A stretch of 64,000 bases of DNA from contig NZ_CADDWI010000013.1 in NCBI RefSeq assembly GCF_902809845.1, positions 248,001-312,000 on the forward strand, written 5' to 3'. How positions within the stretch are numbered: position 1 is the stretch's first letter; each line of letters opens with the position of its first letter. This DNA is from Chelativorans sp. Marseille-P2723 (GTDB lineage: Bacteria; Pseudomonadota; Alphaproteobacteria; Rhizobiales; Rhizobiaceae). Positions 1 through 64,000 of this stretch are shown piece by piece. The notes beneath the pieces are model-generated. The model did not search any database and was not told the DNA's origin. It was given only the letters and a program-made list of their open reading frames with translations. The position numbers and the translations under genes are program-made.

Positions 1-318
1 ATCCGGCCGCTCTCCCCCGAAAGCGCCCACAAGCACGAGGGAGGTCGCGCCCATTTCCAGGGCGGCGGCAATAGCCAGCTCGCCGTCCGTCTCGGCCTTG
101 TCGGAAGGATAGACCTCGCGGGGCAGATGCTGAAACGCCTCTACCAGTTCTTCGCCCACAGAGTCGAAATCACCGACCCAAAGTTCCGGCTGGAGGTCGA
201 GGAGCGCGGCATGCTGGATGCCCGAATCAGCCGCCACCACCCGCGTTCCGGCAATTTGCGCCAGCAGGCGGGGCGTGCGGCAAACGTCACCGCCCAGGAG
301 GATGGAAAATCGGCTCAT
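1..318 (-). CDS. thiN: Thiamine pyrophosphokinase, 3' end cut by window
   Basis: Thiamine diphosphokinase transfers pyrophosphate from ATP to thiamine to make the cofactor TPP in the cytoplasm. The 106 visible residues read MSRFSILLGGDV at the start, then VVAADSGIQHA and WVGDFDSV near residues 33-57, and the SDKAETDGELAI stretch. The D-S-G and DFDS patterns and the DKxxTD-like site are typical of the family's catalytic N-terminal domain. The reading frame stays open to the first base of the window, so roughly the C-terminal half lies outside. The start is the only ATG in frame before the divergent spacing to the quinone oxidoreductase gene, which is on the same strand upstream. Identification rests on motifs only. 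Confidence 0.8.
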   Translation of the reverse strand, partial: MSRFSILLGGDVCRTPRLLAQIAGTRVVAADSGIQHAALLDLQPELWVGDFDSVGEELVEAFQHLPREVYPSDKAETDGELAIAAALEMGATSLVLVGAFGGERPD

Positions 319-375
319 GGGACGGCCATACCATGTTCAAGCAAGAAAACGGAAGCGCGGGCAGAATGGCCGGCG

Positions 376-1386
376 TCAGGCCACATCGAGGACAATCTTG
401 CCGATATGAACGCCTTCCTCCATGCGTTCATGCGCACGCCAAGCCTCACGGAGCGGATAGATCACGTCCATGACAGGGGCGATGCGACGGGCCGCAAGCA
501 GCGGCCAGACATTGGTTTCAAGCTCACCGGCGATCTGTGCCTTGAACTCTACCGAGCGCGGCCGCATGGTCGAGCCGGTATGGGTCAGGCGCTTGACCAT
601 CAATCTGGTGAAATCGGTGTTTGCCCTGGCACCGTCGAGAAATGCGATCTGCACGATGCGGCCTTCCACGGCTGCCGCGGCATAGTTGCGCTCGATATAG
701 TCGCCACCGACCATGTCGAGGATAACATCCGCGCCACGCTTTCCAGTCGCCTCCTTCACCGCCTGGACAAAATCCTCCACGCGATAATTGATGGCCCTGA
801 ACGCTCCCAGCTTCAAGCAAGCTTCGCATTTCTCGGCAGAACCTGCTGTGGCGATTACCTTCGCTCCGAAAGCGACACCAAGCTGGATCGCGGTCGTCCC
901 GATGCCGGACGAGCCGCCATGAACGAGCAGGGTTTCACCGGCCTTGAGCTGGCCGCGCTGGAAAACATTGTGCCATACGGTGAAGAAGGTTTCGGGCAAG
1001 GCCGCCGCTTCCGTCAAAGTGAAGCCATGCGGAATGGGAAGCGCGTTGGTCTCGTGTACCAGACAATATTGAGCATAGCCGCCGCCCGGAGTCAGCGCGG
1101 TCACCTGATCGCCAACGCGCCAGCGCTTCACTCCAGGGCCTATGGCTGCCACCTCTCCCGCAGCTTCCAGTCCCGGCAGATCGGAAGCTCCTGGCGGTGG
1201 CGGGTAGCTGCCCTGGCGCTGCGCCACATCAGGGCGGTTGACGCCCGCTGCCTTCACCCGGATAAGGATCTCGCCTTCGGAGGGGGTGGGCACCGCTCGC
1301 TCCACCGGCTTCAGCACCAGCGGGCCGCCAGACTCGCTTATGGCAACTGCCATCATAGTTTCGGGAAGATCGTTTCTTGCCGCCAT
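376..1386 (-). CDS. NAD(P)H quinone oxidoreductase, PIG3 family
   Basis: Zinc-free medium-chain dehydrogenase/reductase that reduces quinones with NADPH. Residues 1-130 form the GroES-like domain (VKAAGVNRPDVAQRQG, PGLEAAGEV). The Rossmann part carries LLVHGGSSGIGTTAIQ, a variant of the GxxGxxG nucleotide loop. The C-terminus EEGVHIGKIVLDVA is typical of PIG3/TP53I3-like proteins. No structural zinc cysteines are seen. The frame is open further upstream, but the ATG giving MAARNDLPE is preceded by AGGAGG with about 8 nt spacing, so I start there. It is divergent from the DUF1192 gene, as in many Rhizobiales. Confidence 0.88.
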   Translation of the reverse strand: MAARNDLPETMMAVAISESGGPLVLKPVERAVPTPSEGEILIRVKAAGVNRPDVAQRQGSYPPPPGASDLPGLEAAGEVAAIGPGVKRWRVGDQVTALTPGGGYAQYCLVHETNALPIPHGFTLTEAAALPETFFTVWHNVFQRGQLKAGETLLVHGGSSGIGTTAIQLGVAFGAKVIATAGSAEKCEACLKLGAFRAINYRVEDFVQAVKEATGKRGADVILDMVGGDYIERNYAAAAVEGRIVQIAFLDGARANTDFTRLMVKRLTHTGSTMRPRSVEFKAQIAGELETNVWPLLAARRIAPVMDVIYPLREAWRAHERMEEGVHIGKIVLDVA

Positions 1387-1510
1387 ATCCCTAACGCCTC
1401 CTTGTCCACCGCCAAGACCAGGTACCGCCATGAGAAGAACACATTGCATGGCGACATGCCGCTTATGTAATGTCTTTTTCCAAGTGGCAACGTAATGCGG
1501 ATGTCGCACG

Positions 1511-1696
1511 ATGGAAGACGATGTTCCGCCAGCCCGGCGGCAATACGAGATCGGTCAGGATATTTCATCTATTTCCGTGGATGAGCTCACATGGACAATC
1601 CGGCTGTTGCGAGAGGAAATCTCCCGGCTCGAACAGGAGCTTCAATCCCGGGATTCGACCAAAGCCGCGGCAGAAGCGCTCTTTCGGCGCGGTTGA
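1511..1696 (+). CDS. DUF1192 family small protein
   Basis: A 61-residue acidic protein. The core SVDELTWTIRLLREEI followed by SRLEQELQSR matches the short DUF1192 family, found almost only in alphaproteobacteria and often beside a quinone oxidoreductase gene, as here. The C-terminal half is predicted to be a single amphipathic coiled-coil helix. No function is established for the family. The start ATG gives MEDDVPPARR; the ribosome-binding site is weak. It lies about 90 bases before the MFS gene on the same strand and could share its transcript. Confidence 0.8.
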   Translation: MEDDVPPARRQYEIGQDISSISVDELTWTIRLLREEISRLEQELQSRDSTKAAAEALFRRG

Positions 1697-1785
1697 TACA
1701 CAGCCTTCGGATGATGCCATGCTTGTAATTGGCGGCCGCCTGTCATACGCGCGGTCTTGACAGTCGGCAAAGGCGCATCGTCTTC

Positions 1786-3045
1786 ATGCTCTCATCCTTC
1801 GGTTCCATCGTTGCGCTACTTTTCGGCACTGCCTTCCTGCTGGCCGGCTCAGGTCTTTATGGCCTGCTTCTGCCGCTGCGAGGGCAGATCGAAGGTTTTT
1901 CCACTACGGCGCTCGGCCTTCTGGGCACCGGATGGGCTGGCGGGTTCATTGCCGGCTGCTACCTGGCCCCGCGGCTGGTGCGCCGAGTAGGCCATGTAAG
2001 GGCCTTTGGCGCATTCGCTTCCAGCGGCGCCATCGTGGCGCTCGTTTCAGGCATGTGGATAGACGAGATCGCCTGGATCGTGCTCCGCGCCTTCACAGGC
2101 TTCACCATGGCGGGCGCATTCATGGTGATCGAAAGCTGGCTGAACGAGCGCTCCACAAATGAAACTCGGGGCACGGTTTTCGGACTTTACATGATGGTGA
2201 CGCACGCTTCCATCATGGCCGGACAGATGGCCGTGGTGCTTGGAGACGTCGGGAAGGCGCCCCTTTTCATGATCACCGGAATACTGTTCTGCCTGGCGCT
2301 TCTTCCAACGGCCGTCTCCACCGCCGTTACACCGGCGCCGCTGGCCGATGTCTCGCTCGACCTGAAGGGCCTTTACAGGAATTCGCCGATAGCATTCGTC
2401 GCGTGCTTCCTGATAGGCACGGCGAATGGCGCTTGGGGAACACTAGGTGCGGTCTACGGTGCCGAGATCGGCATATCCACCTTCGAGATCGCTCTCATGA
2501 TGAGCATCGCCGTCCTGGCGGGAGCGGCTGGGCAAATGCCGGCGGGCCGGCTGTCCGATCATACCGACCGCCGCTTTGTGCTGGCGGGAGCCGCCATTGG
2601 CGCAGCACTCGTTGCGCTCGCGATTTTCGTTATGGCGCCACGATCGGGCGCGCTCATCATCACGATGACTGGGTTCTACGGGCTCTTGGCATATACGCTT
2701 TACTCCATCGCCGTGGCACATGCCAACGATCACGCAGATTCGACGGACTTCGTAAAGGTGTCGAGCGGGCTTCTCCTGCTCTATGGCTCGGGCACGATGG
2801 CCGGCCCCATCCTTGCGGGTATCGTAATGCAGACGCTTCCTGCCGAAAGCCTGTTCCTGGTCACTGCTTCCGCCCATCTTGGGATTGCAGCCTATGCGGC
2901 ATTGCGCATAATGCGGCGCGCGCCTGTACCGGCCGATGAGAAGGAGGCGTTCATGACCCTGCCAGCCGAAAGGGCCGTTACGCCTCAGACGGTGATGCTC
3001 GACCCTCGTGCCGATACAGACGAAGAACGGTCCGACCCGGCTTGA
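1786..3045 (+). CDS. MFS transporter, YcaD-like
   Basis: Inner-membrane major facilitator with about 12 hydrophobic segments. The first begins almost at once (SIVALLFGTAFLLAGSGLYG). The loop RFTGFTMAG-like region, ESWLNERSTNETRG and GLYMMVTHASIMAGQM resemble the YcaD/UPF0226 subgroup, whose substrates are unknown or proposed to be small metabolites. A hydrophilic C-terminal tail of about 45 residues follows the last helix. The open frame extends upstream to 1729, but the extra 19 residues are hydrophilic and unlike the family, so the internal ATG was chosen; this start is not certain. The substrate cannot be deduced. Confidence 0.82.
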   Translation: MLSSFGSIVALLFGTAFLLAGSGLYGLLLPLRGQIEGFSTTALGLLGTGWAGGFIAGCYLAPRLVRRVGHVRAFGAFASSGAIVALVSGMWIDEIAWIVLRAFTGFTMAGAFMVIESWLNERSTNETRGTVFGLYMMVTHASIMAGQMAVVLGDVGKAPLFMITGILFCLALLPTAVSTAVTPAPLADVSLDLKGLYRNSPIAFVACFLIGTANGAWGTLGAVYGAEIGISTFEIALMMSIAVLAGAAGQMPAGRLSDHTDRRFVLAGAAIGAALVALAIFVMAPRSGALIITMTGFYGLLAYTLYSIAVAHANDHADSTDFVKVSSGLLLLYGSGTMAGPILAGIVMQTLPAESLFLVTASAHLGIAAYAALRIMRRAPVPADEKEAFMTLPAERAVTPQTVMLDPRADTDEERSDPA

Positions 3046-3213
3046 GAGCCGCCTTGACCGTCTCGGAAATGACATTGCCGACAGCCAGCGGAATTCGCCG
3101 CGCTCTGCGAAAACCCTGGGATTTTCGAGAAAGCAGCTGCGAAAAATCGTGGCGTTTTCGTGCGCCCATTCGGGCGCACGGCGCTATTGGATGAAGGAAA
3201 TGCGCTATGCGGA

Positions 3214-3393
3214 TCAGTGCCGCGTCTGCGACGCTTTCAGTTTTTCCATTTGATCCTTGATCGCCAGCTTACGTCTTTTTAGCTCTGCGATTTCGAGTGC
3301 ATCTACAGAAGGGTGCGTCATCGCATCGTCTATCTCGCGCTGCAGATCGCCATGCTTGCGCTGCAACTCTGCGAGATGGGATTCAAGCGACAT
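3214..3393 (-). CDS. DUF465 (YdcH-like) small protein
   Basis: A 59-residue protein, MSLESHLAELQRKHGDLQRE at the N-terminus followed by IDDAMTHPSVD and EIAELKRRKLAIKDQMEKL. This is the DUF465/YdcH family: two antiparallel helices rich in charged residues, function unknown. The start ATG has AGGAG about 7 nt upstream. A second DUF465 gene lies about 1 kb away on the other strand, beyond the GST gene. The protein resembles that paralogue in layout but is clearly divergent in sequence. Confidence 0.85.
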   Translation of the reverse strand: MSLESHLAELQRKHGDLQREIDDAMTHPSVDALEIAELKRRKLAIKDQMEKLKASQTRH

Positions 3394-3548
3394 GGTGCTC
3401 TCCTTAGCTTCCTCGTCACCGTCAGGAATCCCGCCCGTCCATCTTCCATGACGGCAATTGCAGTGTGCCATTCTCCGCCCCTTTTGTCGAATATTTAAGG
3501 CCGGCGAGGCTCGATTGGAGATTGCGCTTCTTTGGCGAGGGCCTCTTT

Positions 3549-4199
3549 TCAGCGCCCGGCCGCGGCGGTGAAATCCGCAAGCTGCGCCTCGAATGCACGC
3601 CTGTATGCGGGCCGCGTTTCGCCACGGACGACGTAGGCACACAGGTTCGGACACTCCTCCAGCAGCGGGGTGCCTTTCAGGCGGAGCAGCACCGATATCA
3701 TCTGAAGATCGCCGGCGCTGAAATCGCCATCGAGCCAGTCCGCGTCACCAAGGCGACGGGAAAGCTCGCCCAGCCTCTTGCGGATGCGATCCTCAAGGAT
3801 CGGCAGGCGCTCCGCGTACCAACTCTTGCTGCGCTCGAAATAAATGGCCATTTCGCGCTCTACGATCGGCGGCTCGACCGTGGTGAGCGCTGCGAAGATC
3901 CATGCGATCGCCCGCGCCCGCGCATTCATATCGTGAGGCAGCAGGCCAGCATGGCGCTCGGCGATATGAAGCACGATGGCCCCTGACTCAAAAAGGGCGA
4001 GATCCCCTTCCTGATAGGTCGGAATCTGCCCGAACGGTTGAAGGGCAAGGTGCTCCGGCTCCTTCATCGCCTTGAACGAAAGGAGGCGCATTGTGTAAGC
4101 TTGCCCCACTTCCTCAAGCGCCCAGCGGACGCGCATGTCGCGCGCCAGACCCCTGCCGCCATCGGGCGATCTTTCAAACGCTGTGATGGAAGGAATCAT
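3549..4199 (-). CDS. Glutathione S-transferase family protein
   Basis: Cytosolic GST-like protein of 216 residues. The N-terminal thioredoxin-fold domain contains RVRWALEEVG, FGQIPTYQEGDLALFESGAIVLHIAE (cis-Pro and the ESxAI glutathione-binding turn, around residues 52-78). The all-alpha C-terminal domain follows, with the GDFSAGDLQMISVL helix that corresponds to the conserved N-capping/D motif. The start at MIPSITAFERS has GGAGG 6 nt upstream, better than two in-frame upstream ATGs. Substrate is unknown. It stands alone between two DUF465 genes. Confidence 0.87.
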   Translation of the reverse strand: MIPSITAFERSPDGGRGLARDMRVRWALEEVGQAYTMRLLSFKAMKEPEHLALQPFGQIPTYQEGDLALFESGAIVLHIAERHAGLLPHDMNARARAIAWIFAALTTVEPPIVEREMAIYFERSKSWYAERLPILEDRIRKRLGELSRRLGDADWLDGDFSAGDLQMISVLLRLKGTPLLEECPNLCAYVVRGETRPAYRRAFEAQLADFTAAAGR

Positions 4200-4426
4200 G
4201 TCGGCCTCCGATGCTGTCATCTTCAAGACGGCGGGGCGAGGGCAACCCGACACTCCCAGGCCAAAATACCTTCGTGCCGGCCGGATACAGAATTTGTTCC
4301 TGCCCATCCTCTGCGTCGTTTCTCCAGGGGCAGCAATATGATATTATTCTCTTGGTGCTTCTATTCGCGACATGTTCGGCACATGAGCACCGTTTGCCCT
4401 CGCCGGAGAATATACAGACCGTGGAA

Positions 4427-4630
4427 ATGTCGGAACAGGAACAGGCCGAAATCCGGCTGGAATTTGCCCGTCTGAAACAGGATCATGCTGATTTTGACGC
4501 GGCCATCAAGGCGATGACCGCTTCGGGCTGCGATCCGCTCCAAATCCAGCGGATGAAGAAAAAGAAGCTCGCGCTCCGGGATCGGCTTCAAGAACTGGAA
4601 GACCGTATAATCCCTGACATCATCGCCTGA
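4427..4630 (+). CDS. DUF465 (YdcH-like) small protein, second copy
   Basis: A 67-residue DUF465 family member: [20 protein letters not shown], then [20 protein letters not shown] and [16 protein letters not shown], ending IIPDIIA. Predicted as two charged helices; no known activity. The frame is open upstream to 4211 but the extra residues look like non-coding translation, so the ATG right before MSEQEQ was chosen. It sits about 60 bases before purE and may be co-transcribed with it, as in several Rhizobiales. Confidence 0.82.
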
Positions 4631-4692
4631 GCGGCTTGCGGGGGCCGGTTCTTTTGGCTACAGCGAGGCTCCTGAAAGCGGGCGAAATTTCA

Positions 4693-5190
4693 ATGAACAA
4701 GCACCGTACTGATGTCGCCATCATCATGGGTAGCCAGTCGGACTGGGAAACGATGCGCCATGCGGCGCAGACGCTTTCCGAGCTTGAGGTTTCGCACGAA
4801 GTGCGCATCGTTTCGGCGCATCGCACGCCTGAAAGGCTCTACCAATTTGCCCGGTCTGCAAAAGCTGATGGTTTCAAGGTCATCATAGCAGGTGCGGGTG
4901 GCGCTGCCCACCTGCCGGGCATGACAGCGGCGATGACACCTCTTCCCGTCTTCGGCGTGCCGGTCGAATCGCGCGCGCTTTCCGGCTGGGATTCCCTTTT
5001 GTCTATCGTGCAGATGCCTGCCGGAGTGCCAGTCGGCACACTCGCGATCGGTCGCGCAGGCGCCATCAATGCCGCGCTCATGGCAGCAGCGGTGCTCGCG
5101 CTTTCCGATGCAGGTCTTGCCGCCAGCCTGGAGGCGTGGCGCGCCGCCCAGTCGGAAAAAGTGTCTGAAACTCCGGTTGCGGATTCATGA
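4693..5190 (+). CDS. purE: N5-carboxyaminoimidazole ribonucleotide mutase
   Basis: Class I PurE, converting N5-CAIR to CAIR in purine synthesis. The 165 residues match the family length. Seen motifs: [12 protein letters not shown] at the phosphate-binding N-terminus, [10 protein letters not shown] with the catalytic His, [11 protein letters not shown], and [32 protein letters not shown] split across the active-site loop. The ATG giving [11 protein letters not shown] was preferred over an upstream in-frame ATG because it fits the family N-terminus. Its stop overlaps the start of purK by 4 bases (ATGA), so the two are translationally coupled. Confidence 0.96.
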
Positions 5191-6284
5191 TAGAACCACT
5201 GCCGCCGGGCTCTACAATCGGCATCGTGGGTGGTGGCCAGCTCGGGCGGATGCTTGCCATGGCAGCAGCCCGTCTTGGTTATCGGACTGCCATTCTGGAA
5301 CCGGATCGCGATTGTCCCGCCGCTCAGGTGGCGAACCTGCACATAGCCGCGGCCTATGACGACGCGCGGGCGCTGGAACGCTTCATACAGGCATGCGACG
5401 TAGTTACCTACGAGTTCGAGAATGTCCCCGTAGAGACAGCCAGGACACTGGCGGAGCGGGTCACCGTCCATCCGGCTGTAGAGGCGCTCGAAATGGCGCA
5501 GGATCGCCTGTGGGAGAAGATCTTCTTCAACTCGATGGGCATTGAGACCGCTCCTTTCGCCTCGGTCGAGACACTGCAGCAATTGGAGGACGAGCTTCGG
5601 CGCTTTGGCGGCAATGGGGTGCTGAAGACGCGCCGCATGGGTTATGACGGCAAGGGACAGTGCTATTTGCGCGAAGCTTCCGACGAAGCTGTCAAGAGGG
5701 CGCTGGAATCGTTTGGCGATGCACCTTTGATCCTGGAGGGTTTCATCGCTTACGAGCGGGAGATCTCGGTCATTGCAGCACGCGGCATCGACGGTAGCGT
5801 GGCCGCCTACGACATCGTGGAGAACATTCATCACCACGGAATACTCACGCGCTCCGTCATACCGGCATCGGTTGCTTCCTCTACCGCCGAGACGGCCCGC
5901 GAGTATGCAACGGAAGTGCTTTCTGCGCTCAACTATGTGGGGGTAATCGGCATCGAGTTCTTCGTCTTGCCGGACGGGCGGCTGCTAGCCAACGAAATGG
6001 CGCCCCGCGTCCATAATTCGGGCCATTGGACAGAGGCGGCATGCGCAATATCCCAGTTTGAACAGCATATCCGTGCCATCTCCGGCCTTCCTCTGGGTGA
6101 CACGGCGCGACATTCTGACTGCATCATGGAAAATCTCCTGGGGGCAGACCAGGAGCGGACGCCGGAACTTCTCAAGCAGCCGGATCTTGTGCTGCATCTT
6201 TATGGAAAAGCCAAGGCCCGCGCGGGCCGAAAGGTGGGCCACTTCACCCGGCTCTTTCCACGTGGCGCAAGGAAGGAACAATAG
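5187..6284 (+). CDS. purK: N5-carboxyaminoimidazole ribonucleotide synthase
   Basis: ATP-grasp enzyme making N5-CAIR from AIR, bicarbonate and ATP, the step before PurE. 365 residues. Seen: [16 protein letters not shown] at the N-terminal Rossmann-like fold, [21 protein letters not shown] (ATP-grasp lysine and glycine loop, about residue 147), [15 protein letters not shown], and [15 protein letters not shown], the signature metal/substrate site. Starts inside the purE stop codon. Together they form the usual purEK operon. Confidence 0.96.
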
Positions 6285-6443
6285 CGGAAAACGCTTATTC
6301 CAGGTCCATGGGCACGAGCGCGGCTAACTTCACTCAGTGGCTGGGGGCGCCGGCGTCGCTGGTGTTCAAGCCATGCTCGTCAAGAGGTGGAACAAAGACC
6401 GCCGGCCGTATCGGCATCCGGCCCTCCGACTGCCGGCGGAAGC

Positions 6444-6472
6444 TTGACAGGAACGGTTCTTCTCGTCTATGT
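6444..6472 (+). promoter_or_regulatory. Candidate promoter of rpmJ
   Basis: A perfect TTGACA at 6444-6449, then a 17-base spacer, then CTATGT at 6467-6472, about 100 bases before the L36 gene. The -35 matches the sigma-70 housekeeping consensus; the -10 matches at four of six positions, common in alphaproteobacteria. Assignment is by pattern only. Confidence 0.45.
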
Positions 6473-6570
6473 GCCGGGCGGATCGCGGCGCCCCGGTGGG
6501 GTGCGTCTTTCATTTTCGGGCCAAAGGGTCCATTTCAATTCTGGCCCCAAGGGCCGCGACGGGCAAGACT

Positions 6571-6696
6571 ATGAAGATCAAGAATTCTCTGAAGGCGCTG
6601 AAGAGCCGCCACCGCCAGAACCGGATGGTTCGCCGTAAGGGCCGTATCTACATCATCAACAAGACGAATCCTCGCTTTAAGGCACGTCAGGGCTGA
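6571..6696 (+). CDS. rpmJ: 50S ribosomal protein L36 (YkgO type)
   Basis: Ribosomal protein of 41 residues, [20 protein letters not shown] then [21 protein letters not shown]. It lacks the zinc-binding cysteines of the classical L36 (the C- form), as expected for the YkgO-like paralogue that is the normal L36 in Rhizobiales. Binds 23S rRNA at the L7/L12 stalk base. Single-gene unit with its own candidate promoter upstream, followed 60 bases later by the TPR gene. Confidence 0.95.
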
Positions 6697-6756
6697 ATCG
6701 GCGCCCGGGCTCGAATTCCTCTTTCGTTCAGCCACGTGGACGGGTAATCTGTCCCC

Positions 6757-7353
6757 ATGCGCCAGAGCATCTACATCGGCGGCTTCCTAGTTGCGCTGCT
6801 TGTGTTTCCGGCGGCAGCGCAGGATCGTCATGAGCCGCACCAACCGCTGGCCTCCGAAGCGGAGGCAGCCGGCCCAAACCGTCTGGATGAACTTTTCAAC
6901 CAGCTAAGGCGGGAAACCAATGAAGTGGCTGCTCGCCGCATCGCTGCGCGCATAAGCGAGGAATGGTTAAAGTCCGGCGGTGCCACGGCAGACTTGCTGA
7001 TAGATTGGGCACGCAAGGCCGCCCGCGAGGAAAAGTTCCACGTGGCGCTTGACCTGCTCGACCAGGCAACCGTTCTTTACCCGGACTATGTGGAAAGCTG
7101 GAACAGCCGGGCCATGGTTCATCTCCTGATGAACGATTACAGCCGGGCCATGTCCGACCTTTCACGCGTGCTCACCATCGAGCCCCGTCATTTCGGAGCG
7201 ATGGGCCGACTAGCGGCCATTCTGCAGGCTGCAGGAAGAAGCGAAAGGGCAGCAGAAATCTACCGGCGGATGCTGGAGGTCTACCCCATGCAGCGCCGGG
7301 CGCAGCAGGCGCTTCTCAACATCATAGACGAGCAGGCTGACGACCGGATCTAG
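6757..7353 (+). CDS. Tetratricopeptide repeat protein, exported
   Basis: A 198-residue protein starting with a clear signal peptide (MRQSIYIGGFLVALLVFPAAAQ, cleavage near AAA-QD), so probably periplasmic. The mature part contains TPR-like helical repeats, seen in FHVALDLLDQATVLYPDYVE, SWNSRAMVHLLMNDYSRAM, LSRVLTIEPRHFGAMGRLA and AAEIYRRMLEVYPMQ. No catalytic motif. In related genomes a TPR gene often follows this rpmJ. Role unknown; TPR proteins usually act as binding scaffolds. Confidence 0.85.
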   Translation: MRQSIYIGGFLVALLVFPAAAQDRHEPHQPLASEAEAAGPNRLDELFNQLRRETNEVAARRIAARISEEWLKSGGATADLLIDWARKAAREEKFHVALDLLDQATVLYPDYVESWNSRAMVHLLMNDYSRAMSDLSRVLTIEPRHFGAMGRLAAILQAAGRSERAAEIYRRMLEVYPMQRRAQQALLNIIDEQADDRI

Positions 7354-7375
7354 GCTGTGGTGACAGTTTAATCAT

Positions 7376-8070
7376 TTGAGCCAGAGCATGATGCTTGCGA
7401 GTTTGAGAAGCCGAGGAAGTTCGCGGCTCTTGTCGTAGCGCGGTGCGGTGCCTTGCTAATGTTTGAGTCTGGCGAAGAAGCTTTCGATGCCCCAGCGGCT
7501 TCTTATAAAAGATCCTGTCTTAGTTGTGCTGATACTTGCGATGACAGCGGGGCGGGACGACGCTTTCAGCCCTGATCGAGGGTGCCGTTGTAGAGGTGTG
7601 CGGCGTCATTAAGCGGGTCGGCGATCACCTGTTGCATTAATACGGCCCAGATAAGGCCGCAGGTAGGCGCCTTGTCGTTCTGCTGGCCGGGTTGATGGCA
7701 AAGGACGGGCATCTGCGGCCGCATGGAGCTTGGCGTCGAAACGCGCTAGCGGCCAAGCGACTGAGCTTGAGCTCCCGTTTTTGAGCCACGTTCCGGCGGC
7801 TTGGGCTTGAGCACGGATGACGGTGGCATCGATCATCAACCATTGCAGATCGGGATCACCGGCAATGGCTTAAATAGACGCCGCTTCGGTCCGGCGATAA
7901 TAGAGTCGCTTCACCGTCTGATAGGGGCTGAACTAACCTTCGGGTAGACTCCAGAACGCCCGAACCCATCCACAACTGCGCATCGAAGAAGCGGCGATGA
8001 TCGCTGCGCGGCCCGCGCTTGCCCTTCCGCCCGCCGGCACCAAAGCCCCGATCTTTTTCAACTAACCGTC
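7376..8070 (-). pseudogene. Decayed IS5-family transposase (IS427-like)
   Basis: Remnant of an insertion sequence with several frameshifts and stops. Read on the minus strand, pieces of a DDE transposase appear in the right order: RSDHRRFFDAQLW near the N-terminus (about 7990), the second-exon core IDATVIRAQAQAAG (about 7830, carrying the first catalytic Asp), a broken middle part, and the C-terminal RWGIESFFARLKH then YDKSRELPRLLKLAS near 7400-7490 with the E-box. No intact open frame longer than about 75 residues survives and I could not delimit terminal inverted repeats. It separates the TPR gene from rppH. Confidence 0.75.
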
Positions 8071-8203
8071 ACGCAAACCCTCGCATCCATCGCCAGACTC
8101 CAAAGCCAGCTTTGAACCTGCTTTGCTCCCACAGAGAAATCGCCAAGCCTTAAATCGCGACTACGGCCTAGATCAGGGCTGTTACTGGAACCCTCGTAAT
8201 GAT

Positions 8204-8725
8204 CTAGCCGTACGGAGCCAAATGCCGGAAAGCGGCGATTACCTCCTCATAGACCCGACGCTTGAACGGCACGATCAGTGCGGGAAGGTCTTTCATCGGC
8301 TTCCACGACCAGGCATCGAACTCCGGCGTGTCACCGCCCGGAGGCGGATTAATGGCAATTTCGCTATCCTCACCTTCGAACCTGAAAGCGAACCACTTCT
8401 GCTTTTGCCCGCGATACCGGCCGTTGAATGCCACTCCTACAAGATGGCTTGGCAGTTCATAGGTAATCCAGCCGGGTGTCTCTGCGAGCAAGGATATGCT
8501 CTTGATGCCTGTCTCCTCATAAAGTTCCCGGCGGGCTGCGTGAAGCGGCTCCTCGCTTTCATCAATCCCGCCCTGTGGCATCTGCCAGAGCATCGCGGCA
8601 CCGTCCATCTCGCTCCCGGGTTCGACGATGCGCCGCCCCACCCAGACCTGACCTCGCCTGTTGAGCACCATGGCCCCAACACAGGGCCGATATGGCAGCT
8701 CTTCCGCCTTCACCAATGACCTCAT
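8204..8725 (-). CDS. rppH: RNA pyrophosphohydrolase
   Basis: Nudix hydrolase that removes pyrophosphate from the 5' end of mRNA and starts RNase E-dependent decay. 173 residues. The Nudix box begins [20 protein letters not shown] and continues TGI (about residues 52-74), with the glutamates in the expected places. The N-terminal [21 protein letters not shown] and later QKWFAFRF and PEFDAWSW match RppH. Its ATG overlaps the stop of the upstream deacetylase gene by 4 bases, so it is coupled to the envelope operon. Confidence 0.95.
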
Positions 8726-9885
8726 CCTCGCTCTCGTTCAGGGTCTCGCACGACAGCTGAAACGGGCACCAACTCGATGCCCCGGCTTCTTACTTCCTCC
8801 GACCAGCCTGCAACCGTTTCCACGGTTACTTCCAATGCAGAGCCGCTGCCAACTGCATAACCCCGTAAGCGTGCAATACGCTCAAGCTCGTTCAGCTTTG
8901 CAAGAATAGCGCCTTGCTCTCTCTGGGCATCTATAACGGCATCGCTCGCTGCAAAAGGCACCTTCTTGCTCAGTGCGATCTTTTCAGCCAAGCTGGCGAC
9001 CGACGTACCATCATCCAGATAGCCAAGGCCCCGCTGAGAAAGTTCGTCCATCAGCAGGCCCAAAGCCGCATCATCGGCGGTGAAACGGCTGCCCATGTAG
9101 TTCATGACGCCCGTGTAATTCGTGATACGCGAGAGGATCCATCGCAGATTTTCCAAGTTTCGCGCGGGCTCCGCCTTTGTAAGCAGAGTGCGACGGCCAG
9201 GATTCGTTGCCGGGAAGCCGAACGGCTCCATCGGCACCTGCAACATCACCTCATGCCCCTGCCGCCGCGCCGTCTGCATCCATCGGTAGAGGCTGTTGCC
9301 TAACGGGGCGAAGGCGAGGGTGATCTCCGGAGGCAGCTTCTCGATGGCTTCCATCGTGCCAGTCTGCGAAATCCCCAGGCCGCCAATGACAATCGCGATT
9401 CGCGGACCGCTCGCGCCAGACCAGGCTCTGGAGTAGGCGTCGAACGGCCGCCTTCCGTCGGTCGCGCGCACCGGCAATGGGCCCGATTCGGACTCCTCGA
9501 TGAGCGCGCGGTCAGGCAAATGGACCACGCGCGGGCTTTGCGACATCGTGGCAGGGTCATGGATGACAATCACGCTCTCTAAGGAAGGCGACGTCTCCGT
9601 GCTAGGGGAATCGGACGATGTCGGGGCTCCCAAAGCCTGCGGTGGATGGCTGGCTCCTGGTGCGAGCGTTTCCTCCTGCACAACCTCCGTCGTGGCCTCA
9701 GTCGCGGCGGCTGGCGGCTCGTGAAAGGGCCCGTTGCGCAGCGATATTGCTGCCGAGAATGAAAGAACAGCCACTCCGCAAAGCAACAGCAGGACCGTCC
9801 GCGCTTTCGGCAACCGGCTTAGCAAACCAGAGACGCCCCCTTGAAGACCAAGCGGCTTATCAAAATCGTTTTGAACTGGCTTCAT
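8722..9885 (-). CDS. Divergent polysaccharide deacetylase family protein
   Basis: A 387-residue membrane-anchored periplasmic protein. A short cytoplasmic N-terminus precedes one transmembrane helix ([18 protein letters not shown], about residues 31-48), then a low-complexity Ala/Thr/Glu linker. The conserved domain of the YibQ/DUF610 type starts at [20 protein letters not shown] and includes [25 protein letters not shown] and [10 protein letters not shown]. The family has a deacetylase fold, but activity is not established. The ATG at [10 protein letters not shown] is favoured over an upstream in-frame start. Between ctpA and rppH, the standard order in Rhizobiales. Confidence 0.88.
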
Positions 9886-9957
9886 AAGCCCCGCGCTCAC
9901 CCCGCGCCCCGCGCGAGCAATGGCGCGTCCCACGCAAGGTAGGACGCGCCGCTTCTG

Positions 9958-11286
9958 CTACTGGTTCATAACAGCCTTGTTGGGGCTGGGCGGGAAGGCG
10001 GGATCCGTCTTCTCGCCGCGAAGCAGATCAAATGCATAGGCGAGCTGCACATCCTCGGCCGGGTCCTGCGGGACATAGGCGATCGAACCGGAACCTTCCT
10101 CCGTCTCTTCCTCGCCCCGGATGTGGCCGGGCAGGCTGGACTCGCCGCGCGCCGTTACGTCCGCACCCTGAAGCTCCTCAGGTAACGGCTGCTCTACCAT
10201 GATGTCCGGCGTTATCCCCTTGCCCTGGATCGATTCTCCGGAAGGTGTGTAGTAAAGCGCAGTCGTCAACCGCAGCGCACCATTCTCGCCAAGCGGAATA
10301 ATGGTCTGCACTGATCCCTTGCCGAAGGAACGCGTGCCGAGGATCGCGGCACGGCGATGGTCCTGCAACGCGCCCGCGACGATTTCGGAAGCACTTGCCG
10401 ATCCGCCATTAATGAGCACGATGATCGGTTTGCCGTCGGTAAGGTCCCCCGGCTGCGAGCCATAGCGGGTAATATCCGTAGGCTCCCTACCGCGGGTCGA
10501 GACGATTTCGCCACGCTCTAGAAGGCTGTCCGCCACATTCACCGCCTGATCAAGAAGGCCGCCTGGGTTCAGCCGCAGGTCCAGCACATAGCCCTTCAGC
10601 TCGTCCTCGGGAATCTGCTGCCGGATATCCTCTATGGCCGCTCTTAGGTCGTCGGTGGTCTTCTCGGTGAAGGACGAGATCCTTAGATAGCCGATATCCT
10701 CCTCGACCCTGTGCTTGACTGCCTTTACCTTGATCGTGTCTCGAATGATCGTGAATGTGAGCGGTTCCGTCTGCCCTTCACGCAGAATTGTAAGCTCGAT
10801 CGGCGTATTGACCAAACCCCTCATCTTGTCGACAGCATCGCTCAGCGTCATGCCGCGCACTTCCTCCCCGTCGATCTTCTGGATCAGATCGCCGGCGAGA
10901 ATGCCCGCGCGGGCTGCCGGTGTGTCGTCAATGGGCGCCACAACCTTTACGAGTTCGTTCTCCATGGTGACCTCGATGCCGAGGCCACCGAATTCTCCCT
11001 TCGTCTGGACACGCATGTCCTTCGCCGCATCGGCGTTGAGATAGGACGAATGAGGATCGAGCGAGGACAGCATTCCGCTGATGGCGCTCTCCACAAGCTG
11101 CTTCTCGTCTGGGGGGGTGACATATTGGGCGCGCACGCGCTCGAAAATGTCTCCAAAAATGGCAAGCTGGCGATAAGTATCGCTGCTTGCCGCGATGGCC
11201 GCGGTCCCGTTGGTACCGTAGACAACGCTCACAGCCGAAGCACCCATCAACGCACCGGCAAAAATGAGCGACAATTTACGTATCAT
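9958..11286 (-). CDS. ctpA: Carboxy-terminal processing peptidase, S41 family
   Basis: Periplasmic serine protease of 442 residues. N-terminal signal or anchor (LSLIFAGALMGASAVSVVYG), PDZ domain around residues 90-170 (GIEVTMENELVKVVAPIDDT, AGDLIQKIDGEEV), then the S41 catalytic domain with GYVLDLRLNPGGLL, INGGSASASEIVAGAL containing the nucleophilic Ser, and GTRSFGKGSVQ with the general-base Lys. The C-terminal tail is hydrophilic. Probably trims periplasmic and cell-wall proteins. Its start lies inside the end of the upstream M23-type gene (11-base overlap), indicating one operon. Confidence 0.95.
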   Translation of the reverse strand: MIRKLSLIFAGALMGASAVSVVYGTNGTAAIAASSDTYRQLAIFGDIFERVRAQYVTPPDEKQLVESAISGMLSSLDPHSSYLNADAAKDMRVQTKGEFGGLGIEVTMENELVKVVAPIDDTPAARAGILAGDLIQKIDGEEVRGMTLSDAVDKMRGLVNTPIELTILREGQTEPLTFTIIRDTIKVKAVKHRVEEDIGYLRISSFTEKTTDDLRAAIEDIRQQIPEDELKGYVLDLRLNPGGLLDQAVNVADSLLERGEIVSTRGREPTDITRYGSQPGDLTDGKPIIVLINGGSASASEIVAGALQDHRRAAILGTRSFGKGSVQTIIPLGENGALRLTTALYYTPSGESIQGKGITPDIMVEQPLPEELQGADVTARGESSLPGHIRGEEETEEGSGSIAYVPQDPAEDVQLAYAFDLLRGEKTDPAFPPSPNKAVMNQ

Positions 11287-12577
11287 TTCCCGTCCTTCCA
11301 GCTAATTCCCGTACCCACCAGTGCTTCGGGTCAATCGGTTTTCCGTCTTTCCTGAATTCCACATATAGTTCAGGAACGCTACCTAAAGTAGAGGCGATGC
11401 TCGCCAGACGCGCCTCTCCCATCATTCCGACCGGTTCCCCTGACAGCACCTTCTGCCCGAGCGAGACGTTGAGCCGATCCATTCCTGCCAGAACAATATG
11501 ATAACCATCACCCGGGCTTAGTATCAATAGCTGGCCATAGGACCGGAAAGGCCCTGCATAAAGGACCGTGGCATCCGCCGGTGCGGTGACGATCGCGCCG
11601 GATTGTGTCGTTAGAATGTCACCCTTCAATGTATGGCCCGTTCCATCGTCATCCCCAAAGCGCGGGCCGAACGAACCGGCAACGGGAAGGGGAACGAGGC
11701 CAGCGCGCCGCGCGAAAGGTAGCGCATCGTCCAGCAGATCCTCTTCGTTTCCGCCCTTGCGCCGTGCTTCCATAATCTTGCGCAACGTTTCTATCTCGCC
11801 CTCCAGCGATGCTATCAGTTCCTGCAGGCTGCTGGCCCGTTCTGCAAGGGCCGTGGCCTGCCTGCGCTCCTCCTCCATACGCTCCTCGGCCAGCGTCTGA
11901 ACTTTCCTCTTTTCCTCAAGCAAGCGTGTAAGGCGTTCCTTCTCTTCCGCCTGCTCAGTCATCTTGGCCTGGAGACGCTCCTGCTCGGTCGCAATGGAGG
12001 TAGCCACCCGGGTGAGGGCGTTCAGGTCGGCTAGCAGAAGCTCTGTCTCGGACCGCATTTCGGGGACCACCGCCCCTAACAGGATCGCGCTACGCACCGA
12101 TGCGAGCGCATCCTCCGGCCGTACCAGGATGGCAGGCGGCGGATTAAGTCCCATGCGTTGAAGAGCCCCGAGTACTTCGGCCAGCGTTCCTCGGCGTTCG
12201 TGCAGCGACTCCTTGAGTGCCCGCTCGCGGGCATCGAGTATTTCAAGACGAGCACGGATGTCCGTGATATCTTCGCCCAGCTTGCGCTCGGTCTTGACAG
12301 CCTGGATGAGGGCGGCCGTAAGAGCCGCGCTGTCATCCTTCAGCACAGCGATCTCTGCCTCGATCTCAGCCAGCCTCTGCTCTGATAGAGCGATCTCATG
12401 TGAGACCTTCTTGTATTCCTCTACGCTTCTGGCCTGCCGCAACTCGAGGCTGTCTACTGCCTGTGCGCCGGCGGGAAGGATGCCCACCAGCGACACGCCC
12501 AACAGAAGCGCCCCTTCCACAAAGCCGACCGGTCGCACTGTCACCTCGCTGCAGGTTCCTGGATCGCCTTGCGCCAA
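11276..12577 (-). CDS. EnvC-like murein hydrolase activator
   Basis: A 433-residue exported protein: signal peptide (GFVEGALLLGVSLVGILPAG), then long coiled coils (about residues 45-280, rich in Glu/Arg/Leu heptads) and a C-terminal LytM/M23 domain beginning GSFGPRFGDDDG. The M23 zinc ligands look lost: the usual HxGxD site reads LKGDIL and the usual HxH near the end reads VLAGM. This points to a non-catalytic EnvC-type activator of amidases in daughter-cell separation rather than an endopeptidase. Heads the envC-ctpA-deacetylase-rppH operon. Confidence 0.9.
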   Translation of the reverse strand: MAQGDPGTCSEVTVRPVGFVEGALLLGVSLVGILPAGAQAVDSLELRQARSVEEYKKVSHEIALSEQRLAEIEAEIAVLKDDSAALTAALIQAVKTERKLGEDITDIRARLEILDARERALKESLHERRGTLAEVLGALQRMGLNPPPAILVRPEDALASVRSAILLGAVVPEMRSETELLLADLNALTRVATSIATEQERLQAKMTEQAEEKERLTRLLEEKRKVQTLAEERMEEERRQATALAERASSLQELIASLEGEIETLRKIMEARRKGGNEEDLLDDALPFARRAGLVPLPVAGSFGPRFGDDDGTGHTLKGDILTTQSGAIVTAPADATVLYAGPFRSYGQLLILSPGDGYHIVLAGMDRLNVSLGQKVLSGEPVGMMGEARLASIASTLGSVPELYVEFRKDGKPIDPKHWWVRELAGRTGNDT

Positions 12578-12651
12578 GCTAGGAACAGAACCTTAAGGAA
12601 CCATCAACCATGATGTTCCGAAACGTCTTGCGCCTTGAGCGTACAAGCCGC

Positions 12652-13131
12652 TCAATCGCGGTGATAGGGGTGACCGGAAAGAATCGTCACTGCGCGATAA
12701 AGCTGCTCGGCCAGCATGACACGTACAAGTTGATGGGGCCAGGTCTGCGCGCCGAAAGACACGCAAAGATCTGCCCTTTTCCGCACATTTGCGTCATGCC
12801 CGTCCGGACCTCCGATTGCAATTACGACCTGCCGGGCGCCCGTATCGCGCAAAGCCGAAAGGTGCCGCGCAAGTTCCATTGAGGTGAGGTTTTTTCCCCG
12901 CTCATCGAGCAGGACGAGGGAGCTGCTTCCCACCGTTTCGGAAAGCTTGCGCGCTTCTTCGCGTTTCCGTCCCTCCGACGTGCGAGCGCGGCTTTCGGCA
13001 ATTTCGACAACACCGCCCGCTTCCAGCCCAACGAACTGACCGCTTTTGCCAAACCGGTCAAGATACCGCGCGGCAAGCTCCCTTTCGGGGCCAGCCTTCA
13101 TCCGTCCGACAGCGTGAATGATGATGCGGAT
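12652..13131 (-). CDS. rlmH: 23S rRNA (pseudouridine-1915-N3)-methyltransferase
   Basis: SPOUT-class methyltransferase acting on helix 69 of 23S rRNA. Family signatures: FVGLEAGGVVEIAESRA, SLVLLDERGKNLTSMELA, VVIAIGGPDGHD (SAM-binding knot) and the C-terminus AEQLYRAVTILSGHPYHRD. The first ATG gives MKAGPERELA, which misses the first beta strand of the family. In-frame homology continues upstream as RIIIHAVGR, and the codon where relatives have ATG is ATC (13129-13131), 5 nt after a GGAGG. I extend to that codon. If ATC cannot start, the protein begins at 13101. Upstream gap to rsfS is 264 bases. Confidence 0.88.
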   Translation of the reverse strand: MRIIIHAVGRMKAGPERELAARYLDRFGKSGQFVGLEAGGVVEIAESRARTSEGRKREEARKLSETVGSSSLVLLDERGKNLTSMELARHLSALRDTGARQVVIAIGGPDGHDANVRKRADLCVSFGAQTWPHQLVRVMLAEQLYRAVTILSGHPYHRD

Positions 13132-13281
13132 AAGCGCCTCCAGCGTTCCCGTGCACGGCTGAGGGGCAATACCGAGGCACCTTATTCCGTCGGGAATAGC
13201 GAAAAAGAACTTAGATCATTTCACCGTTCCTGGTTGAAGTAAGCGGGCCCGATAACGGCCGGCTTTCTGTCGAACCAGCGC

Positions 13282-13304
13282 AAAAAAACCAGCCGCCGAC
13301 GGGG
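13282..13304 (-). terminator. Possible intrinsic terminator after rsfS
   Basis: Read on the minus strand, a GC-rich imperfect stem (GCCCCCGTCGGCGGC) is followed closely by seven T. It lies about 95 bases after the rsfS stop and before rlmH. The stem has one mismatch, so strength is uncertain. Confidence 0.45.
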
Positions 13305-13395
13305 GCGCGCTTCGCCATTCCCGCAGGACCTTCGAACTCACTCGGGCCGGAGAACGTCTGTTTTCCGGCTCCCTACACATGTCGCCCGGACAGCG

Positions 13396-13845
13396 TTAGT
13401 GCAACGTTTCCTCTTCCAGGTCAGGCGCCTGCCACATCTTCTCGATGTTGTAGAACTCCCTGACCTCCGGGCGAAACACATGAATGATGATGTCGCCCGC
13501 GTCGATCAACACCCAGTCGGCGCCTGCGAGCCCTTCGACCCGCGAATTGCCCAGACCCGCCTCCTTGAGGGCGCGGATCAAGTGATCTGCCACGGCAGCC
13601 ACATGACGGTGCGACCTCCCAGAAGCCACGATCATGTGATCGGCCAGCGGAGATTTGCCCTGGATGTCGATGGAAACGATATTTTCCGCCTTCGAGTCTT
13701 CCAGACTCTCAAGCGCTGTCCTAATCGCGCGGGACAGGCTGGTTTCACTTGCCCCGGCTTGTGAAGGCGAGATGCTTGCCTTCTTCTGGAGTGCTGTTCC
13801 CAGTGTATTTCCTTTCCAACAAGAACAACCGATCGACAGGCACAT
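13396..13845 (-). CDS. rsfS: Ribosome silencing factor RsfS
   Basis: Binds L14 and blocks subunit joining during starvation. The conserved domain runs from about residue 38 (AIRTALESLEDSKAENIVSI) through DHMIVASGRSHRHVAAVADH, ADWVLIDAGDIIIHVF and EVREFYNIEKMW. The ATG at MCLSIGCSCW adds a cysteine-containing N-terminus unlike relatives. A CTG 6 nt after AAAGGA in the same frame (about 13806, giving LGTALQKK) is a plausible alternative start. Stands between nadD and rlmH, the conserved order. Confidence 0.92.
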   Translation of the reverse strand: MCLSIGCSCWKGNTLGTALQKKASISPSQAGASETSLSRAIRTALESLEDSKAENIVSIDIQGKSPLADHMIVASGRSHRHVAAVADHLIRALKEAGLGNSRVEGLAGADWVLIDAGDIIIHVFRPEVREFYNIEKMWQAPDLEEETLH

Positions 13846-13965
13846 GCCATGCGATACCGCAATAGATAGGCAGAGTAGCTTATTATTTTCAAGACAACAG
13901 ATGTGACCTTTGCTTGCAAATCGGGGATGAAGTGCGCGTCGACCCTGACGGACGAGCCGACACGT

Positions 13966-14637
13966 CTAACTATCGTCACGTTTGACGGCATCCGGTAGCG
14001 GCCCCGAGGAGGCGCCGGCCTTGCGCAGCGCTGTCGAGGATAGTGGGGAGCGCGGGCCGTGGATGAAGGTCCACACGGGGGGCTTCATGCGCGCCAATCG
14101 CGCAGCCTGCATCTCGTCGACCCGAGCATGATTGAACGTTCTTGCCATGGTTGACGAAAGTAAGGAGAGCGTGGAGCCCGGCCTGTCGAAGACGGCAATC
14201 GGCACGCTATGGGCCATGTCGCGCCAACGTTCCCAGCGGTGGAAGTCGCGCAGGCTGTCCGCACCCATGATCCAGACAAAATGTACGTCCGGATTCCGGC
14301 TCCTTACCAGATCAATCGTGTCTGCCGTGTAACGGATGCGATGGCTGGCCTCGAACGCGGTCACGCGGATCCGCTGATCCTTGACCAGGGCCTCTGACAG
14401 CTTGATGCGCTCATCAAGAGGCGCAAGGCCGGCATGGTCCTTGAGCGGATTGCCGGGTGTGACGATCCACCATAGCTGATCGAGCCGTAGCCGGCGCAAC
14501 GCCGCTTCTGCCACGAGGAGGTGACCTTCGTGCGGCGGGTTGAACGAGCCGCCAAAAAGGCCGACGGCCATACCTCGTTCCACGTGAGGCATGCGCAAAT
14601 ATTGTGCCGGTATCTCCCCACCCGCCGATTGGACCAT
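13966..14637 (-). CDS. nadD: Nicotinate-nucleotide adenylyltransferase
   Basis: Makes deamido-NAD from nicotinate mononucleotide and ATP. Nucleotidyltransferase fold with GLFGGSFNPPHEGHL near the N-terminus, WWIVTPGNPLK, FVWIMGADSLRDFHRW and the C-terminal SSTALR (the usual ISSTxIR site). The longest ATG start overlaps little with proA (4 bases downstream of its stop). An ATG 15 codons in (MPHVERGMAV) fits the family N-terminus about as well. Part of the proB-proA-nadD-rsfS run. Confidence 0.94.
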   Translation of the reverse strand: MVQSAGGEIPAQYLRMPHVERGMAVGLFGGSFNPPHEGHLLVAEAALRRLRLDQLWWIVTPGNPLKDHAGLAPLDERIKLSEALVKDQRIRVTAFEASHRIRYTADTIDLVRSRNPDVHFVWIMGADSLRDFHRWERWRDMAHSVPIAVFDRPGSTLSLLSSTMARTFNHARVDEMQAARLARMKPPVWTFIHGPRSPLSSTALRKAGASSGPLPDAVKRDDS

Positions 14638-14640
14638 TCG

Positions 14641-15927
14641 TCAGGGCCGGGTCTGGCCGGTGCCGCGCACGCGGTATTTGAAGGAGGTCAGTTGCTCGAC
14701 ACCTACTGGCCCGCGCGCATGCATCTTGCCGGTGGCGATTCCAATCTCTGCGCCCATTCCGAACTCACCGCCATCGGCGAATTGCGTAGATGCGTTGTGA
14801 AGAAGGATCGCCGAATCGATTTCGTTGAAAAAGCGGTCAACTGCCGCTTCATCTTCCGCCACAATGGCTTCGGTATGGTGCGAGGAATAGGTCTCGATAT
14901 GCTCGATTGCTTCCTCGACGCCGTCTACCAGTTTCGCGGAAATGATGGCATCGAGATATTCAGTGCGCCAATCCTCCTCGCTTGTGAGCTTTGCAGCCGC
15001 AAATCGGGCGCATACCTCCTCGCTGCCGCGGATTTCGCAACCGGCCTCCTTGAGAGCGTCAAGTACGGGAATGAGAAGCGTATCGGCGGCAGCGCGGTCG
15101 ATGAGCAGCGTCTCCATCGCGCCGCAAATTCCTGTGCGCCGCATCTTGGCATTGAGGGCAACCGAAACCGCCATGTCAGGGTTCGCAGACTTGTCGATAT
15201 AAAGATGGCAAAGGCCTTCCAGATGCGCAAACACCGGGACGCGTGCCTCGGTCTGGACGCGTTCGACAAGGCTGCGCCCGCCGCGTGGGACGATGACATC
15301 GAGATTGCCGCCCAGCCCCTTCAGCATTTCGCCCACAGCGGCCCGGTCAGTTACCGGAACGCGCTGGATCGCATTCTCTGGCAGTCCTGCCGAGCGCAAC
15401 CCCTCGACCAGGCAGGAATGGATCGCAGAGGAAGATCTTGCGGAATCGGAACCGCCGCGCAGGATCACCGCATTGCCCGCCTTGAGGCAAAGCGCGCCGG
15501 CATCGGCCGTGACATTCGGTCTGCTCTCATATATCACGCCGATGACGCCGAGGGGCGTGCGCACACGCTCGATATGCAGCCCATTTGGCCGATCCCATTC
15601 TGCAATGACCTTGCCTACGGGATCTTTAAGCGCGGCAATGTCGCGAATACCGGCGGCCATGGATGCTATTCGCGCCTCATCCAACTTCAGGCGGTCAAGA
15701 AGTGCGCTGGAAAGACCCGCTTTCCTACCCTCCTCCATGTCCTGCTCATTGGCCTTAAGGATGTCGCCACGGTTCCTTTCCAGCGCCTCCGCCATGGCAA
15801 GAAGAGCCGCGTTCTTCTTTTCCGTTGAAGCCGTTGCGAGCGGCCTGGCAGCGGCACGCGCCCGTGCGCCAAGTTCGGCCATCAGGGTGAAAATATCTGC
15901 TTCTACCGTGTTATGCCTATGCAACAT
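14641..15927 (-). CDS. proA: Glutamate-5-semialdehyde dehydrogenase
   Basis: NADPH-dependent reduction of glutamyl-5-phosphate, second step of proline synthesis. 428 residues. Seen: [50 protein letters not shown], and [15 protein letters not shown] with the catalytic Cys, then [20 protein letters not shown] at the C-terminus. The ATG at [10 protein letters not shown] has GGAGG 6 nt upstream; a longer open frame was rejected. Overlaps proB by 11 bases, so translation is likely coupled. Confidence 0.96.
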
Positions 15928-17077
15928 CGGTTCCCTCCACGTTGCGCTCGTGAGCTGGAGTGCGCGAAAGCACAAGATCGTCGCGATGAACCATCGCGGC
16001 ACGAGCCTCATATCCCAGCACGGCCGCTATCTCCGCAGTTTTCAGTCCTGCAATCCTTACGGCATCGGCTGCGTCATAGGCAACCAGCCCACGCCCTGCC
16101 TCGCGCCCGTCGGGCCCGATGATCGCGACCGTGTCGCCACGCCCGAACGACCCCGAAACCGAGCGGACCCCGGCGGGGAGCAAGCTTTTTCCGGAAAGCA
16201 GGGCCTTGTGCGCGCCTTCGTCAATGACGATCCGTCCCGCCGGTTCAAGCTGGCCGGCGATCCACGTCTTGTACGCGCGTACCGGAGAAGGGCTTGGCTT
16301 GAAGAGCGTAAACCGCGCGCCCTGCTCGATTGCCACAAGCGGGTTCAGTACCTTGCCCGAGGCGATAACCATTGCGGCACCTGCTGCGGTGGCGATGCGA
16401 GCCGCATCGAGTTTGGTTCGCATGCCTCCGCGGGACAGTTCGGAAGCGGCCTCGCCGCCTAGCGCCATGATTTCGGGCGTGAGCGCCTCGACTGTCGGGA
16501 TGAAGCGAGCGGAAGGATCCTGCTCCGGCGCCGCAGTGTAAAGTCCATCCACATCGGACAAGAGGATCAGCAGATCGCCACCCATCATGGTGGCCACGCG
16601 TGCCGCTAACCGGTCATTGTCACCATACCGGATCTCGCTCGTGGCGACCGTGTCATTCTCATTGATGACAGGGATGGCCTTCATCTTGAGCAGTGTCGAG
16701 ATCGTGGCGCGAGCGTTGAGATAACGGCGCCGTTCCTCCGTATCTCCCAGTGTGACGAGTACCTGCCCGGAGATGAGCCCATGACGGTCAAATTCCGCAG
16801 CCCAAGCACTGGCAAGCGCGATCTGGCCCGCGGCAGCCGCCGCTTGGCTTTCCTCCAGCCGAAGTCTGCGCCTGCCCAGCCCCAGGACAGTGCGGCCGAG
16901 GGCAATAGCTCCTGAGGAGACCACCAGAACCTCGGTGCCGTCCACGACAAGCCGGGCCAGATCATCCACCAGAGCCGCCAGCCAGTCGCGTTTCAGGCCA
17001 GTGGCACGGTCCACGAGAAGGGCTGAACCGATCTTCACAGTCACCCGGCGATAGGAGGAAAGGGAAATGCCTGACAT
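15917..17077 (-). CDS. proB: Glutamate 5-kinase
   Basis: Phosphorylates glutamate as the first, feedback-inhibited step of proline synthesis. 386 residues in two parts: the amino acid kinase domain ([40 protein letters not shown]-like [35 protein letters not shown]) and a C-terminal PUA domain (about residues 280-360, [17 protein letters not shown]). It lies 3 bases after obgE's stop and overlaps proA. Confidence 0.96.
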
Positions 17078-17080
17078 GAG

Positions 17081-18322
<1,242 letters not shown>

Positions 18323-18910
18323 CTAGACACCCCAGCTTCTAAGGCTGACCCATGTCTTGCGGTCGAGCTCATATCGCTCCACGGGCACGGTGCCCGCCAC
18401 CACTGAATCCATCGTCGCTTGGCCCACATACTGAAATCCGCATTTATGGATAACACGGCGGGAAGCGTCGTTGATCACGCGGCAGGAGATATTGAGCTTG
18501 TCGATATCGCTGGCCCGGAAGGCCAGATCCACAAGAGCATGTGCGACTTCCGTCGCGTAGCCAAAGCCCCAATAGGGCTCGCCAAGCCAGTAGCCGAGCT
18601 CCAGGCCGCGTCCGCCCATTTCAAGTCCCGCACAACCGACGAAAGCGCCACGATTTGCAAGCGTTACGGCATAGTGACATCCGCCGCGCACGCACACTCG
18701 GCTGCTGTGCAGGAAAGCCTGAGCGTCTGCTTCCGAATAGGGATGCGGCATGCGCGACAGCATTTCCGCAATCCGGCGATTGTTGGCGAGTTCGACAAGC
18801 TCGGGAATGTCGTCCTCATGGGGAGGACGCAGCACCAGCCGCTCCGTAACAAGTACGGGGCAATCTATCCTGAGCCTTTCACCCTCAACCTCTTCAGTTT
18901 CGGCAAGCAT
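18323..18910 (-). CDS. GNAT family N-acetyltransferase
   Basis: Acetyl-CoA-dependent acetyltransferase of the RimJ/RimL-like group, 195 residues. Seen: VTERLVLRPPHEDDIPEL (beta-1/alpha-1), YWLGEPYWGFGYATEVAHAL, the acetyl-CoA-binding segment, and NISCRVINDASRRVIHKCGF. The ATG at MLAETEEVEG has GGAGG 8 nt upstream. The substrate is unknown. It lies between rpmA and obgE, where Rhizobiales commonly carry one or two GNAT genes. The 204 bases to obgE hold no recognisable gene. Confidence 0.88.
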   Translation of the reverse strand: MLAETEEVEGERLRIDCPVLVTERLVLRPPHEDDIPELVELANNRRIAEMLSRMPHPYSEADAQAFLHSSRVCVRGGCHYAVTLANRGAFVGCAGLEMGGRGLELGYWLGEPYWGFGYATEVAHALVDLAFRASDIDKLNISCRVINDASRRVIHKCGFQYVGQATMDSVVAGTVPVERYELDRKTWVSLRSWGV

Positions 18911-18930
18911 GCCATTTTCCTCCGGACAAA

Positions 18931-18961
18931 AATTAGGGGGAGATGGCGACCCATCTCCCCC
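18931..18961 (-). terminator. Intrinsic terminator after rpmA
   Basis: A perfect 11-base inverted repeat, GGGGGAGATGG at 18936-18946 and CCATCTCCCCC at 18951-18961, with a 4-base loop. On the minus strand it is followed by TAATTTTTG, giving the T-rich tail. It would end the rplU-rpmA transcript just before the GNAT gene. Confidence 0.75.
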
Positions 18962-19026
18962 GAACCTTCTCCGGATTTCCGGACACCAGCTCCCAGATGG
19001 GTCGCCGGTGTTTGGTGCGGAACCGG

Positions 19027-19296
19027 CTACTCCGCTGCCTCCATAATCGGCTGTACCGATACATAGGTGCGCCCATTGCCTTTCTTGGCAAAGGACACCG
19101 CACCAGGCTGAAGAGCAAAGAGCGTATGGTCCCTGCCCATGCCGACATTGGCGCCGGGATGCCACTTCGTTCCGCGTTGACGCACGAGGATGTTGCCGGC
19201 ACGCACGATCTCACCACCGAACTTCTTCACGCCAAGGCGCTTCGACTCCGAATCGCGACCGTTACGCGACGAACCGCCAGCTTTCTTGTGTGCCAT
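19027..19296 (-). CDS. rpmA: 50S ribosomal protein L27
   Basis: 89 residues, N-terminus [20 protein letters not shown], then [20 protein letters not shown] and [20 protein letters not shown]. Lies near the peptidyl-transferase centre. Family length and sequence fit throughout. Follows rplU on the same strand, separated by 93 bases that contain a hairpin. A terminator follows. Confidence 0.97.
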
Positions 19297-19310
19297 CGTA
19301 CTACTCCTTC

Positions 19311-19326
19311 GCGCCTTTCAAGGCGC
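19311..19326. other. Perfect palindromic hairpin between rplU and rpmA
   Basis: GCGCCTTTCAAGGCGC, a 7-base stem with a TC loop, lies 15 bases before the rpmA start codon in the rplU-rpmA leader. It could be an mRNA processing or attenuation structure. No T tract follows on the minus strand, so it is not a classic terminator. Confidence 0.5.
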
Positions 19327-19389
19327 TTCGTTCCCTATATGAGCGCTTTCGCGTTCAAATACAATTCCGTTCGCCGGCAGAAGCCGGCT

Positions 19390-20064
19390 TTACTTCACCA
19401 GGGCCTTCGCCTGCTCCTGCCAGTCGCGAATCTGGTCGGCGCTGAAAGGCATGGCTGCATCGATCTTTGCAACGTCCTCGTCAGACAGCTTTGCGAGCTG
19501 GGCGAAGGTCGTCAGCCCCTGCTCCTTCAGCTGGCCTGCGGCAACTGGACCGATGCCCTTGATCTCCGTAAGGTCGTCGCCTTCACCCTTGGGGGCCTTG
19601 AAAAGAGGCTTCGCCTTTGGCTGTTCCTTCGTCGCCTCCGCCTTGGGCGCCGCATCGTCCTTCAGTTCGTTCGCAGCTTCCTGCTTCGCCTTGGCAGGCT
19701 TTTCCTCTGCCTTGGCAGTTCTGGCGGCTGCCTTCTTGGACGGCTTTGCGCCATCGAGCAGGATCTCGGAAACGCGCACCGTCGTTAGGAGTTGGCGGTG
19801 GCCGCGCTTACGGCGCGAATTCTGCCGCCTGCGCTTCTTGAAGGCGATGACCTTCGGGCCGCGCCCCTGCTCGACGACCTCGGCCGCCACGCTGGCGCCC
19901 TCGACATAGGGTACCCCAAGCGTCACATTCTCGCCGCCACCCACGGCGAGCACATTTTCGAGAACCACAATCTCGCCCGGCTCGCCGGCGATCCTTTCGA
20001 TCGTGAGAACGTCTTCGACAGCAACACGGTACTGCTTGCCGCCGGTTTTTATGACTGCGAACAT
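19390..20064 (-). CDS. rplU: 50S ribosomal protein L21 with helix-hairpin-helix tail
   Basis: The first ~103 residues are L21 (MFAVIKTGGKQYRVAVEDVL, VIAFKKRRRQNSRRKRGHRQ), which binds 23S rRNA domain VI. A Lys/Ala-rich linker (about 110-160) leads to a C-terminal segment DDLTEIKGIGPVAAGQLKEQ then GLTTFAQLAKLSDEDVAKID, a helix-hairpin-helix-like fold. Total 224 residues against about 100 for ordinary L21. This extension is typical for Rhizobiales L21. The ATG follows AAGAAAG. Confidence 0.96.
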   Translation of the reverse strand: MFAVIKTGGKQYRVAVEDVLTIERIAGEPGEIVVLENVLAVGGGENVTLGVPYVEGASVAAEVVEQGRGPKVIAFKKRRRQNSRRKRGHRQLLTTVRVSEILLDGAKPSKKAAARTAKAEEKPAKAKQEAANELKDDAAPKAEATKEQPKAKPLFKAPKGEGDDLTEIKGIGPVAAGQLKEQGLTTFAQLAKLSDEDVAKIDAAMPFSADQIRDWQEQAKALVK

Positions 20065-20324
20065 CTTTCTTGCCTTTCGGTGTCCGGTCCGGCATGGCGC
20101 ACCTGCAAATTGCCTGCCGTCTTTTTGTCAGTCGTTCAATTCAGGGCCACCTGGCCCCACAAAATAAGCGGCGCGGAGCAACCCCCACGCCGAAGCAGTG
20201 GGTGCTTAATGGAAACAGGCGGAAAGGTCAAGACAAGGCCACGTCTGACCCGATTTGGCCTTGTAAGAAGTTCGCTTCGCCGTTATCTAAACGCCGCTGC
20301 ATAGGGCGCGCCAGCGTTCCCTGC

Positions 20325-20414
20325 GGAGAGGTGGCTGAGTGGTTGAAAGCACCGCACTCGAAATGCGGCATGCTCGCAAGGGCATCGGGGGTTCGAATCC
20401 CTCCCTCTCCGCCA
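20325..20414 (+). tRNA. tRNA-Ser (anticodon CGA)
   Basis: A 90-base class II tRNA. Acceptor strand GGAGAGG pairs with CCTCTCC, followed by discriminator G and encoded CCA. The anticodon stem CCGCA/TGCGG holds loop CTCGAAA, giving anticodon CGA, which reads UCG. The variable arm CATGCTCGCAAGGGCATC is long as in tRNA-Ser, and the T arm has GGTTCGAATCC. A foreign-looking region begins right after its 3' end. Confidence 0.96.
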
Positions 20415-20780
20415 GACAACCTTCTGAAATCATTCTCTGATTTGAGATTACCAACCGGAACGGCGCAGAACTGCGGGTTTTTGGTCCAAAGCTGTTGACT
20501 GCGCCACCTGCCCGAATCACCAATTTCGTCTCTCTCCGCCCGATATTCTCCAAACCTCCTGACTGTGCAGATTTGGTACGGAGTTATAAGTATCTGTATA
20601 TGCTGATCTATTTTCCATATCCCGGCTTTACTTTTGTTAGACGCTGCGGTCGGATGAGAGATCCACAAATAGAACTGCTAGCTTCTGTGCCGTTTCCTGC
20701 TCGCTACGCGGCGAGACCAGCACGACAAAATAGCGCGCCATCAGGGCAATATTCGTCTCAATCAAGTACAAGCCATTTGA
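20415..20780. other. Gene-poor stretch between tRNA-Ser and hsdM
   Basis: AT-richer than its surroundings. No integrase and no obvious att repeat was found. On the minus strand the hsdM frame continues past its TAG stop for 47 further sense codons (to TAA at 20637), including an internal ATG at MARYFVVLVSPRSE; whether this is ever translated is unknown. Otherwise nothing recognised. Confidence 0.4.
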
Positions 20781-22916
20781 CTATGGGTCCGCAAAGAGGC
20801 TGTGCAATTTGGCTTGTATCGCGGCGGAGACATCCGACTGGAAACAGACGCTATCCTCGCTCAGTTTTGCAAGCGCGAGTAATTGACGGAGTATGGAATT
20901 CTGGATCTCGAGATCTGGAACAGGGATCTGCATCCGCAGGAACTTGTCCTCTTTGAGGCGAACCCGATTCGTAGACCCCTCACTGGCGCGACGGCAAAGG
21001 TCAACGAATGCCTCTGTCCTTGTAATCCACTCGAAGAAATGCGGGAGGATAACCGTATCGTCGATTTGGAATGCAGGAAAATCTCCACTAACCAGAGCTC
21101 CGTCGAGTTCATCCGGAATGATCCCAAACGCCCCATGTCGAGCATCAATGCGTGACATCAGAAACTGCCCGGCGGAAACCTGAATCTGCTTCTCGGCAGC
21201 AATCTCGGATCCTGGCTTAACTCCACGAAGCACTAATCCTTTGCCCCAGAGTCGAACAGTGATCTGCTTGTATTCTATGTCTGGTGTTATTGTTGTCTTC
21301 TTCACGACCTTAGAGAGAAATTGACCAATTTCCATTCGTCGGAACAGAGGTTCATGATGAAGGTCAATTTCTGATGCTATACTCTCTAATTTCTTCAATA
21401 CATCTCTTTGTTGATCCAGCAGAGAAGAAATAATCTCGCCGGGTCGCCGCAGATCGATTAAGGCACTCTTATGCGGGTTCTTTACGTCCAGGTTGCAGCT
21501 GATAAGCTGACCTCGATCATCCCGAATGATGATTTCGTCCCGTGAAATCTTCCACGCTCGGTCACTTTCGTACCGATCTTGCCACCAATCTAGACATCCC
21601 CTGAACTCTTCATAGAGCATCGGCGCGGTCTTGCTGTACTTCTTTCGTCCTTCAGGTTCTGGCTGTTCGTAAAACCAGACGTCACCTGTCGACCCCGATG
21701 TATCGAAGAAGAGTAGATTGGTTGCGATATCGGTGTAAGGCTCGAAAACTCCAGGCGGAAGCCGGACTATCGTGTGCAGGTTGAATTGCTCCAGCAAGTC
21801 GGCCTTGATGACGGCGGCAATGCCGTCGCCGAAGAGCGTACCATTGGGGACGACGACCGCGGCCCGGCCGCGCCCGGCACGCTTCAGTCGCCGCATGATC
21901 AGTTGCAGAAACAGCAGCGCCGTTTCGGCCGTACGCCGGTCCTCTGGGAAGTTGTTGAGGATGCCTGCCTCCTCCTCGCCGCCGAATGGCGGATTGGTCA
22001 GGATGACATTGACCCTCTGATCCTCGCCGATCTCGGCCAGGCGGAAGCGAAGGGCGTTGCCGGGGTCGATGCGCGGGGCGTGCAGGCCGTGCAGCAGGAG
22101 GTTGAGCTGGGACAGCAGGAACGGCAGCGACTTGGCCTCGCCACCGAAGAAGCTGTCTTCCTGCAGGATTCGCCGCTTCTCGACCGTGTCTGCCTGGCGC
22201 TCGAGATGCTGAAAGGCTTCTGTCAGAAATCCGCCGGTGCCGCATGCCGGATCGAGGATGGTCTCGCCCAGTTTGGGATCGGTCACCTCAACCATGAACC
22301 GCACGACCGGTCGGGGCGTGTAGAACTCGCCTGAGTCCCCCGCCGCGTCACGCATCTCGCGCAGCAGCGTCTCGTAGAGGCGGCCGAGGGTATGGACTTC
22401 CTCCGACGAGTCGAAGTGGATGCCGTCGACCAGATTGACCACGTCGCGCAGGAGGTAGCCGCTTTCCATGCGGTTTGCGAAGCCCTGGAAGACCGTGGCG
22501 ATCACGTCGCGCCGCTCGCGCCGCCCGTTATCGCCGCGCAGGGCGCGGAGATAGGCGAAGAGCCCCGGACCCCGGGTGCCGTCCGGGCGCTCGGTCATTT
22601 CGGAAACGAGGAAAGACAGTAGGTCGGGGCCGGTGATGCCATCCGCATCCGCCGCCCAGTCGCGCCAGCGATATGGAGGCTCTATAATCGGGCGATAGTC
22701 CTTGCCTGCGAGCTCCGCGCGTCCTTCCTCGATCCGCTCCATGTCGTCCAGGAACTTCAGGAACATGATCCAGGTGAGCATCGGCAACCGATCGAGATCG
22801 CCGTTCAGCCCCTTGTCCTTTCGCATGATCTTGCGGGCGGACTTGATAATGCTGTCGAGACGCTGGGCAGTGGTCAGTTGCTTCGGCGCAGCCTTCTTAC
22901 GGGCGGTTCTGGCCAA
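20781..22916 (-). CDS. hsdM: Type I restriction methyltransferase with fused half-HsdS domain
   Basis: 711 residues. The N-terminal helical HsdM domain (LPMLTWIMFLKFLDDMERI) is followed by the N6-adenine methylase core: EFYTPRPVVRFMVE, ILDPACGTGGFLTEAFQ (motif I, SAM site) and VILTNPPFGG (motif IV, catalytic NPPF). From about residue 490 the protein continues into a region unlike HsdM (IGQFLSKVVKKTTITPDIEY, GVKPGSEI, QFLMSRIDARHGAFGII), which looks like one HsdS target-recognition domain plus a helical spacer. Seventeen bases separate it from hsdR upstream. The C-terminal third is AT-richer, suggesting domain exchange. Confidence 0.88.
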   Translation of the reverse strand: MARTARKKAAPKQLTTAQRLDSIIKSARKIMRKDKGLNGDLDRLPMLTWIMFLKFLDDMERIEEGRAELAGKDYRPIIEPPYRWRDWAADADGITGPDLLSFLVSEMTERPDGTRGPGLFAYLRALRGDNGRRERRDVIATVFQGFANRMESGYLLRDVVNLVDGIHFDSSEEVHTLGRLYETLLREMRDAAGDSGEFYTPRPVVRFMVEVTDPKLGETILDPACGTGGFLTEAFQHLERQADTVEKRRILQEDSFFGGEAKSLPFLLSQLNLLLHGLHAPRIDPGNALRFRLAEIGEDQRVNVILTNPPFGGEEEAGILNNFPEDRRTAETALLFLQLIMRRLKRAGRGRAAVVVPNGTLFGDGIAAVIKADLLEQFNLHTIVRLPPGVFEPYTDIATNLLFFDTSGSTGDVWFYEQPEPEGRKKYSKTAPMLYEEFRGCLDWWQDRYESDRAWKISRDEIIIRDDRGQLISCNLDVKNPHKSALIDLRRPGEIISSLLDQQRDVLKKLESIASEIDLHHEPLFRRMEIGQFLSKVVKKTTITPDIEYKQITVRLWGKGLVLRGVKPGSEIAAEKQIQVSAGQFLMSRIDARHGAFGIIPDELDGALVSGDFPAFQIDDTVILPHFFEWITRTEAFVDLCRRASEGSTNRVRLKEDKFLRMQIPVPDLEIQNSILRQLLALAKLSEDSVCFQSDVSAAIQAKLHSLFADP

Positions 22917-22933
22917 GTTGGATCTCCTTCAAT

Positions 22934-25312
22934 TCAAGCGGTGTAGAGCAGACGCTGCAGCTCTGTGACGGCGCTGCGCAGCTCCTTGCCCCCGCCGAAG
23001 CGGGCGGCGATTTCGATGACGTTGCCCCACTCGTTGAACGGGGGCACTTCCAGGATGTCGGGCAGCTTGAACTGAGCACTGCCGTGTTCGGCATACTTTT
23101 CAAGCACGGCATCCAGAACTTCGCGGGCATCCGGCCCAAAACGGTCCAGAAACTCGTCCTGCTCCCTTACCAGTCGGTCAGCGCGCTCGCGCCGGGTTCG
23201 CAGCGGCGCGTTATAGGCGAGATGGCAAAGGAGATCGAATGGATCGGCTTCCGGCTTCCCGACTGCATCAGCCAGGTAATCGAGGTCTATGCCCTTTTCC
23301 TCGAGCCGTTCGACGATCTCCGCGCGGCGTTCGGGATCGAGCCAGTTCGTGCGCAATTCGGACGCATTGGGATAAAGCGTGCGAACCTTGTCGCCGGTGT
23401 AATCGGTGAGCTGGCGGCAGGCGAGCTGTCGCCCATCGGAATCGAGTTCGTATACGAGGTGCCTGACGATCGCGACCTCGCCGCCGTCGACATAGAACTT
23501 GCGGGGCGCGTTCTCGGCCTCGTCTCCCAGGTCGACGGGTCCATCCGAGATATCGGGCCCTTCAGGAAAATCATCCGAATCCAGCGCTACTTCTTCGATC
23601 TCACGCTCTTCGACAATGTCGCCGTCAGCATTGATGACCGCTTCGTCTTCGCGAACAGGATCGCCGTCAAAGGCAGGATCGGCGAACATGCGTGTCGCCG
23701 TTCCGGTGTAGTCGATGATGTTGAAGGCGAGCTTGCCATAGTCGGGCCTGAGACGAGTGCCCCTTCCGATGATCTGCTTGAACTCTGGCATGGAACCCAC
23801 GACCCGCGCGAGCACGACGTTCTTGCATGTTGGAGCATCCACACCGGTTGTGAGAAGCTGCGATGTAGTTAGGATTACCGGCGTCTGGGTCTCGACATCC
23901 TGAAACTTCGCCCTGTGCGCGCTTCCCACATCGCCTTCGTCGGAGGTCACGCGGCAAACGTAGTCGGGATGGTCCTTCACGAGATCAGTATTCAGGGCGG
24001 CGAGCGCCTGCCGCATCTCGAGCGCGTGCTCCTGGTCGACGCAGAAGACGATGGTCTTGGCGAAGCGGTCGGTCTCGGCCATGAAGCCCGCGAGATGTCT
24101 TGCAATGGCCTCCGTTCGTGCACGCAGCGCCACGACCCGCTCGAAGTCCCGGGTGGAGTATTCGGCGTCGGGGATCTCGCGTCCATAACGATCAAGTTCA
24201 CCCCGCGTCGGTCGCCAGCCAGCAGCGTCGTAGTCTGAGATAACGCGATGAACGCGATACGGGGCCAAAAAGCCATCGGTGATGCCCTGCGCTAGGCTGT
24301 ACTCGTAAAGCGGATCACCGAAATAGTTGTAGGTATCGACGTTGTCTTCCCGGCGCGGCGTCGCTGTCATCCCAATTTGGGTTGCAGGCTCGAACCATTC
24401 GAGGATTTCCCGCCAATTGCTGTCGTCGCGAGCACTGCCACGATGGCATTCGTCAATGATGATGAGATCGAAGAAATCCCGCGCATACTCTCGGTAGAGG
24501 CCGGGACGGTTCTCGTCACGCGCGATGGACTGGTAGATCGCGAAATACATGTCGCGACTCTTGACCGCCACGCCGCCAGCTATCTTGTGACGAGCGTCGC
24601 CAAACGGGCTGAAATCCTTTGCCATCGGATCGTCAACCAGAACGTTGCGATCAGCGAGAAACAGGATCTTCGGGTTCCGGTTGACCCCTTTGGAATTCCA
24701 GCGTGCAGACCAAAGTTTCCAGCAGATCTGGAAGGCAACGGCCGTTTTCCCCGCTCCGGTGCACAGTGTGAGCAGTGCTCGTTTCCTGCCCTGAAGCGTC
24801 GCCTGAACGGCGCGGTTGACAGCGATCTCCTGGTAGTAGCGAAGAGGTTTGGTCCGGTCTGGAAACGTGGGCGTTAACAGTCGTTCGGCCACTTCGTCGT
24901 CGACAATGTCCTCGGCGCGGCGGAGCCGTCCCCAAAGGTCATCAGGCGTCGGGAAATCCGCAATGGTTCGCTCAACACCGGTCGTGTAGTCGAATTCGAC
25001 AATCTCGATCCCATTGGTCGAGTACGCGAACTGCAGACCGAGGATCTCTGCATATTCCTTGGCTTGTTGCAGCCCCTCCGCAGCGTGCCGGTAGCGGGAT
25101 TTGGCCTCGACAACGGCGATCGGGAAGTCCGGATTATACCGGAGCAGATAGTCTGAGCGCTTCTGCTTGCCACGGCGAGCTTTGCCGCCGACAAACACAA
25201 CTCGGCCGTCAGTGAAAGTTTTCTGTTCGTTTATCGCGTGCGGTCGATTATCCCAGCCTGCTTGCTGCAGCTTCGGGACGACGAACTTCCTGCAGGTATC
25301 GGCTTCGTTCAT
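22934..25312 (-). CDS. hsdR: Type I restriction endonuclease subunit R, EcoEI type
   Basis: 792 residues. N-terminal nuclease: SDYLLRYNPDFPIAVVEAKS, with the D..ExK pattern of the PD-(D/E)XK fold at about residues 50-75. SF2 translocase: LLTLCTGAGKTAVAFQ (Walker A), LIIIDECHRGSA (DECH), MTATPRRED, and QIIGRGTRLRPDYGK (motif VI). The C-terminal part (about 600-792) matches the EcoEI_R_C helical domain. It cuts DNA that lacks the methylation set by HsdM-S. First gene of the operon; a candidate promoter lies just upstream. Confidence 0.93.
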   Translation of the reverse strand: MNEADTCRKFVVPKLQQAGWDNRPHAINEQKTFTDGRVVFVGGKARRGKQKRSDYLLRYNPDFPIAVVEAKSRYRHAAEGLQQAKEYAEILGLQFAYSTNGIEIVEFDYTTGVERTIADFPTPDDLWGRLRRAEDIVDDEVAERLLTPTFPDRTKPLRYYQEIAVNRAVQATLQGRKRALLTLCTGAGKTAVAFQICWKLWSARWNSKGVNRNPKILFLADRNVLVDDPMAKDFSPFGDARHKIAGGVAVKSRDMYFAIYQSIARDENRPGLYREYARDFFDLIIIDECHRGSARDDSNWREILEWFEPATQIGMTATPRREDNVDTYNYFGDPLYEYSLAQGITDGFLAPYRVHRVISDYDAAGWRPTRGELDRYGREIPDAEYSTRDFERVVALRARTEAIARHLAGFMAETDRFAKTIVFCVDQEHALEMRQALAALNTDLVKDHPDYVCRVTSDEGDVGSAHRAKFQDVETQTPVILTTSQLLTTGVDAPTCKNVVLARVVGSMPEFKQIIGRGTRLRPDYGKLAFNIIDYTGTATRMFADPAFDGDPVREDEAVINADGDIVEEREIEEVALDSDDFPEGPDISDGPVDLGDEAENAPRKFYVDGGEVAIVRHLVYELDSDGRQLACRQLTDYTGDKVRTLYPNASELRTNWLDPERRAEIVERLEEKGIDLDYLADAVGKPEADPFDLLCHLAYNAPLRTRRERADRLVREQDEFLDRFGPDAREVLDAVLEKYAEHGSAQFKLPDILEVPPFNEWGNVIEIAARFGGGKELRSAVTELQRLLYTA

Positions 25313-25348
25313 ACGGCCACCGCGCCATGCAACTCTGATTTTAGCCGC

Positions 25349-25398
25349 ATTATAAGCGCGAGATGGCGATTACCATTGCCGTTGTTTGCTGCTGTCAA
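25349..25398 (-). promoter_or_regulatory. Candidate promoter of the hsd operon
   Basis: On the minus strand TTGACA (25398-25393) is followed after 18 bases by GGTAAT, and a perfect TATAAT lies further on (25354-25349), 37 bases before the hsdR ATG. Two overlapping -10 options. Pattern evidence only. Confidence 0.4.
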
Positions 25399-25508
25399 TT
25401 CCTACCCCGCGCGCTTTCGCTCGCCCCCGTGACCACGACGTGTTTAATGCCATATTACCAGTAATGGAAGGCGGTGTGCAATTTGAGGCTGCAATGAGAG
25501 CCCTCCCC

Positions 25509-25907
25509 TTAGAACCACTGCCTTTCCCACTCCACTGGAAACGGCTTCATCAGCTTCGCCAGCGTGATCTCTGGGCCCTGCCTGCCGTCCAGGATCGCCT
25601 CGATGATTGAAGGCGCCAAGAGGGTCAGACGCATCACCCGGCTGACGTAGGAAGTATTGATCTTTTCGGCGGCAGCGACCTCCTCAATGGTGGTGTAAAC
25701 ACCGGTTTCGAGCTGCTTGCGCCAACGGAAGCCGCGGGCGATCGCCTTGACCATCGTGTTGTCGATCCTGGCGCGCGGCGCCCAGGACGATGTGGCATCG
25801 GGCAGGACAATCTGCTTGCGGCCTCCGCGTTTGGCAAAGGTCAGCGGTACATGCACAGTGATGGCATCACCATCGCGGGAAACTGTAACAGCGGTCTTCG
25901 CGATCAT
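25509..25907 (-). CDS. Recombinase-associated HTH-like protein
   Basis: 132 residues. The segment TTIEEVAAAEKINTSYVSRV followed by MRLTLLAPSIIEAILDG resembles the helix-turn-helix of ParB-type proteins. The C-terminus LAKLMKPFPVEWERQW is conserved in similar proteins encoded directly after serine recombinases in alphaproteobacterial prophages. Its start overlaps the recombinase stop by 4 bases. It may be a recombination directionality or accessory factor; that is inference from position only. Confidence 0.75.
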   Translation of the reverse strand: MIAKTAVTVSRDGDAITVHVPLTFAKRGGRKQIVLPDATSSWAPRARIDNTMVKAIARGFRWRKQLETGVYTTIEEVAAAEKINTSYVSRVMRLTLLAPSIIEAILDGRQGPEITLAKLMKPFPVEWERQWF

Positions 25908-27235
25908 GCTGCTTTCCTCGCATCGATATTTTGCGGATCCCGGCCAATATCTGTGAGGTCCTGGATGAGACTGGTCAGCCCTTCCGTTCGCAGGTGAATG
26001 GAAAGACCGCTGACCGAAAGCTCTATACGCTTGACGAGAAGCTGGACGATGCGAGCCTGCTCAGCCGGAAAGAGCTCATCCCAGATGGGGTCGAGTTGCT
26101 CCAGCGCCTCACGGACTTCCATCTCTGACAATCCGTCGATCTCCGATCTTGCTTCACGCCATGTGCCGATGATGATTTCCGGTGTCCGCAATAACGCGCG
26201 CAGCTGATCGATGACGGCAGTCTCCACCTCTGCTGCGGGTACACGGGCGATTGGGCAAGCATTGGCGCCATGCTTGAGAACCGTCTGGCTGACATAGTAG
26301 CGATAGAGCCTGTCGCCCTTCCTCGTATGCGTCGGCGAGAATGCCGCCCCATCCGGGCCGAAGATCAGGCCTTTCAACAGCGCCGGTGTCTGTGCGCGCG
26401 TATTGCTGGCGCGCTTGCGAGGGCTGGTGCGAAGAATGGCATGAACTCTATCCCATAAAGCTTGCTCGATAATTGGCTCGTGTTCGCCGGGAAAGCTTTC
26501 GCCCTTGTGTACGGCCTCGCCGATATAAACCCGGTTGTTGAGAAGCTTGTACAGAAAGCCTTTGTGGATCGGCTTGCCGCGGCGGGTACGCACGCCCTCA
26601 GAGGCTAGCATTTTTGCCAGGACCGTGGCAGAGCCGACGGCAACGAAGCGTTCGAAGATCATGCGAACGACGGCCGCCTCCTTGTCATCGATCACCAGCT
26701 TGCGGTTTTCGACACGATAACCAAGCGGCGCGATGCCGCCCATCCACATCCCCTTCATTCGGCTGGCCCGGATTTTGTCGCGGATGCGTTCAGCGGTCAC
26801 CTCGCGCTCGAACTGGGCAAAGGAGAGCAGAATATTGAGCGTCAGCCGGCCCATGGATGTGGTGGTGTTGAACGACTGCGTGACCGACACGAAGGTAACG
26901 CCATTTCGATCGAACACCTCGACCAGCTTTGAAAAATCCATCAGCGAGCGCGACAGGCGGTCGATCTTGTAGACGACCACCACATCAATCAATCCGTCCT
27001 CGATATCGGCGAGCAGCTGCTTCAGCGCCCGACGTTCCAGCGTGCCGCCGGAAACGCCACCATCGTCATACCGATCACGCACCAGCACCCAGCCCTCGGA
27101 GCGCTGGCTGGCGATATAGGCCTCACAGGCCTCGCGCTGCGCATCGAGGCTGTTGAACTCCTGCTCCAGCCCCTCCTCGGAGGACTTTCTGGTGTAGATG
27201 GCGCAGCGCAGCTTGCGAACGGCACGCTTCGTCAT
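25904..27235 (-). CDS. Large serine recombinase (phage integrase)
   Basis: 443 residues. Resolvase N-terminal domain: CAIYTRKSSEEGLEQEFNSL contains the catalytic Ser, and VVVYKIDRLSRSLMDF and AQFEREVTAERIRDK the arginine and helix-E motifs. The recombinase domain starts at GIAPLGYRVENRKLVIDDKE and is followed by a zinc-ribbon-like stretch (LLKGLIFGPDGAAFS and later CPIARV) that is reduced in cysteines compared with relatives. Starts at MTKRAVRKL, overlapping the DUF2924 stop by 4 bases; a longer upstream frame was rejected. Integrates or excises the prophage by att recombination. Confidence 0.92.
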   Translation of the reverse strand: MTKRAVRKLRCAIYTRKSSEEGLEQEFNSLDAQREACEAYIASQRSEGWVLVRDRYDDGGVSGGTLERRALKQLLADIEDGLIDVVVVYKIDRLSRSLMDFSKLVEVFDRNGVTFVSVTQSFNTTTSMGRLTLNILLSFAQFEREVTAERIRDKIRASRMKGMWMGGIAPLGYRVENRKLVIDDKEAAVVRMIFERFVAVGSATVLAKMLASEGVRTRRGKPIHKGFLYKLLNNRVYIGEAVHKGESFPGEHEPIIEQALWDRVHAILRTSPRKRASNTRAQTPALLKGLIFGPDGAAFSPTHTRKGDRLYRYYVSQTVLKHGANACPIARVPAAEVETAVIDQLRALLRTPEIIIGTWREARSEIDGLSEMEVREALEQLDPIWDELFPAEQARIVQLLVKRIELSVSGLSIHLRTEGLTSLIQDLTDIGRDPQNIDARKAA

Positions 27236-27684
27236 GTCCGGCACCGATGGTTCTTCAGGCCAAAGAAGATCCAGCCATTCCAGCGCGTACCGGTAATGGC
27301 ACGGGCAACCGCTGACAGGCTCTTGTAGGGGCGCCCCTGCCATTCATAACCGTCAGCCAATACGGTGACCGTGTGCTCCACACCCTGCCACTCGCGAATG
27401 AGGCGGGTGCCAGCAATCAGACGGTCGTCAGTGCGTCTCCTTCGCACCATCTCGTTCCCGCCATCAAGCTGCTCGCCCAAGGCTTCCAGCCGCTCGATGG
27501 TCGATGGCTTCAAGCCACCATAGGCCAGTTCCTGAATGCGATAGGCCAGCCTGCTTTCCAGATAGCGGCGGTTGAAGGCGGGCGGCTCGCTGTCGAACAG
27601 CTCGCGCCACTGCTGCTTCAGATCAGGCGTCGGCATGGTCTTGAGACCAGCCAGACGCGCCGGGATCGGATCGTGTTCGGTCAT
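27232..27684 (-). CDS. DUF2924 domain protein
   Basis: 150 residues. Core LKQQWRELFDSEPPAFNRRY, LESRLAYRIQELAYGGL, and the C-terminal GTRLIREWQGVEHTVTVLAD then FEWQGRPYKSLSAVA-like YEWQGRPYKSLSAVARAITG. The family is encoded almost always next to a serine recombinase. The second half resembles small DNA-binding tail modules of recombinases, so a partner role in site recognition is plausible but unproved. Coupled by 4-base overlaps to both neighbours. Confidence 0.88.
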   Translation of the reverse strand: MTEHDPIPARLAGLKTMPTPDLKQQWRELFDSEPPAFNRRYLESRLAYRIQELAYGGLKPSTIERLEALGEQLDGGNEMVRRRRTDDRLIAGTRLIREWQGVEHTVTVLADGYEWQGRPYKSLSAVARAITGTRWNGWIFFGLKNHRCRT

Positions 27685-27884
27685 GCTTGCTCCTCATGAG
27701 TTGGAGTTGCATGACGGCATCGGTCGGGCGTGAAGTGAAGGCAACGTTCTCCTTTATCTTCAAAGCTTTGCTCCCGATTGCGCTGGAGCAGACGAACGAG
27801 GCCCAGCGCCAGCAACTGGTACAGTTCCGCGCGGCGTTCGGCAGTGCTCATGAGATCGGGTGAAATTGGATTGGGGATTTTCAT
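27681..27884 (-). CDS. Small recombinase-module protein
   Basis: 67 residues, MKIPNPISPDLMSTAERRAE then LYQLLALGLVRLLQRNREQS and the conserved-looking ERCLHFTPDRCRHATPTHEE. Proteins with this LHFTPDxxxHATP tail occur upstream of DUF2924 in related prophages. Function unknown. First gene of the four-gene overlapping module, transcribed leftward, divergent from the uncharacterised pair at 28.0 kb. Confidence 0.7.
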   Translation of the reverse strand: MKIPNPISPDLMSTAERRAELYQLLALGLVRLLQRNREQSFEDKGERCLHFTPDRCRHATPTHEEQA

Positions 27885-28013
27885 GGGGCTCCCACCAACA
27901 GGAGATATCCCCAGTCAAGTACTCACCGCCGCGCCAAACCGTCTCACCGATTCGACTCCACGTTGAGGTTTTGATAAAGAACATAATGGGAACAAAAATT
28001 AATGGGGTGCGCC

Positions 28014-29249
28014 ATGAAGAAGAGCATCAAGAAGTTCGTCAGTCGAGAATTCGTCAAGACGGTCGACCTTGAACTTCTGAGACGGCTCATCGATAAGTTC
28101 GATGCCGCAGAGCAGCTTGGATGGGAGAACTTGCCTGAGGAAGATCGCGAACGGCGTGAGGCGATCTACGAACTTTTCCGCGGCGCGGATGAGACCTTTC
28201 CCAAGAAGCTACTTGATGCACTCCACCGGATCATGATGCTCTCCAATCCAACCGGAGTCCGGCTTCTCCACGAACGCGCCGAGGCGGCCGGGATCAAGCT
28301 GATACCTGACGAGGAGTTGGAAGACGAAAATGATGGCCGCCATCTCACGCCGCGGCACATCGCGCTCCGAGCTTTCCTCGACCACCAGGAAATATTCGAT
28401 CAAACCCGCAAAGTCGCCGCCTTCTTCTTTGGCAGCAAGATTCTAGAGTTCCATGGAACGCCCGATACGCCCTCACGCCATGATAGTGCCGAAGCGCGTG
28501 AAGCTTTTCAGAAGGCCGCTTCAGCTTACTTTTCAGAGCGCTATCAGGGGCGTTACTGCCGGATCAGCTGGTATGATGAAGGCGAGGAAATTCGCATTAT
28601 GGTGGCACACGGCCACAACGCGACCATGGCGAATGTCGAAGAAGATGGTGAAGAGCAAACACGAGCCTGGCGGGAGATTGGCGAAGACAGCATCCGCTAT
28701 CACGCTCCCTCCGGGTGGGCGGGTGTCATGGCCAGGACGCTGGGCGACCAGCGCCAGCTTGCCGCGCTCTTCGCAGAACATATGCTGGGTGATGCGGACT
28801 TCTTCAAAAAGCGCGAGAATGAACAGCTTTACACGTTGCGGCCTGTTCAGGAACAGGGTGGTGATTTCCGTTTTCAATACGACTGGGACGAACGTGTTCA
28901 AGATGTTCAAATTCGACAGATCGTGATCGACGACGGTGAATATGTACTCGATGGTCGCCGACATCATTCACCATGGACCCATACGTGCAAAGACAATCAT
29001 GATGCGATAACGCAACTGCTCGAGTTCGCACCGGATCTTGACCTATCCGAGGTCCGGATCGTCTCGATGAAGTTGGTATTTCGGTTCGTTATCAACGGAG
29101 AGGTTTTTCCGGTCGCTGTGACGATCAGGCCGCCACATACTGCCACGATCTCCGATCGTACACTGGAAGACGCCATCATGGAGCATTTGACACGGAATGG
29201 CATCCGCCTCCCTCGTCAAGCTGACACGGCTGCTATTGCAGCGGAGTGA
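28014..29249 (+). CDS. Uncharacterised 411-residue protein, first of a gene pair
   Basis: I do not recognise this family. The N-terminal ~100 residues look helical and charged (FVSREFVKTVDLELLRRLID, PEEDRERREAIYELFRGADE). The middle holds RHIALRAFLDHQEIFDQTRK and RYCRISWYDEGEEIRIMVAH. The C-terminal third seems beta-rich (QIVIDDGEYVLDGRR, LVFRFVINGEVFPVAVTI). No membrane segment or signal peptide. The GTG/ATG at 28002 is possible, but GGGGTG sits well for the ATG at 28014. The next gene starts 53 bases before its end, so they are probably translated together. Located where phages carry lysogeny-control or cargo genes. Confidence 0.75.
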   Translation: MKKSIKKFVSREFVKTVDLELLRRLIDKFDAAEQLGWENLPEEDRERREAIYELFRGADETFPKKLLDALHRIMMLSNPTGVRLLHERAEAAGIKLIPDEELEDENDGRHLTPRHIALRAFLDHQEIFDQTRKVAAFFFGSKILEFHGTPDTPSRHDSAEAREAFQKAASAYFSERYQGRYCRISWYDEGEEIRIMVAHGHNATMANVEEDGEEQTRAWREIGEDSIRYHAPSGWAGVMARTLGDQRQLAALFAEHMLGDADFFKKRENEQLYTLRPVQEQGGDFRFQYDWDERVQDVQIRQIVIDDGEYVLDGRRHHSPWTHTCKDNHDAITQLLEFAPDLDLSEVRIVSMKLVFRFVINGEVFPVAVTIRPPHTATISDRTLEDAIMEHLTRNGIRLPRQADTAAIAAE

Positions 29250-30183
29250 TCGCCACCCAATCGGCCGCCTGGATGGCAATGATCAGAGGACTGCGGACGC
29301 GGCCGTTTTTCTGCGTTTCCTGAATCTCGGATTGCTGACTGAGGAGACGCAGCTTTCGGATTCCGATGGCATCATGTTCGAGACTATCGGCGGCCGCGTC
29401 TGGGGATTTTGTGCAGATGGGACGGGTAATGCTGATGTACTCACCCAAGATGACCTACGCCAGTTCAAAATCGATCTGACTGCCGTTTGCCGGCAAATCC
29501 GCAAGGCCAACCAGATTGAAGGACCGCCATTGGAGCCCCTCGGCCCCTTTGCCATGCGGATCGGGGCGGTCGGCAGCGGTAGCAGGCGGCGGCAATATTT
29601 TTTGGTACGCGCGCTACGCCCGAAGAATGCGCTTGATCTTGCCTATACGATCCGGGGACACGCCGATGAAGGCGCTGTTGTCATCTTGACGCCGACTGAG
29701 CGCAATTTGCCCGACAATGTGATACGATTGCTGCGGTCAACACAGATCGAAATTATCCCGATTGACGTACATCTTGACGAGAACGCTGCAGAACCACTTG
29801 TTTTAAATCTGTTGCGCACACCACAAGGAATGCCGATCGACGAGCCGGAGCTTTTCATCGACACCGGTGGTCATCGGGTATGTTTTCATGGCGCTGACGT
29901 TAGCCTGACGCCGCGCGAACTCAATGTTCTCGTTGTCCTGGCCAACGAGGCCGCTCATGATGCCGGCGTCGTCAACCAACACTTCCTTCTCGATTGTCTG
30001 CGCGGATCCGATGACAATGAGGAAGCTTTGCCTGAGCAACTGCAAAAGGTAATCAGCCTGTTACGGACTGCACTGACATCGGCAGCTGGCCTGCCACGCG
30101 AGCATGGGCGAAAGCTTATTATCTCCAAACGCGGCATTGGATACCGGCTGGGTATCCAGCAAGGAAATATCAGAATCGTCTAA
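29197..30183 (+). CDS. Uncharacterised protein with C-terminal winged helix
   Basis: 328 residues. The C-terminal ~100 residues look like an OmpR-type winged helix (VSLTPRELNVLVVLANEAAH, then LPREHGRKLIISKRGIGYRL, the typical trans-activation C-terminal hairpin with RGIGYRL). The N-terminal part (about 40-210) has alternating strands and helices (RRRQYFLVRALRPKNALDLA, GAVVILTPTERNLPDNVIRL, IEIIPIDVHLD) and no phospho-receiver Asp pattern I can assign. It is therefore a likely DNA-binding regulator with an unknown sensor or effector domain, paired with the 28.0 kb gene. Confidence 0.75.
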   Translation: MASASLVKLTRLLLQRSDRHPIGRLDGNDQRTADAAVFLRFLNLGLLTEETQLSDSDGIMFETIGGRVWGFCADGTGNADVLTQDDLRQFKIDLTAVCRQIRKANQIEGPPLEPLGPFAMRIGAVGSGSRRRQYFLVRALRPKNALDLAYTIRGHADEGAVVILTPTERNLPDNVIRLLRSTQIEIIPIDVHLDENAAEPLVLNLLRTPQGMPIDEPELFIDTGGHRVCFHGADVSLTPRELNVLVVLANEAAHDAGVVNQHFLLDCLRGSDDNEEALPEQLQKVISLLRTALTSAAGLPREHGRKLIISKRGIGYRLGIQQGNIRIV

Positions 30184-30299
30184 TCCTTCTAATCAGGCCG
30201 GCAGGCATCTGGAAGCTTTCGGGAAGGTTCCAAAGAGGCTTCTCCAGTCGTGATCGGTGACCTTCGGTTCATCACAAACGATGAATCGAGGTCCTGCCG

Positions 30300-30875
30300 A
30301 TGCGCTGCCCAATCTCCCCCGCTGATCTTTCCACCCTCCAGCTAGTCGCTGACCGCGTTGCACGTCGGACCCGCCAGCGGCTCGGGTTGCCCGTGCAGGA
30401 TCTCGATGACCTGCGCCAGGAGCTTTTGCTCGAACTGATCGCCCGGTTTCCCACTTTCGATCCGACTCGAAGTCCCCTGGAAGCTTTCGCTCAGATGGTC
30501 GCCAGCCACCGTGCCACCCGCATCGGACGCGCCGTGTGGCGTGAGCGTCAGCTTTATGGTCGCACGCCTTTGTCGCTGGACGCACCGTTGGCGGGTGATG
30601 ACCACGCTGTCGTCGGTGATCTGTTTTCGCAAGAACAGGGACTGGGCGCACTGTTTGGCCAAAGCTTCGACATTGAAGATGGTGCCGTCACCAGCACCAG
30701 TCTCGATGTCGGATTGGCAAAACTTGCACCCGATGACCAGCATCTTTGCGCTGCCCTTGTCGGATCAAGCATCAATCAGCTTGCCGCGTCCGGCCATGGT
30801 GCCCGCGCCACCCTTTACCGCCGCCTGAAAGAAATTCGCCTCACGCTTCTCGCGCACGGCGTGGAGCCTGCGTGA
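30300..30875 (+). CDS. Sigma-70-like factor of the prophage
   Basis: 191 residues. DLDDLRQELLLELIARFPTF followed by DPTRSPLEAFAQMVASHRAT resembles sigma region 2, and the C-terminal LAKLAPDDQHLCAALVGSSI with LAASGHGARATLYRRLKEIR resembles region 4 (helix-turn-helix). Similar proteins occur in early regions of alphaproteobacterial prophages. Either a true sigma for late genes or a DNA-binding relative; region 2 is short. Starts the early block on the plus strand. Confidence 0.7.
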   Translation: MRCPISPADLSTLQLVADRVARRTRQRLGLPVQDLDDLRQELLLELIARFPTFDPTRSPLEAFAQMVASHRATRIGRAVWRERQLYGRTPLSLDAPLAGDDHAVVGDLFSQEQGLGALFGQSFDIEDGAVTSTSLDVGLAKLAPDDQHLCAALVGSSINQLAASGHGARATLYRRLKEIRLTLLAHGVEPA

Positions 30876-30908
30876 GACGGATCTGAAGCTCGGTGAGTAA
30901 TAATCAAT

Positions 30909-31292
30909 ATGAACAAGATTTCTCATAAATCCGCCCAGTTGCTGCTGACCGAGGCGCAGTTCTGTGCCTGGATCGGCCAGTCGGCGCCCGGCGCTACCAT
31001 TCAGTACCATTGCGGTTTTCTCGCAATCGACATGGTACGCGCCAGTAGCAATCTCCCTGAGACTGACCGCAAGGAACTTGTTCGAGTTGGCCGCCGTGCC
31101 TGGTGGGCTTTTGATCAGGGCCTCGTCCATCTCGTGCAGCGCCGGCTCGGCACAGATCGCTTTGCCTATCTGGCGATTGCCCGTGCGCGCCCGAAAAAGA
31201 TGCAGGCAAGCCTGCTTCGTGTGCTGGCCCAGCATGAAGAAACGGGCGGCCTCGCCAATCCCAACAATTCTCTTCGTCGCTTCCGATCCTGA
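30909..31292 (+). CDS. Conserved phage hypothetical protein
   Basis: 127 residues, no motif recognised. Sequence features: LLLTEAQFCAWIGQSAPGAT near the N-terminus, a stretch YHCGFLAIDMVRA, helices around RVGRRAWWAFDQGLVHLVQR, and a basic C-terminus. It lies 33 bases after the sigma-like gene and 12 before the next, so it is part of the early operon. Confidence 0.65.
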   Translation: MNKISHKSAQLLLTEAQFCAWIGQSAPGATIQYHCGFLAIDMVRASSNLPETDRKELVRVGRRAWWAFDQGLVHLVQRRLGTDRFAYLAIARARPKKMQASLLRVLAQHEETGGLANPNNSLRRFRS

Positions 31293-31304
31293 AAGGAGCC
31301 TTCG

Positions 31305-31598
31305 ATGTTTGCCACCTCCAAGTTGAACACCTTGCGCAAACGCCATTACGGTCTTGATGGTTTGCCAATTTCGATCTGCGTTCTGGCATCCGACAGGCTC
31401 GCCAGTTCCGTGCGGCCCATCGAAAACGCAACGCTTGATGAGGTGGCGTTTGCCATCGTCAAGGCCGAGCAGGCTTACAATGCGGCCGGCGATCGCCTGT
31501 TTGCCTTGCGCCGCCTCTACAATCTGGCACGCGAGGCTGGTGGGGTCGGGTCTGGTTGTGCAGTTGATGCCGCCAGCAAAGCCAGGTCGGAGCGCTGA
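31305..31598 (+). CDS. Small phage hypothetical protein
   Basis: 97 residues. Helical core DEVAFAIVKAEQAYNAAGDR and LFALRRLYNLAREAG, low-complexity C-terminus. No family recognised. Two bases before the RuvC-like gene, hence in the same operon. Confidence 0.6.
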   Translation: MFATSKLNTLRKRHYGLDGLPISICVLASDRLASSVRPIENATLDEVAFAIVKAEQAYNAAGDRLFALRRLYNLAREAGGVGSGCAVDAASKARSER

Positions 31599-31600
31599 TC

Positions 31601-32155
31601 ATGGCAGTGCTCGCAATTGACCCCGGCCTCAACAACGGCATCGCTGTTCTGGATCTTGAGCGCCGGCTGCTGCTGGCAACCGAAATCCCCGTGATCGGTG
31701 AAGGCGCCAACAAGCGCCTGAACCTGATCTCCTTCGCCGACATTCTGACCCAGTTCCGCATCCGGCACGCTGTGGTCGAGGACGTCGCGGCGATGCCCAA
31801 ACAGGGGCTGACCTCAACATTCCGTTTCGGTCGTGCCTCAGGCAGCTTTGAGGGCGCTCTCGCCGCACTCAAGATCCCGACAAGTTTCGTCCGCCCTGCG
31901 ATCTGGAAACGCGACATTGGCGCCAAGGCCAAGCGTGATGAAGACATTCGCGCCCTTGCCATCCAGACCTGGCCGGATCAGGCGCACCGTTTTGCACGCA
32001 AGCGCGACCATAACCGTGCCGAAGCCGCGCTGATCGGTCTCTGGTTCCTGCAACATTCCGGCTGGACGTCCGGAGGTGAGGACACTCCGCCCACCTCCTC
32101 CTTGCCTGCAGGATCACGGGTCTTCGTTGGCGGCGAAGGCTGGAGGACGCTCTGA
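31601..32155 (+). CDS. RuvC-like Holliday junction resolvase
   Basis: 184 residues with the RNase H-like fold: VLAIDPGLNNGIAVLD (first catalytic Asp), AVVEDVAAMPKQGL (second acidic residue) and a C-terminal HNRAEAALIGLWFL helix that carries the last acidic residue. Likely resolves branched recombination or replication intermediates of the phage. Overlaps the next gene by 1 base (TGATG). Confidence 0.82.
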   Translation: MAVLAIDPGLNNGIAVLDLERRLLLATEIPVIGEGANKRLNLISFADILTQFRIRHAVVEDVAAMPKQGLTSTFRFGRASGSFEGALAALKIPTSFVRPAIWKRDIGAKAKRDEDIRALAIQTWPDQAHRFARKRDHNRAEAALIGLWFLQHSGWTSGGEDTPPTSSLPAGSRVFVGGEGWRTL

Positions 32156-32898
32156 TGAACCCGTTCGAGGCTCATGGAATAGACCACATTTCGGTCAGCC
32201 AGTTGAACCTGTGGGCTGCGGCTCCTGGTATCTATGTGATGGAGCGTCTGCTCGGCTATCGCGCACCAGTTGGTGCCGCCGCCCATCGTGGCACCGCGGT
32301 CGAAGCAGGCGTCATCGCTGGCTTGATGGGTGCATCGCTCAAAGAGGCCATCGACACCGCGAACGCCGTTTTCACCGAACGGACCGCTTTGTCGTCTGAT
32401 CCACGCCGCGACAAGGAACGAGATGCGCTTGCCGGCATGGTCGAACGCGGGATCGAGCTGCTCGGGCCATGGGGCCGGCCCGACCGTGTGCAGGTGCGCA
32501 AGGAATGGCGCATGGAAGGCATCGCCGTTCCGGTGTTGGGTTTTACCGATGCCGAATACGACGCGCACGGGCTGATCCTCGACCTGAAGACGACCCACGC
32601 CCTGCCGAACGCCATCCGGACAAGCCATGCAAGACAGGTGGCTTCCTATTTCGGCGCAGGATCGAACTTCAATGGCGGCATAGGTTACGTGACCTCGAGG
32701 AAGTCGGCACTCTACCGGTTGGAGAACGCTTCAGCCCATGTCGCGGCCCTGACCCGCATGGCGCATTCGCTGCAGAACTTCCTCGCCATCTCCACCGATC
32801 CACATGAGCTGGCGAGCCTGATCACCGTCGATACTGATTCATATTTCCTCTCAGACCCGAGGGCCAGACAATCGGCATGGGAGGTGTTCGGCGTATGA
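32155..32898 (+). CDS. PD-(D/E)XK nuclease family protein
   Basis: 247 residues. SQLNLWAAAPGIYVMERLLG at the N-terminus, GTAVEAGVIAGLM, and the nuclease core GFTDAEYDAHGLILDLKTTH, matching the D..(D/E)xK signature of Cas4/RecB-like exonucleases. No four-cysteine Fe-S cluster as in Cas4. Likely a phage recombination exonuclease. Its stop overlaps the following endonuclease gene by 4 bases. Confidence 0.82.
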   Translation: MNPFEAHGIDHISVSQLNLWAAAPGIYVMERLLGYRAPVGAAAHRGTAVEAGVIAGLMGASLKEAIDTANAVFTERTALSSDPRRDKERDALAGMVERGIELLGPWGRPDRVQVRKEWRMEGIAVPVLGFTDAEYDAHGLILDLKTTHALPNAIRTSHARQVASYFGAGSNFNGGIGYVTSRKSALYRLENASAHVAALTRMAHSLQNFLAISTDPHELASLITVDTDSYFLSDPRARQSAWEVFGV

Positions 32899-33428
32899 AA
32901 ACGATCCCTCTCACTCAAGGATATGTTGCCCTCGTCGATGACGACCACTTCGGGACTTTGTCTGCACGGAAATGGTTCGCGGCGCGGGACGCAAGGGGCC
33001 TTGTCTATGCAAGAACAAAGATCGATGGCCGAGCGGTCGGCATGCACCGCGTTATTATGAATGCTCCAAAAGGCATTCTGGTTGATCATAAGAACCGAAA
33101 CACGCTCGACAATCGACGTTGCAACCTGCGCCTTGCGACATCTCAGCAGAACAACGCCAACAAATCCTTTCAGTCTCGGAAGTTCAGCTATCGCGGCGTT
33201 CTTCAAACCCGTTCGCAGAAGTCTTATGGCGCCCAGATCCGAGTGAACCGCAAGCTCATCTATCTCGGATCTTACCCAACGATTGAGGAGGCGGCCCGCG
33301 CGTATGACGCGGCCGCAACGCGCTATTTCGGAGAGTTCGCATCTCTGAATTTTCCCGGAGATTCTCGCAGGGGAATGGCACGTCGCCGGCCAGACGGCGA
33401 CACAACGCGCGCAGCGCAGAAAGACTGA
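32895..33428 (+). CDS. HNH endonuclease with AP2 DNA-binding domain
   Basis: 177 residues. N-terminal NUMOD/HNH part: MHRVIMNAPKGILVDHKNRN then TLDNRRCNLRLATSQQNNAN. C-terminal AP2-like domain: YRGVLQTRSQKSYGAQIRVN, LGSYPTIEEAARAYDAAATR and FGEFASLNFP. This architecture is that of free-standing homing endonucleases. It begins in the stop codon of the exonuclease gene and ends 4 bases before the next, as if inserted cleanly into an operon. Confidence 0.88.
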   Translation: MKTIPLTQGYVALVDDDHFGTLSARKWFAARDARGLVYARTKIDGRAVGMHRVIMNAPKGILVDHKNRNTLDNRRCNLRLATSQQNNANKSFQSRKFSYRGVLQTRSQKSYGAQIRVNRKLIYLGSYPTIEEAARAYDAAATRYFGEFASLNFPGDSRRGMARRRPDGDTTRAAQKD

Positions 33429-33432
33429 GAAC

Positions 33433-34077
33433 ATGACTACTGGTTTTGGCTTGAGCATTGCTAGCGGCAAGGATTTTCTGCCAACCATCCGCATCAACGG
33501 CAAGGATGGTGGCGTCGAGCGATCGACATGGGATGGCAGCGAGCGTGGTCTCGAAGTGGTCGAGGACCTCGTCTGCCTGATGGACTGGGCCACACTGCAG
33601 GTCGGCTGGGTCGAATTTACAGACAAGGGCCCCGACAAGCGGCTGGTAACAATTGGCGATCCGCTGCCCGACCGCCCCTCCGAAAAGCACAAGCAGGGCG
33701 TGCAGGTGGTTGTCTATCTGCCGGGCGGTCTTGGTTGCCATGAAATCTGTTCGACTGCGATCGGTGTCGTCGGCGCGCTGGAGCGCATCTATGAGACGAG
33801 CATCGCCGCACCTGAATGGCAGCAAGGCAAGGTACCGGTGGTGCGCTTGAGCGAGTTCATCAAGGAAAAGACCAAGCATGGCAATCGCGCCGTGCCGGTC
33901 TTCGAGATTCTCGACTGGAAAGATCGCCCCGCAGAACTCGGTGAACACAAGGCCACGCCGAAGCCGCGTGCAGCCATGCCGGCTTCCCCCAGCCCGAACC
34001 GTCCGGCTGCGACCGGCTCAACCCAGATGACGCCGCCCGCGTCCGTCACCCGCGCCCCGGTGCCGGACTTCGGATGA
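33433..34077 (+). CDS. Conserved phage hypothetical protein, possible DNA-binding
   Basis: 214 residues. N-terminal beta-rich portion (FGLSIASGKDFLPTIRINGK, LVCLMDWATLQVGWVEFTDK, VQVVVYLPGGLGCHEICSTA) and a Pro/Ala-rich low-complexity tail ending in APVPDFG. The compact domain plus disordered tail is reminiscent of single-strand DNA-binding proteins encoded between recombination and replication genes, but no firm match can be claimed. Lies between the AP2/HNH gene and the primase gene. Confidence 0.6.
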   Translation: MTTGFGLSIASGKDFLPTIRINGKDGGVERSTWDGSERGLEVVEDLVCLMDWATLQVGWVEFTDKGPDKRLVTIGDPLPDRPSEKHKQGVQVVVYLPGGLGCHEICSTAIGVVGALERIYETSIAAPEWQQGKVPVVRLSEFIKEKTKHGNRAVPVFEILDWKDRPAELGEHKATPKPRAAMPASPSPNRPAATGSTQMTPPASVTRAPVPDFG

Positions 34078-34162
34078 GCGTCGAGGGGATCGGGAGGCGG
34101 CCACCTTCCGATCCCCGCACACCACCACGAAACAATGATCCTGGACATGGGGCGCGCGTGCA

Positions 34163-36670
34163 ATGACCGTAGAACTGCCAGATGATTTTGCAAGTGCCTG
34201 TCAGTGGGCTGACAGCTATCGCGCGCTCAGGCTTGCGGTGATCCCTGCTGCCGGCCGGGAAAAGATCCCGGTCGGCAAATGGCGTGAGTTCCAGACCGGC
34301 ATTCCACAGACCGTCCATGAGCGCTGGTACGGCGACGACGGTGAACATCGCGCCAATTATCGCATGGGTTTTCTGACCGGTGCTGCCTCGCTCGGCGATG
34401 GCTGGAAGCTACTGGTCATTGTTCTTGACGAGAAAGGCACAGTATCCGGCTCCGCGACTTGGGATCACTGGATTGCCGACAATGAGCTCGGCTGCGATCC
34501 TAAAACGTGGCGCGCCCGCACCGGCGGTGGCGGTCAGCACATTTACTTCCGCTATCCCGAGCATCTTTCCATCCGGAATACGCAGGAGACAATCGCCGGC
34601 ATCGATGTCCGCGCCGAGGGTGGGTTTGTCATTGCTCCGCCGTCGCGACATCAGAATGGCAAGCAATATCTCTGGATCTTCTCGCCCTTCGACACCGATC
34701 TGGCCGAAGCGCCGCAATGGCTGCTGGACAAGGTCGGGGCAACGGAGGCGCTGCCACTGGCGGCTGCGCCAGCCCAGCCATCGGCACTGTTATCATCACC
34801 TCCGCATGTCCAGACGGCGACAGCGGCGGCCGATCCCTCCGCACCACCACAACAGGCGACCGATGCCTGGGGGCATATCGTCGATGGCCGCGACGCTTAC
34901 ATGCGCGACATGGTCTGGGCAGCGATCGTCGACTGGTATCGCGAATGCCCGATCCCGCCTACTGCCCCTGAAGTCGAGCAGAAACTGCTCGAGATTTACA
35001 CTGTCTATGAGCGCAAGGTGCGTCCGCAGGAGGCTGGAAACACGCTCGAGGGCGAGGGACGCGGCCTTTCTGCCTTTCGCGAAAAATGGGCCTACGCCAT
35101 GCGGCAGTGGGACACCAAGGTTGCAGCGGCGGCAAAGCAGCACGTTATCCAACCAGCCGACGACGCTGATACCGTGACGGGGGATCATGATGCTGCCGAT
35201 CCCGTCGATCTGTGGTCGAAACTGGCACCACCTTCACTACCGACCGGCCTCCTGCCACGCCAGATCGAGGCTTTCGCTCTCAATGAGGCCGAGCAGATGG
35301 GCGCGGATCCAGCCGGACTTGCCATGGCTGCGCTGGCAGTTTGCGCAGCTGCCATTCCAGATCGCGTCAGGATCAAGGTCAAGCGGCACGGCCACTGGTA
35401 CGAAAATGCACGCCTGTGGATCGCGCTGATCGGTTCGCCCAGCACCAAGAAAAGCCCGATCATCGGTCAGGCCGTGCGGCCAATCGCACGGCTTGATACG
35501 ACAATGATGCGGAGATTTCTGGCCAAGCTGGCGGACTATAACGAACTGACGAAAGACGAACGGAAGGGGACCGAACGCCCACGCCAGCGTCGCCTGCGTA
35601 TCGAAGACACTACGATCGAGGCGGCGCAGGAGGTGCTCAAGGATAGCCCCGATGGTGTGCTGCTGATCCAGGACGAGCTTTCCGGCTGGTTCGGCGCCAT
35701 GGACAAATACAACAGCGGCGGGCGTGGGGCGGCCAAGGACCGGGCCTTCTGGCTGCAATCCTTCAACGGCGGTCAATATGCGGTCAACCGCATCGGCCGT
35801 GATTCTGCGCTGATCGAGAACCTGTCTGTCTCGATGCTGGGCGGCATCCAGCCTGAAGCAATAGCCTCCGTTGCAAAGGAAAGCGTTGATGACGGTTTGC
35901 TCCAACGCTTGCTGCCCGTCGTCCTGCAGCGCGCCTCCGTCGGCAAGGACGCGCCGATTACCAGTACCACCGAACGTTACGAGGCGCTGGTGGAGCAGCT
36001 GACCGCGATCAACATTTCTGGCATCGCGTCGTTCGGCAACAGCCACGACGCGCAGGAATGCCTGACGCTCTACTTCTCCGATGAGGCGCTGACCATTCGC
36101 GAGGAACTGGAAGCCCGACATCTGGCCTTGATGGACATTGAGGGCATCAACCGCAAGCTTGCCTCACATATCGGTAAATATGACGGCATCTTCGCCCGGC
36201 TCTGCCTCGTCTGGCACTGCATCCTCAACATCAACCGCGGCGTCATCCCGCCAGAAATATCGGCTGAGACGGCTACCCGCGTCGCAACATTCCTGCATGA
36301 GTTTGTGCTGCCACATGCCGCTGCTTTTTATACATCTGTGCTCGGCCCGTCATCGGAACTCGAAGAACTCCAGGCCATCGCCAGCTATATCCTGACCGCC
36401 GGGCTGAAAATCATCACGATGCGCGATTGCCAGCGCGGCGTTCATGCCATGCGCTCGCTAGACCGGTGGCAGTTCCAGCGCCTGATGGAGCGGCTCGAGA
36501 GCCTTGGGTGGGTCACGCAGATTGATCCGCCGAAGAACTCCAGCGCCCCACGCTGGGCGATCAATCCACGCGTCCACGATCTTTTCCAGCAGCGCGCCGC
36601 CGCCGAGGCCGCACGCAAGGGCAAGATCAAGGTCGCCTGGCAGGCCCTGTCAGAAATCCAGGAGAAATGA
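34163..36670 (+). CDS. Phage primase-helicase (prim-pol plus DUF3987-like)
   Basis: 835 residues. N-terminal bifunctional primase/polymerase-like domain (PAAGREKIPVGKWREFQTGI, LLVIVLDEKGTVSGS, GGGGQHIYFRYPEH, GIDVRAEGGFVIAPPSRH), where the usual acidic DxD near strand 2 is only partly kept. The second half is the DUF3987 type: IALIGSPSTKKSPIIGQAV at the nucleotide-binding position, and LLIQDELSGWFGAMDKYNSG as Walker B. A C-terminal winged-helix-like end (WQFQRLMERLESLGWVTQI) follows. Likely starts and unwinds phage replication. A repeat cluster follows directly. Confidence 0.87.
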   Translation: MTVELPDDFASACQWADSYRALRLAVIPAAGREKIPVGKWREFQTGIPQTVHERWYGDDGEHRANYRMGFLTGAASLGDGWKLLVIVLDEKGTVSGSATWDHWIADNELGCDPKTWRARTGGGGQHIYFRYPEHLSIRNTQETIAGIDVRAEGGFVIAPPSRHQNGKQYLWIFSPFDTDLAEAPQWLLDKVGATEALPLAAAPAQPSALLSSPPHVQTATAAADPSAPPQQATDAWGHIVDGRDAYMRDMVWAAIVDWYRECPIPPTAPEVEQKLLEIYTVYERKVRPQEAGNTLEGEGRGLSAFREKWAYAMRQWDTKVAAAAKQHVIQPADDADTVTGDHDAADPVDLWSKLAPPSLPTGLLPRQIEAFALNEAEQMGADPAGLAMAALAVCAAAIPDRVRIKVKRHGHWYENARLWIALIGSPSTKKSPIIGQAVRPIARLDTTMMRRFLAKLADYNELTKDERKGTERPRQRRLRIEDTTIEAAQEVLKDSPDGVLLIQDELSGWFGAMDKYNSGGRGAAKDRAFWLQSFNGGQYAVNRIGRDSALIENLSVSMLGGIQPEAIASVAKESVDDGLLQRLLPVVLQRASVGKDAPITSTTERYEALVEQLTAINISGIASFGNSHDAQECLTLYFSDEALTIREELEARHLALMDIEGINRKLASHIGKYDGIFARLCLVWHCILNINRGVIPPEISAETATRVATFLHEFVLPHAAAFYTSVLGPSSELEELQAIASYILTAGLKIITMRDCQRGVHAMRSLDRWQFQRLMERLESLGWVTQIDPPKNSSAPRWAINPRVHDLFQQRAAAEAARKGKIKVAWQALSEIQEK

Positions 36671-36674
36671 GGAT

Positions 36675-36813
36675 GTCACCACTTGTCGAGACGAAAACCG
36701 TCAGTTTGTCACTGCTTGTCGCTACGCGTGTGATGCACATATTAAATTCGTCTGTTCTCCCTCATTCGGCTGGAATTTATCTGTCTCGTGCGCGCGTAGC
36801 GACAAGTGGTGAC
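36675..36813. repeat. Iteron-like repeats, candidate phage origin
   Basis: GTCACCACTTGTCG at 36675-36688 and GTCACTGCTTGTCG at 36708-36721 are direct repeats (12 of 14 bases), and CGACAAGTGGTGAC at 36800-36813 is a perfect inverted copy of the first. In addition CTTGTCGCTACGCG (36715-36728) is perfectly repeated in inverse as CGCGTAGCGACAAG (36793-36806). The bases between are AT-richer (around ATATTAAATTC). It directly follows the primase-helicase gene. This fits an origin with initiator or repressor sites; an operator for the next gene is the alternative. Confidence 0.6.
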
Positions 36814-36838
36814 AACCCCAACACAGGGAGTGTTCACC

Positions 36839-37402
36839 ATGGCCTATGACTTCGACACCGCCCGGGTGGCGACCAAGCCGAAATCCGAGATCGTCGTCGA
36901 CATGATGGCAGCGTTGCACAAGCTCGATGCGCTGGCGCGCGACATGGAACGCAAATGGGGCGCGTGCCGTCTGCCAGCACTGGTGCCCGACGATCTGGCG
37001 AGGCGGTTCTATTCGCAGCATCGCAAGGTCTCGCTGGCGTTGCGCGAGGGGCGCAACCAGGATGCGCTTCATGAGATCAAGCGCATGGTGACGGCGTGGC
37101 GGTTCCTCGATCGCGAGGCCGACCGTCTGGGCGCAAAGCCGGTCCATCCTGCCGTCTGGGAGGTCGCGCTTTCCGATGGCACCGTGGCGGCAATCGTTCA
37201 GGACGAGGATTCTGCGGCGGCCGTCGATCCGCAGGACCGCGCCATGAAGGTCTACATGCTGTCCGAGATCGCTCGTCTGATCGAGGCCATGCCAACGGTG
37301 ATGGCAATCAAGGAGGAATGGCCTGGCGCCAGGGTCGCGCCGACACGCACGATCACTGCCGACAATTACTGGTGGGAGCATGGCGATGAACTGCCGTTTT
37401 GA
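36839..37402 (+). CDS. Phage hypothetical protein
   Basis: 187 residues, mostly helical (EIVVDMMAALHKLDALARDM, RRFYSQHRKVSLALREGRNQ, LHEIKRMVTAWRFLDREADR), followed by AVAAIVQDEDSAAA-like stretches and a tail DNYWWEHGDELPF. No known family recognised. The ATG at MAYDFDTARV has GGGAG upstream. Overlaps the next gene by about 17 bases. Confidence 0.65.
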   Translation: MAYDFDTARVATKPKSEIVVDMMAALHKLDALARDMERKWGACRLPALVPDDLARRFYSQHRKVSLALREGRNQDALHEIKRMVTAWRFLDREADRLGAKPVHPAVWEVALSDGTVAAIVQDEDSAAAVDPQDRAMKVYMLSEIARLIEAMPTVMAIKEEWPGARVAPTRTITADNYWWEHGDELPF

Positions 37403-37874
37403 TCAACCCCGCAGCCGTGATGGGTGTGATCTGATCTGGACACCCAAGCAGGTCGAGGTACGGCTTGCTGAAGCTGCGGTCGTGCTGCAGCGATTGCCTA
37501 AGCCGCGTCGACAGGGATATTTCAACACATGGCCTCGTCACAGCTATGAATTCGGCGACCTCGTGGAGCAAGAGCCACGGCAAACATCATTGCCACCACC
37601 ATCACCTGCTGAGATTTCACGCATGGAAGAGACGCTGACATGGACGATCGGCCTGGATCCGATCGATGGCAGGATTATCTGGTTGCGCGCCCACAACACG
37701 CCATGGAAGGCGATCTGCTGGAAGGTTGGCCTGCAACGGTCCGCAGCGAATGAGCGGTGGCAATATGGGCTCTGCGTGATAGCGATGAAGCTGAACCGGC
37801 TACCGGTGCCGAAGAACCGCTCTCGCAGATACATCATCGATTGGCTGCGGGAGGTCCGGTCGCCAGGTGATTGA
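37386..37874 (+). CDS. DUF6362-like phage protein
   Basis: 162 residues. IWTPKQVEVRLAEAAVVLQR then LPKPRRQGYFNTWPRHSYEF matches the DUF6362 group found in alphaproteobacterial prophages; PAEISRMEETLTWTIGLDPI and DGRIIWLRAHNTPWKAICWK follow, probably a helix-turn-helix in the second half (GLQRSAANERWQYGLCVIAM). A DNA-binding role is likely but unproved. The ATG at 37386 has GGGAG at a good distance; one 6 bases earlier is also possible. Confidence 0.72.
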   Translation: MNCRFDQPRSRDGCDLIWTPKQVEVRLAEAAVVLQRLPKPRRQGYFNTWPRHSYEFGDLVEQEPRQTSLPPPSPAEISRMEETLTWTIGLDPIDGRIIWLRAHNTPWKAICWKVGLQRSAANERWQYGLCVIAMKLNRLPVPKNRSRRYIIDWLREVRSPGD

Positions 37875-38001
37875 GCTCCGGTAATGAACAGAAACGGGCC
37901 ACCAGGTTTCAGGCTCGGCCGTTATCAGGCTCTTCAAATCCACTTGACCGTGGCGTTCTCCAGCGGTCAGGATAGGTGATCAGCTATCGGGAGGGTAAGG
38001 C

Positions 38002-38997
38002 GTGCCGATAGAGGGATTTAGAGCAACTCGCTCTCTCCTGCGGGAGTTTTTCGAGGCCGTCCCGGGAGCGGTGTACGCAAAGGATCGCGCGGGTCGGATC
38101 CTGCTTGGGAACGAAACCTTCGCAAAGGCTGTTGGTTGGCCGTCGGGCGGTTTTATCGGAAAAGACGATCTCGAGCTCCTGGCAGACAAGGATCTGGCCC
38201 GCACGATCATGGAGAATGATCGGCGCATAATGGCCGGACAATCCCGATGCCAGATCGAGGAAATACTGCAGGCGGAGGATGGCAGCATTTCCTATTGGTT
38301 GTCGACAAAGACGCCCTTTACCGATGACGAGGGAAAGGTTGTGGGCCTTGTGGGCGTTTCGATCGACATCACAGAGCGAAAGCGCCTCCAGGAGCGGGAG
38401 CGGCTCCTCGCCCGGGAGATCGAACATCGCAACAAGAACTTGTTTGGCGTCGTGCAAAGCGTTGTCCGACTGACGAAAGCAGCCACGGCAGAAGAGTTCC
38501 GTGAAGCGGTAATCGGCCGGCTTGAAGCACTTAGTCGGGCCCAGGCCATTTTAACGCGAGAGCTCCAGCAACAGGTAGGATTGCGAGAATTGCTGCTCGA
38601 AGAACTGGCAGCCTACAGCATCAATATCGCTGATCGGGTTCGTCTGGAGGGACCTCCCGTTTCCGTTGCCGCGGAGGCGGCACAGCCCCTTGCTATGGCA
38701 TTTCACGAATTGGCTACCAATGCTGCCAAATACGGAGCCTTTGCCGATGCATCAGGTTCGCTCGACCTGATTTGGGAGCTCCCCCGGCAAAGCAGTACGC
38801 AACTGGCGATTGAATGGAGGGAGCTCGGCGGCCCTCCCGTCAAGATGCCGGCTCAACAGGGCTTTGGCACAAGATTGATCCATTCCGTAGTGGAACAGCA
38901 GCTTCAAGGGACACTCTCGTGGATCTGGGAGCCGAACGGGCTGCGCTGCCTGATTTCATTACCGATAGAGAGCATTGCAACGACTCGTGGGCCGTAA
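38002..38997 (+). CDS. PAS-HWE sensor histidine kinase
   Basis: 331 residues, soluble. N-terminal PAS domain (FFEAVPGAVYAKDRAGRILL, SYWLSTKTPFTDDEGKVVGL, VGVSIDITERKRLQERE). HWE kinase core: EIEHRNKNLFGVVQSVVRL with phospho-acceptor His, AMAFHELATNAAKYGAF (N box), AIEWRELGGPPV (the Trp-x-Glu signature) and GFGTRLIHSV (G box). Starts with GTG after GGAGG. No transmembrane segment and no receiver partner nearby. Codon use resembles chromosomal genes, so it may be cargo rather than phage core. The 127 bases before it hold no gene. Confidence 0.9.
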   Translation: MPIEGFRATRSLLREFFEAVPGAVYAKDRAGRILLGNETFAKAVGWPSGGFIGKDDLELLADKDLARTIMENDRRIMAGQSRCQIEEILQAEDGSISYWLSTKTPFTDDEGKVVGLVGVSIDITERKRLQERERLLAREIEHRNKNLFGVVQSVVRLTKAATAEEFREAVIGRLEALSRAQAILTRELQQQVGLRELLLEELAAYSINIADRVRLEGPPVSVAAEAAQPLAMAFHELATNAAKYGAFADASGSLDLIWELPRQSSTQLAIEWRELGGPPVKMPAQQGFGTRLIHSVVEQQLQGTLSWIWEPNGLRCLISLPIESIATTRGP

Positions 38998-39191
38998 GAG
39001 ATCAAGACATCATCGTATAGTCCCGGCTTGAAGTGGATGAATGTCCGCCGGACATTCCGGGGGCGGACAGAAACGGCTCTGATGGGGTATATTCTGACTA
39101 TGCTCGCGAGAGTAGCGCGCCTGCGGCGGAGATGATCCTCGCGGGCGTTGTTGTTTCCGGCACCATCGTTCGCATCATCGAGATCACCACC

Positions 39192-39566
39192 ATGCCCGTT
39201 CGACCCCCCATCCACCGTCCGGCTGGATGGCGTGAACAGCGTGAGCGCGACCGGGACCATGACAGCAAGCGGGTTCCGGCTGTCCGCGCGCTTTACCGCT
39301 CGAAGCGGTGGCGGAGAGAACGGATGGCATTTCTGCGTGCGCATCCGCTCTGCATCGAGTGCCGTCGTCATGACGTGATCCGTCCGGCAACGGTCGTCGA
39401 CCACATCGATCCGCACCGCGGCGATGAAGCGGTGTTCTGGGATCGGACCCGGTGGCACGCGTTGTGTGCGTCCTGTCACAGCCGGAAGACAGCGAGCCAG
39501 GATGGCGGTTTCGGCAACCCTGTGCGCGCCACGCCGTCGAAAGGAGCATGGCGATCGCGAGCCTGA
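39192..39566 (+). CDS. HNH endonuclease
   Basis: 124 residues with RALYRSKRWRRERMAFLRAH, PLCIECRRHDVIRPATVVDH and LCASCHSRKTASQD, an HNH core framed by CxxC pairs. Small HNH proteins of this kind lie just before terminase in many HK97-type phages and take part in packaging-end cleavage. The start at MPVRPPIHRP is chosen; the frame is open upstream to 39033 but the ribosome-binding site is weak either way. The 266 bases after it contain no convincing gene. Confidence 0.85.
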   Translation: MPVRPPIHRPAGWREQRERDRDHDSKRVPAVRALYRSKRWRRERMAFLRAHPLCIECRRHDVIRPATVVDHIDPHRGDEAVFWDRTRWHALCASCHSRKTASQDGGFGNPVRATPSKGAWRSRA

Positions 39567-39832
39567 GCCCCCCCCGGGGCCTGAAAGTCGGGGAGCTTTC
39601 GATCGCAGACCAGGGCGCGCAAGAAAAACATGCGTGGCCAAAATGGCGCATGGGGGGTGCTGAGATAAGATGTTGAATTCATTGGATGCAGAAAATGGCA
39701 ATGGCAGAAGCTGCGGGTAGCGCTACGCGCGCAACATTCGCCAGCTCGCCGTCGAATATCGGCAGATCGGTGCATTCGTTCGCCTGCATCAACCCGCAGT
39801 TCGCGACTGATTGATCTGCCCGCGATCTACGA

Positions 39833-40573
39833 ATGGCAAAGTTAAGACAGCATCGCATCCGCGTTTGTCGGGAATGCGGGCGGACTGAATCTGTACGCCG
39901 GGACAACCACTCCGACCGCTGCAAAAATTGCGCAGCCCGCGAATCTGGAGCCAAGGGGCTAGCCACCATACGCGCACGTCGCATTCTTGCGACGTGTATT
40001 CATTGTGGCTTCAGATATCCGATATCATCATCGGCCGCACGGTTGGCGCGGCCGAGATATTGCTCACGGGCATGTCGCAGTCAGGCGGTCCGCATTGCCC
40101 GTATCTGCCAGACCTGTGGCGAAGGTTTCGAAGTGCTCCGTAGCGCTTTGTCGGGACGCACGAACGCCCGTGGCAAATTCTGTTGCCGCCGCTGTTATGA
40201 ACAACATCTATGCCGTACCGAACGGGTATCTGGCCGGGGGTCTCGATGGAGAGTTCATCGACGGGAGGCGATCCGCAAAGCTCCCTTTTGCGCGCTCTGT
40301 GGTCGGCTCCGAAAACTTGAAGTGCATCACATCATTCCCTTCCGGCTGACACACGACAACACGCAGACCAATCTCATTCCGCTATGCAAATCCTGCCACA
40401 AGCGAACAGAGAACATTTTCCTGGAAGTGGAAGCCACTGCACCGGATTGGAAGATCGCAAAACTTGCACTGCGCTCCAGCCTCAAGGAGCGCCAGACCGT
40501 CACCCTGATGAAGCTGAGAATACTTGAAAGAAAACTCCATGAACGAATTGCATCTCGAACATTGGCCGCTTGA
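39833..40573 (+). CDS. Zinc-finger HNH endonuclease
   Basis: 246 residues, very rich in Cys and Arg. Repeated CxxC knuckles in the first 130 residues (RVCRECGRTESV, DRCKNCAARE, ATCIHCGFRY, YCSRACRSQA, RICQTCGEGF, FCCRRCYEQH) and a C-terminal HNH core, FCALCGRLRKLEVHHIIPFR then LIPLCKSCHKRTENI. Probably DNA-binding and cleaving, possibly a homing endonuclease. Its 3' end overlaps the methyltransferase gene by 35 bases. Confidence 0.85.
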   Translation: MAKLRQHRIRVCRECGRTESVRRDNHSDRCKNCAARESGAKGLATIRARRILATCIHCGFRYPISSSAARLARPRYCSRACRSQAVRIARICQTCGEGFEVLRSALSGRTNARGKFCCRRCYEQHLCRTERVSGRGSRWRVHRREAIRKAPFCALCGRLRKLEVHHIIPFRLTHDNTQTNLIPLCKSCHKRTENIFLEVEATAPDWKIAKLALRSSLKERQTVTLMKLRILERKLHERIASRTLAA

Positions 40574-41867
40574 TCGGCTGATCGAGTACAGCCGAAATCC
40601 GCGTCGCAATGATGATGCGGTTGAGCAAATGGTCGGCGCAATCATGGAATTTGGGTTTCGCATCCCGATCATCGCGCGCAGCGATGGCCTTGTGGTTGAC
40701 GGTCATCTGAGATTGAAGGCTGCTCGTCGGCTGGAGCTGGACAGTGTCCCAGTCGTTCTCGCCGACGAACTGAGTGAAGCGCAGATCAAGGCATTTCGCC
40801 TCCTGGCGAATAAATCTGCCAATTGGGCCGAGTGGGACGAGGACCTGCTGGCGCTCGAGCTCTCCGACCTGCAGGAGACCGGCTTTGATCTCGGCCTGAC
40901 CGGCTTTGATGACGACGAATTGCAGGATCTGCTCTACGGCAACCGCGGCGAACAGGATGGGCTGACCGAGGATGACGCCATTCCAGAGGTGCCGGCAACG
41001 CCGGTCACCCGACGCGGCAATCTCTGGCTCCTCGGCGACCATCGTTTGCTATGCGGTGACAGCACGGATCCAGCAGATGTCACCCGCCTGATGAACGGCG
41101 AGCGCGCGGCGCTGTTCGCCACCGACCCGCCCTATCTCGTCGATTATGACGGCACCAACCATCCGACGAAAAAGAACGCCTCAAAGCGGGCGAAGAAAAT
41201 TGCCAATAAGGATTGGTCCGAAGACTACATCGAACAGCCGCACTGGGATGATTCCAGTCAGGGGCCCGAGTTTTATGAAGCCTTCTGCCGGGTAGCAATC
41301 GACCATGCTATCGAGGAGAACGTTGCATGGTATTGCTGGCATGCTTCACGCAGGCAACGGATGCTGGAGAATGTCTGGGACCAGTTCGACGTCCTGCATC
41401 ACCAGCAGATCATCTGGGCCAAATCCCGTCCGGTGCTGACCCGCTCGGTGATGCTGTGGGCGCACGAGCCGTGCCTGTTCGGCTGGCGCCGTGGCAAGAA
41501 GCCGAGGATCAACCGCGAGGGCTTTGAGAACTGGCCGACGACGGTGTGGAACATCCCGTCCTCCGAAATCGAGACGCGCGAGCATCCGACCTCGAAGCCG
41601 GTGCGCGTGTTCACGCTGCCGATGCAGCTGCATACCCGTCCGGGCGATATCTGTTACGAGCCATTCTCCGGCTCCGGCTCGCAGCTGATTGCCGGCGAAA
41701 GGACCGGCAGGAGGGTCTACGGGCTGGAACTGTCGGAAGCCTTCTGCGACGTCGTCGTGAAACGCTGGCAGGATTTTACCGGCAAGGCGGCGACGCTCGA
41801 AGGCGATGGCCGCAGTTTTGAGGAGGTTGCCGCCGAGCGCGTGCCGGAAAAGGCTGACGCTGCATGA
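40539..41867 (+). CDS. ParB-like/DNA adenine methyltransferase fusion
   Basis: 442 residues. N-terminal ParB-like domain (LIEYSRNPRRNDDAVEQMVG, FGFRIPIIARSDGLVVDGHL, RLKAARRLELDSVPVV). C-terminal N4/N6-type methylase: LLCGDSTDPADVTRLM, LFATDPPYLVDYDG (catalytic DPPY), GDICYEPFSGSGSQLIAGER (SAM-binding FxGxG) and GLELSEAFCDVVVKRWQDF. The order (DPPY before FxGxG) is the beta-class arrangement. A phage methylase protecting its DNA. The ATG at MNELHLEHW is favoured over an earlier TTG. Confidence 0.92.
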   Translation: MNELHLEHWPLDRLIEYSRNPRRNDDAVEQMVGAIMEFGFRIPIIARSDGLVVDGHLRLKAARRLELDSVPVVLADELSEAQIKAFRLLANKSANWAEWDEDLLALELSDLQETGFDLGLTGFDDDELQDLLYGNRGEQDGLTEDDAIPEVPATPVTRRGNLWLLGDHRLLCGDSTDPADVTRLMNGERAALFATDPPYLVDYDGTNHPTKKNASKRAKKIANKDWSEDYIEQPHWDDSSQGPEFYEAFCRVAIDHAIEENVAWYCWHASRRQRMLENVWDQFDVLHHQQIIWAKSRPVLTRSVMLWAHEPCLFGWRRGKKPRINREGFENWPTTVWNIPSSEIETREHPTSKPVRVFTLPMQLHTRPGDICYEPFSGSGSQLIAGERTGRRVYGLELSEAFCDVVVKRWQDFTGKAATLEGDGRSFEEVAAERVPEKADAA

Positions 41868-42079
41868 AGCAGTCGCGCACCATGTCGCTGGTGGAATCGC
41901 TCACCAATGTTGCCGTCGGTTACGGCATCGCGGTCATCACCCAGATCGTGGTGTTTCCGCTGTTCGGATTGTCCACGACGCTCGCCGAAAACATGACGAT
42001 GGGCGCCATCTTCACCGTCGTGTCGATCGCGCGCAGCTATTGCCTGCGGCGGATGTTCGAAACTAAGTTCGACGAATAG
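41864..42079 (+). CDS. DUF7220-like small membrane protein
   Basis: 71 residues. MKQSRTMSLVESLTNVAVGY then two hydrophobic stretches (GIAVITQIVVFPLFGL, MGAIFTVVSIARSYCL) and RRMFETKFDE. This is the short protein of the DUF7220 type often found between phage methylase and terminase genes. Starts within the methylase stop (ATGA). Function unknown; probably two membrane helices. Confidence 0.78.
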   Translation: MKQSRTMSLVESLTNVAVGYGIAVITQIVVFPLFGLSTTLAENMTMGAIFTVVSIARSYCLRRMFETKFDE

Positions 42080-42121
42080 ATCAAAATTGCGGTGCTAGAA
42101 ACGTCGTGGAGTAAAATTGAA

Positions 42122-42706
42122 ATGGCATTTGAAGCGACTCTACAAGCTCGGTTGGGCAATCTAGAAATTCGCGACGGACCGATCGACGCGATGTATCGGG
42201 CTACTTATCCGGTTTTTCTCGACTATTTTCAGCAGCGCATCGCGGTCCCGAATTTGACCGAGAATGATGCCAAAATAGCTGTCACTCTTGTTTATGCATG
42301 GATGACGCCAGCCAAATTGAATACCGAACATTGGTCAAACTTTAATATCGCCAAGGACGCGTTGCGGGAATTGACAGCGGGAATGGTACTGAACCTCGAT
42401 CAGTTGAAACAAATTAAATCTTTTGTAGGCGGATCATTAATAGCCACTTCCAAATTTCTTCATTTGCTCGATCCTAACCGGTTCGCAATCTGGGATCGGC
42501 GTGTTGCCTATGCAGGCTACCGATACAGGTATCATTCACAGTACAACCGCAACGATGCTTATCTAACTTATTTGGACGATCTGAAGGAACTTGCGCTATC
42601 ACCACACGTCGACAGACTCGTTTCCAACGCGCTCAATGATGCAAGCGAAGTACGTAAGAAGGAATTTGCGCTGTTCCATTTGGGCATCCAGGAGACTGCA
42701 ACATAG
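42122..42706 (+). CDS. Uncharacterised AT-rich cargo gene (moron-like)
   Basis: 194 residues, no family recognised with confidence. Helix-rich; the segment GSLIATSKFLHLLDPNRFAI then WDRRVAYAGYRYRYHSQYNR is the most conserved-looking part. Base composition is clearly AT-richer than its neighbours, and it sits alone between the small membrane protein and the small terminase gene, the typical site for late-acquired morons. GTG at 42092 is an alternative start; GGAG precedes the ATG used. Could be defence, toxin or DNA-repair cargo. Confidence 0.65.
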   Translation: MAFEATLQARLGNLEIRDGPIDAMYRATYPVFLDYFQQRIAVPNLTENDAKIAVTLVYAWMTPAKLNTEHWSNFNIAKDALRELTAGMVLNLDQLKQIKSFVGGSLIATSKFLHLLDPNRFAIWDRRVAYAGYRYRYHSQYNRNDAYLTYLDDLKELALSPHVDRLVSNALNDASEVRKKEFALFHLGIQETAT

Positions 42707-42734
42707 TTGGCGGCGCCATCACAGGAGTCATGAC

Positions 42735-43205
42735 ATGGCCGGCCGCAAGCCGCTGCCGACGCATCTGAAGCTGGTCAAGGGTACTGCCCGACCACACCGC
42801 ATGAACAAGGCAGAGCCACAGCCGGTGGTTGCAGTTCCCGCGCCGCCGGATCATCTTGATGAGGAGGCAAGTACCAAGTTTACCGAAATGGCTGAGCTGC
42901 TCGCCCGGCACGGCGTCATGACCGAGCTCGATACCGGTGCGCTTGCTCGTTACGTCGTGATCTGGCGCCGCTGGCTGGAAGCCGAAGCTGAAGTCAAACG
43001 CCGCGGCCATGTGGTGAAGACGTCCAACGACAATATCATCCAGAACCCGTTTCTCAGCGTGGCCAACAAATGCCTCGCACAGATGCACCAGATCGAGGCC
43101 GAGTTTGGCCTGACGCCATCCAGCCGTTCACGCATCCGCGTGGCGGAGCCAGCTGAAACTACCGACCCCTTCGAGGATTTTTTAACCCGTGGCCGCAAGA
43201 AATAG
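42735..43205 (+). CDS. Phage terminase small subunit, P27 family
   Basis: 156 residues. MAGRKPLPTHLKLVKGTARP at the N-terminus, then LDEEASTKFTEMAELLARHG, VMTELDTGALARYVVIWRRW and IQNPFLSVANKCLAQMHQIE with the usual GLTPSSRSRI end. Recognises the DNA to be packaged. AGGAG lies 9 nt before the ATG. Overlaps terL by 17 bases. Confidence 0.9.
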   Translation: MAGRKPLPTHLKLVKGTARPHRMNKAEPQPVVAVPAPPDHLDEEASTKFTEMAELLARHGVMTELDTGALARYVVIWRRWLEAEAEVKRRGHVVKTSNDNIIQNPFLSVANKCLAQMHQIEAEFGLTPSSRSRIRVAEPAETTDPFEDFLTRGRKK

Positions 43206-44970
43206 ATCGCGATCTGGCAAGAATTCCTGCCCGGTCACGGCCTATGCTCGCGCTGTGGTCAGCGGCAAGATCATTGCCGGTCATCTGGTGAAACTGGCCT
43301 GTGAGCGGCATCTCGCCGACCTCAAGCTCGGCGGCAAGCGTGGCCTCGTCTGGGATGTTGATGCCGCGCGTCATGCGATCGACTTCTTTGGCCATCTGCG
43401 CCATTCCACTGGCGAATGGGCCGGTGAACCGTTCGTGCTGCAGGACTGGCAGCAGTTCGTCGTTGGCTCGCTTTATGGCTGGAAGCGCAAGACCCGTTCG
43501 GGCCAACATTACCTGCGCCGTTTTCGTACGGCCTATGTCGAGGTGGCGCGCAAGAACGGTAAATCGGTGCTGCTGGCAGGGACCGCACTTTATGCCCTGA
43601 TCGCCGATGGTGAACCGGGAGCGCATGTCTATTCGGCTGCCACTACTCGGGATCAGGCGCGGATCGTCTTTGGCGAGGCCGAACGCATGGTGGCGGCAAG
43701 TGCGGCGCTGCAAGCAAGGATTACCAGGACCGTGAACAATCTCGCCGTGCTGCCGACCTCGTCCTGGTTCCGGCCACTGTCAGCCGATGCCACCAAGATG
43801 GACGGATTGAACATTCACTTTGCCGCGGTCGATGAAGTCCATGAACATCCAGGCCCTGAGATCATCCAGAAGCTGAACACCGCCACCGGAGCACGGCGCC
43901 AGCCATTGATCTTTGAGATCACCACCGCAGGCTATGATCGCCATTCCGTCTGCCGCCAGCATCACGAATTCTCGGTCAAGGCACTGGAAGGCACGCTGCC
44001 GACGGACTCATCCGACAGCTGGTTTGCCTATATCGCCACCATTGATGATGGCGATGACTGGACCGATCCTGCGGTCTGGGTGAAGGCGAACCCGAGCCTT
44101 GGCGTCACCGTCAAGGTGGATGATCTGAAACGCCAGATCGATGAGGCGAAGGAAATGCCGGCGCAGCAGAACGCCATCCGGCGATTGCGGCTGAACGAAT
44201 GGACCGAGCAGGTCACGCGCTGGCTCGATATGGCAGTGTGGGAGGAAGGAGGCCTGCCAGCCTCAACCGACTGGCGCATCGTCAAGCACGAGCTGGAGGA
44301 GCTCGAACAAAAACTGCTTGGGCGTGAATGTTTTGGTGGGCTAGACCTTGCCCGCGTCAACGACCTCTCGGCCTTCGTGCTGGTGTTTCCGCCGACACTC
44401 GATGATGAACTCGAGGCGCTTGCCAACAAATGGATCGTCACCTGCCGCTTCTTTATCCCCGAGGACGACATATTACGCCGCGTGCGCCGTGACCGCGTGC
44501 CCTATGATGTCTGGCGCGATCAGGGATTTTTAACAGCTACCCCCGGCAACGCTACCGACTTTGCCTTCGTGGAAAAAGAAATCCTGGATCTTGCCTCCCG
44601 CTATGACCTGCGCGAGCTTTCCTATGATCGCACCTTTGCCGGCGAGATTGTCCAGCATCTGCAGGATGAAGGCTTGAACCTCGTCCAGTTTGGTCAGGGG
44701 TTCCTCAGTATGGCAGCACCAACAGCAGAACTGGAGCGCCTCGCAGTATCACGCGCGCTCTGGCATGGTGGCCATCCGGTGCTGCGCTGGAATGCCTCGA
44801 ACGTTGCGGTACGCCATGATCCGGCCGGCAACATCAAGCCGGACAAGGAACGATCGAAGGAACGCATCGACGGCATTGTTGCGATCTGCAACGCGCTCGG
44901 GCGCGCGCTGGTGCGTGACGTCAATGCCGGCCGCTCGGTCTATGAGAACCGCGGCATCCTGATGCTGTAG
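43189..44970 (+). CDS. Phage terminase large subunit
   Basis: 593 residues, HK97/YmfN type. Translocase ATPase: FVLQDWQQFVVGSLYGWKRK (Q motif region), VEVARKNGKSVLLAGTALYA (Walker A variant RKNGKS), LNIHFAAVDEVHEHPGPEII (Walker B and catalytic Glu). Nuclease: FGGLDLARVNDLSAFVLVFP, LSYDRTFAGEIVQHLQDE, and KERSKERIDGIVAICNALGR near the C-terminus. Starts at a GTG inside terS. Seems intact. Confidence 0.93.
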   Translation: MAARNRSRSGKNSCPVTAYARAVVSGKIIAGHLVKLACERHLADLKLGGKRGLVWDVDAARHAIDFFGHLRHSTGEWAGEPFVLQDWQQFVVGSLYGWKRKTRSGQHYLRRFRTAYVEVARKNGKSVLLAGTALYALIADGEPGAHVYSAATTRDQARIVFGEAERMVAASAALQARITRTVNNLAVLPTSSWFRPLSADATKMDGLNIHFAAVDEVHEHPGPEIIQKLNTATGARRQPLIFEITTAGYDRHSVCRQHHEFSVKALEGTLPTDSSDSWFAYIATIDDGDDWTDPAVWVKANPSLGVTVKVDDLKRQIDEAKEMPAQQNAIRRLRLNEWTEQVTRWLDMAVWEEGGLPASTDWRIVKHELEELEQKLLGRECFGGLDLARVNDLSAFVLVFPPTLDDELEALANKWIVTCRFFIPEDDILRRVRRDRVPYDVWRDQGFLTATPGNATDFAFVEKEILDLASRYDLRELSYDRTFAGEIVQHLQDEGLNLVQFGQGFLSMAAPTAELERLAVSRALWHGGHPVLRWNASNVAVRHDPAGNIKPDKERSKERIDGIVAICNALGRALVRDVNAGRSVYENRGILML

Positions 44971-44997
44971 CGGCGGCTGCCTGGAAGAAGAGAACCG

Positions 44998-46251
44998 ATG
45001 GCATTCTGGTCGAACTGGTTCGCTGGCACGAAGTCGCCGGCTGCAGCGCCGCGCGCCTCATTGCAGGGCGCGGGCGGCGGCCTCGTCCTTCGGACCAGTG
45101 CAGAGTTTGAGGAGGCGCTGCGCACGGGATCGCTCACGGCATCCGGAACGCGCGTTACTCCCGATACCGCGATGCGGGTGGCCGCCGTCTATGCCTCGAT
45201 CCGCATCATTGCCGGTGCCGTTGCCACCTTGCCGTTGCACATCAAGCGCCGGGTCGATGCGCGCACCCGCGAAGATGCGTCCGATACACCGATCTGGACG
45301 GTTCTGCGGAGAAAGCCGAACCGCTGGCAGACACCCTCGCAGTTCCGCCGCATGCTGCAGGCGCATCTGCTCTTGCGCGGCAATGCCTATGCAATGATCG
45401 TGCGCTCGCGTGGCAATGTACAGGAACTGATCCCGCTGCATCCCGATCGGATCGAGGTCAAGCAACACGACGATCTGGCGCTGGAATATCTTTATACGCG
45501 CCAGGACGGCCGCAGGATCCAGTTGGCACAGGCAGAGATGTTCCATCTCGTCGGGCTGACGCTGGATGGTGTCCATGGTGTCTCGCCAATCACCTATGCG
45601 CGCGAGACGATTGGCCTGTCGCTCGCCATGGAAGATCATGGCGCGGCGACCTTCCGCAATGGCGCCCGCGTCAGCGGTGTCCTGAAGCACCCGAACAAAC
45701 TCGGGCCGGAAGCGATCGCCAATCTGAAGGCGGGTCTGGAAGAGTTCCGCTCCGGCGGCGAGCAGGAAGGCAAGAACCTGATCCTTGAAGAAGGCATGGA
45801 CTATGCCCGCATCGCCATGACGGCCGAGGATGCGCAGTGGATCGAGAGTCGAAAATTCTCGCGCTCCGACATCGCCATGTTCTTTGGCGTGCCGCCACAC
45901 ATGATCGGCGACACCGAGAAATCGACCAGCTGGGGCACCGGCATCGAGCAGCAGTCGATCGGCTTTGTTGCCTATACGCTCGAAGATCACCTGACCATGT
46001 GGGAAGAGGCCATCAACCGCGATCTGGTTGGTGCGGACGACACGCTTTATGCCCGCTTCAACCGGGCAGCCCTCGTCAAGGGCGACATCAAGGCCCGCTG
46101 GGAGGCCTACGTCAAAGGCCTGCAATGGGGCGTGTGGAGCCCGAACGAAATCCGGGCGCTAGAAGACGAGAACCCACGCGAGGGCGGTGACGTCTTTTAT
46201 CCACCGCCGAACACCGCTGGCACTCCGGCAACTGAACCAGGAGCCCAGTGA
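44998..46251 (+). CDS. Phage portal protein, HK97 family
   Basis: 417 residues, full length for the family. MRVAAVYASIRIIAGAVATL, LLRGNAYAMIVRSRGNVQEL, AEMFHLVGLTLDGVHGVSPI and DIAMFFGVPPHMIGDTEKST followed by GTGIEQQSIGFVAYTLEDHL are characteristic. Forms the DNA channel at one capsid vertex. In HK97-type phages protease and capsid genes should follow; here the next gene is already a connector fragment. Confidence 0.93.
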   Translation: MAFWSNWFAGTKSPAAAPRASLQGAGGGLVLRTSAEFEEALRTGSLTASGTRVTPDTAMRVAAVYASIRIIAGAVATLPLHIKRRVDARTREDASDTPIWTVLRRKPNRWQTPSQFRRMLQAHLLLRGNAYAMIVRSRGNVQELIPLHPDRIEVKQHDDLALEYLYTRQDGRRIQLAQAEMFHLVGLTLDGVHGVSPITYARETIGLSLAMEDHGAATFRNGARVSGVLKHPNKLGPEAIANLKAGLEEFRSGGEQEGKNLILEEGMDYARIAMTAEDAQWIESRKFSRSDIAMFFGVPPHMIGDTEKSTSWGTGIEQQSIGFVAYTLEDHLTMWEEAINRDLVGADDTLYARFNRAALVKGDIKARWEAYVKGLQWGVWSPNEIRALEDENPREGGDVFYPPPNTAGTPATEPGAQ

Positions 46252-46580
46252 CTACCATCGAGAGTGTCACCTACTTCGATGCCGATAATCTCCAGCAGAC
46301 ACTGGACGCGAGCGTCTACTCTCTGTTTGCCGATGCTTGTGCCGCCTAGTTGTCGCTTCAGCCGGGCCGATCCTGGCCTTCAGTCTATCGGCGCTGTGAT
46401 GCCGTCTCGATCACCTTCACGGCCGGCTATGGCGCGACAGAGGACATTCCGGAACCCATCCGGCAAGCCATCCTGCTCATCGTACAGCGTCTATTCGACG
46501 GAGCCGGAACCGAGGTGGATGCGGCCATCGACCGTGCCGTCCACGCGCTCATTTCGCCATACCGGACGCGGCAGCTCTGA
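46248..46580 (+). pseudogene. Head-tail connector (gp6-like) remnant
   Basis: The frame overlaps the portal stop and reads TIESVTYFDADNLQQTLDAS, stops at TAG (46347-46349), then continues in the same frame with LQPGRSWPSVYRRCDAVSIT, FTAGYGATEDIPEPIRQAIL and LIVQRLFDGAGTEVD. This is the middle and C-terminal part of a gp6-type connector (usual length about 190); the N-terminal half is missing. The in-frame stop and truncation show decay. A TTG right after the stop could allow a short product. Confidence 0.78.
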
Positions 46581-46930
46581 TGGCCAACATATCCGCCAAT
46601 GACCTGCGCGACCGCGTCAGCCTCGAGAAGCGCGAGGAGATCGATGATGGTTATGGAAATATCGTCACTGGTGATTGGACCGCTCAGTTCGAGCGCGATG
46701 CTTGCATCATTCCCTCCAAGGGCGGCGAGACAGTCGTTGCCGCCCGGCTGCAAAGCGTCCAGCCGGCGCTGATCATTGTGCGTTATGACGCCGAGACATT
46801 GACCATCACGCCGGACTGGCGCCTGATAGATCTACGCTCCGGCGCCATCTACAATATCCGCACATCCGCTGACATGGAACGCCGCGGCCGCTGGTGGACC
46901 ATGTTGTGTGAAGAGGGTGTGGGAACGTGA
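46580..46930 (+). CDS. Phage head closure (head-tail adaptor) protein
   Basis: 116 residues: LRDRVSLEKREEIDDGYGNI, WTAQFERDACIIPSKGGETV, RSGAIYNIRTSADMERRGRW and WTMLCEEG. This is the small SPP1 gp16/HK97 gp7-like adaptor fold. It overlaps the connector fragment by 1 base and appears intact. It is the last recognisable phage gene; tail genes are absent. Confidence 0.82.
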   Translation: MANISANDLRDRVSLEKREEIDDGYGNIVTGDWTAQFERDACIIPSKGGETVVAARLQSVQPALIIVRYDAETLTITPDWRLIDLRSGAIYNIRTSADMERRGRWWTMLCEEGVGT

Positions 46931-47234
46931 GTGGCGCAAAACCCAGCGTGGCAGCACCTCGTCCTGGGAATGGCGCCCGGCCATGTCGTGAATGGTGCTG
47001 TTCTCTGGTCGTGCAACGGTCTCATCTTACCCATCGCCAATGCCAGCGGTAGCGCGTCGATCGGGCTGCTCCTGCTGCGTTGGGGTACCCGATCGCCAGC
47101 GTTGCTGACGCGATCCCCGTGGCAACTCGATGCAAAGCCGAGACGCACCGTGTCATAGGCACCGGCGCGATGGGGTCATGGTAGGCTTCGCGACAATAGC
47201 ACGAGCGAACTTGTTTTTTTCAAAAGACCCGCGA
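46931..47234. other. Junction between prophage and catabolic island
   Basis: No convincing gene. Both strands contain short open frames with no recognised similarity, one on the plus strand reading VVNGAVLWSCNGLILPIA. An eight-T run lies at about 47214-47221. Probably scar sequence from the event that removed the prophage tail region and joined the hyu cluster. Confidence 0.45.
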
Positions 47235-48908
47235 TCAGTTCTCCCAAGCGCCGTATTTTTCGCGGGCGAATGCAGGTGTGACATACCCATTCCTGATGTC
47301 TGCCTCAATACGGTCGCGGGCGCGCTTGTTGGGATTTCCGTAACCACCTGCACCGGACAGCCTGAAACTAAGGATGTCGCCAGGCTCCACATCCATGACC
47401 GCCTTAGACGCCAGTTCCGTCTCAACCCCATCGCGGATCAGCACGGTCGTCGAAAGTACGCCAGGATCTCCGCCCTCGAGCCCGTAAGGCGCAAATTTAT
47501 GGCGATCGCCGAGCAGAGTGACGACGCCGTAGTCCCGCACTTCGACATCCTTGCGGACCGCGCAGCCGCCGCGAAACTCTCCGGCTCCGCCGCTGTCTGC
47601 CATATATTCCAACCTGCGCACGAGCACCGGACAGTTCGCCTCATGAACTTCGATAGGAATGTTGGCACTGTTCATCACCGCCGCGATTCCTTCCTGTCCA
47701 TCATGCCCGGCGCGGCCACCGAACCCTCCCACAATTAGATCGTACATCAGCCACTTCGAGCGTGATTTGTGATTGCTGCCGATATTGGGGTTGCACCAAT
47801 GCGTGCATGCACCTCTAACCTTCTCGGGTACGGCCTTAGCCATAGCGCCATTGATCGCGTCAAACATTCGCATCTGGACTGACGCGCGGCCGCCGCTTGC
47901 CGCCGGGAATCGCGCATTGAAGAAGCTGCCTTCGCGCGCTATGGTGTGCACAACACGCGACGTGCCAGCGTTTTGAGGCATATCGAAGCCGGCGATGATG
48001 CGCATCGTAAACATGGCATAGGCGCGGGTGTAGTTGATGTAGCAGTTGAGCCCGGCCGGAACTTGATCGCTACTGCGCGAGAAGTCGACCGTTGCCTCGT
48101 CATCGCGAATGGTCACGTCGACACAGACCAGCACCGGCTCGGTTCCCGGCCCATAGTCATCCAGCCTATCATCGAACGAATAGGTGCCATCCGGCAGAGC
48201 TGCGATCAGTTCACGTGCACGCGCCTCAGAAGCGTTAAGTATCGCTTCTATAAACACGTCCATTTGAGCGAAACCTACCTCACGGAAAAGTTCGGCAAGA
48301 CGCTTTCCGCCAACATAGTTGGCGTTCTGCTGCGCCCGCAAGTCCCCCTGCATCTTATCCGGATGACGCACATTGCCGAGAATCACGGTCAGAATGTCGG
48401 CATTCAGCTTGTGCTCACTAGCGATCCGCACGGGAAGCACACGAAGCCCCTCTTGGTAGGACTCAGTGACACCCTGCACGGCCTGCGAACCGGGCTGGGC
48501 ACCCCCGACGTCTATATGGTGCGCTGATGTGACTACGTAGCCGACGATACAGCCGTCGCTAAATACCGGCATCATCATGAAGAAGTCAGGAAAATGGCTG
48601 CCGCCAATGAATGAGTCGTTGGTGCAGATCATATCTCCATCGCGCAGTGTATGTTCCGGGAATCGCGCAAGCAGGTGTTCGACGACGTAGGGCATTGCAC
48701 CAAGGTGGCCCGGCGTGAAATTGCCCTGCGCGACCAGTCTGCCACGACGGTCGAAGAGCCCGGTGGAGAAATCGTCCCCCTCACGCACAGCCTCTGAATA
48801 AGCTGTACGGCGCAGCGCAGCGCCCATATCCTCAGTAATGGAGATCAACTTGTTCCAAATGACTGTGAGTGTGACCGGATCGACCTTGTTCTTGGTTATG
48901 GCGTTCAT
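47235..48908 (-). CDS. hyuB: Hydantoinase B/oxoprolinase family protein
   Basis: 557 residues, the B subunit of ATP-dependent hydantoinase/oxoprolinase/acetone-carboxylase-type enzymes. Seen: NKLISITEDMGAALRRTAYS, EGDDFSTGLFDRRGRLVAQG, HLGAMPYVVEHLLARFPEHT, CTNDSFIGGSHFPDFFMMMP, YVVTSAHHIDVGGAQPGSQA, and the C-terminal GAGGYGNPNKRARDRIEADI. The metal-binding His and Asp positions are present. Lies 1 base after HyuA and ends the minus-strand operon. Substrate specificity cannot be read from sequence. Confidence 0.92.
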   Translation of the reverse strand: MNAITKNKVDPVTLTVIWNKLISITEDMGAALRRTAYSEAVREGDDFSTGLFDRRGRLVAQGNFTPGHLGAMPYVVEHLLARFPEHTLRDGDMICTNDSFIGGSHFPDFFMMMPVFSDGCIVGYVVTSAHHIDVGGAQPGSQAVQGVTESYQEGLRVLPVRIASEHKLNADILTVILGNVRHPDKMQGDLRAQQNANYVGGKRLAELFREVGFAQMDVFIEAILNASEARARELIAALPDGTYSFDDRLDDYGPGTEPVLVCVDVTIRDDEATVDFSRSSDQVPAGLNCYINYTRAYAMFTMRIIAGFDMPQNAGTSRVVHTIAREGSFFNARFPAASGGRASVQMRMFDAINGAMAKAVPEKVRGACTHWCNPNIGSNHKSRSKWLMYDLIVGGFGGRAGHDGQEGIAAVMNSANIPIEVHEANCPVLVRRLEYMADSGGAGEFRGGCAVRKDVEVRDYGVVTLLGDRHKFAPYGLEGGDPGVLSTTVLIRDGVETELASKAVMDVEPGDILSFRLSGAGGYGNPNKRARDRIEADIRNGYVTPAFAREKYGAWEN

Positions 48909-48909
48909 G

Positions 48910-50988
48910 TCAGTTCTTCTTCTGATTGATCGTCAGTATGAGGTGACCGTTCCGACTCACGGACGCTACATCGCCGGGCAGGACGATCGTTGTAGATTCT
49001 CGGTCTTCGATCAGCGCTGGACCCGGAATCGTCTGGTCGGAGCAAAGCGCATTTCGTCTGTAGACAGGCGTTTCGAGGAACCCGCCTGCTTCGGGAAAGT
49101 AAGCTGAACGAGATCGGACAGTGCGATCCGTCTCCGTTCGAGATTCTTCTCGCCAGGATGGCACTTTAGAGCGAGGAACAAGGGCGGTTAGGTGCCAGTC
49201 GACGCCGTCCATGGAAGCGCCCGCATCGGTGTAGCCATATTGAGCGGAGTAAGCTCTTTCAAATGCTTCACGCGCGGCGGTCATGAAACCCTCGTCGATC
49301 ACGCAATCGGGCAGATCAACACGGATTTCGTAACCTTGTCCTCGGTACCGCATTGAACAGCTGCGCTTCCACACGACTGGAGAACCGTGTGGCGATACTT
49401 GCTCCAGCTCAAGCCGCAAGCGCTCCTCAAGACCAGCGAACACTTCCTGGATGGCGCTTTCCGCGCCTTTCTCAATGGGGATCAGCCGAGTCAGACTACT
49501 GTCTAGCTTCTGATCGGCTGCGAGCAGGCCGATTGCGGATCCCACGCCGGCTCCGTGGGGTACCAACACCTTAGGCACCCCCATGGAACGAGCCAACCGC
49601 GCGGCGCGAAGAGGGCCCGACCCGCCGAACGCGATCATCACATGTTGGCGAGGATCGCGACCACGTTCTACGGAGACCACGCGCATTGCACCCTCCAGAT
49701 TACTGTTTGCCACGGAGTAAATTCCCCACGCGGCCTCCGTCCCGCTTAGCCCCAGCCGCCTGCCAATGTGCTCCGCTATCCCAGCGCGCGCGGCCTCGAT
49801 GTCCAACCTCATCGCGCCTCCATTGAAGAAGTCGGGGTCCAGGTAGCCAAGCGCCACGTCAGCATCGGTGATAGTCGGCCTCTTGCCGCCCTTTGCGTAG
49901 CAGATTGGCCCGGGGATGGCGCTGGCACTCGATGGCCCTACCTTGATTAGCCCCATTGAAACTTCGGCAATGCTGCCGCCCCCGGAACCGATCTCTAGCA
50001 GTTCGATGGCAGTTATATTGAGCGGCAGGCCACTTCCCTTTCGAAAGCGGATCGTATCGACTTCGAACGTCGGAACGATTATCGGCTCGCCGTAGTCGAT
50101 CGCGCCGAGCTTTGCAGTCGTGCCACCCATGTCAAATGTGAGTACGTGATCGACTCCTTCGTCGCGCGCGACTTGAGCGCACATAAGAACGCCAGCCGCT
50201 GGGCCGGACTCAACAATTCGTACCGGGTACGCACGAGCGACCGCAGGTGAGACGAGACCACCATTCGACTGCATGATCTTGAGGTCACAGCCGATTCCCT
50301 GGCTCGCGAATGCGGATTCCAAGCGGCCGAGGTACGCATCAACGATCGGCTGTACATAGGCATTTACCGTCGTCGTGGTGACTCGCTCGTACTCACGATA
50401 TTTGGGTGTAACCTCGCAAGACAGAGAGACAGGAATGCCTGGAAGGTCACGTCGAAGCCGCTTCCCGACCTCCAACTCATGAGCAGAGTTGGCATAGGAA
50501 TGCATGAACATTACCGCGACGGCTGAAAAATCCCCGCGTTCGATTGTGGACACGAGGGCGTCCAGTTCATCGACCGCCAGCGGCGTGATAATAGCACCCC
50601 CGGCATCGATCCGTTCAGTGAGTTCGAATATATCACATCGCTCTACGACCGGTTTCTGCTTTTCCAGGTTCATGTCGTTCGTGTCGGGGCGCTTCTGCCG
50701 TCCCATCAACACGATATCGCGAAATCCGCGCGTCGTGATCAGCGCAATGCGTGCGCCATCGCGTTCAAGTACAGCATTAGTGGCAACTGTAGTTGCGTGA
50801 AGCAACTCTGCGATATCGTCACGGCTTGCTCTGCCATTAGACAGCGTCTCAGCCATCGCAGCGATAACAGCTCTATCAGGAGACCCGGACGACGTCGGCA
50901 CCTTCCAATACGCGGTTGATCCGTCCCGAGTGTCCTGCATTACGAAATCGGTAAACGTGCCGCCGATGTCAAACGCTATTCTGTACAT
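48910..50988 (-). CDS. hyuA: Hydantoinase/oxoprolinase A family protein
   Basis: 692 residues, ATP-binding subunit with an actin-like fold: YRIAFDIGGTFTDFVMQDTR (phosphate loop), LLHATTVATNAVLERDGARI, VLTFDMGGTTAKLGAIDYGE (second phosphate site), PEFTFNGGAMRL-like DPDFFNGGAMRLDIEAARAG and MIAFGGSGPLRAARLARSMG. The C-terminal VLPGDVASVSRNGHLILTIN matches the family. The ATG follows GAGG. Phosphorylates the substrate carbonyl while HyuB completes hydrolysis; exact substrate unknown. Confidence 0.92.
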   Translation of the reverse strand: MYRIAFDIGGTFTDFVMQDTRDGSTAYWKVPTSSGSPDRAVIAAMAETLSNGRASRDDIAELLHATTVATNAVLERDGARIALITTRGFRDIVLMGRQKRPDTNDMNLEKQKPVVERCDIFELTERIDAGGAIITPLAVDELDALVSTIERGDFSAVAVMFMHSYANSAHELEVGKRLRRDLPGIPVSLSCEVTPKYREYERVTTTTVNAYVQPIVDAYLGRLESAFASQGIGCDLKIMQSNGGLVSPAVARAYPVRIVESGPAAGVLMCAQVARDEGVDHVLTFDMGGTTAKLGAIDYGEPIIVPTFEVDTIRFRKGSGLPLNITAIELLEIGSGGGSIAEVSMGLIKVGPSSASAIPGPICYAKGGKRPTITDADVALGYLDPDFFNGGAMRLDIEAARAGIAEHIGRRLGLSGTEAAWGIYSVANSNLEGAMRVVSVERGRDPRQHVMIAFGGSGPLRAARLARSMGVPKVLVPHGAGVGSAIGLLAADQKLDSSLTRLIPIEKGAESAIQEVFAGLEERLRLELEQVSPHGSPVVWKRSCSMRYRGQGYEIRVDLPDCVIDEGFMTAAREAFERAYSAQYGYTDAGASMDGVDWHLTALVPRSKVPSWREESRTETDRTVRSRSAYFPEAGGFLETPVYRRNALCSDQTIPGPALIEDRESTTIVLPGDVASVSRNGHLILTINQKKN

Positions 50989-51013
50989 TTCTCTACCTCA
51001 GTTTAGGCCTTGA

Positions 51014-52318
51014 TCAGTCCATCAGAGACGGCAGCAGCGTCGCTATATCGGGGACGAAGAAGAGGATAAACAAAATTACGATTTCCATGATCACGAACGG
51101 TACTGAACCAGCGATCACGTCGTTGCTGCTGACATCAGGATGCGCGCTCTGTACCGCGAAAATGTTGAGGCCGACGGGAGGTGTCATTGCGCCAATTTCA
51201 ATTAGCTTGACGATGATCACACCGAACCAGATGAGGTCCCAACCCGCCTCGTTGACGATCGGCAGCACGAGCGGAACGGTAAGTGCTATAACACTGATGC
51301 CCTCCAAAAAGGTACCAAGGACGATGTATAAGATCAGCAATGAGCAGAAGAGCTGGAATGACGATAGATCCAGAGCTATAATCGCTTCTGTCAAGGTTGT
51401 TGTGATGCCGCTGAGAGCGAGAAACTTTCCGAAAAGAATGCTCGCTATCACGAGTAAGAATACTGTTCCCGCGGTGACCACCGTATCAAGTCCGGCATCG
51501 AAGAATTTCGACCATCTAAGGTTCCGCTTTAGGAAGCCAATCACCCCTACCAAAAGGACTCCGGCGACCGAGGCTTCGGTTGGTGTCCACAGCCCAAACA
51601 GCATGCCGCCAACAAGCGTTACCAGAACGATGATGAACGGGCTGGCCTTCAGCGATGACCGAACGGTCTCAGCGGCTGGGAATTTTGGTCCGCGCGGCGC
51701 CATGGCTGGATTGGCCCATGATCGAAAGAGGATGAGGATGATGAACATGGCTACAGAGAGGAGCCCCGGCAGGATGCCGGATATCAAGAGTTTGCCGATC
51801 GACTGCTGGGCCACCACACCATAAAAGATCATCATCACGCTGGGCGGGAGCATCATAGCGAATGTGCCTGAAGCCGCGATCACCCCGGTGCTTAGCCGGA
51901 TTGAATACCCATACCTACGCATTTCCGGCAGCGCGACCTTAGTCATCGCAGAAGCGGCCGACACGCTGGAACCGGTGACTGCGCCGAAGGCGGCTGAAGC
52001 TAAGCAAGTGGCCACGGCGAGACCGCCCGGTATGCGACCGACGGCTTTGTAGGCCGCGTCGAATAATTCGCGCACGATACCAGTATGTGACGCCAGTGCT
52101 CCCATGAGAATGAACATTGGGATCACAAGGTAGGCGACCGAAGATCCTACCGTCAGGCCGGTAGCCAATAGCAGGCCAGTCGCCGCCTGAACACTTCCGG
52201 TTATGAGAAAGATTCCGCCCATCGCTGAGAACGCCAGAAGCACGGCGACCGGTGCGCCTAACATCATCAGAACAACTGAAGCGGAAAGGATGATTGCGAC
52301 TGCTGTATTGCTGTCCAC
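51014..52318 (-). CDS. dctM: TRAP transporter large permease (DctM type)
   Basis: 434 residues with about 12 hydrophobic segments: NTAVAIILSASVVLMMLGAP, YLVIPMFILMGALASHTGIV, GGLAVATCLASAAFGAVTGS, MMLPPSVMMIFYGVV and MTPPVGLNIFAVQSAHPDVS, the usual DctM repeats. Inner-membrane carrier driven by an ion gradient. I use the GTG giving MDSNTAVAII, which fits the family; the frame is open to a GTG right after the DctQ stop. Part of dctP-dctQ-dctM. Confidence 0.93.
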   Translation of the reverse strand: MDSNTAVAIILSASVVLMMLGAPVAVLLAFSAMGGIFLITGSVQAATGLLLATGLTVGSSVAYLVIPMFILMGALASHTGIVRELFDAAYKAVGRIPGGLAVATCLASAAFGAVTGSSVSAASAMTKVALPEMRRYGYSIRLSTGVIAASGTFAMMLPPSVMMIFYGVVAQQSIGKLLISGILPGLLSVAMFIILILFRSWANPAMAPRGPKFPAAETVRSSLKASPFIIVLVTLVGGMLFGLWTPTEASVAGVLLVGVIGFLKRNLRWSKFFDAGLDTVVTAGTVFLLVIASILFGKFLALSGITTTLTEAIIALDLSSFQLFCSLLILYIVLGTFLEGISVIALTVPLVLPIVNEAGWDLIWFGVIIVKLIEIGAMTPPVGLNIFAVQSAHPDVSSNDVIAGSVPFVIMEIVILFILFFVPDIATLLPSLMD

Positions 52319-52375
52319 GATCTTATCTCGAATGCCAGGAGGAAAAATTGCCGTCGAAATGCAGTGACGAAACAC

Positions 52376-52900
52376 TCATTCGACAGTGGCCTCTGTAATT
52401 AAATCACGGTGATCAGGCCTCTCGCCCCTCAGTGCCGCGAACAACAGCAGGGAGGCTGCCAAGCCTGCAGAAAAGGTACCAATTACAACCGCAAACCAGG
52501 TGATCCACATCGGGATACCAAGCCGGCCCGCCATGAAGATATCCCGGAACCAAGCGCCGCTAAGCGACTTCCATGACAGCCAGGCAAACAGTGCGAAGAA
52601 GGCTACTGTCAGTAGCTTGGAAAGCGCATCTGCAATGCGGCGAGATAGCAAGCCAAGACGATCGTAGATGAAATCCACACGGATTTCTCGGCCCAACATA
52701 ACTATATATGGAAAAGAGAAGAATACACTGTAGGCAAACAATACTTTTGCTATCTCGTCGGTGCCGATCAGGGGCAGGCCGATCTGCCGCATGAATACTT
52801 CGGCGAGAATCGTGATGCCAGCAGCGATCAGCGCGAGCCCGGCGAGCTGAGCCAAGAGGCGTGCGATGTACTCTACGTAGTTCCGCACGATTGAGATCAT
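52376..52900 (-). CDS. dctQ: TRAP transporter small permease (DctQ type)
   Basis: 174 residues, four hydrophobic helices: LLAQLAGLALIAAGITILAE, LFAYSVFFSFPYIVMLGREI, LLTVAFFALFAWLSWKSLSG and MWITWFAVVIGTFSAGLAAS. IRVDFIYDRL is the usual cytoplasmic turn. The ATG at MISIVRNYV has GGGAGG 5 nt upstream. Small membrane partner of DctM. Confidence 0.9.
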   Translation of the reverse strand: MISIVRNYVEYIARLLAQLAGLALIAAGITILAEVFMRQIGLPLIGTDEIAKVLFAYSVFFSFPYIVMLGREIRVDFIYDRLGLLSRRIADALSKLLTVAFFALFAWLSWKSLSGAWFRDIFMAGRLGIPMWITWFAVVIGTFSAGLAASLLLFAALRGERPDHRDLITEATVE

Positions 52901-52954
52901 CGTAGCCTCCCGTCCAGCCAACCGGGCCGAGCCCTTACTGTTGATGCGTCTAGG

Positions 52955-54043
52955 TCAGTTTCCGGCGCGCAGGTCGCCGGACCGGTACGCGGCTGCTATC
53001 TCCTTGTAGCGCGCGATGATGGCCTCACCCGGGTACCCGGCAGTCGTCAAATCACTTGCCGCGCGCTCCAGCTGGTTATCGGTACGGTCCGCCCAAATGT
53101 TCCGGTCGGCTTCCGTCATGTAATGGATGGTGCCTTTACCTTCTTTGACGATGCCGTCCACGCTGTCCTGATAGGCCTTCTCCATGGCCTGACCAACATA
53201 ATCAACCATTTCGGCGGAAACCTCTTCGATCGACTCGCGAAGGTCCACGGGAAGGTTCTCGAAGCTCGCAGCGTTCATCGCGACCACGCCGGTAGCGAGG
53301 AGCTGTGGCCGCGCCTTTTCAGTACCAGGGATCAGCAGGTGCGGTGCGACCTCGAAAACTTTGTCTGAATAGATCCAACCGGGTGTAGTATAGAGGCAGT
53401 CTATCATGCCCGTCGAAAGTGCCTGATAAGCCTCTGCGATAGACACTGTAAAAGTCTGAGTACCCAGACCAGCCTGAAGAATCGGCAGATACTTACCAAC
53501 CGAGCGCATCTTGCGTCCCTGAAGTGATGCGAGGTTCGGAACTTCCTCCGTGCAGGCGATCACATAAGGTTCTGCCGGAACGGGCAACAACATCTTGATG
53601 TTTCGCTGATCATACTCGGCCTCAAACTCTTCGAACTCAGAATGGAGCTTTGCGTGTATCACCGCCACGCCGGTAAGATCGGGAACCTCGTCTGACCAAA
53701 TGTCAATGACGTTGGTCATCGTCCCTTCAACCTTGAACTCACCAGGAAAATAGAACGGGAAGAACGTTGCAAAGTCCGCCACGCCGGTCGAAAGCCCGTC
53801 GAGATGATCGCCTTGGTCAAGCAGCGCACCACCGTGAACGATAGTCGTTTCGATCCGCCCTCCGCTCTTGTCTGCCACTCGTTGCGCCCACTCCTTAAGG
53901 ACGACCCCGCTCTGTACGAAATTCTCGGCCAGAATGTTGGCGCCGGTGAGCTTAAATTCCGCAGACGCGGAAGATTGGACAGCGCCTAGCACCAACGCGG
54001 CTGCTATAGCAGGCACGGTGTGGGTGGAAAGAAGACGTATCAT
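52955..54043 (-). CDS. dctP: TRAP substrate-binding protein (DctP type)
   Basis: 362 residues. Signal peptide (LLSTHTVPAIAAALVLGAVQ, cleaved near ASAEF), then EFKLTGANILAENFVQSGVV, GRIETTIVHGGALLDQGDHL, GRKMRSVGKYLPILQAGLGT (Arg that usually holds the ligand carboxylate) and LSTGMIDCLYTTPGWIYSDK. Binds a carboxylate in the periplasm and delivers it to DctQM. The ATG at MIRLLST follows GGGGAG; a GTG 2 codons earlier is less likely. First gene of the TRAP set. Confidence 0.92.
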   Translation of the reverse strand: MIRLLSTHTVPAIAAALVLGAVQSSASAEFKLTGANILAENFVQSGVVLKEWAQRVADKSGGRIETTIVHGGALLDQGDHLDGLSTGVADFATFFPFYFPGEFKVEGTMTNVIDIWSDEVPDLTGVAVIHAKLHSEFEEFEAEYDQRNIKMLLPVPAEPYVIACTEEVPNLASLQGRKMRSVGKYLPILQAGLGTQTFTVSIAEAYQALSTGMIDCLYTTPGWIYSDKVFEVAPHLLIPGTEKARPQLLATGVVAMNAASFENLPVDLRESIEEVSAEMVDYVGQAMEKAYQDSVDGIVKEGKGTIHYMTEADRNIWADRTDNQLERAASDLTTAGYPGEAIIARYKEIAAAYRSGDLRAGN

Positions 54044-54714
54044 ATTCACTCCCCTTGGTTATCGCCAGCGCATCGCCGCGCCCCTCCTGGGCGGGCCTAT
54101 CGGGGTTCCTTTTGCCCAATCGCCTGCCGGCCTTCTGGAAGGGAAGTGTGTGCCCTAAGCTCGATAAACGCCAATTGAAAATGGAACACGCTTCATAACG
54201 ACAGGTAATTAACTCTGAGCTCTCCATCTGAACTTGATAGTAGAAGCCGTGACACCAGAGAAAGGACACCAGGCCAATGGCCGGCCAGACCGGTGGCCAC
54301 TTCTTCCACCTGCACGAAACCGTGAGGGACTCTTAGTGTCTCAACTCTCCCGGTAGTGTGAAGCGGCGCGGGCAGTCGAACCGCTGAACTGCCGACGACA
54401 GGTTCATCCGAACTCACGGCTGCCGCGCCTCCCTCGCTCAACAGGCGGCCGCTAACCATAGAGAAGATTTGGCGCCACGCCGTTGCGCGGGCGACTGACG
54501 TACGATACCATCCACCCGGCTCGAAACTCTCCTCGATGATCGGCAGCTTTGCTTGGTCGACCAATGCCGACGGCGAGCAACCTTGTGATCACCTCATGCG
54601 CTGGTAGTCCTCGGACATAAGCCTATCCTCAAGCCTCTGCTTGCGCCTCTCTGCTTATGCCGAGTATCCGGTCGGAATGGAGGGCAGTTCAATTCGATCG
54701 TGGGGAACCTACTG
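54044..54714. other. 670-base gap inside the catabolic cluster
   Basis: Between dctP and the aldehyde dehydrogenase gene, both on the minus strand. One minus-strand frame of 123 residues (54193-54564, N-terminus MVDQAKLPIIEESFEPGGWY) has no recognised family and only modest coding character; it may be the remnant of a lost gene or chance. The rest probably holds the promoter of the TRAP-hyu half. Nothing else seen. Confidence 0.4.
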
Positions 54715-56190
54715 CTAGAGCTTATGGTTCACCAGCTTGATCGTGGTGAAGGCTTCAAGTCCCTCTGAACCTCCTTCCCGGCCAAAGCCGCTTTCCTTCA
54801 CGCCGCCGAAGGGCGTTTCCGGAAGCGATGCCACAAAGTGATTGATCGAGAGGCTGCCGCATTCAAGGGAACGCTGGAGCTTGTCAATATAGATTGATGA
54901 GTTCGAAAAGGCGTAGGCCGTGAGTCCAAACGACGTTGCATTCGCCTTCGCGATCGCATCTTCAAGATCCGTGAAGGGGCTGATCAGTGCGAGTGGACCA
55001 AACGGTTCAACTCGCATCGCACGCGCGTTGTCCGGCACGTCCGCGATTGTTGTCAGCGGGTAGAAATAACCGGGTGCGCGCAAGCGCCTGCCGCCAGTCA
55101 ATAAGCGACCGCCTTGGGCAATGGCGTCCTCCGTAAGCTTCTCGATTGCTTCCAGGCGCCGCACGTTTGCCAGAGGTCCCATCTCAACATGCGGATCCAT
55201 TCCGTTGCCGAGCGAAATAGATTTAGCACGTTGAGCAAATTCGGTGATAAACTTATCATAGATTGAAGTGTGCACGTAAAAGCGAGTCGGCGACGTGCAT
55301 ACTTGGCCGGCGTTGCGCATCTTGGCAGTAACCGAAGCCTCAGCCGCGGCACAAGGATCCACATCATCACAGATAATGGTGGGCGAATGCCCCCCTAACT
55401 CCATAACGGTTGGCTTAAGATGGGCCCCGGCCATCGACGCAAGCGTTCGGCCCACTGGTACCGAACCTGTCAACGTCACCAGTCGTACAATTGGGCTCGG
55501 AATGAGATGACCGGAAACGTGGCTAGGCTCACCAAAGACGATATTGATGACTCCATCCGGTACGCCAGCCTCCTGCATGCACTGCGCCAAGAAGAATGCA
55601 CCGGAGGGCGTTTCTTCGGCCGGCTTTAAGATGATGGCGCACCCTGCTGCCAATGCGCCCCCAATCTTGCGAGCGGGCGTGTTGAACGGAAAATTCCACG
55701 GTGTGAATGCTGCCACGACACCGACCGGTTCGCGGACTACGGATACCCGATGGCCTGAATCCGAAGGGATGATTCGACCGTAAAGCCGTCGTCCCTCCGA
55801 AGCATCCCACTCGATGAGGTTGCAAGCGCGGAGAACCTCGGCCTGAGCTTCGACATACGGTTTGCCTTGCTCCAACGTCATTGCCGTAGCGATCGTACCA
55901 ACTCGTGTCCGAATGATAGCGCATGCGCGGAGCAATACCTCCTCCCGTATAGAGGGAGCAGTGTCTCGCCACACCTTCGAACCATGGTTGGCGGCTTGCA
56001 AAGCGTCGTCAAGATCCTCTGCGGATGCACTCGGCAGGATCCCCAGCGGAGTTTCATCAGCAGGATTCACAATTTCCATGCTACTCGGGCGATCGCGCCA
56101 CTCGCCGCCGATCAGCATCCTGATCGTTGGGTAGTCGGCTTCTGTCCGACGTTTCGTCATATTAACTTGTGCCACCCTAGTCCTCGACAT
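54715..56190 (-). CDS. NAD(P)-dependent aldehyde dehydrogenase, SSADH-like
   Basis: 491 residues. FTPWNFPFNTPARKIGGALA (Asn in catalysis), IILKPAEETPSGAFFLAQCM, ELGGHSPTII (general-base Glu), NAGQVCTSPTRFYVHTSIYD (nucleophilic Cys about residue 292), PFGPLALISPF, and TPFGGVKESGFGREGGSEGL. Closest in layout to succinate-semialdehyde and related omega-semialdehyde dehydrogenases. Would oxidise an aldehyde intermediate to an acid. Overlaps the end of the OB-fold gene by 14 bases; ATG choice among three nearby is uncertain. Confidence 0.92.
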   Translation of the reverse strand: MSRTRVAQVNMTKRRTEADYPTIRMLIGGEWRDRPSSMEIVNPADETPLGILPSASAEDLDDALQAANHGSKVWRDTAPSIREEVLLRACAIIRTRVGTIATAMTLEQGKPYVEAQAEVLRACNLIEWDASEGRRLYGRIIPSDSGHRVSVVREPVGVVAAFTPWNFPFNTPARKIGGALAAGCAIILKPAEETPSGAFFLAQCMQEAGVPDGVINIVFGEPSHVSGHLIPSPIVRLVTLTGSVPVGRTLASMAGAHLKPTVMELGGHSPTIICDDVDPCAAAEASVTAKMRNAGQVCTSPTRFYVHTSIYDKFITEFAQRAKSISLGNGMDPHVEMGPLANVRRLEAIEKLTEDAIAQGGRLLTGGRRLRAPGYFYPLTTIADVPDNARAMRVEPFGPLALISPFTDLEDAIAKANATSFGLTAYAFSNSSIYIDKLQRSLECGSLSINHFVASLPETPFGGVKESGFGREGGSEGLEAFTTIKLVNHKL

Positions 56191-56596
56191 TGCGATGATC
56201 ATCTCCAGCTAGCTTGACCCTCGGCACTAGCCCATGGTTGGAGTGACGTTCGAAGCACAATTCGACACTTCGCCCAATCCAAGATCCCATCGGCTTCTTG
56301 CCTGTTAGATTCGTTACTATCATCGGCCCCTCCTCCAGCTTCACGGCAACCACGTTATAGGGTGCCGGATAATCGTCGAAGTAGGTGCGATGGAATACAA
56401 CCCAGGACAGGATCTGACCGCGGCCTGAAACTGGTTTCCATTTATGCTCCGGAGACGCGCAGCGATGACAGGTCGGGCCAGGCGGATAGCGAAAGCTACG
56501 GCAGTTGCAGCATTGTTGGAGACGCAAAACACCTGAAGCTAGCGTTTCCCACATAGGATCGTCGTAGATCGTCCTGATGGCGCGCGACTGGCCCAT
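56177..56596 (-). CDS. OB-fold/zinc-ribbon (DUF35) protein, thiolase partner
   Basis: 139 residues. A rubredoxin-like zinc ribbon with CCNCRSFRYPPGPTCHRCAS (four Cys at about 36-54), followed by an OB-fold (GRGQILSWVVFHRTYF, YNVVAVKLEEGPMIVTNLTG). DUF35 proteins form complexes with thiolase-like proteins and stabilise or channel acyl-CoA. The ATG at MGQSRAIRT follows GGGAG and lies just after the thiolase stop, so the two are coupled. Confidence 0.9.
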   Translation of the reverse strand: MGQSRAIRTIYDDPMWETLASGVLRLQQCCNCRSFRYPPGPTCHRCASPEHKWKPVSGRGQILSWVVFHRTYFDDYPAPYNVVAVKLEEGPMIVTNLTGKKPMGSWIGRSVELCFERHSNHGLVPRVKLAGDDHRNVED

Positions 56597-56598
56597 TT

Positions 56599-57786
56599 TC
56601 AGTCTCCCGGTCCATAAACGATCGACACGCACTTGCCCGCAACATCGGCGCTGTAGTGAACGAACCTGCAGCCTTCAACCTGCCGTGCGCCGCACGCCCC
56701 GCGTATCTGCCGTATCGCCTCGACCTGATGGTTCCATCCTTGCATGTAACTTTCTGCAAGATGTCCGCCGCTCGTATTGACCGGACGCGACGACGAGAGT
56801 CCAATTCCTTGCTCGGTGAGGTAACGCGCGATATCGCCACGCCGACAGTAGCCGTAGCCCTCTAGTGCGAGGGGAACATGGAGCGAGAAACTATCGTAGA
56901 TTTGGATGACATCTATATCGGACGGCCCGACCCCCGCCATATCGAAACTGGCGGCTGCCGCCTTCCTCTGACCCTCGTAGTAGAAGTCAGTGAGCCTGCC
57001 CTGCAGGCTGCTGGCATCTGTATTAAGGTCACTGCGACCGATGCCGTGTACATGGACTGCCTTGTTGCCTACGCGGCGCGCCCTCTCGGCAGACGTTATG
57101 ATCAGCGCAACGCCGCCGTCGTTGATCAGGCAATAGTCGGGCCGGCGCAGGGGCTCGCAGACATAAGGTTGAGCCATATACTCTTCGACGGTCAGCGGAT
57201 TCCTGAGCAGAGCGTTCGGGTTCAACATTGCCGACGCGCGAAGCGCAACCGACACTTGGGCCAGACCGGCTTCGGTAAGTCCCCCGAGCGCCTCATACCT
57301 ACGGGCCATCAGGGCGTATATCGCTCCTTGTGACGTCATCCCCCATGGCGCGTGATACGCATAGGCCAGGTAGTTGGTCGCGCTGGCCGCGTTCTGTCCG
57401 CCGTACTCCACCTTTGCGGATCTTTGGTCATTGCCGTAGACGAGCGCGATCGTTTCCGCCATGCCAGTGGCGATGGCCATGCAAGCCTGTAGAATAGCTC
57501 CGCCTGAATCCGCTTGGCCGCTCCATGAAGGGTTGATTCCGAGGATCTCTCCCATCCGTTCGTAGGGAACTGTCGGTCCGACGATTAGCCCATCGATATC
57601 GTTCTGGCTCAAACCGGCATCGGCGAGCGCGTCAAGAAAAGCCAGTGCAGCATAACCGATACCGGTGTGCGGCTTCTCGCCCCTCTTCGTCCGCTCAGCA
57701 TCTCCGACCCAGTTGGTATGGCCTACGCCGATTATCGCCGCCGCCCTATGGAGAATACCACGGCTAAGAGCCCCCTCGACTGACAT
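56599..57786 (-). CDS. Thiolase-like protein lacking the catalytic Cys
   Basis: 395 residues, thiolase fold of the SCP2/DUF35-partner group: AAIIGVGHTNWVGDAERTKR, ALADAGLSQNDIDGLIVGPT, GGAILQACMAIATGMAETIA, DYCLINDGGVALIITSAERA, GPSDIDVIQIYDSFSLHVPL and NTSGGHLAESYMQGWNHQVE. The position that holds the acyl-accepting Cys in true thiolases is in the SGG of DSGGAILQ here, while the GGH histidine motif is kept. It may need its OB-fold partner or act in aldol/hydrolytic chemistry. Confidence 0.88.
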   Translation of the reverse strand: MSVEGALSRGILHRAAAIIGVGHTNWVGDAERTKRGEKPHTGIGYAALAFLDALADAGLSQNDIDGLIVGPTVPYERMGEILGINPSWSGQADSGGAILQACMAIATGMAETIALVYGNDQRSAKVEYGGQNAASATNYLAYAYHAPWGMTSQGAIYALMARRYEALGGLTEAGLAQVSVALRASAMLNPNALLRNPLTVEEYMAQPYVCEPLRRPDYCLINDGGVALIITSAERARRVGNKAVHVHGIGRSDLNTDASSLQGRLTDFYYEGQRKAAAASFDMAGVGPSDIDVIQIYDSFSLHVPLALEGYGYCRRGDIARYLTEQGIGLSSSRPVNTSGGHLAESYMQGWNHQVEAIRQIRGACGARQVEGCRFVHYSADVAGKCVSIVYGPGD

Positions 57787-57789
57787 TTG

Positions 57790-58566
57790 CTAGCGTCCCT
57801 GGAAGTTCGGCTTCCGCTTTTCCTGAAACGCTTGTCGCCCCTCTAACCTGTCGTGAGTGTCACGCATCAAGCCATACATATATTTGTCCATCTCCAAAGC
57901 ATGCGCGAGCGGCATGTCGAGACCCATCATGATCCCACGCTTCAGGGCACGCACCGAGAGCGGCGCATTCCGCCGGATGCGGTCGGCGATACGTCTCGCT
58001 TCTGTCAGGAGTTCCTCATGCGGTACCACCCGGCTGACAAACCCCATGCGTAAGGCTTCATGCGCATCGATGATTTCGGCACCGAGGATCATCAGCATGG
58101 CGTCGCTCTTGCCGATACTGCGCGGAAGCCGCTGAACTCCACCCGAACCCGGTACGCTGCCTACCTTTGCTTCTGTGATGCCAAATTTTGCGTTTTTTGA
58201 TGCGATGCAGATGTCGCAGGCCAGCGCGAGTTCCATGCCTCCGCCAACGGCGTAGCCGTTCACTGCCGCAATGATGGGCTTGTCGATGCCAAATTTGTGC
58301 AGAAACGTGCCGGGATTGTCATGTATCAAGAGGAGCTCGGCAAAACTTTCCTGAGGTGGAGGAGTGTTCTTTAGATCAGATCCTGTGGAAAATGCCTTAT
58401 CTCCAGCACCAGTCACAATCACGACGCGAACCGCATCGTTGCGCTCAAGTTCTGGCCAGATTTCGAACCAGCGTTGTCGCATTGCGCCATCTATCGAATT
58501 CATCGCCTCCGGACGATTGAAGGTGACGGTAGCCACTTCGTTCGTTATGTCGACGTCGATCCCCAT
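57790..58566 (-). CDS. Enoyl-CoA hydratase/isomerase family protein
   Basis: 258 residues, crotonase fold. ATVTFNRPEAMNSIDGAMRQ, VVIVTGAGDKAFSTGSDLKN (oxyanion-hole loop), KPIIAAVNGYAVGGGMELAL, KFGITEAKVGSVPGSGGVQR (one catalytic Glu in ITEAKVG; the second position is Gly/Ser-rich) and ALRMGFVSRVVPHEEL. Acts on an alpha,beta-unsaturated acyl-CoA in a beta-oxidation-like sequence. Three bases after the thiolase gene's upstream end; part of the same operon. Confidence 0.92.
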   Translation of the reverse strand: MGIDVDITNEVATVTFNRPEAMNSIDGAMRQRWFEIWPELERNDAVRVVIVTGAGDKAFSTGSDLKNTPPPQESFAELLLIHDNPGTFLHKFGIDKPIIAAVNGYAVGGGMELALACDICIASKNAKFGITEAKVGSVPGSGGVQRLPRSIGKSDAMLMILGAEIIDAHEALRMGFVSRVVPHEELLTEARRIADRIRRNAPLSVRALKRGIMMGLDMPLAHALEMDKYMYGLMRDTHDRLEGRQAFQEKRKPNFQGR

Positions 58567-58581
58567 TTGGTACCCCTTCCC

Positions 58582-59802
58582 TTACTCGAAAGCACCTTTC
58601 GCCCGGTAAGTTTCGAACTCACCGGCGGATATTCCAAGAACTTCACGGCACACATGCTCCGTATGTTCTCCCAGGAGTGGTGCAGGCGAGAACAGCTTGG
58701 CGGGCGTTCGAGTGAGCCGGTAGGGCACATTGCCATAGATGGAGTCCTTCATCTCGGGGTGTGACAGCCGAACCCATCGGCCGCGATGTGCGAGTTGCGG
58801 GTCGTTCTCAACAAGGTCCCGGGCGTCTTGGACAACGCCAGCAGCTATGCCTGCATCCTGGAGGTCACGCATGAGCGCATAGCGGTCAAGTAGCCCCGAA
58901 CGGGCACCAATCCATGCGTCTAACTTCGCCCGTTCGGCCCTCCTGCAATCCGCATTGGCCCATCGCCGAGGAGCCCGTCCACCCAAACATTCAGAAAGTC
59001 GCGCCCACTCCGCATCGCTAGCACACGCAATAGCGATCCAACGGTCGTTTCCAGCGCATGGGTACACGCCGTGTGGGCACATCGTGGGATCGTCGTTGCC
59101 CATGCGTTCCACAACGACTCCGTCCACAGCGTACTGCAGCATATGTGGCGCGAGTAACGCTACCATTGGTTCGGTCTGCGCCAGATCGATGAACTGTCCC
59201 TTTCCCGTGCGATTGCGATGGATCAGCGCGGCCATCACCGCGAACGCTGCATGGCAAGGGTTTGGAACGTGGTCTGGATAGTTCGTGTTCGATCCTGCCG
59301 GAGGCCGATCCACCGGACCGGCTAACGATTGCAGGCCTGATAACGCGCCAATCGTTAGTCCAAAACCCACCGAATGCGCATCAGGGCCTGCGCTGCCCTG
59401 CATCGACATAGATAGGTAGATAATATCGGACTTAAGCTTTCTCACGTAGTCATAGCCAAGACCCAACCGATCCATGACCCGAGGTCTGAAGTTGTTGGCG
59501 ACGACATCGCTGATAGCCACCAAGCGACGAGCAAGGTCGAGGCCGGCCGGCGTCTTTACATTGAGGCATATGCTGAGCTTACTGGAATTGCGGTCAGCAA
59601 AATAGCCGCTGCGGTTGACGCCCGGTAGATCGTCGCGAAATGGGGGGGTCATCCGAAGGGTATCGAGGTGCGTGGCGGTTTCGATCTTTATGACTTCTGC
59701 GCCGCAGTCCGCGAGCAGCTTGGTCGTGAATGACCCAGCGCCGATCCAAGTGAAATCGGCAACACGAACCCCCTTCAGCGGCGGATTGCCTCCTCTAGTC
59801 AT
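58582..59802 (-). CDS. CaiB/BaiF CoA-transferase, non-canonical subunit
   Basis: 406 residues, class III CoA-transferase fold: LKGVRVADFTWIGAGSFTTK, KIETATHLDTLRMTPPFRDD, LSICLNVKTPAGLDLARRLV, VVANNFRPRVMDRLGLGYDY and SMQGSAGPDAHSVGFGLTIG. The canonical catalytic Asp (GYD) reads GFG here, so this chain may be inactive alone. Start overlaps the stop of the second CoA-transferase gene by 4 bases, suggesting a heteromeric enzyme as in BbsEF. Confidence 0.9.
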   Translation of the reverse strand: MTRGGNPPLKGVRVADFTWIGAGSFTTKLLADCGAEVIKIETATHLDTLRMTPPFRDDLPGVNRSGYFADRNSSKLSICLNVKTPAGLDLARRLVAISDVVANNFRPRVMDRLGLGYDYVRKLKSDIIYLSMSMQGSAGPDAHSVGFGLTIGALSGLQSLAGPVDRPPAGSNTNYPDHVPNPCHAAFAVMAALIHRNRTGKGQFIDLAQTEPMVALLAPHMLQYAVDGVVVERMGNDDPTMCPHGVYPCAGNDRWIAIACASDAEWARLSECLGGRAPRRWANADCRRAERAKLDAWIGARSGLLDRYALMRDLQDAGIAAGVVQDARDLVENDPQLAHRGRWVRLSHPEMKDSIYGNVPYRLTRTPAKLFSPAPLLGEHTEHVCREVLGISAGEFETYRAKGAFE

Positions 59803-60980
59803 GACGCCGCTCGTCGCTGCGTCTGGTAATCGAGGCCGGCATCATTGAGTTCCGGCGCTGCGGACACCTGCCCAGGAGTTTCTGACATGATGAACGGCAC
59901 TCCAGGGATCCTGAAGGTTCCTCCGGCGATGTCGACCTGCTGGAAGAAACCGCGGTAGGCCATCTGCCGATTCTCCGCGATGTCCCGGGGCGAGGAGACG
60001 GGGCAGACGGGCACCTGGCGATCGCGCCCTTGCTGATATATCTCGGCCTTGGTCCTCTTCCTCACAAACGGCGCGAAGATCGCGTTGAATTCTGCCTTAG
60101 CCTCCTCGCTGCTCATGAACGACAGGTCGGTCCAACGATCGTCAGCCAGTGCAGAGGCACCGGGTTCGCCTTCGTCTGCGAGCCAGGTAACAATGTTCGC
60201 CCAGAATCGTCGCGCGGCCATGCCACCGGCGAAAAGATAAACATATCCGTCAGCTACCTCGAACAGTCCCGTACCCGCGTGCCTTTGTGATCCCGCGAAG
60301 CGTTTGCGCACGCTTCCCGTAAGATCAAACGTTTGCACAGCGTTCTCCGTCGCCATCGTCACGCATTCCTGCATAGAAACGTCGACGTGCTGCCCCAGCT
60401 TGTCGCGCTGTGCCGCGAAGAGCGCCATCATCGCGCCAACTGCAAGAAACATGCTGCCAATAGCGATGGCCTGCCTCTGAGGTAGTTGATGAGGCGGAAG
60501 GTCAGGATAACCCACCATCGTCAGGAAGCCGCCTAGTGCAAGCACCGTGAGGTCGCTAGCAGCGTAGTTCGCATACGGTCCGGTTCGGCCGAAGGGCGTA
60601 AGTGTGGCCAGCACGACCTGTGGGTTGAGCACCGCCAACGCGTCGATGGAGAGGCCTCGGCGGCCAGCAACGTCATTGGGCCAATCTTCGATGATAAGAT
60701 CGGCCTCCCGAACTAAGCATTCGAAATCGTGCCAACCATCCGGGCTGTCCAAATCAATGACCCGGCTCCGCTTTCCCGTGTTGAAGGATTCGAACGCCGC
60801 ACTTCGGCGACCAGGGATCCGGTCCAAGAACGGCGGCCGATGGCGCAGCGCGGAACCACCAGGCTTCTCAATCAAGAGCACCTCTGCACCGAGATCTGCG
60901 AAGAGCTTTCCCGCGTAGTGACTATACTCATCCGAGAGATCGAGGACACGAATTCCTTCAAGCGCCTGTGTTGGCTCCAT
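59799..60980 (-). CDS. CaiB/BaiF CoA-transferase, Asp-containing subunit
   Basis: 393 residues. LEGIRVLDLSDEYSHYAGKL, AEVLLIEKPGGSALRHRPPF, VIDLDSPDGWHDFECLVREA, LIIEDWPNDVAGRRGLSIDA and TLTPFGRTGPYANYAASDLT, where the Asp of AASD aligns with the catalytic Asp of class III CoA-transferases. Transfers CoA between acids without ATP. First gene of the minus-strand operon, with the LysR gene divergent 231 bases away. Confidence 0.9.
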   Translation of the reverse strand: MEPTQALEGIRVLDLSDEYSHYAGKLFADLGAEVLLIEKPGGSALRHRPPFLDRIPGRRSAAFESFNTGKRSRVIDLDSPDGWHDFECLVREADLIIEDWPNDVAGRRGLSIDALAVLNPQVVLATLTPFGRTGPYANYAASDLTVLALGGFLTMVGYPDLPPHQLPQRQAIAIGSMFLAVGAMMALFAAQRDKLGQHVDVSMQECVTMATENAVQTFDLTGSVRKRFAGSQRHAGTGLFEVADGYVYLFAGGMAARRFWANIVTWLADEGEPGASALADDRWTDLSFMSSEEAKAEFNAIFAPFVRKRTKAEIYQQGRDRQVPVCPVSSPRDIAENRQMAYRGFFQQVDIAGGTFRIPGVPFIMSETPGQVSAAPELNDAGLDYQTQRRAAS

Positions 60981-61098
60981 TCAATCTCTCCCGAAACATC
61001 GCGGCACTCTCGATGGGCCGACTGTGTCGTTCGTTGGGTACCCTCAGCTAGCTCAGCCTAGCCACCGGATACCATCTTGTCGCGTGATGGAGGCGAAC

Positions 61099-61128
61099 AA
61101 TCAAATAGCGTTTCCGCTCTTGATTATA
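61099..61128 (-). promoter_or_regulatory. Candidate LysR-type operator and -10 of the catabolic operon
   Basis: AATCAA at 61099-61104 and TTGATT at 61120-61125 form a dyad with 15 bases between, in the intergenic region shared by the LysR gene and the CoA-transferase operon. On the minus strand TATAAT (61128-61123) overlaps it, with no good -35, as expected of an activator-dependent promoter. Inference from pattern and position. Confidence 0.4.
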
Positions 61129-61211
61129 ACCTTCGTTGATGATCCGATGGACACGCTCATAAGGGTGAACAGACCCGAGATCGTGTCCTGGGGCTGATTG
61201 CAGGAAAGCTT

Positions 61212-62135
61212 ATGAAAATGAAGATCCATCAATTGCACTCGCTGGTTGCGATTGTTCAGAACGGCCTGAACGTGACCCGCACGGCTCGGCACATGAACAT
61301 CTCACAACCAGCATTGACAAAGCACATCCAACTGCTGGAGCTCCAGTTAGGCGTAAGTCTTTTCGTCCGCAGTAAGCGTCGCCTTGTCGACCTCACTCCT
61401 CCGGGGAAAGAATTGTTTGCCCATGCGAGCAAGGTGCTTACGGCAATGGACGACTTCGCGCGAGCTGCAACTAAGCTGTCGCGCCAGACAGAACAATTGT
61501 CTATTGCTGCATCACCGACGCCGGCTGGTGGGCTTCTCCTTTCAGCGGCGCGTTCTTTTCGTAACCTCTATCCAGGCATTAACCTTAACATCCGTCAAGG
61601 AAGCATGGAGCGTAGTATCGAATTGCTTAAAAGTGGTGAAGTTGATCTGTGCCTTTCAAGCGTACCGCAAGTGTTAGACGAAGATGATCTTATTTTCCTT
61701 GAGTGCTATAAGGCGCAATGGATCGTTGTCTTCTTGAAAGACCATCATTTCGAGGGTCGCGATTTTGTTAACCTAGTAGACTTGGCTAACCTGCCGCTCA
61801 TCACCTATTCAGAAGGATATTCGTCCCGCGCCAAGATCATGAATGCATTCACGAGCGTTGCTTTACGCCCCAATATCGTTTTTGACGCGAGTGATATCGA
61901 AGCAATGAAGAAATATGTCCGATCTGGACTCGGTATCGCAATTGTAAACGACGGGACGCTTGACTCCGTCGACCGGGAAACACTTACAGCGCTCCCACTT
62001 CAAGATGCTATCCCGCCGACTACTATACACCTTGGCGTCAGGCGGGATGCGATATTAGGGAAATCAGCCTACCACCTCATCAGCCTTCTCAAACCATCGC
62101 TCGATAAGTCGGTTCAAGCGCGTTTGGAGCGATAA
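61212..62135 (+). CDS. LysR family transcriptional regulator
   Basis: 307 residues. N-terminal winged helix: MKIHQLHSLVAIVQNGLNVT, ARHMNISQPALTKHIQLLEL, FVRSKRRLVDLTPPGKELFA. C-terminal inducer domain with SIAASPTPAGGLLLSAARSF, LNIRQGSMERSIELLKSGEV and KYVRSGLGIAIVNDGTLDSV, closest to the CysB/Cbl subgroup in layout. AGGAAAG precedes the ATG. Divergent from the catabolic operon, so it most likely controls it. The gene is AT-richer than the core genes. Confidence 0.92.
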   Translation: MKMKIHQLHSLVAIVQNGLNVTRTARHMNISQPALTKHIQLLELQLGVSLFVRSKRRLVDLTPPGKELFAHASKVLTAMDDFARAATKLSRQTEQLSIAASPTPAGGLLLSAARSFRNLYPGINLNIRQGSMERSIELLKSGEVDLCLSSVPQVLDEDDLIFLECYKAQWIVVFLKDHHFEGRDFVNLVDLANLPLITYSEGYSSRAKIMNAFTSVALRPNIVFDASDIEAMKKYVRSGLGIAIVNDGTLDSVDRETLTALPLQDAIPPTTIHLGVRRDAILGKSAYHLISLLKPSLDKSVQARLER

Positions 62136-62764
62136 CCCAGAACCCTCGTTTCAGATTCCGATGAATTGGTTATGGCCTCCTCGTACGCGTGATCAGATCA
62201 AGTGTCGGGTTGATGGCACTGCCTTGACGGCACAGCAATGGACGAACTCCTTCAACTTGAAGCACAAGCTGAAGAGCATTTACGAGAGGATATCGCGGCT
62301 TGCCTCTTCATCGAAGACGAAAATGCTGACTCCCTCAAATGGAGAAGGTTCGACCGTAGTCACTTTCCCTCCGCCATTATCCGATAGCAAACTCCCAACA
62401 GCCCGATTTGGGCGCCGAAATTCCTTTTGATTTCAAAGCGGGTTAGCGGTTTCGACCGAACCTCTGAGACTGCCGCACAGCCGATTTTGAGTCTCTGAAT
62501 GGCTTTCGTCTCAAACCATGCGAACCTCGCGCGATTTGGTTCGGTCTAAAATTTCACCATGATTCCAATGCGTTGCGGTTTCTGAGCTGCGCCCGAATTG
62601 TAACTGGTGCTGCCACCAGTCGACCTGAACAGAGACACCCGAGATGGGCGTTTTTCAGCGAAAGTACGCGGCACATCGAATATCGATGTCGATTGTATCT
62701 TCCATGTGGGCCTGCGGAACAAAATCCCGCTATAAGCCTTGCCTGCCGTCGGAAAGGACTCTGT
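62136..62764. other. Intergenic stretch before mgtE
   Basis: About 630 bases. Contains a small open frame of 49 residues (62238-62387, MDELLQLEAQAEEHLREDIA) with acidic, helix-like character but no recognised family, and an inverted repeat further on. It may mark the right end of the acquired region. No riboswitch was recognised before mgtE. Confidence 0.4.
62454..62547. repeat. Inverted repeat with 76-base interior
   Basis: GACCGAACC at 62454-62462 and its perfect reverse complement GGTTCGGTC at 62539-62547. Inside lies a second dyad, GAGACT and AGTCTC near 62465-62495. The whole could fold as a branched RNA or be the ends of a small mobile or MITE-like sequence. No second copy is seen in the window. 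Confidence 0.45.
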
Positions 62765-64000
62765 ATGCCCCAAATCAAGATCGCGGATCTTGCCGAGCAG
62801 TTGGTACGCACTGATCCCAGCCAAATATCCAAGAACTTTGGTTCAGAACATGCAGCCGATCTTGCTGCCGCTTTGCAGAAGATCGATCCACACCAGGCAT
62901 GGTCGATTTTGAAGAATATGGCTCTACCTACCCGGGCAGACATATTCGGATATCTCAATGTCGGATTTCAGGCCAGGCTCGCAGCGATCATGCCTCGGCC
63001 GGACCTTGCAACGATCTTCGTTGCGATGGGGTCCGATGATCGCGCCGATCTTTACAAGAAGCTTTCGGACGCACAACGCAACGCCCTGATGCCTGCTCTC
63101 GCTCAGGCAGAACGTGAGGAGATCAGGCGGCTGGCGGCCTATGACGAAGATATGGCCGGCGCAATTATGACTTCTGACTACGCGTCGCTGCTACCGCAGT
63201 TCAGCGCTACGGAAGCGCTTGAGAGGCTTCGGCGTGAGGCGCCGAACAAGGAGACTATCTATCGCGCCTATGTCATCGACGCCGACCGCAAACTAATCGG
63301 CTCGGTCAGGTTGCAGGAACTCATTACAGCGCCAGAGGACGTCAAGATCGTCGACATTATGGAGCGCGATACCCACGCGATCCGGGCCGACGACGATGTG
63401 GAGGATGCGGCACGCAAGCTCGCCCGGTACGACGTGATCGCCCTACCGGTCGTCGATGCTGAGAATCGCCTAGTCGGCATCATCACCTATGATGATGCGA
63501 TGGACGTGATGGAGGCCGAGGCGACTGAAGATTTTCAGAGACTCGGGACGGTCACCAATCTGGGATCGAGTGTCGCAACTGCAACCGTCGCTATGCTCTA
63601 CCGCGCCCGGATTGGCTGGCTGATGCTGCTTGTCTTCGGAAACATCTTTTCGGGAGCCGGCATCGCATACTTCGAGGACACCATTGCTGCGCATCTTGCG
63701 CTGATGTTTTTCCTGCCCATCCTCATCGCGTCAGGAGGCAATGCCGGATCTCAGTCAGCCACATTGATGGTGCGGGCGCTGGCAACCGGCGATATCCGTA
63801 TCACGGATTGGGCCCGTGTATTGGGACGCGAACTGGTCGTTGCGGCTCTGCTTGGTCTCAGCATGGCGGCAGCCATCGCCTTCATTGGTGCTTTTCGCGG
63901 CGGCCGGGATATCGCGATCGTCATCTCTTTCTCGATGGTTCTGATTGTTATCGTTGGAAGCATGATTGGCATGCTGCTGCCATTCATCCTCAGTCGCTTT
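62765..64000 (+). CDS. mgtE: Magnesium transporter MgtE, 3' end cut by window
   Basis: Inner-membrane Mg2+ channel. The 412 residues visible contain the MgtE_N superhelical domain (about 10-130, AADLAAALQKIDPHQAWSIL), a CBS pair (about 140-260, MTSDYASLLPQFSATEALER, IMERDTHAIRADDDVEDAAR, LPVVDAENRLVGIITYDDAM), and transmembrane helices with LPILIASGGNAGSQSATLMV, the pore signature. The ATG giving MPQIKIADLA follows AAGGA 6 nt upstream. The frame is open to the last base; about 40-60 residues (last helices) are outside. Confidence 0.93.
   Translation, partial: MPQIKIADLAEQLVRTDPSQISKNFGSEHAADLAAALQKIDPHQAWSILKNMALPTRADIFGYLNVGFQARLAAIMPRPDLATIFVAMGSDDRADLYKKLSDAQRNALMPALAQAEREEIRRLAAYDEDMAGAIMTSDYASLLPQFSATEALERLRREAPNKETIYRAYVIDADRKLIGSVRLQELITAPEDVKIVDIMERDTHAIRADDDVEDAARKLARYDVIALPVVDAENRLVGIITYDDAMDVMEAEATEDFQRLGTVTNLGSSVATATVAMLYRARIGWLMLLVFGNIFSGAGIAYFEDTIAAHLALMFFLPILIASGGNAGSQSATLMVRALATGDIRITDWARVLGRELVVAALLGLSMAAAIAFIGAFRGGRDIAIVISFSMVLIVIVGSMIGMLLPFILSRF

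Follow-up and report, generated by a model that had tools for sequence, protein, structure and literature searches.

A conserved two-gene module as candidate trigger of a LexA-controlled lysis–lysogeny switch in alphaproteobacterial prophages

In one lineage of alphaproteobacterial prophages, two overlapping genes, here termed A and B, form a fixed core module with the integration operon on one side and the replication operon on the other. Based on the DNA signals surrounding the pair, we consider it fairly probable that A-B triggers a lysis–lysogeny switch that is controlled by LexA, is based on activation, and feeds a sigma factor, excision and replication. In a lysogen, host LexA would occupy a GAAC-N7-GAAC box and hold the A-B operon off; DNA damage would remove LexA, leading to synthesis of the overlapping pair. 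The winged helix of B would then bind four tandem 11-bp repeats and switch on the sigma gene, with A probably acting as a partner or modulator of B. The phage sigma factor, in turn, would serve both a leftward promoter, driving the operon for a small protein, a DUF2924 protein and the recombinase (excision), and a rightward promoter, driving the replication operon.

Results

A-B occupies a fixed place between the integration and the replication genes

The window—the whole stretch of 64,000 nt analyzed here, from Chelativorans sp. Marseille-P2723—harbors gene A (28014..29249, plus strand; 411 aa) and gene B (29197..30183, plus strand; 328 aa). The original prediction had described them as a cassette with a 53-bp overlap, divergent to a recombinase module, and both observations hold, the divergent arrangement in the window as well as in relatives. 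The overlap measures 53 bp in 65 of 67 scored loci (redundancy included), the exceptions being L107 (55 bp) and L045 (29 bp). The prediction had also asked whether the two genes co-occur elsewhere: a B-alignment scan of viral contigs, which detects only B proteins with one common N-terminal pattern, returned 38 loci, all with A directly upstream of B, and the two genes adjoin each other in the seven loci L038–L044.

To the left of the pair, all on the minus strand, lie the genes for a conserved 67-aa protein (sm67; 27681..27884), which is the first of the leftward operon, a DUF2924 protein (27232..27684), a large serine recombinase for integration and excision (25904..27343) and a protein of 131–132 aa conserved beside the recombinase (25509..25907). 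To the right follow, on the plus strand, a sigma-like gene and then a row of replication-type genes (30909..36670), comprising two small proteins, a RuvC-like resolvase (31601), further small genes and a primase-helicase (34163). The sigma gene succeeds A-B in 38/38 viral loci and the recombinase is visible in 30, the remaining eight contigs starting too near A-B. Among 21 genome loci, retrieved with an A alignment from one genome per species, the sigma gene is visible in 19 and the recombinase in 17; the sigma gene is unseen in L106, where the contig ends, and in L107, on an 11.3-kb contig. The viral and genome sets overlap, and as the loci are of common ancestry, these counts are not independent. 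In the close relatives retrieved, the arrangement is identical as far as the contigs extend, except for L107 with no sigma gene seen, while gene order differs around the distant pairs L045 and L046.

L045 (C13:1295000-1314900 of the window's own genome) and L046 (in genome G073) are very distant A/B-like pairs in other prophage-like regions. Both keep the LexA box and lack the 11-bp array and the outward motif described below. The B-like gene of L045 is broken, and the B-like protein of L046 contains several cysteines and has no NCBIfam match.

The original prediction had also raised the possibility of a defence or stress cassette, carried as cargo. In its favor, A and B are unknown proteins encoded in a prophage together with type I restriction genes. 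Yet place, overlap and neighbors of A-B are constant in the close relatives retrieved, and neither protein matches any PADLOC family at E ≤ 0.1, rendering a cargo role extremely improbable.

The surrounding prophage and its distribution

Beyond the replication genes, the element continues with a methyltransferase, terminase and portal, which together with the primase-helicase identifies it as derived from a tailed phage. At 44998-47235, the terminase and portal genes are followed by ~1 kb of small ORFs and then by host-type hydantoinase genes on the opposite strand. Capsid and tail genes are seemingly missing, and the window copy is therefore probably a defective prophage.

Several further genes lie within or next to the element. 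A PAS and HWE-type histidine kinase (38002-38997) is encoded between the replication and packaging genes, and a ParB-like domain is fused to a DNA methyltransferase at 40524-41867. Type I restriction genes (20781-25312) adjoin the recombinase; they include a 711-aa HsdM-like protein that looks like an M-S fusion, given that its residues 527-686 also match specificity subunits. HsdM- or HsdR-like matches to the left of the recombinase were likewise seen in L041, L044, L054 and L070.

Five members of a set of 101 genomes, made up of the window's own genome plus 100 relatives, contain A (P0001); the match is nearly full-length in four of them and no more than a short one in the fifth (G030). One of the 21 genome loci stems from a MAG labeled Halothiobacillus; the other 20 we take to be alphaproteobacterial, judging from the organism names. 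The best A segment is 91% identical and derives from Aquamicrobium aerolatum, where A is split over two frames. Genomes with this prophage group bear the names Aquamicrobium, Pseudochelatococcus, Roseomonas, Paracoccus and Rhodobacter, among others. Searches for relatives of A returned none in 50,697 phage records (four variants, E ≤ 0.01) and none in plasmids (two variants).

B carries an OmpR-type output domain and A matches no searched family

Neither protein had been assigned to a known family in the original prediction. For A this stands: no match was obtained in Pfam, PHROGs, PADLOC or NCBIfam at E ≤ 0.1. A has a helical N-terminus, a strand-helix domain at residues ~140-265 and a poorly predicted C-terminus, and its structure model is of moderate quality, offering no trustworthy fold.

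For B the assignment had to be revised, in keeping with the OmpR-like output domain that the same prediction had recognized in it. Following an alpha/beta N-terminal part, residues 216-322 are predicted to form the C-terminal winged-helix effector domain of OmpR/PhoB response regulators. The OmpR-type output domain of Pfam matches the window's B with a score near the cut-off and the corresponding Trans_reg_C model is matched by 14 of 18 aligned B proteins; PHROG 731, a family of unknown function, covers the winged-helix part, and response-regulator models of NCBIfam match below their cut-offs. The receiver model Response_reg has no match in the 18 B proteins at E ≤ 1. When B is aligned with response regulators, by single sequence or by profile, the alignment nevertheless extends from about residue 138-143 to the C-terminus of B, the winged helix being the confident part: the profile alignment covers 143-324 with a probability of 98, mostly contributed by the output domain, and a weak one pairs B with PrrA (1ys6) from mid-receiver onward. 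Given this extent, B may be a response regulator with a decayed receiver. Domains typical of CI-type repressors (HTH_3 and the S24 peptidase) are matched by neither A nor B at E ≤ 0.1.

Among 397 genomes of the order, 29 gave a match to B (P0002), in six over most of the protein and in the remainder over part of it, mostly the winged helix. The B variants of L039, L040 and L044 possess an N-terminal, zinc-ribbon-like cluster of four or five cysteines (CxxCxC...C), which is absent from the window's B.

A predicted LexA box precedes gene A

A predicted alphaproteobacterial LexA (SOS) box, GAACATAATGGGAAC (27979..27993, plus strand), starts 35 nt ahead of the start codon of A. Its GAAC-N7-GAAC pattern is the complement of the direct repeat GTTC-N7-GTTC, the LexA box of alphaproteobacteria according to excerpts of two published reports (PMC3323433, PMC9578287). 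In the same genome, recA and lexA are preceded by the same type of box. From 69 loci, removal of 29 near-duplicates and four cut-off or too-short rows left 36 non-redundant loci, of which 33 carry the exact box upstream of A at a distance of 34-163 nt; of the other three, L064 and L093 have two-mismatch sites only and L059 three-mismatch sites only. The motif is common by itself, with 114 genome-wide matches versus 108 for the reversed control and two in the window versus 1.71 expected. The case consequently depends on position and conservation of the box, including in the distant L045 and L046.

As the box resides in a region common to divergent operons, 34-163 nt before A, it might belong to the leftward recombinase operon, leaving A-B with a separate promoter. 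We regard this as very unlikely. The box sits toward A, whereas a conserved motif belonging to the leftward operon itself is found another 59-90 nt to the left (in loci with both located), and in L045 and L046 the box still lies 83-86 nt before A even though the leftward motif is absent.

Placing A-B under putative LexA control bears on the earlier idea of a lysogeny switch. A fixed prophage core below a LexA-type box agrees with that idea; the suggestion that the pair stands in for a CI-like repressor does not fit as well, since induction by DNA damage is what one would more naturally expect of a lytic activator.

An array of direct repeats lies between B and a sigma-like gene

The gene downstream of B (30300..30875, plus strand) encodes a sigma-70/ECF-like protein with an HTH-like C-terminal part. 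Sigma70_r2 is matched in 12/12 members at E ≤ 0.1 (27 bits for the window member versus a cut-off of 24). Sigma70_r4 had no match among the 12, with weak and varied HTH families matched in up to three of them, and the protein scores below the NCBIfam cut-offs.

Four direct repeats of 11 bp each (30197..30240, plus strand) precede this gene by ~59 bp, a distance that is nearly fixed across loci (54-62 nt). The array is conserved in the OmpR style, with a repeat sequence that differs between clades, and we propose it to be bound by B. Between the array and the sigma gene, 14 nt before its ATG, lies an inverted repeat, TTCATC-ACAAAC-GATGAA (30268..30285). By raw count, an inverted repeat with other arms is found 6-15 nt before the sigma gene in 18 of 20 non-redundant gaps; it may represent either an operator or an RNA hairpin.

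OmpR-type proteins are able to repress, and B, together with A, might do so at the sigma promoter: basal A-B would hold sigma off, with the LexA box merely adjusting or delaying this effect. The inverted repeat that most loci have just ahead of the sigma gene would suit such an arrangement. Against it, the SOS response would increase the repressor just when induction is needed—a self-defeating design—and the near-fixed upstream position of the array is activator-like, as measured relative to the ORF start with a putative promoter position. For these two reasons we favor activation by B and judge repression improbable.

Two outward-facing motifs flank the module

Two copies of the bipartite motif GAGACG-N14-TGAGTA point away from the module. 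The left copy (27920..27945, minus strand) faces the sm67-DUF2924-recombinase operon, while the right one (30874..30899, plus strand) overlaps the sigma stop codon and faces the replication genes. In its exact form, G[AG]GACG-N14-TG[AG]GTA, the motif occurs twice in the window against 0.03 expected, and the whole genome holds three exact matches, two of them the window copies. With two mismatches allowed, the window contains 14 matches versus 11.5 expected, so that the exact form alone is informative. Allowing up to one mismatch, 33 of 36 loci have the left copy (all but L045, L046 and L107), and the right copy is present in 31 of the 34 for which the sigma gene was located (all but L045, L046 and L064). 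Five phage records, read in pieces, contain no N14 matches other than the two copies; one record has a third match, with N15.

Given the sigma-70-like gene next door, the simplest reading is that the phage sigma factor would recognize both motifs as promoters. In the window, only 9 nt separate the end of the right motif from the next ATG (30909), which is short for a promoter. Alternatively, the motifs could be operators of another regulator, such as A or the 67-aa or 131-aa protein. Short asymmetric blocks at a fixed spacing, pointing outward at two operon starts beside a sigma-like gene, resemble sigma targets, and we deem the operator explanation unlikely, though not negligible.

The array and the outward motif are absent from L045 and L046 and no sigma gene was seen in L107, implying that the lower tiers of the proposed sigma-dependent cascade are not universal.

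Discussion

Prophage induction is usually explained by repressor cleavage or antirepression. The signals described here suggest induction via the synthesis of an activator, with a sigma factor coupling excision to replication. Among 13 records searched for two families of CI-like repressor domains, S24 was found in none and HTH_3 in three, these records possibly being fragments; an activator model would account for a CI-like repressor that is not conserved. Whether the cascade is purely positive and repressor-free—from LexA to an OmpR-type activator with a partner from a new family, and on to a sigma factor with a two-promoter regulon—seems to us close to an even call, leaning slightly to the negative, and this reading concerns a phage lineage for which the searched phage collection yielded no relative. 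If true, the proposed switch defines a control system for this prophage group, and A would constitute a new protein family. The LexA box, the 11-bp array and the outward motif are compact targets through which every step can be tested directly, and the pair of outward motifs offers a simple means to find such prophages in genomes.

The individual parts have familiar counterparts. B resembles OmpR/PhoB regulators (PhoB effector domain, 1gxp; BaeR, 4b09) in its modeled winged-helix output, in the candidate tandem 11-bp sites and in a weak profile alignment that reaches the latter half of the receiver; it differs by having no Response_reg match in the 18 proteins and by overlapping a partner, A. 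The sigma protein shares region 2 (12/12) and bipartite, promoter-like candidate targets with ECF-type sigma-70 factors, but is prophage-encoded, adjoins an OmpR-type gene and falls below the NCBIfam cut-offs.

PMC6536676 catalogues serine-recombinase prophages from Paracoccus that are similar in kind of host, size and integrase type, and may possibly belong to the same lineage. In the excerpt of that catalogue considered here, CI/Cro-like control is described for five induced phages, all with tyrosine integrases, and the A-B pair is not mentioned.

A host-type LexA box at the switch promoter, found here by sequence in 33 of 36 loci, is a feature of GIL01- and Gifsy-type switches; other LexA-using phages are mentioned in an excerpt of PMC9437464. 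In GIL01 of Bacillus thuringiensis, as summarized in an excerpt of PMC6182141, host LexA keeps lysogeny, gp7 is a LexA co-repressor, and gp6, a LexA homologue, is an activator. The use of host LexA instead of a dedicated phage repressor and of a phage-encoded activator for a later promoter would be common to both systems, while the activator proposed here is of the OmpR type, has an uncharacterized protein as its partner and would act through a sigma factor. In Gifsy prophages, LexA-controlled antirepressors disable an existing phage repressor (excerpt of PMC3121763). Both cases would involve a LexA-regulated phage gene that starts induction; unlike in Gifsy, the OmpR-type protein seems to have an operator array of its own as target, and the search of the S24 and HTH_3 families yielded no common repressor. 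Compared with the known LexA switches covered by these excerpts, the A-B system is alike in its input and differs in its parts and its sigma tier.
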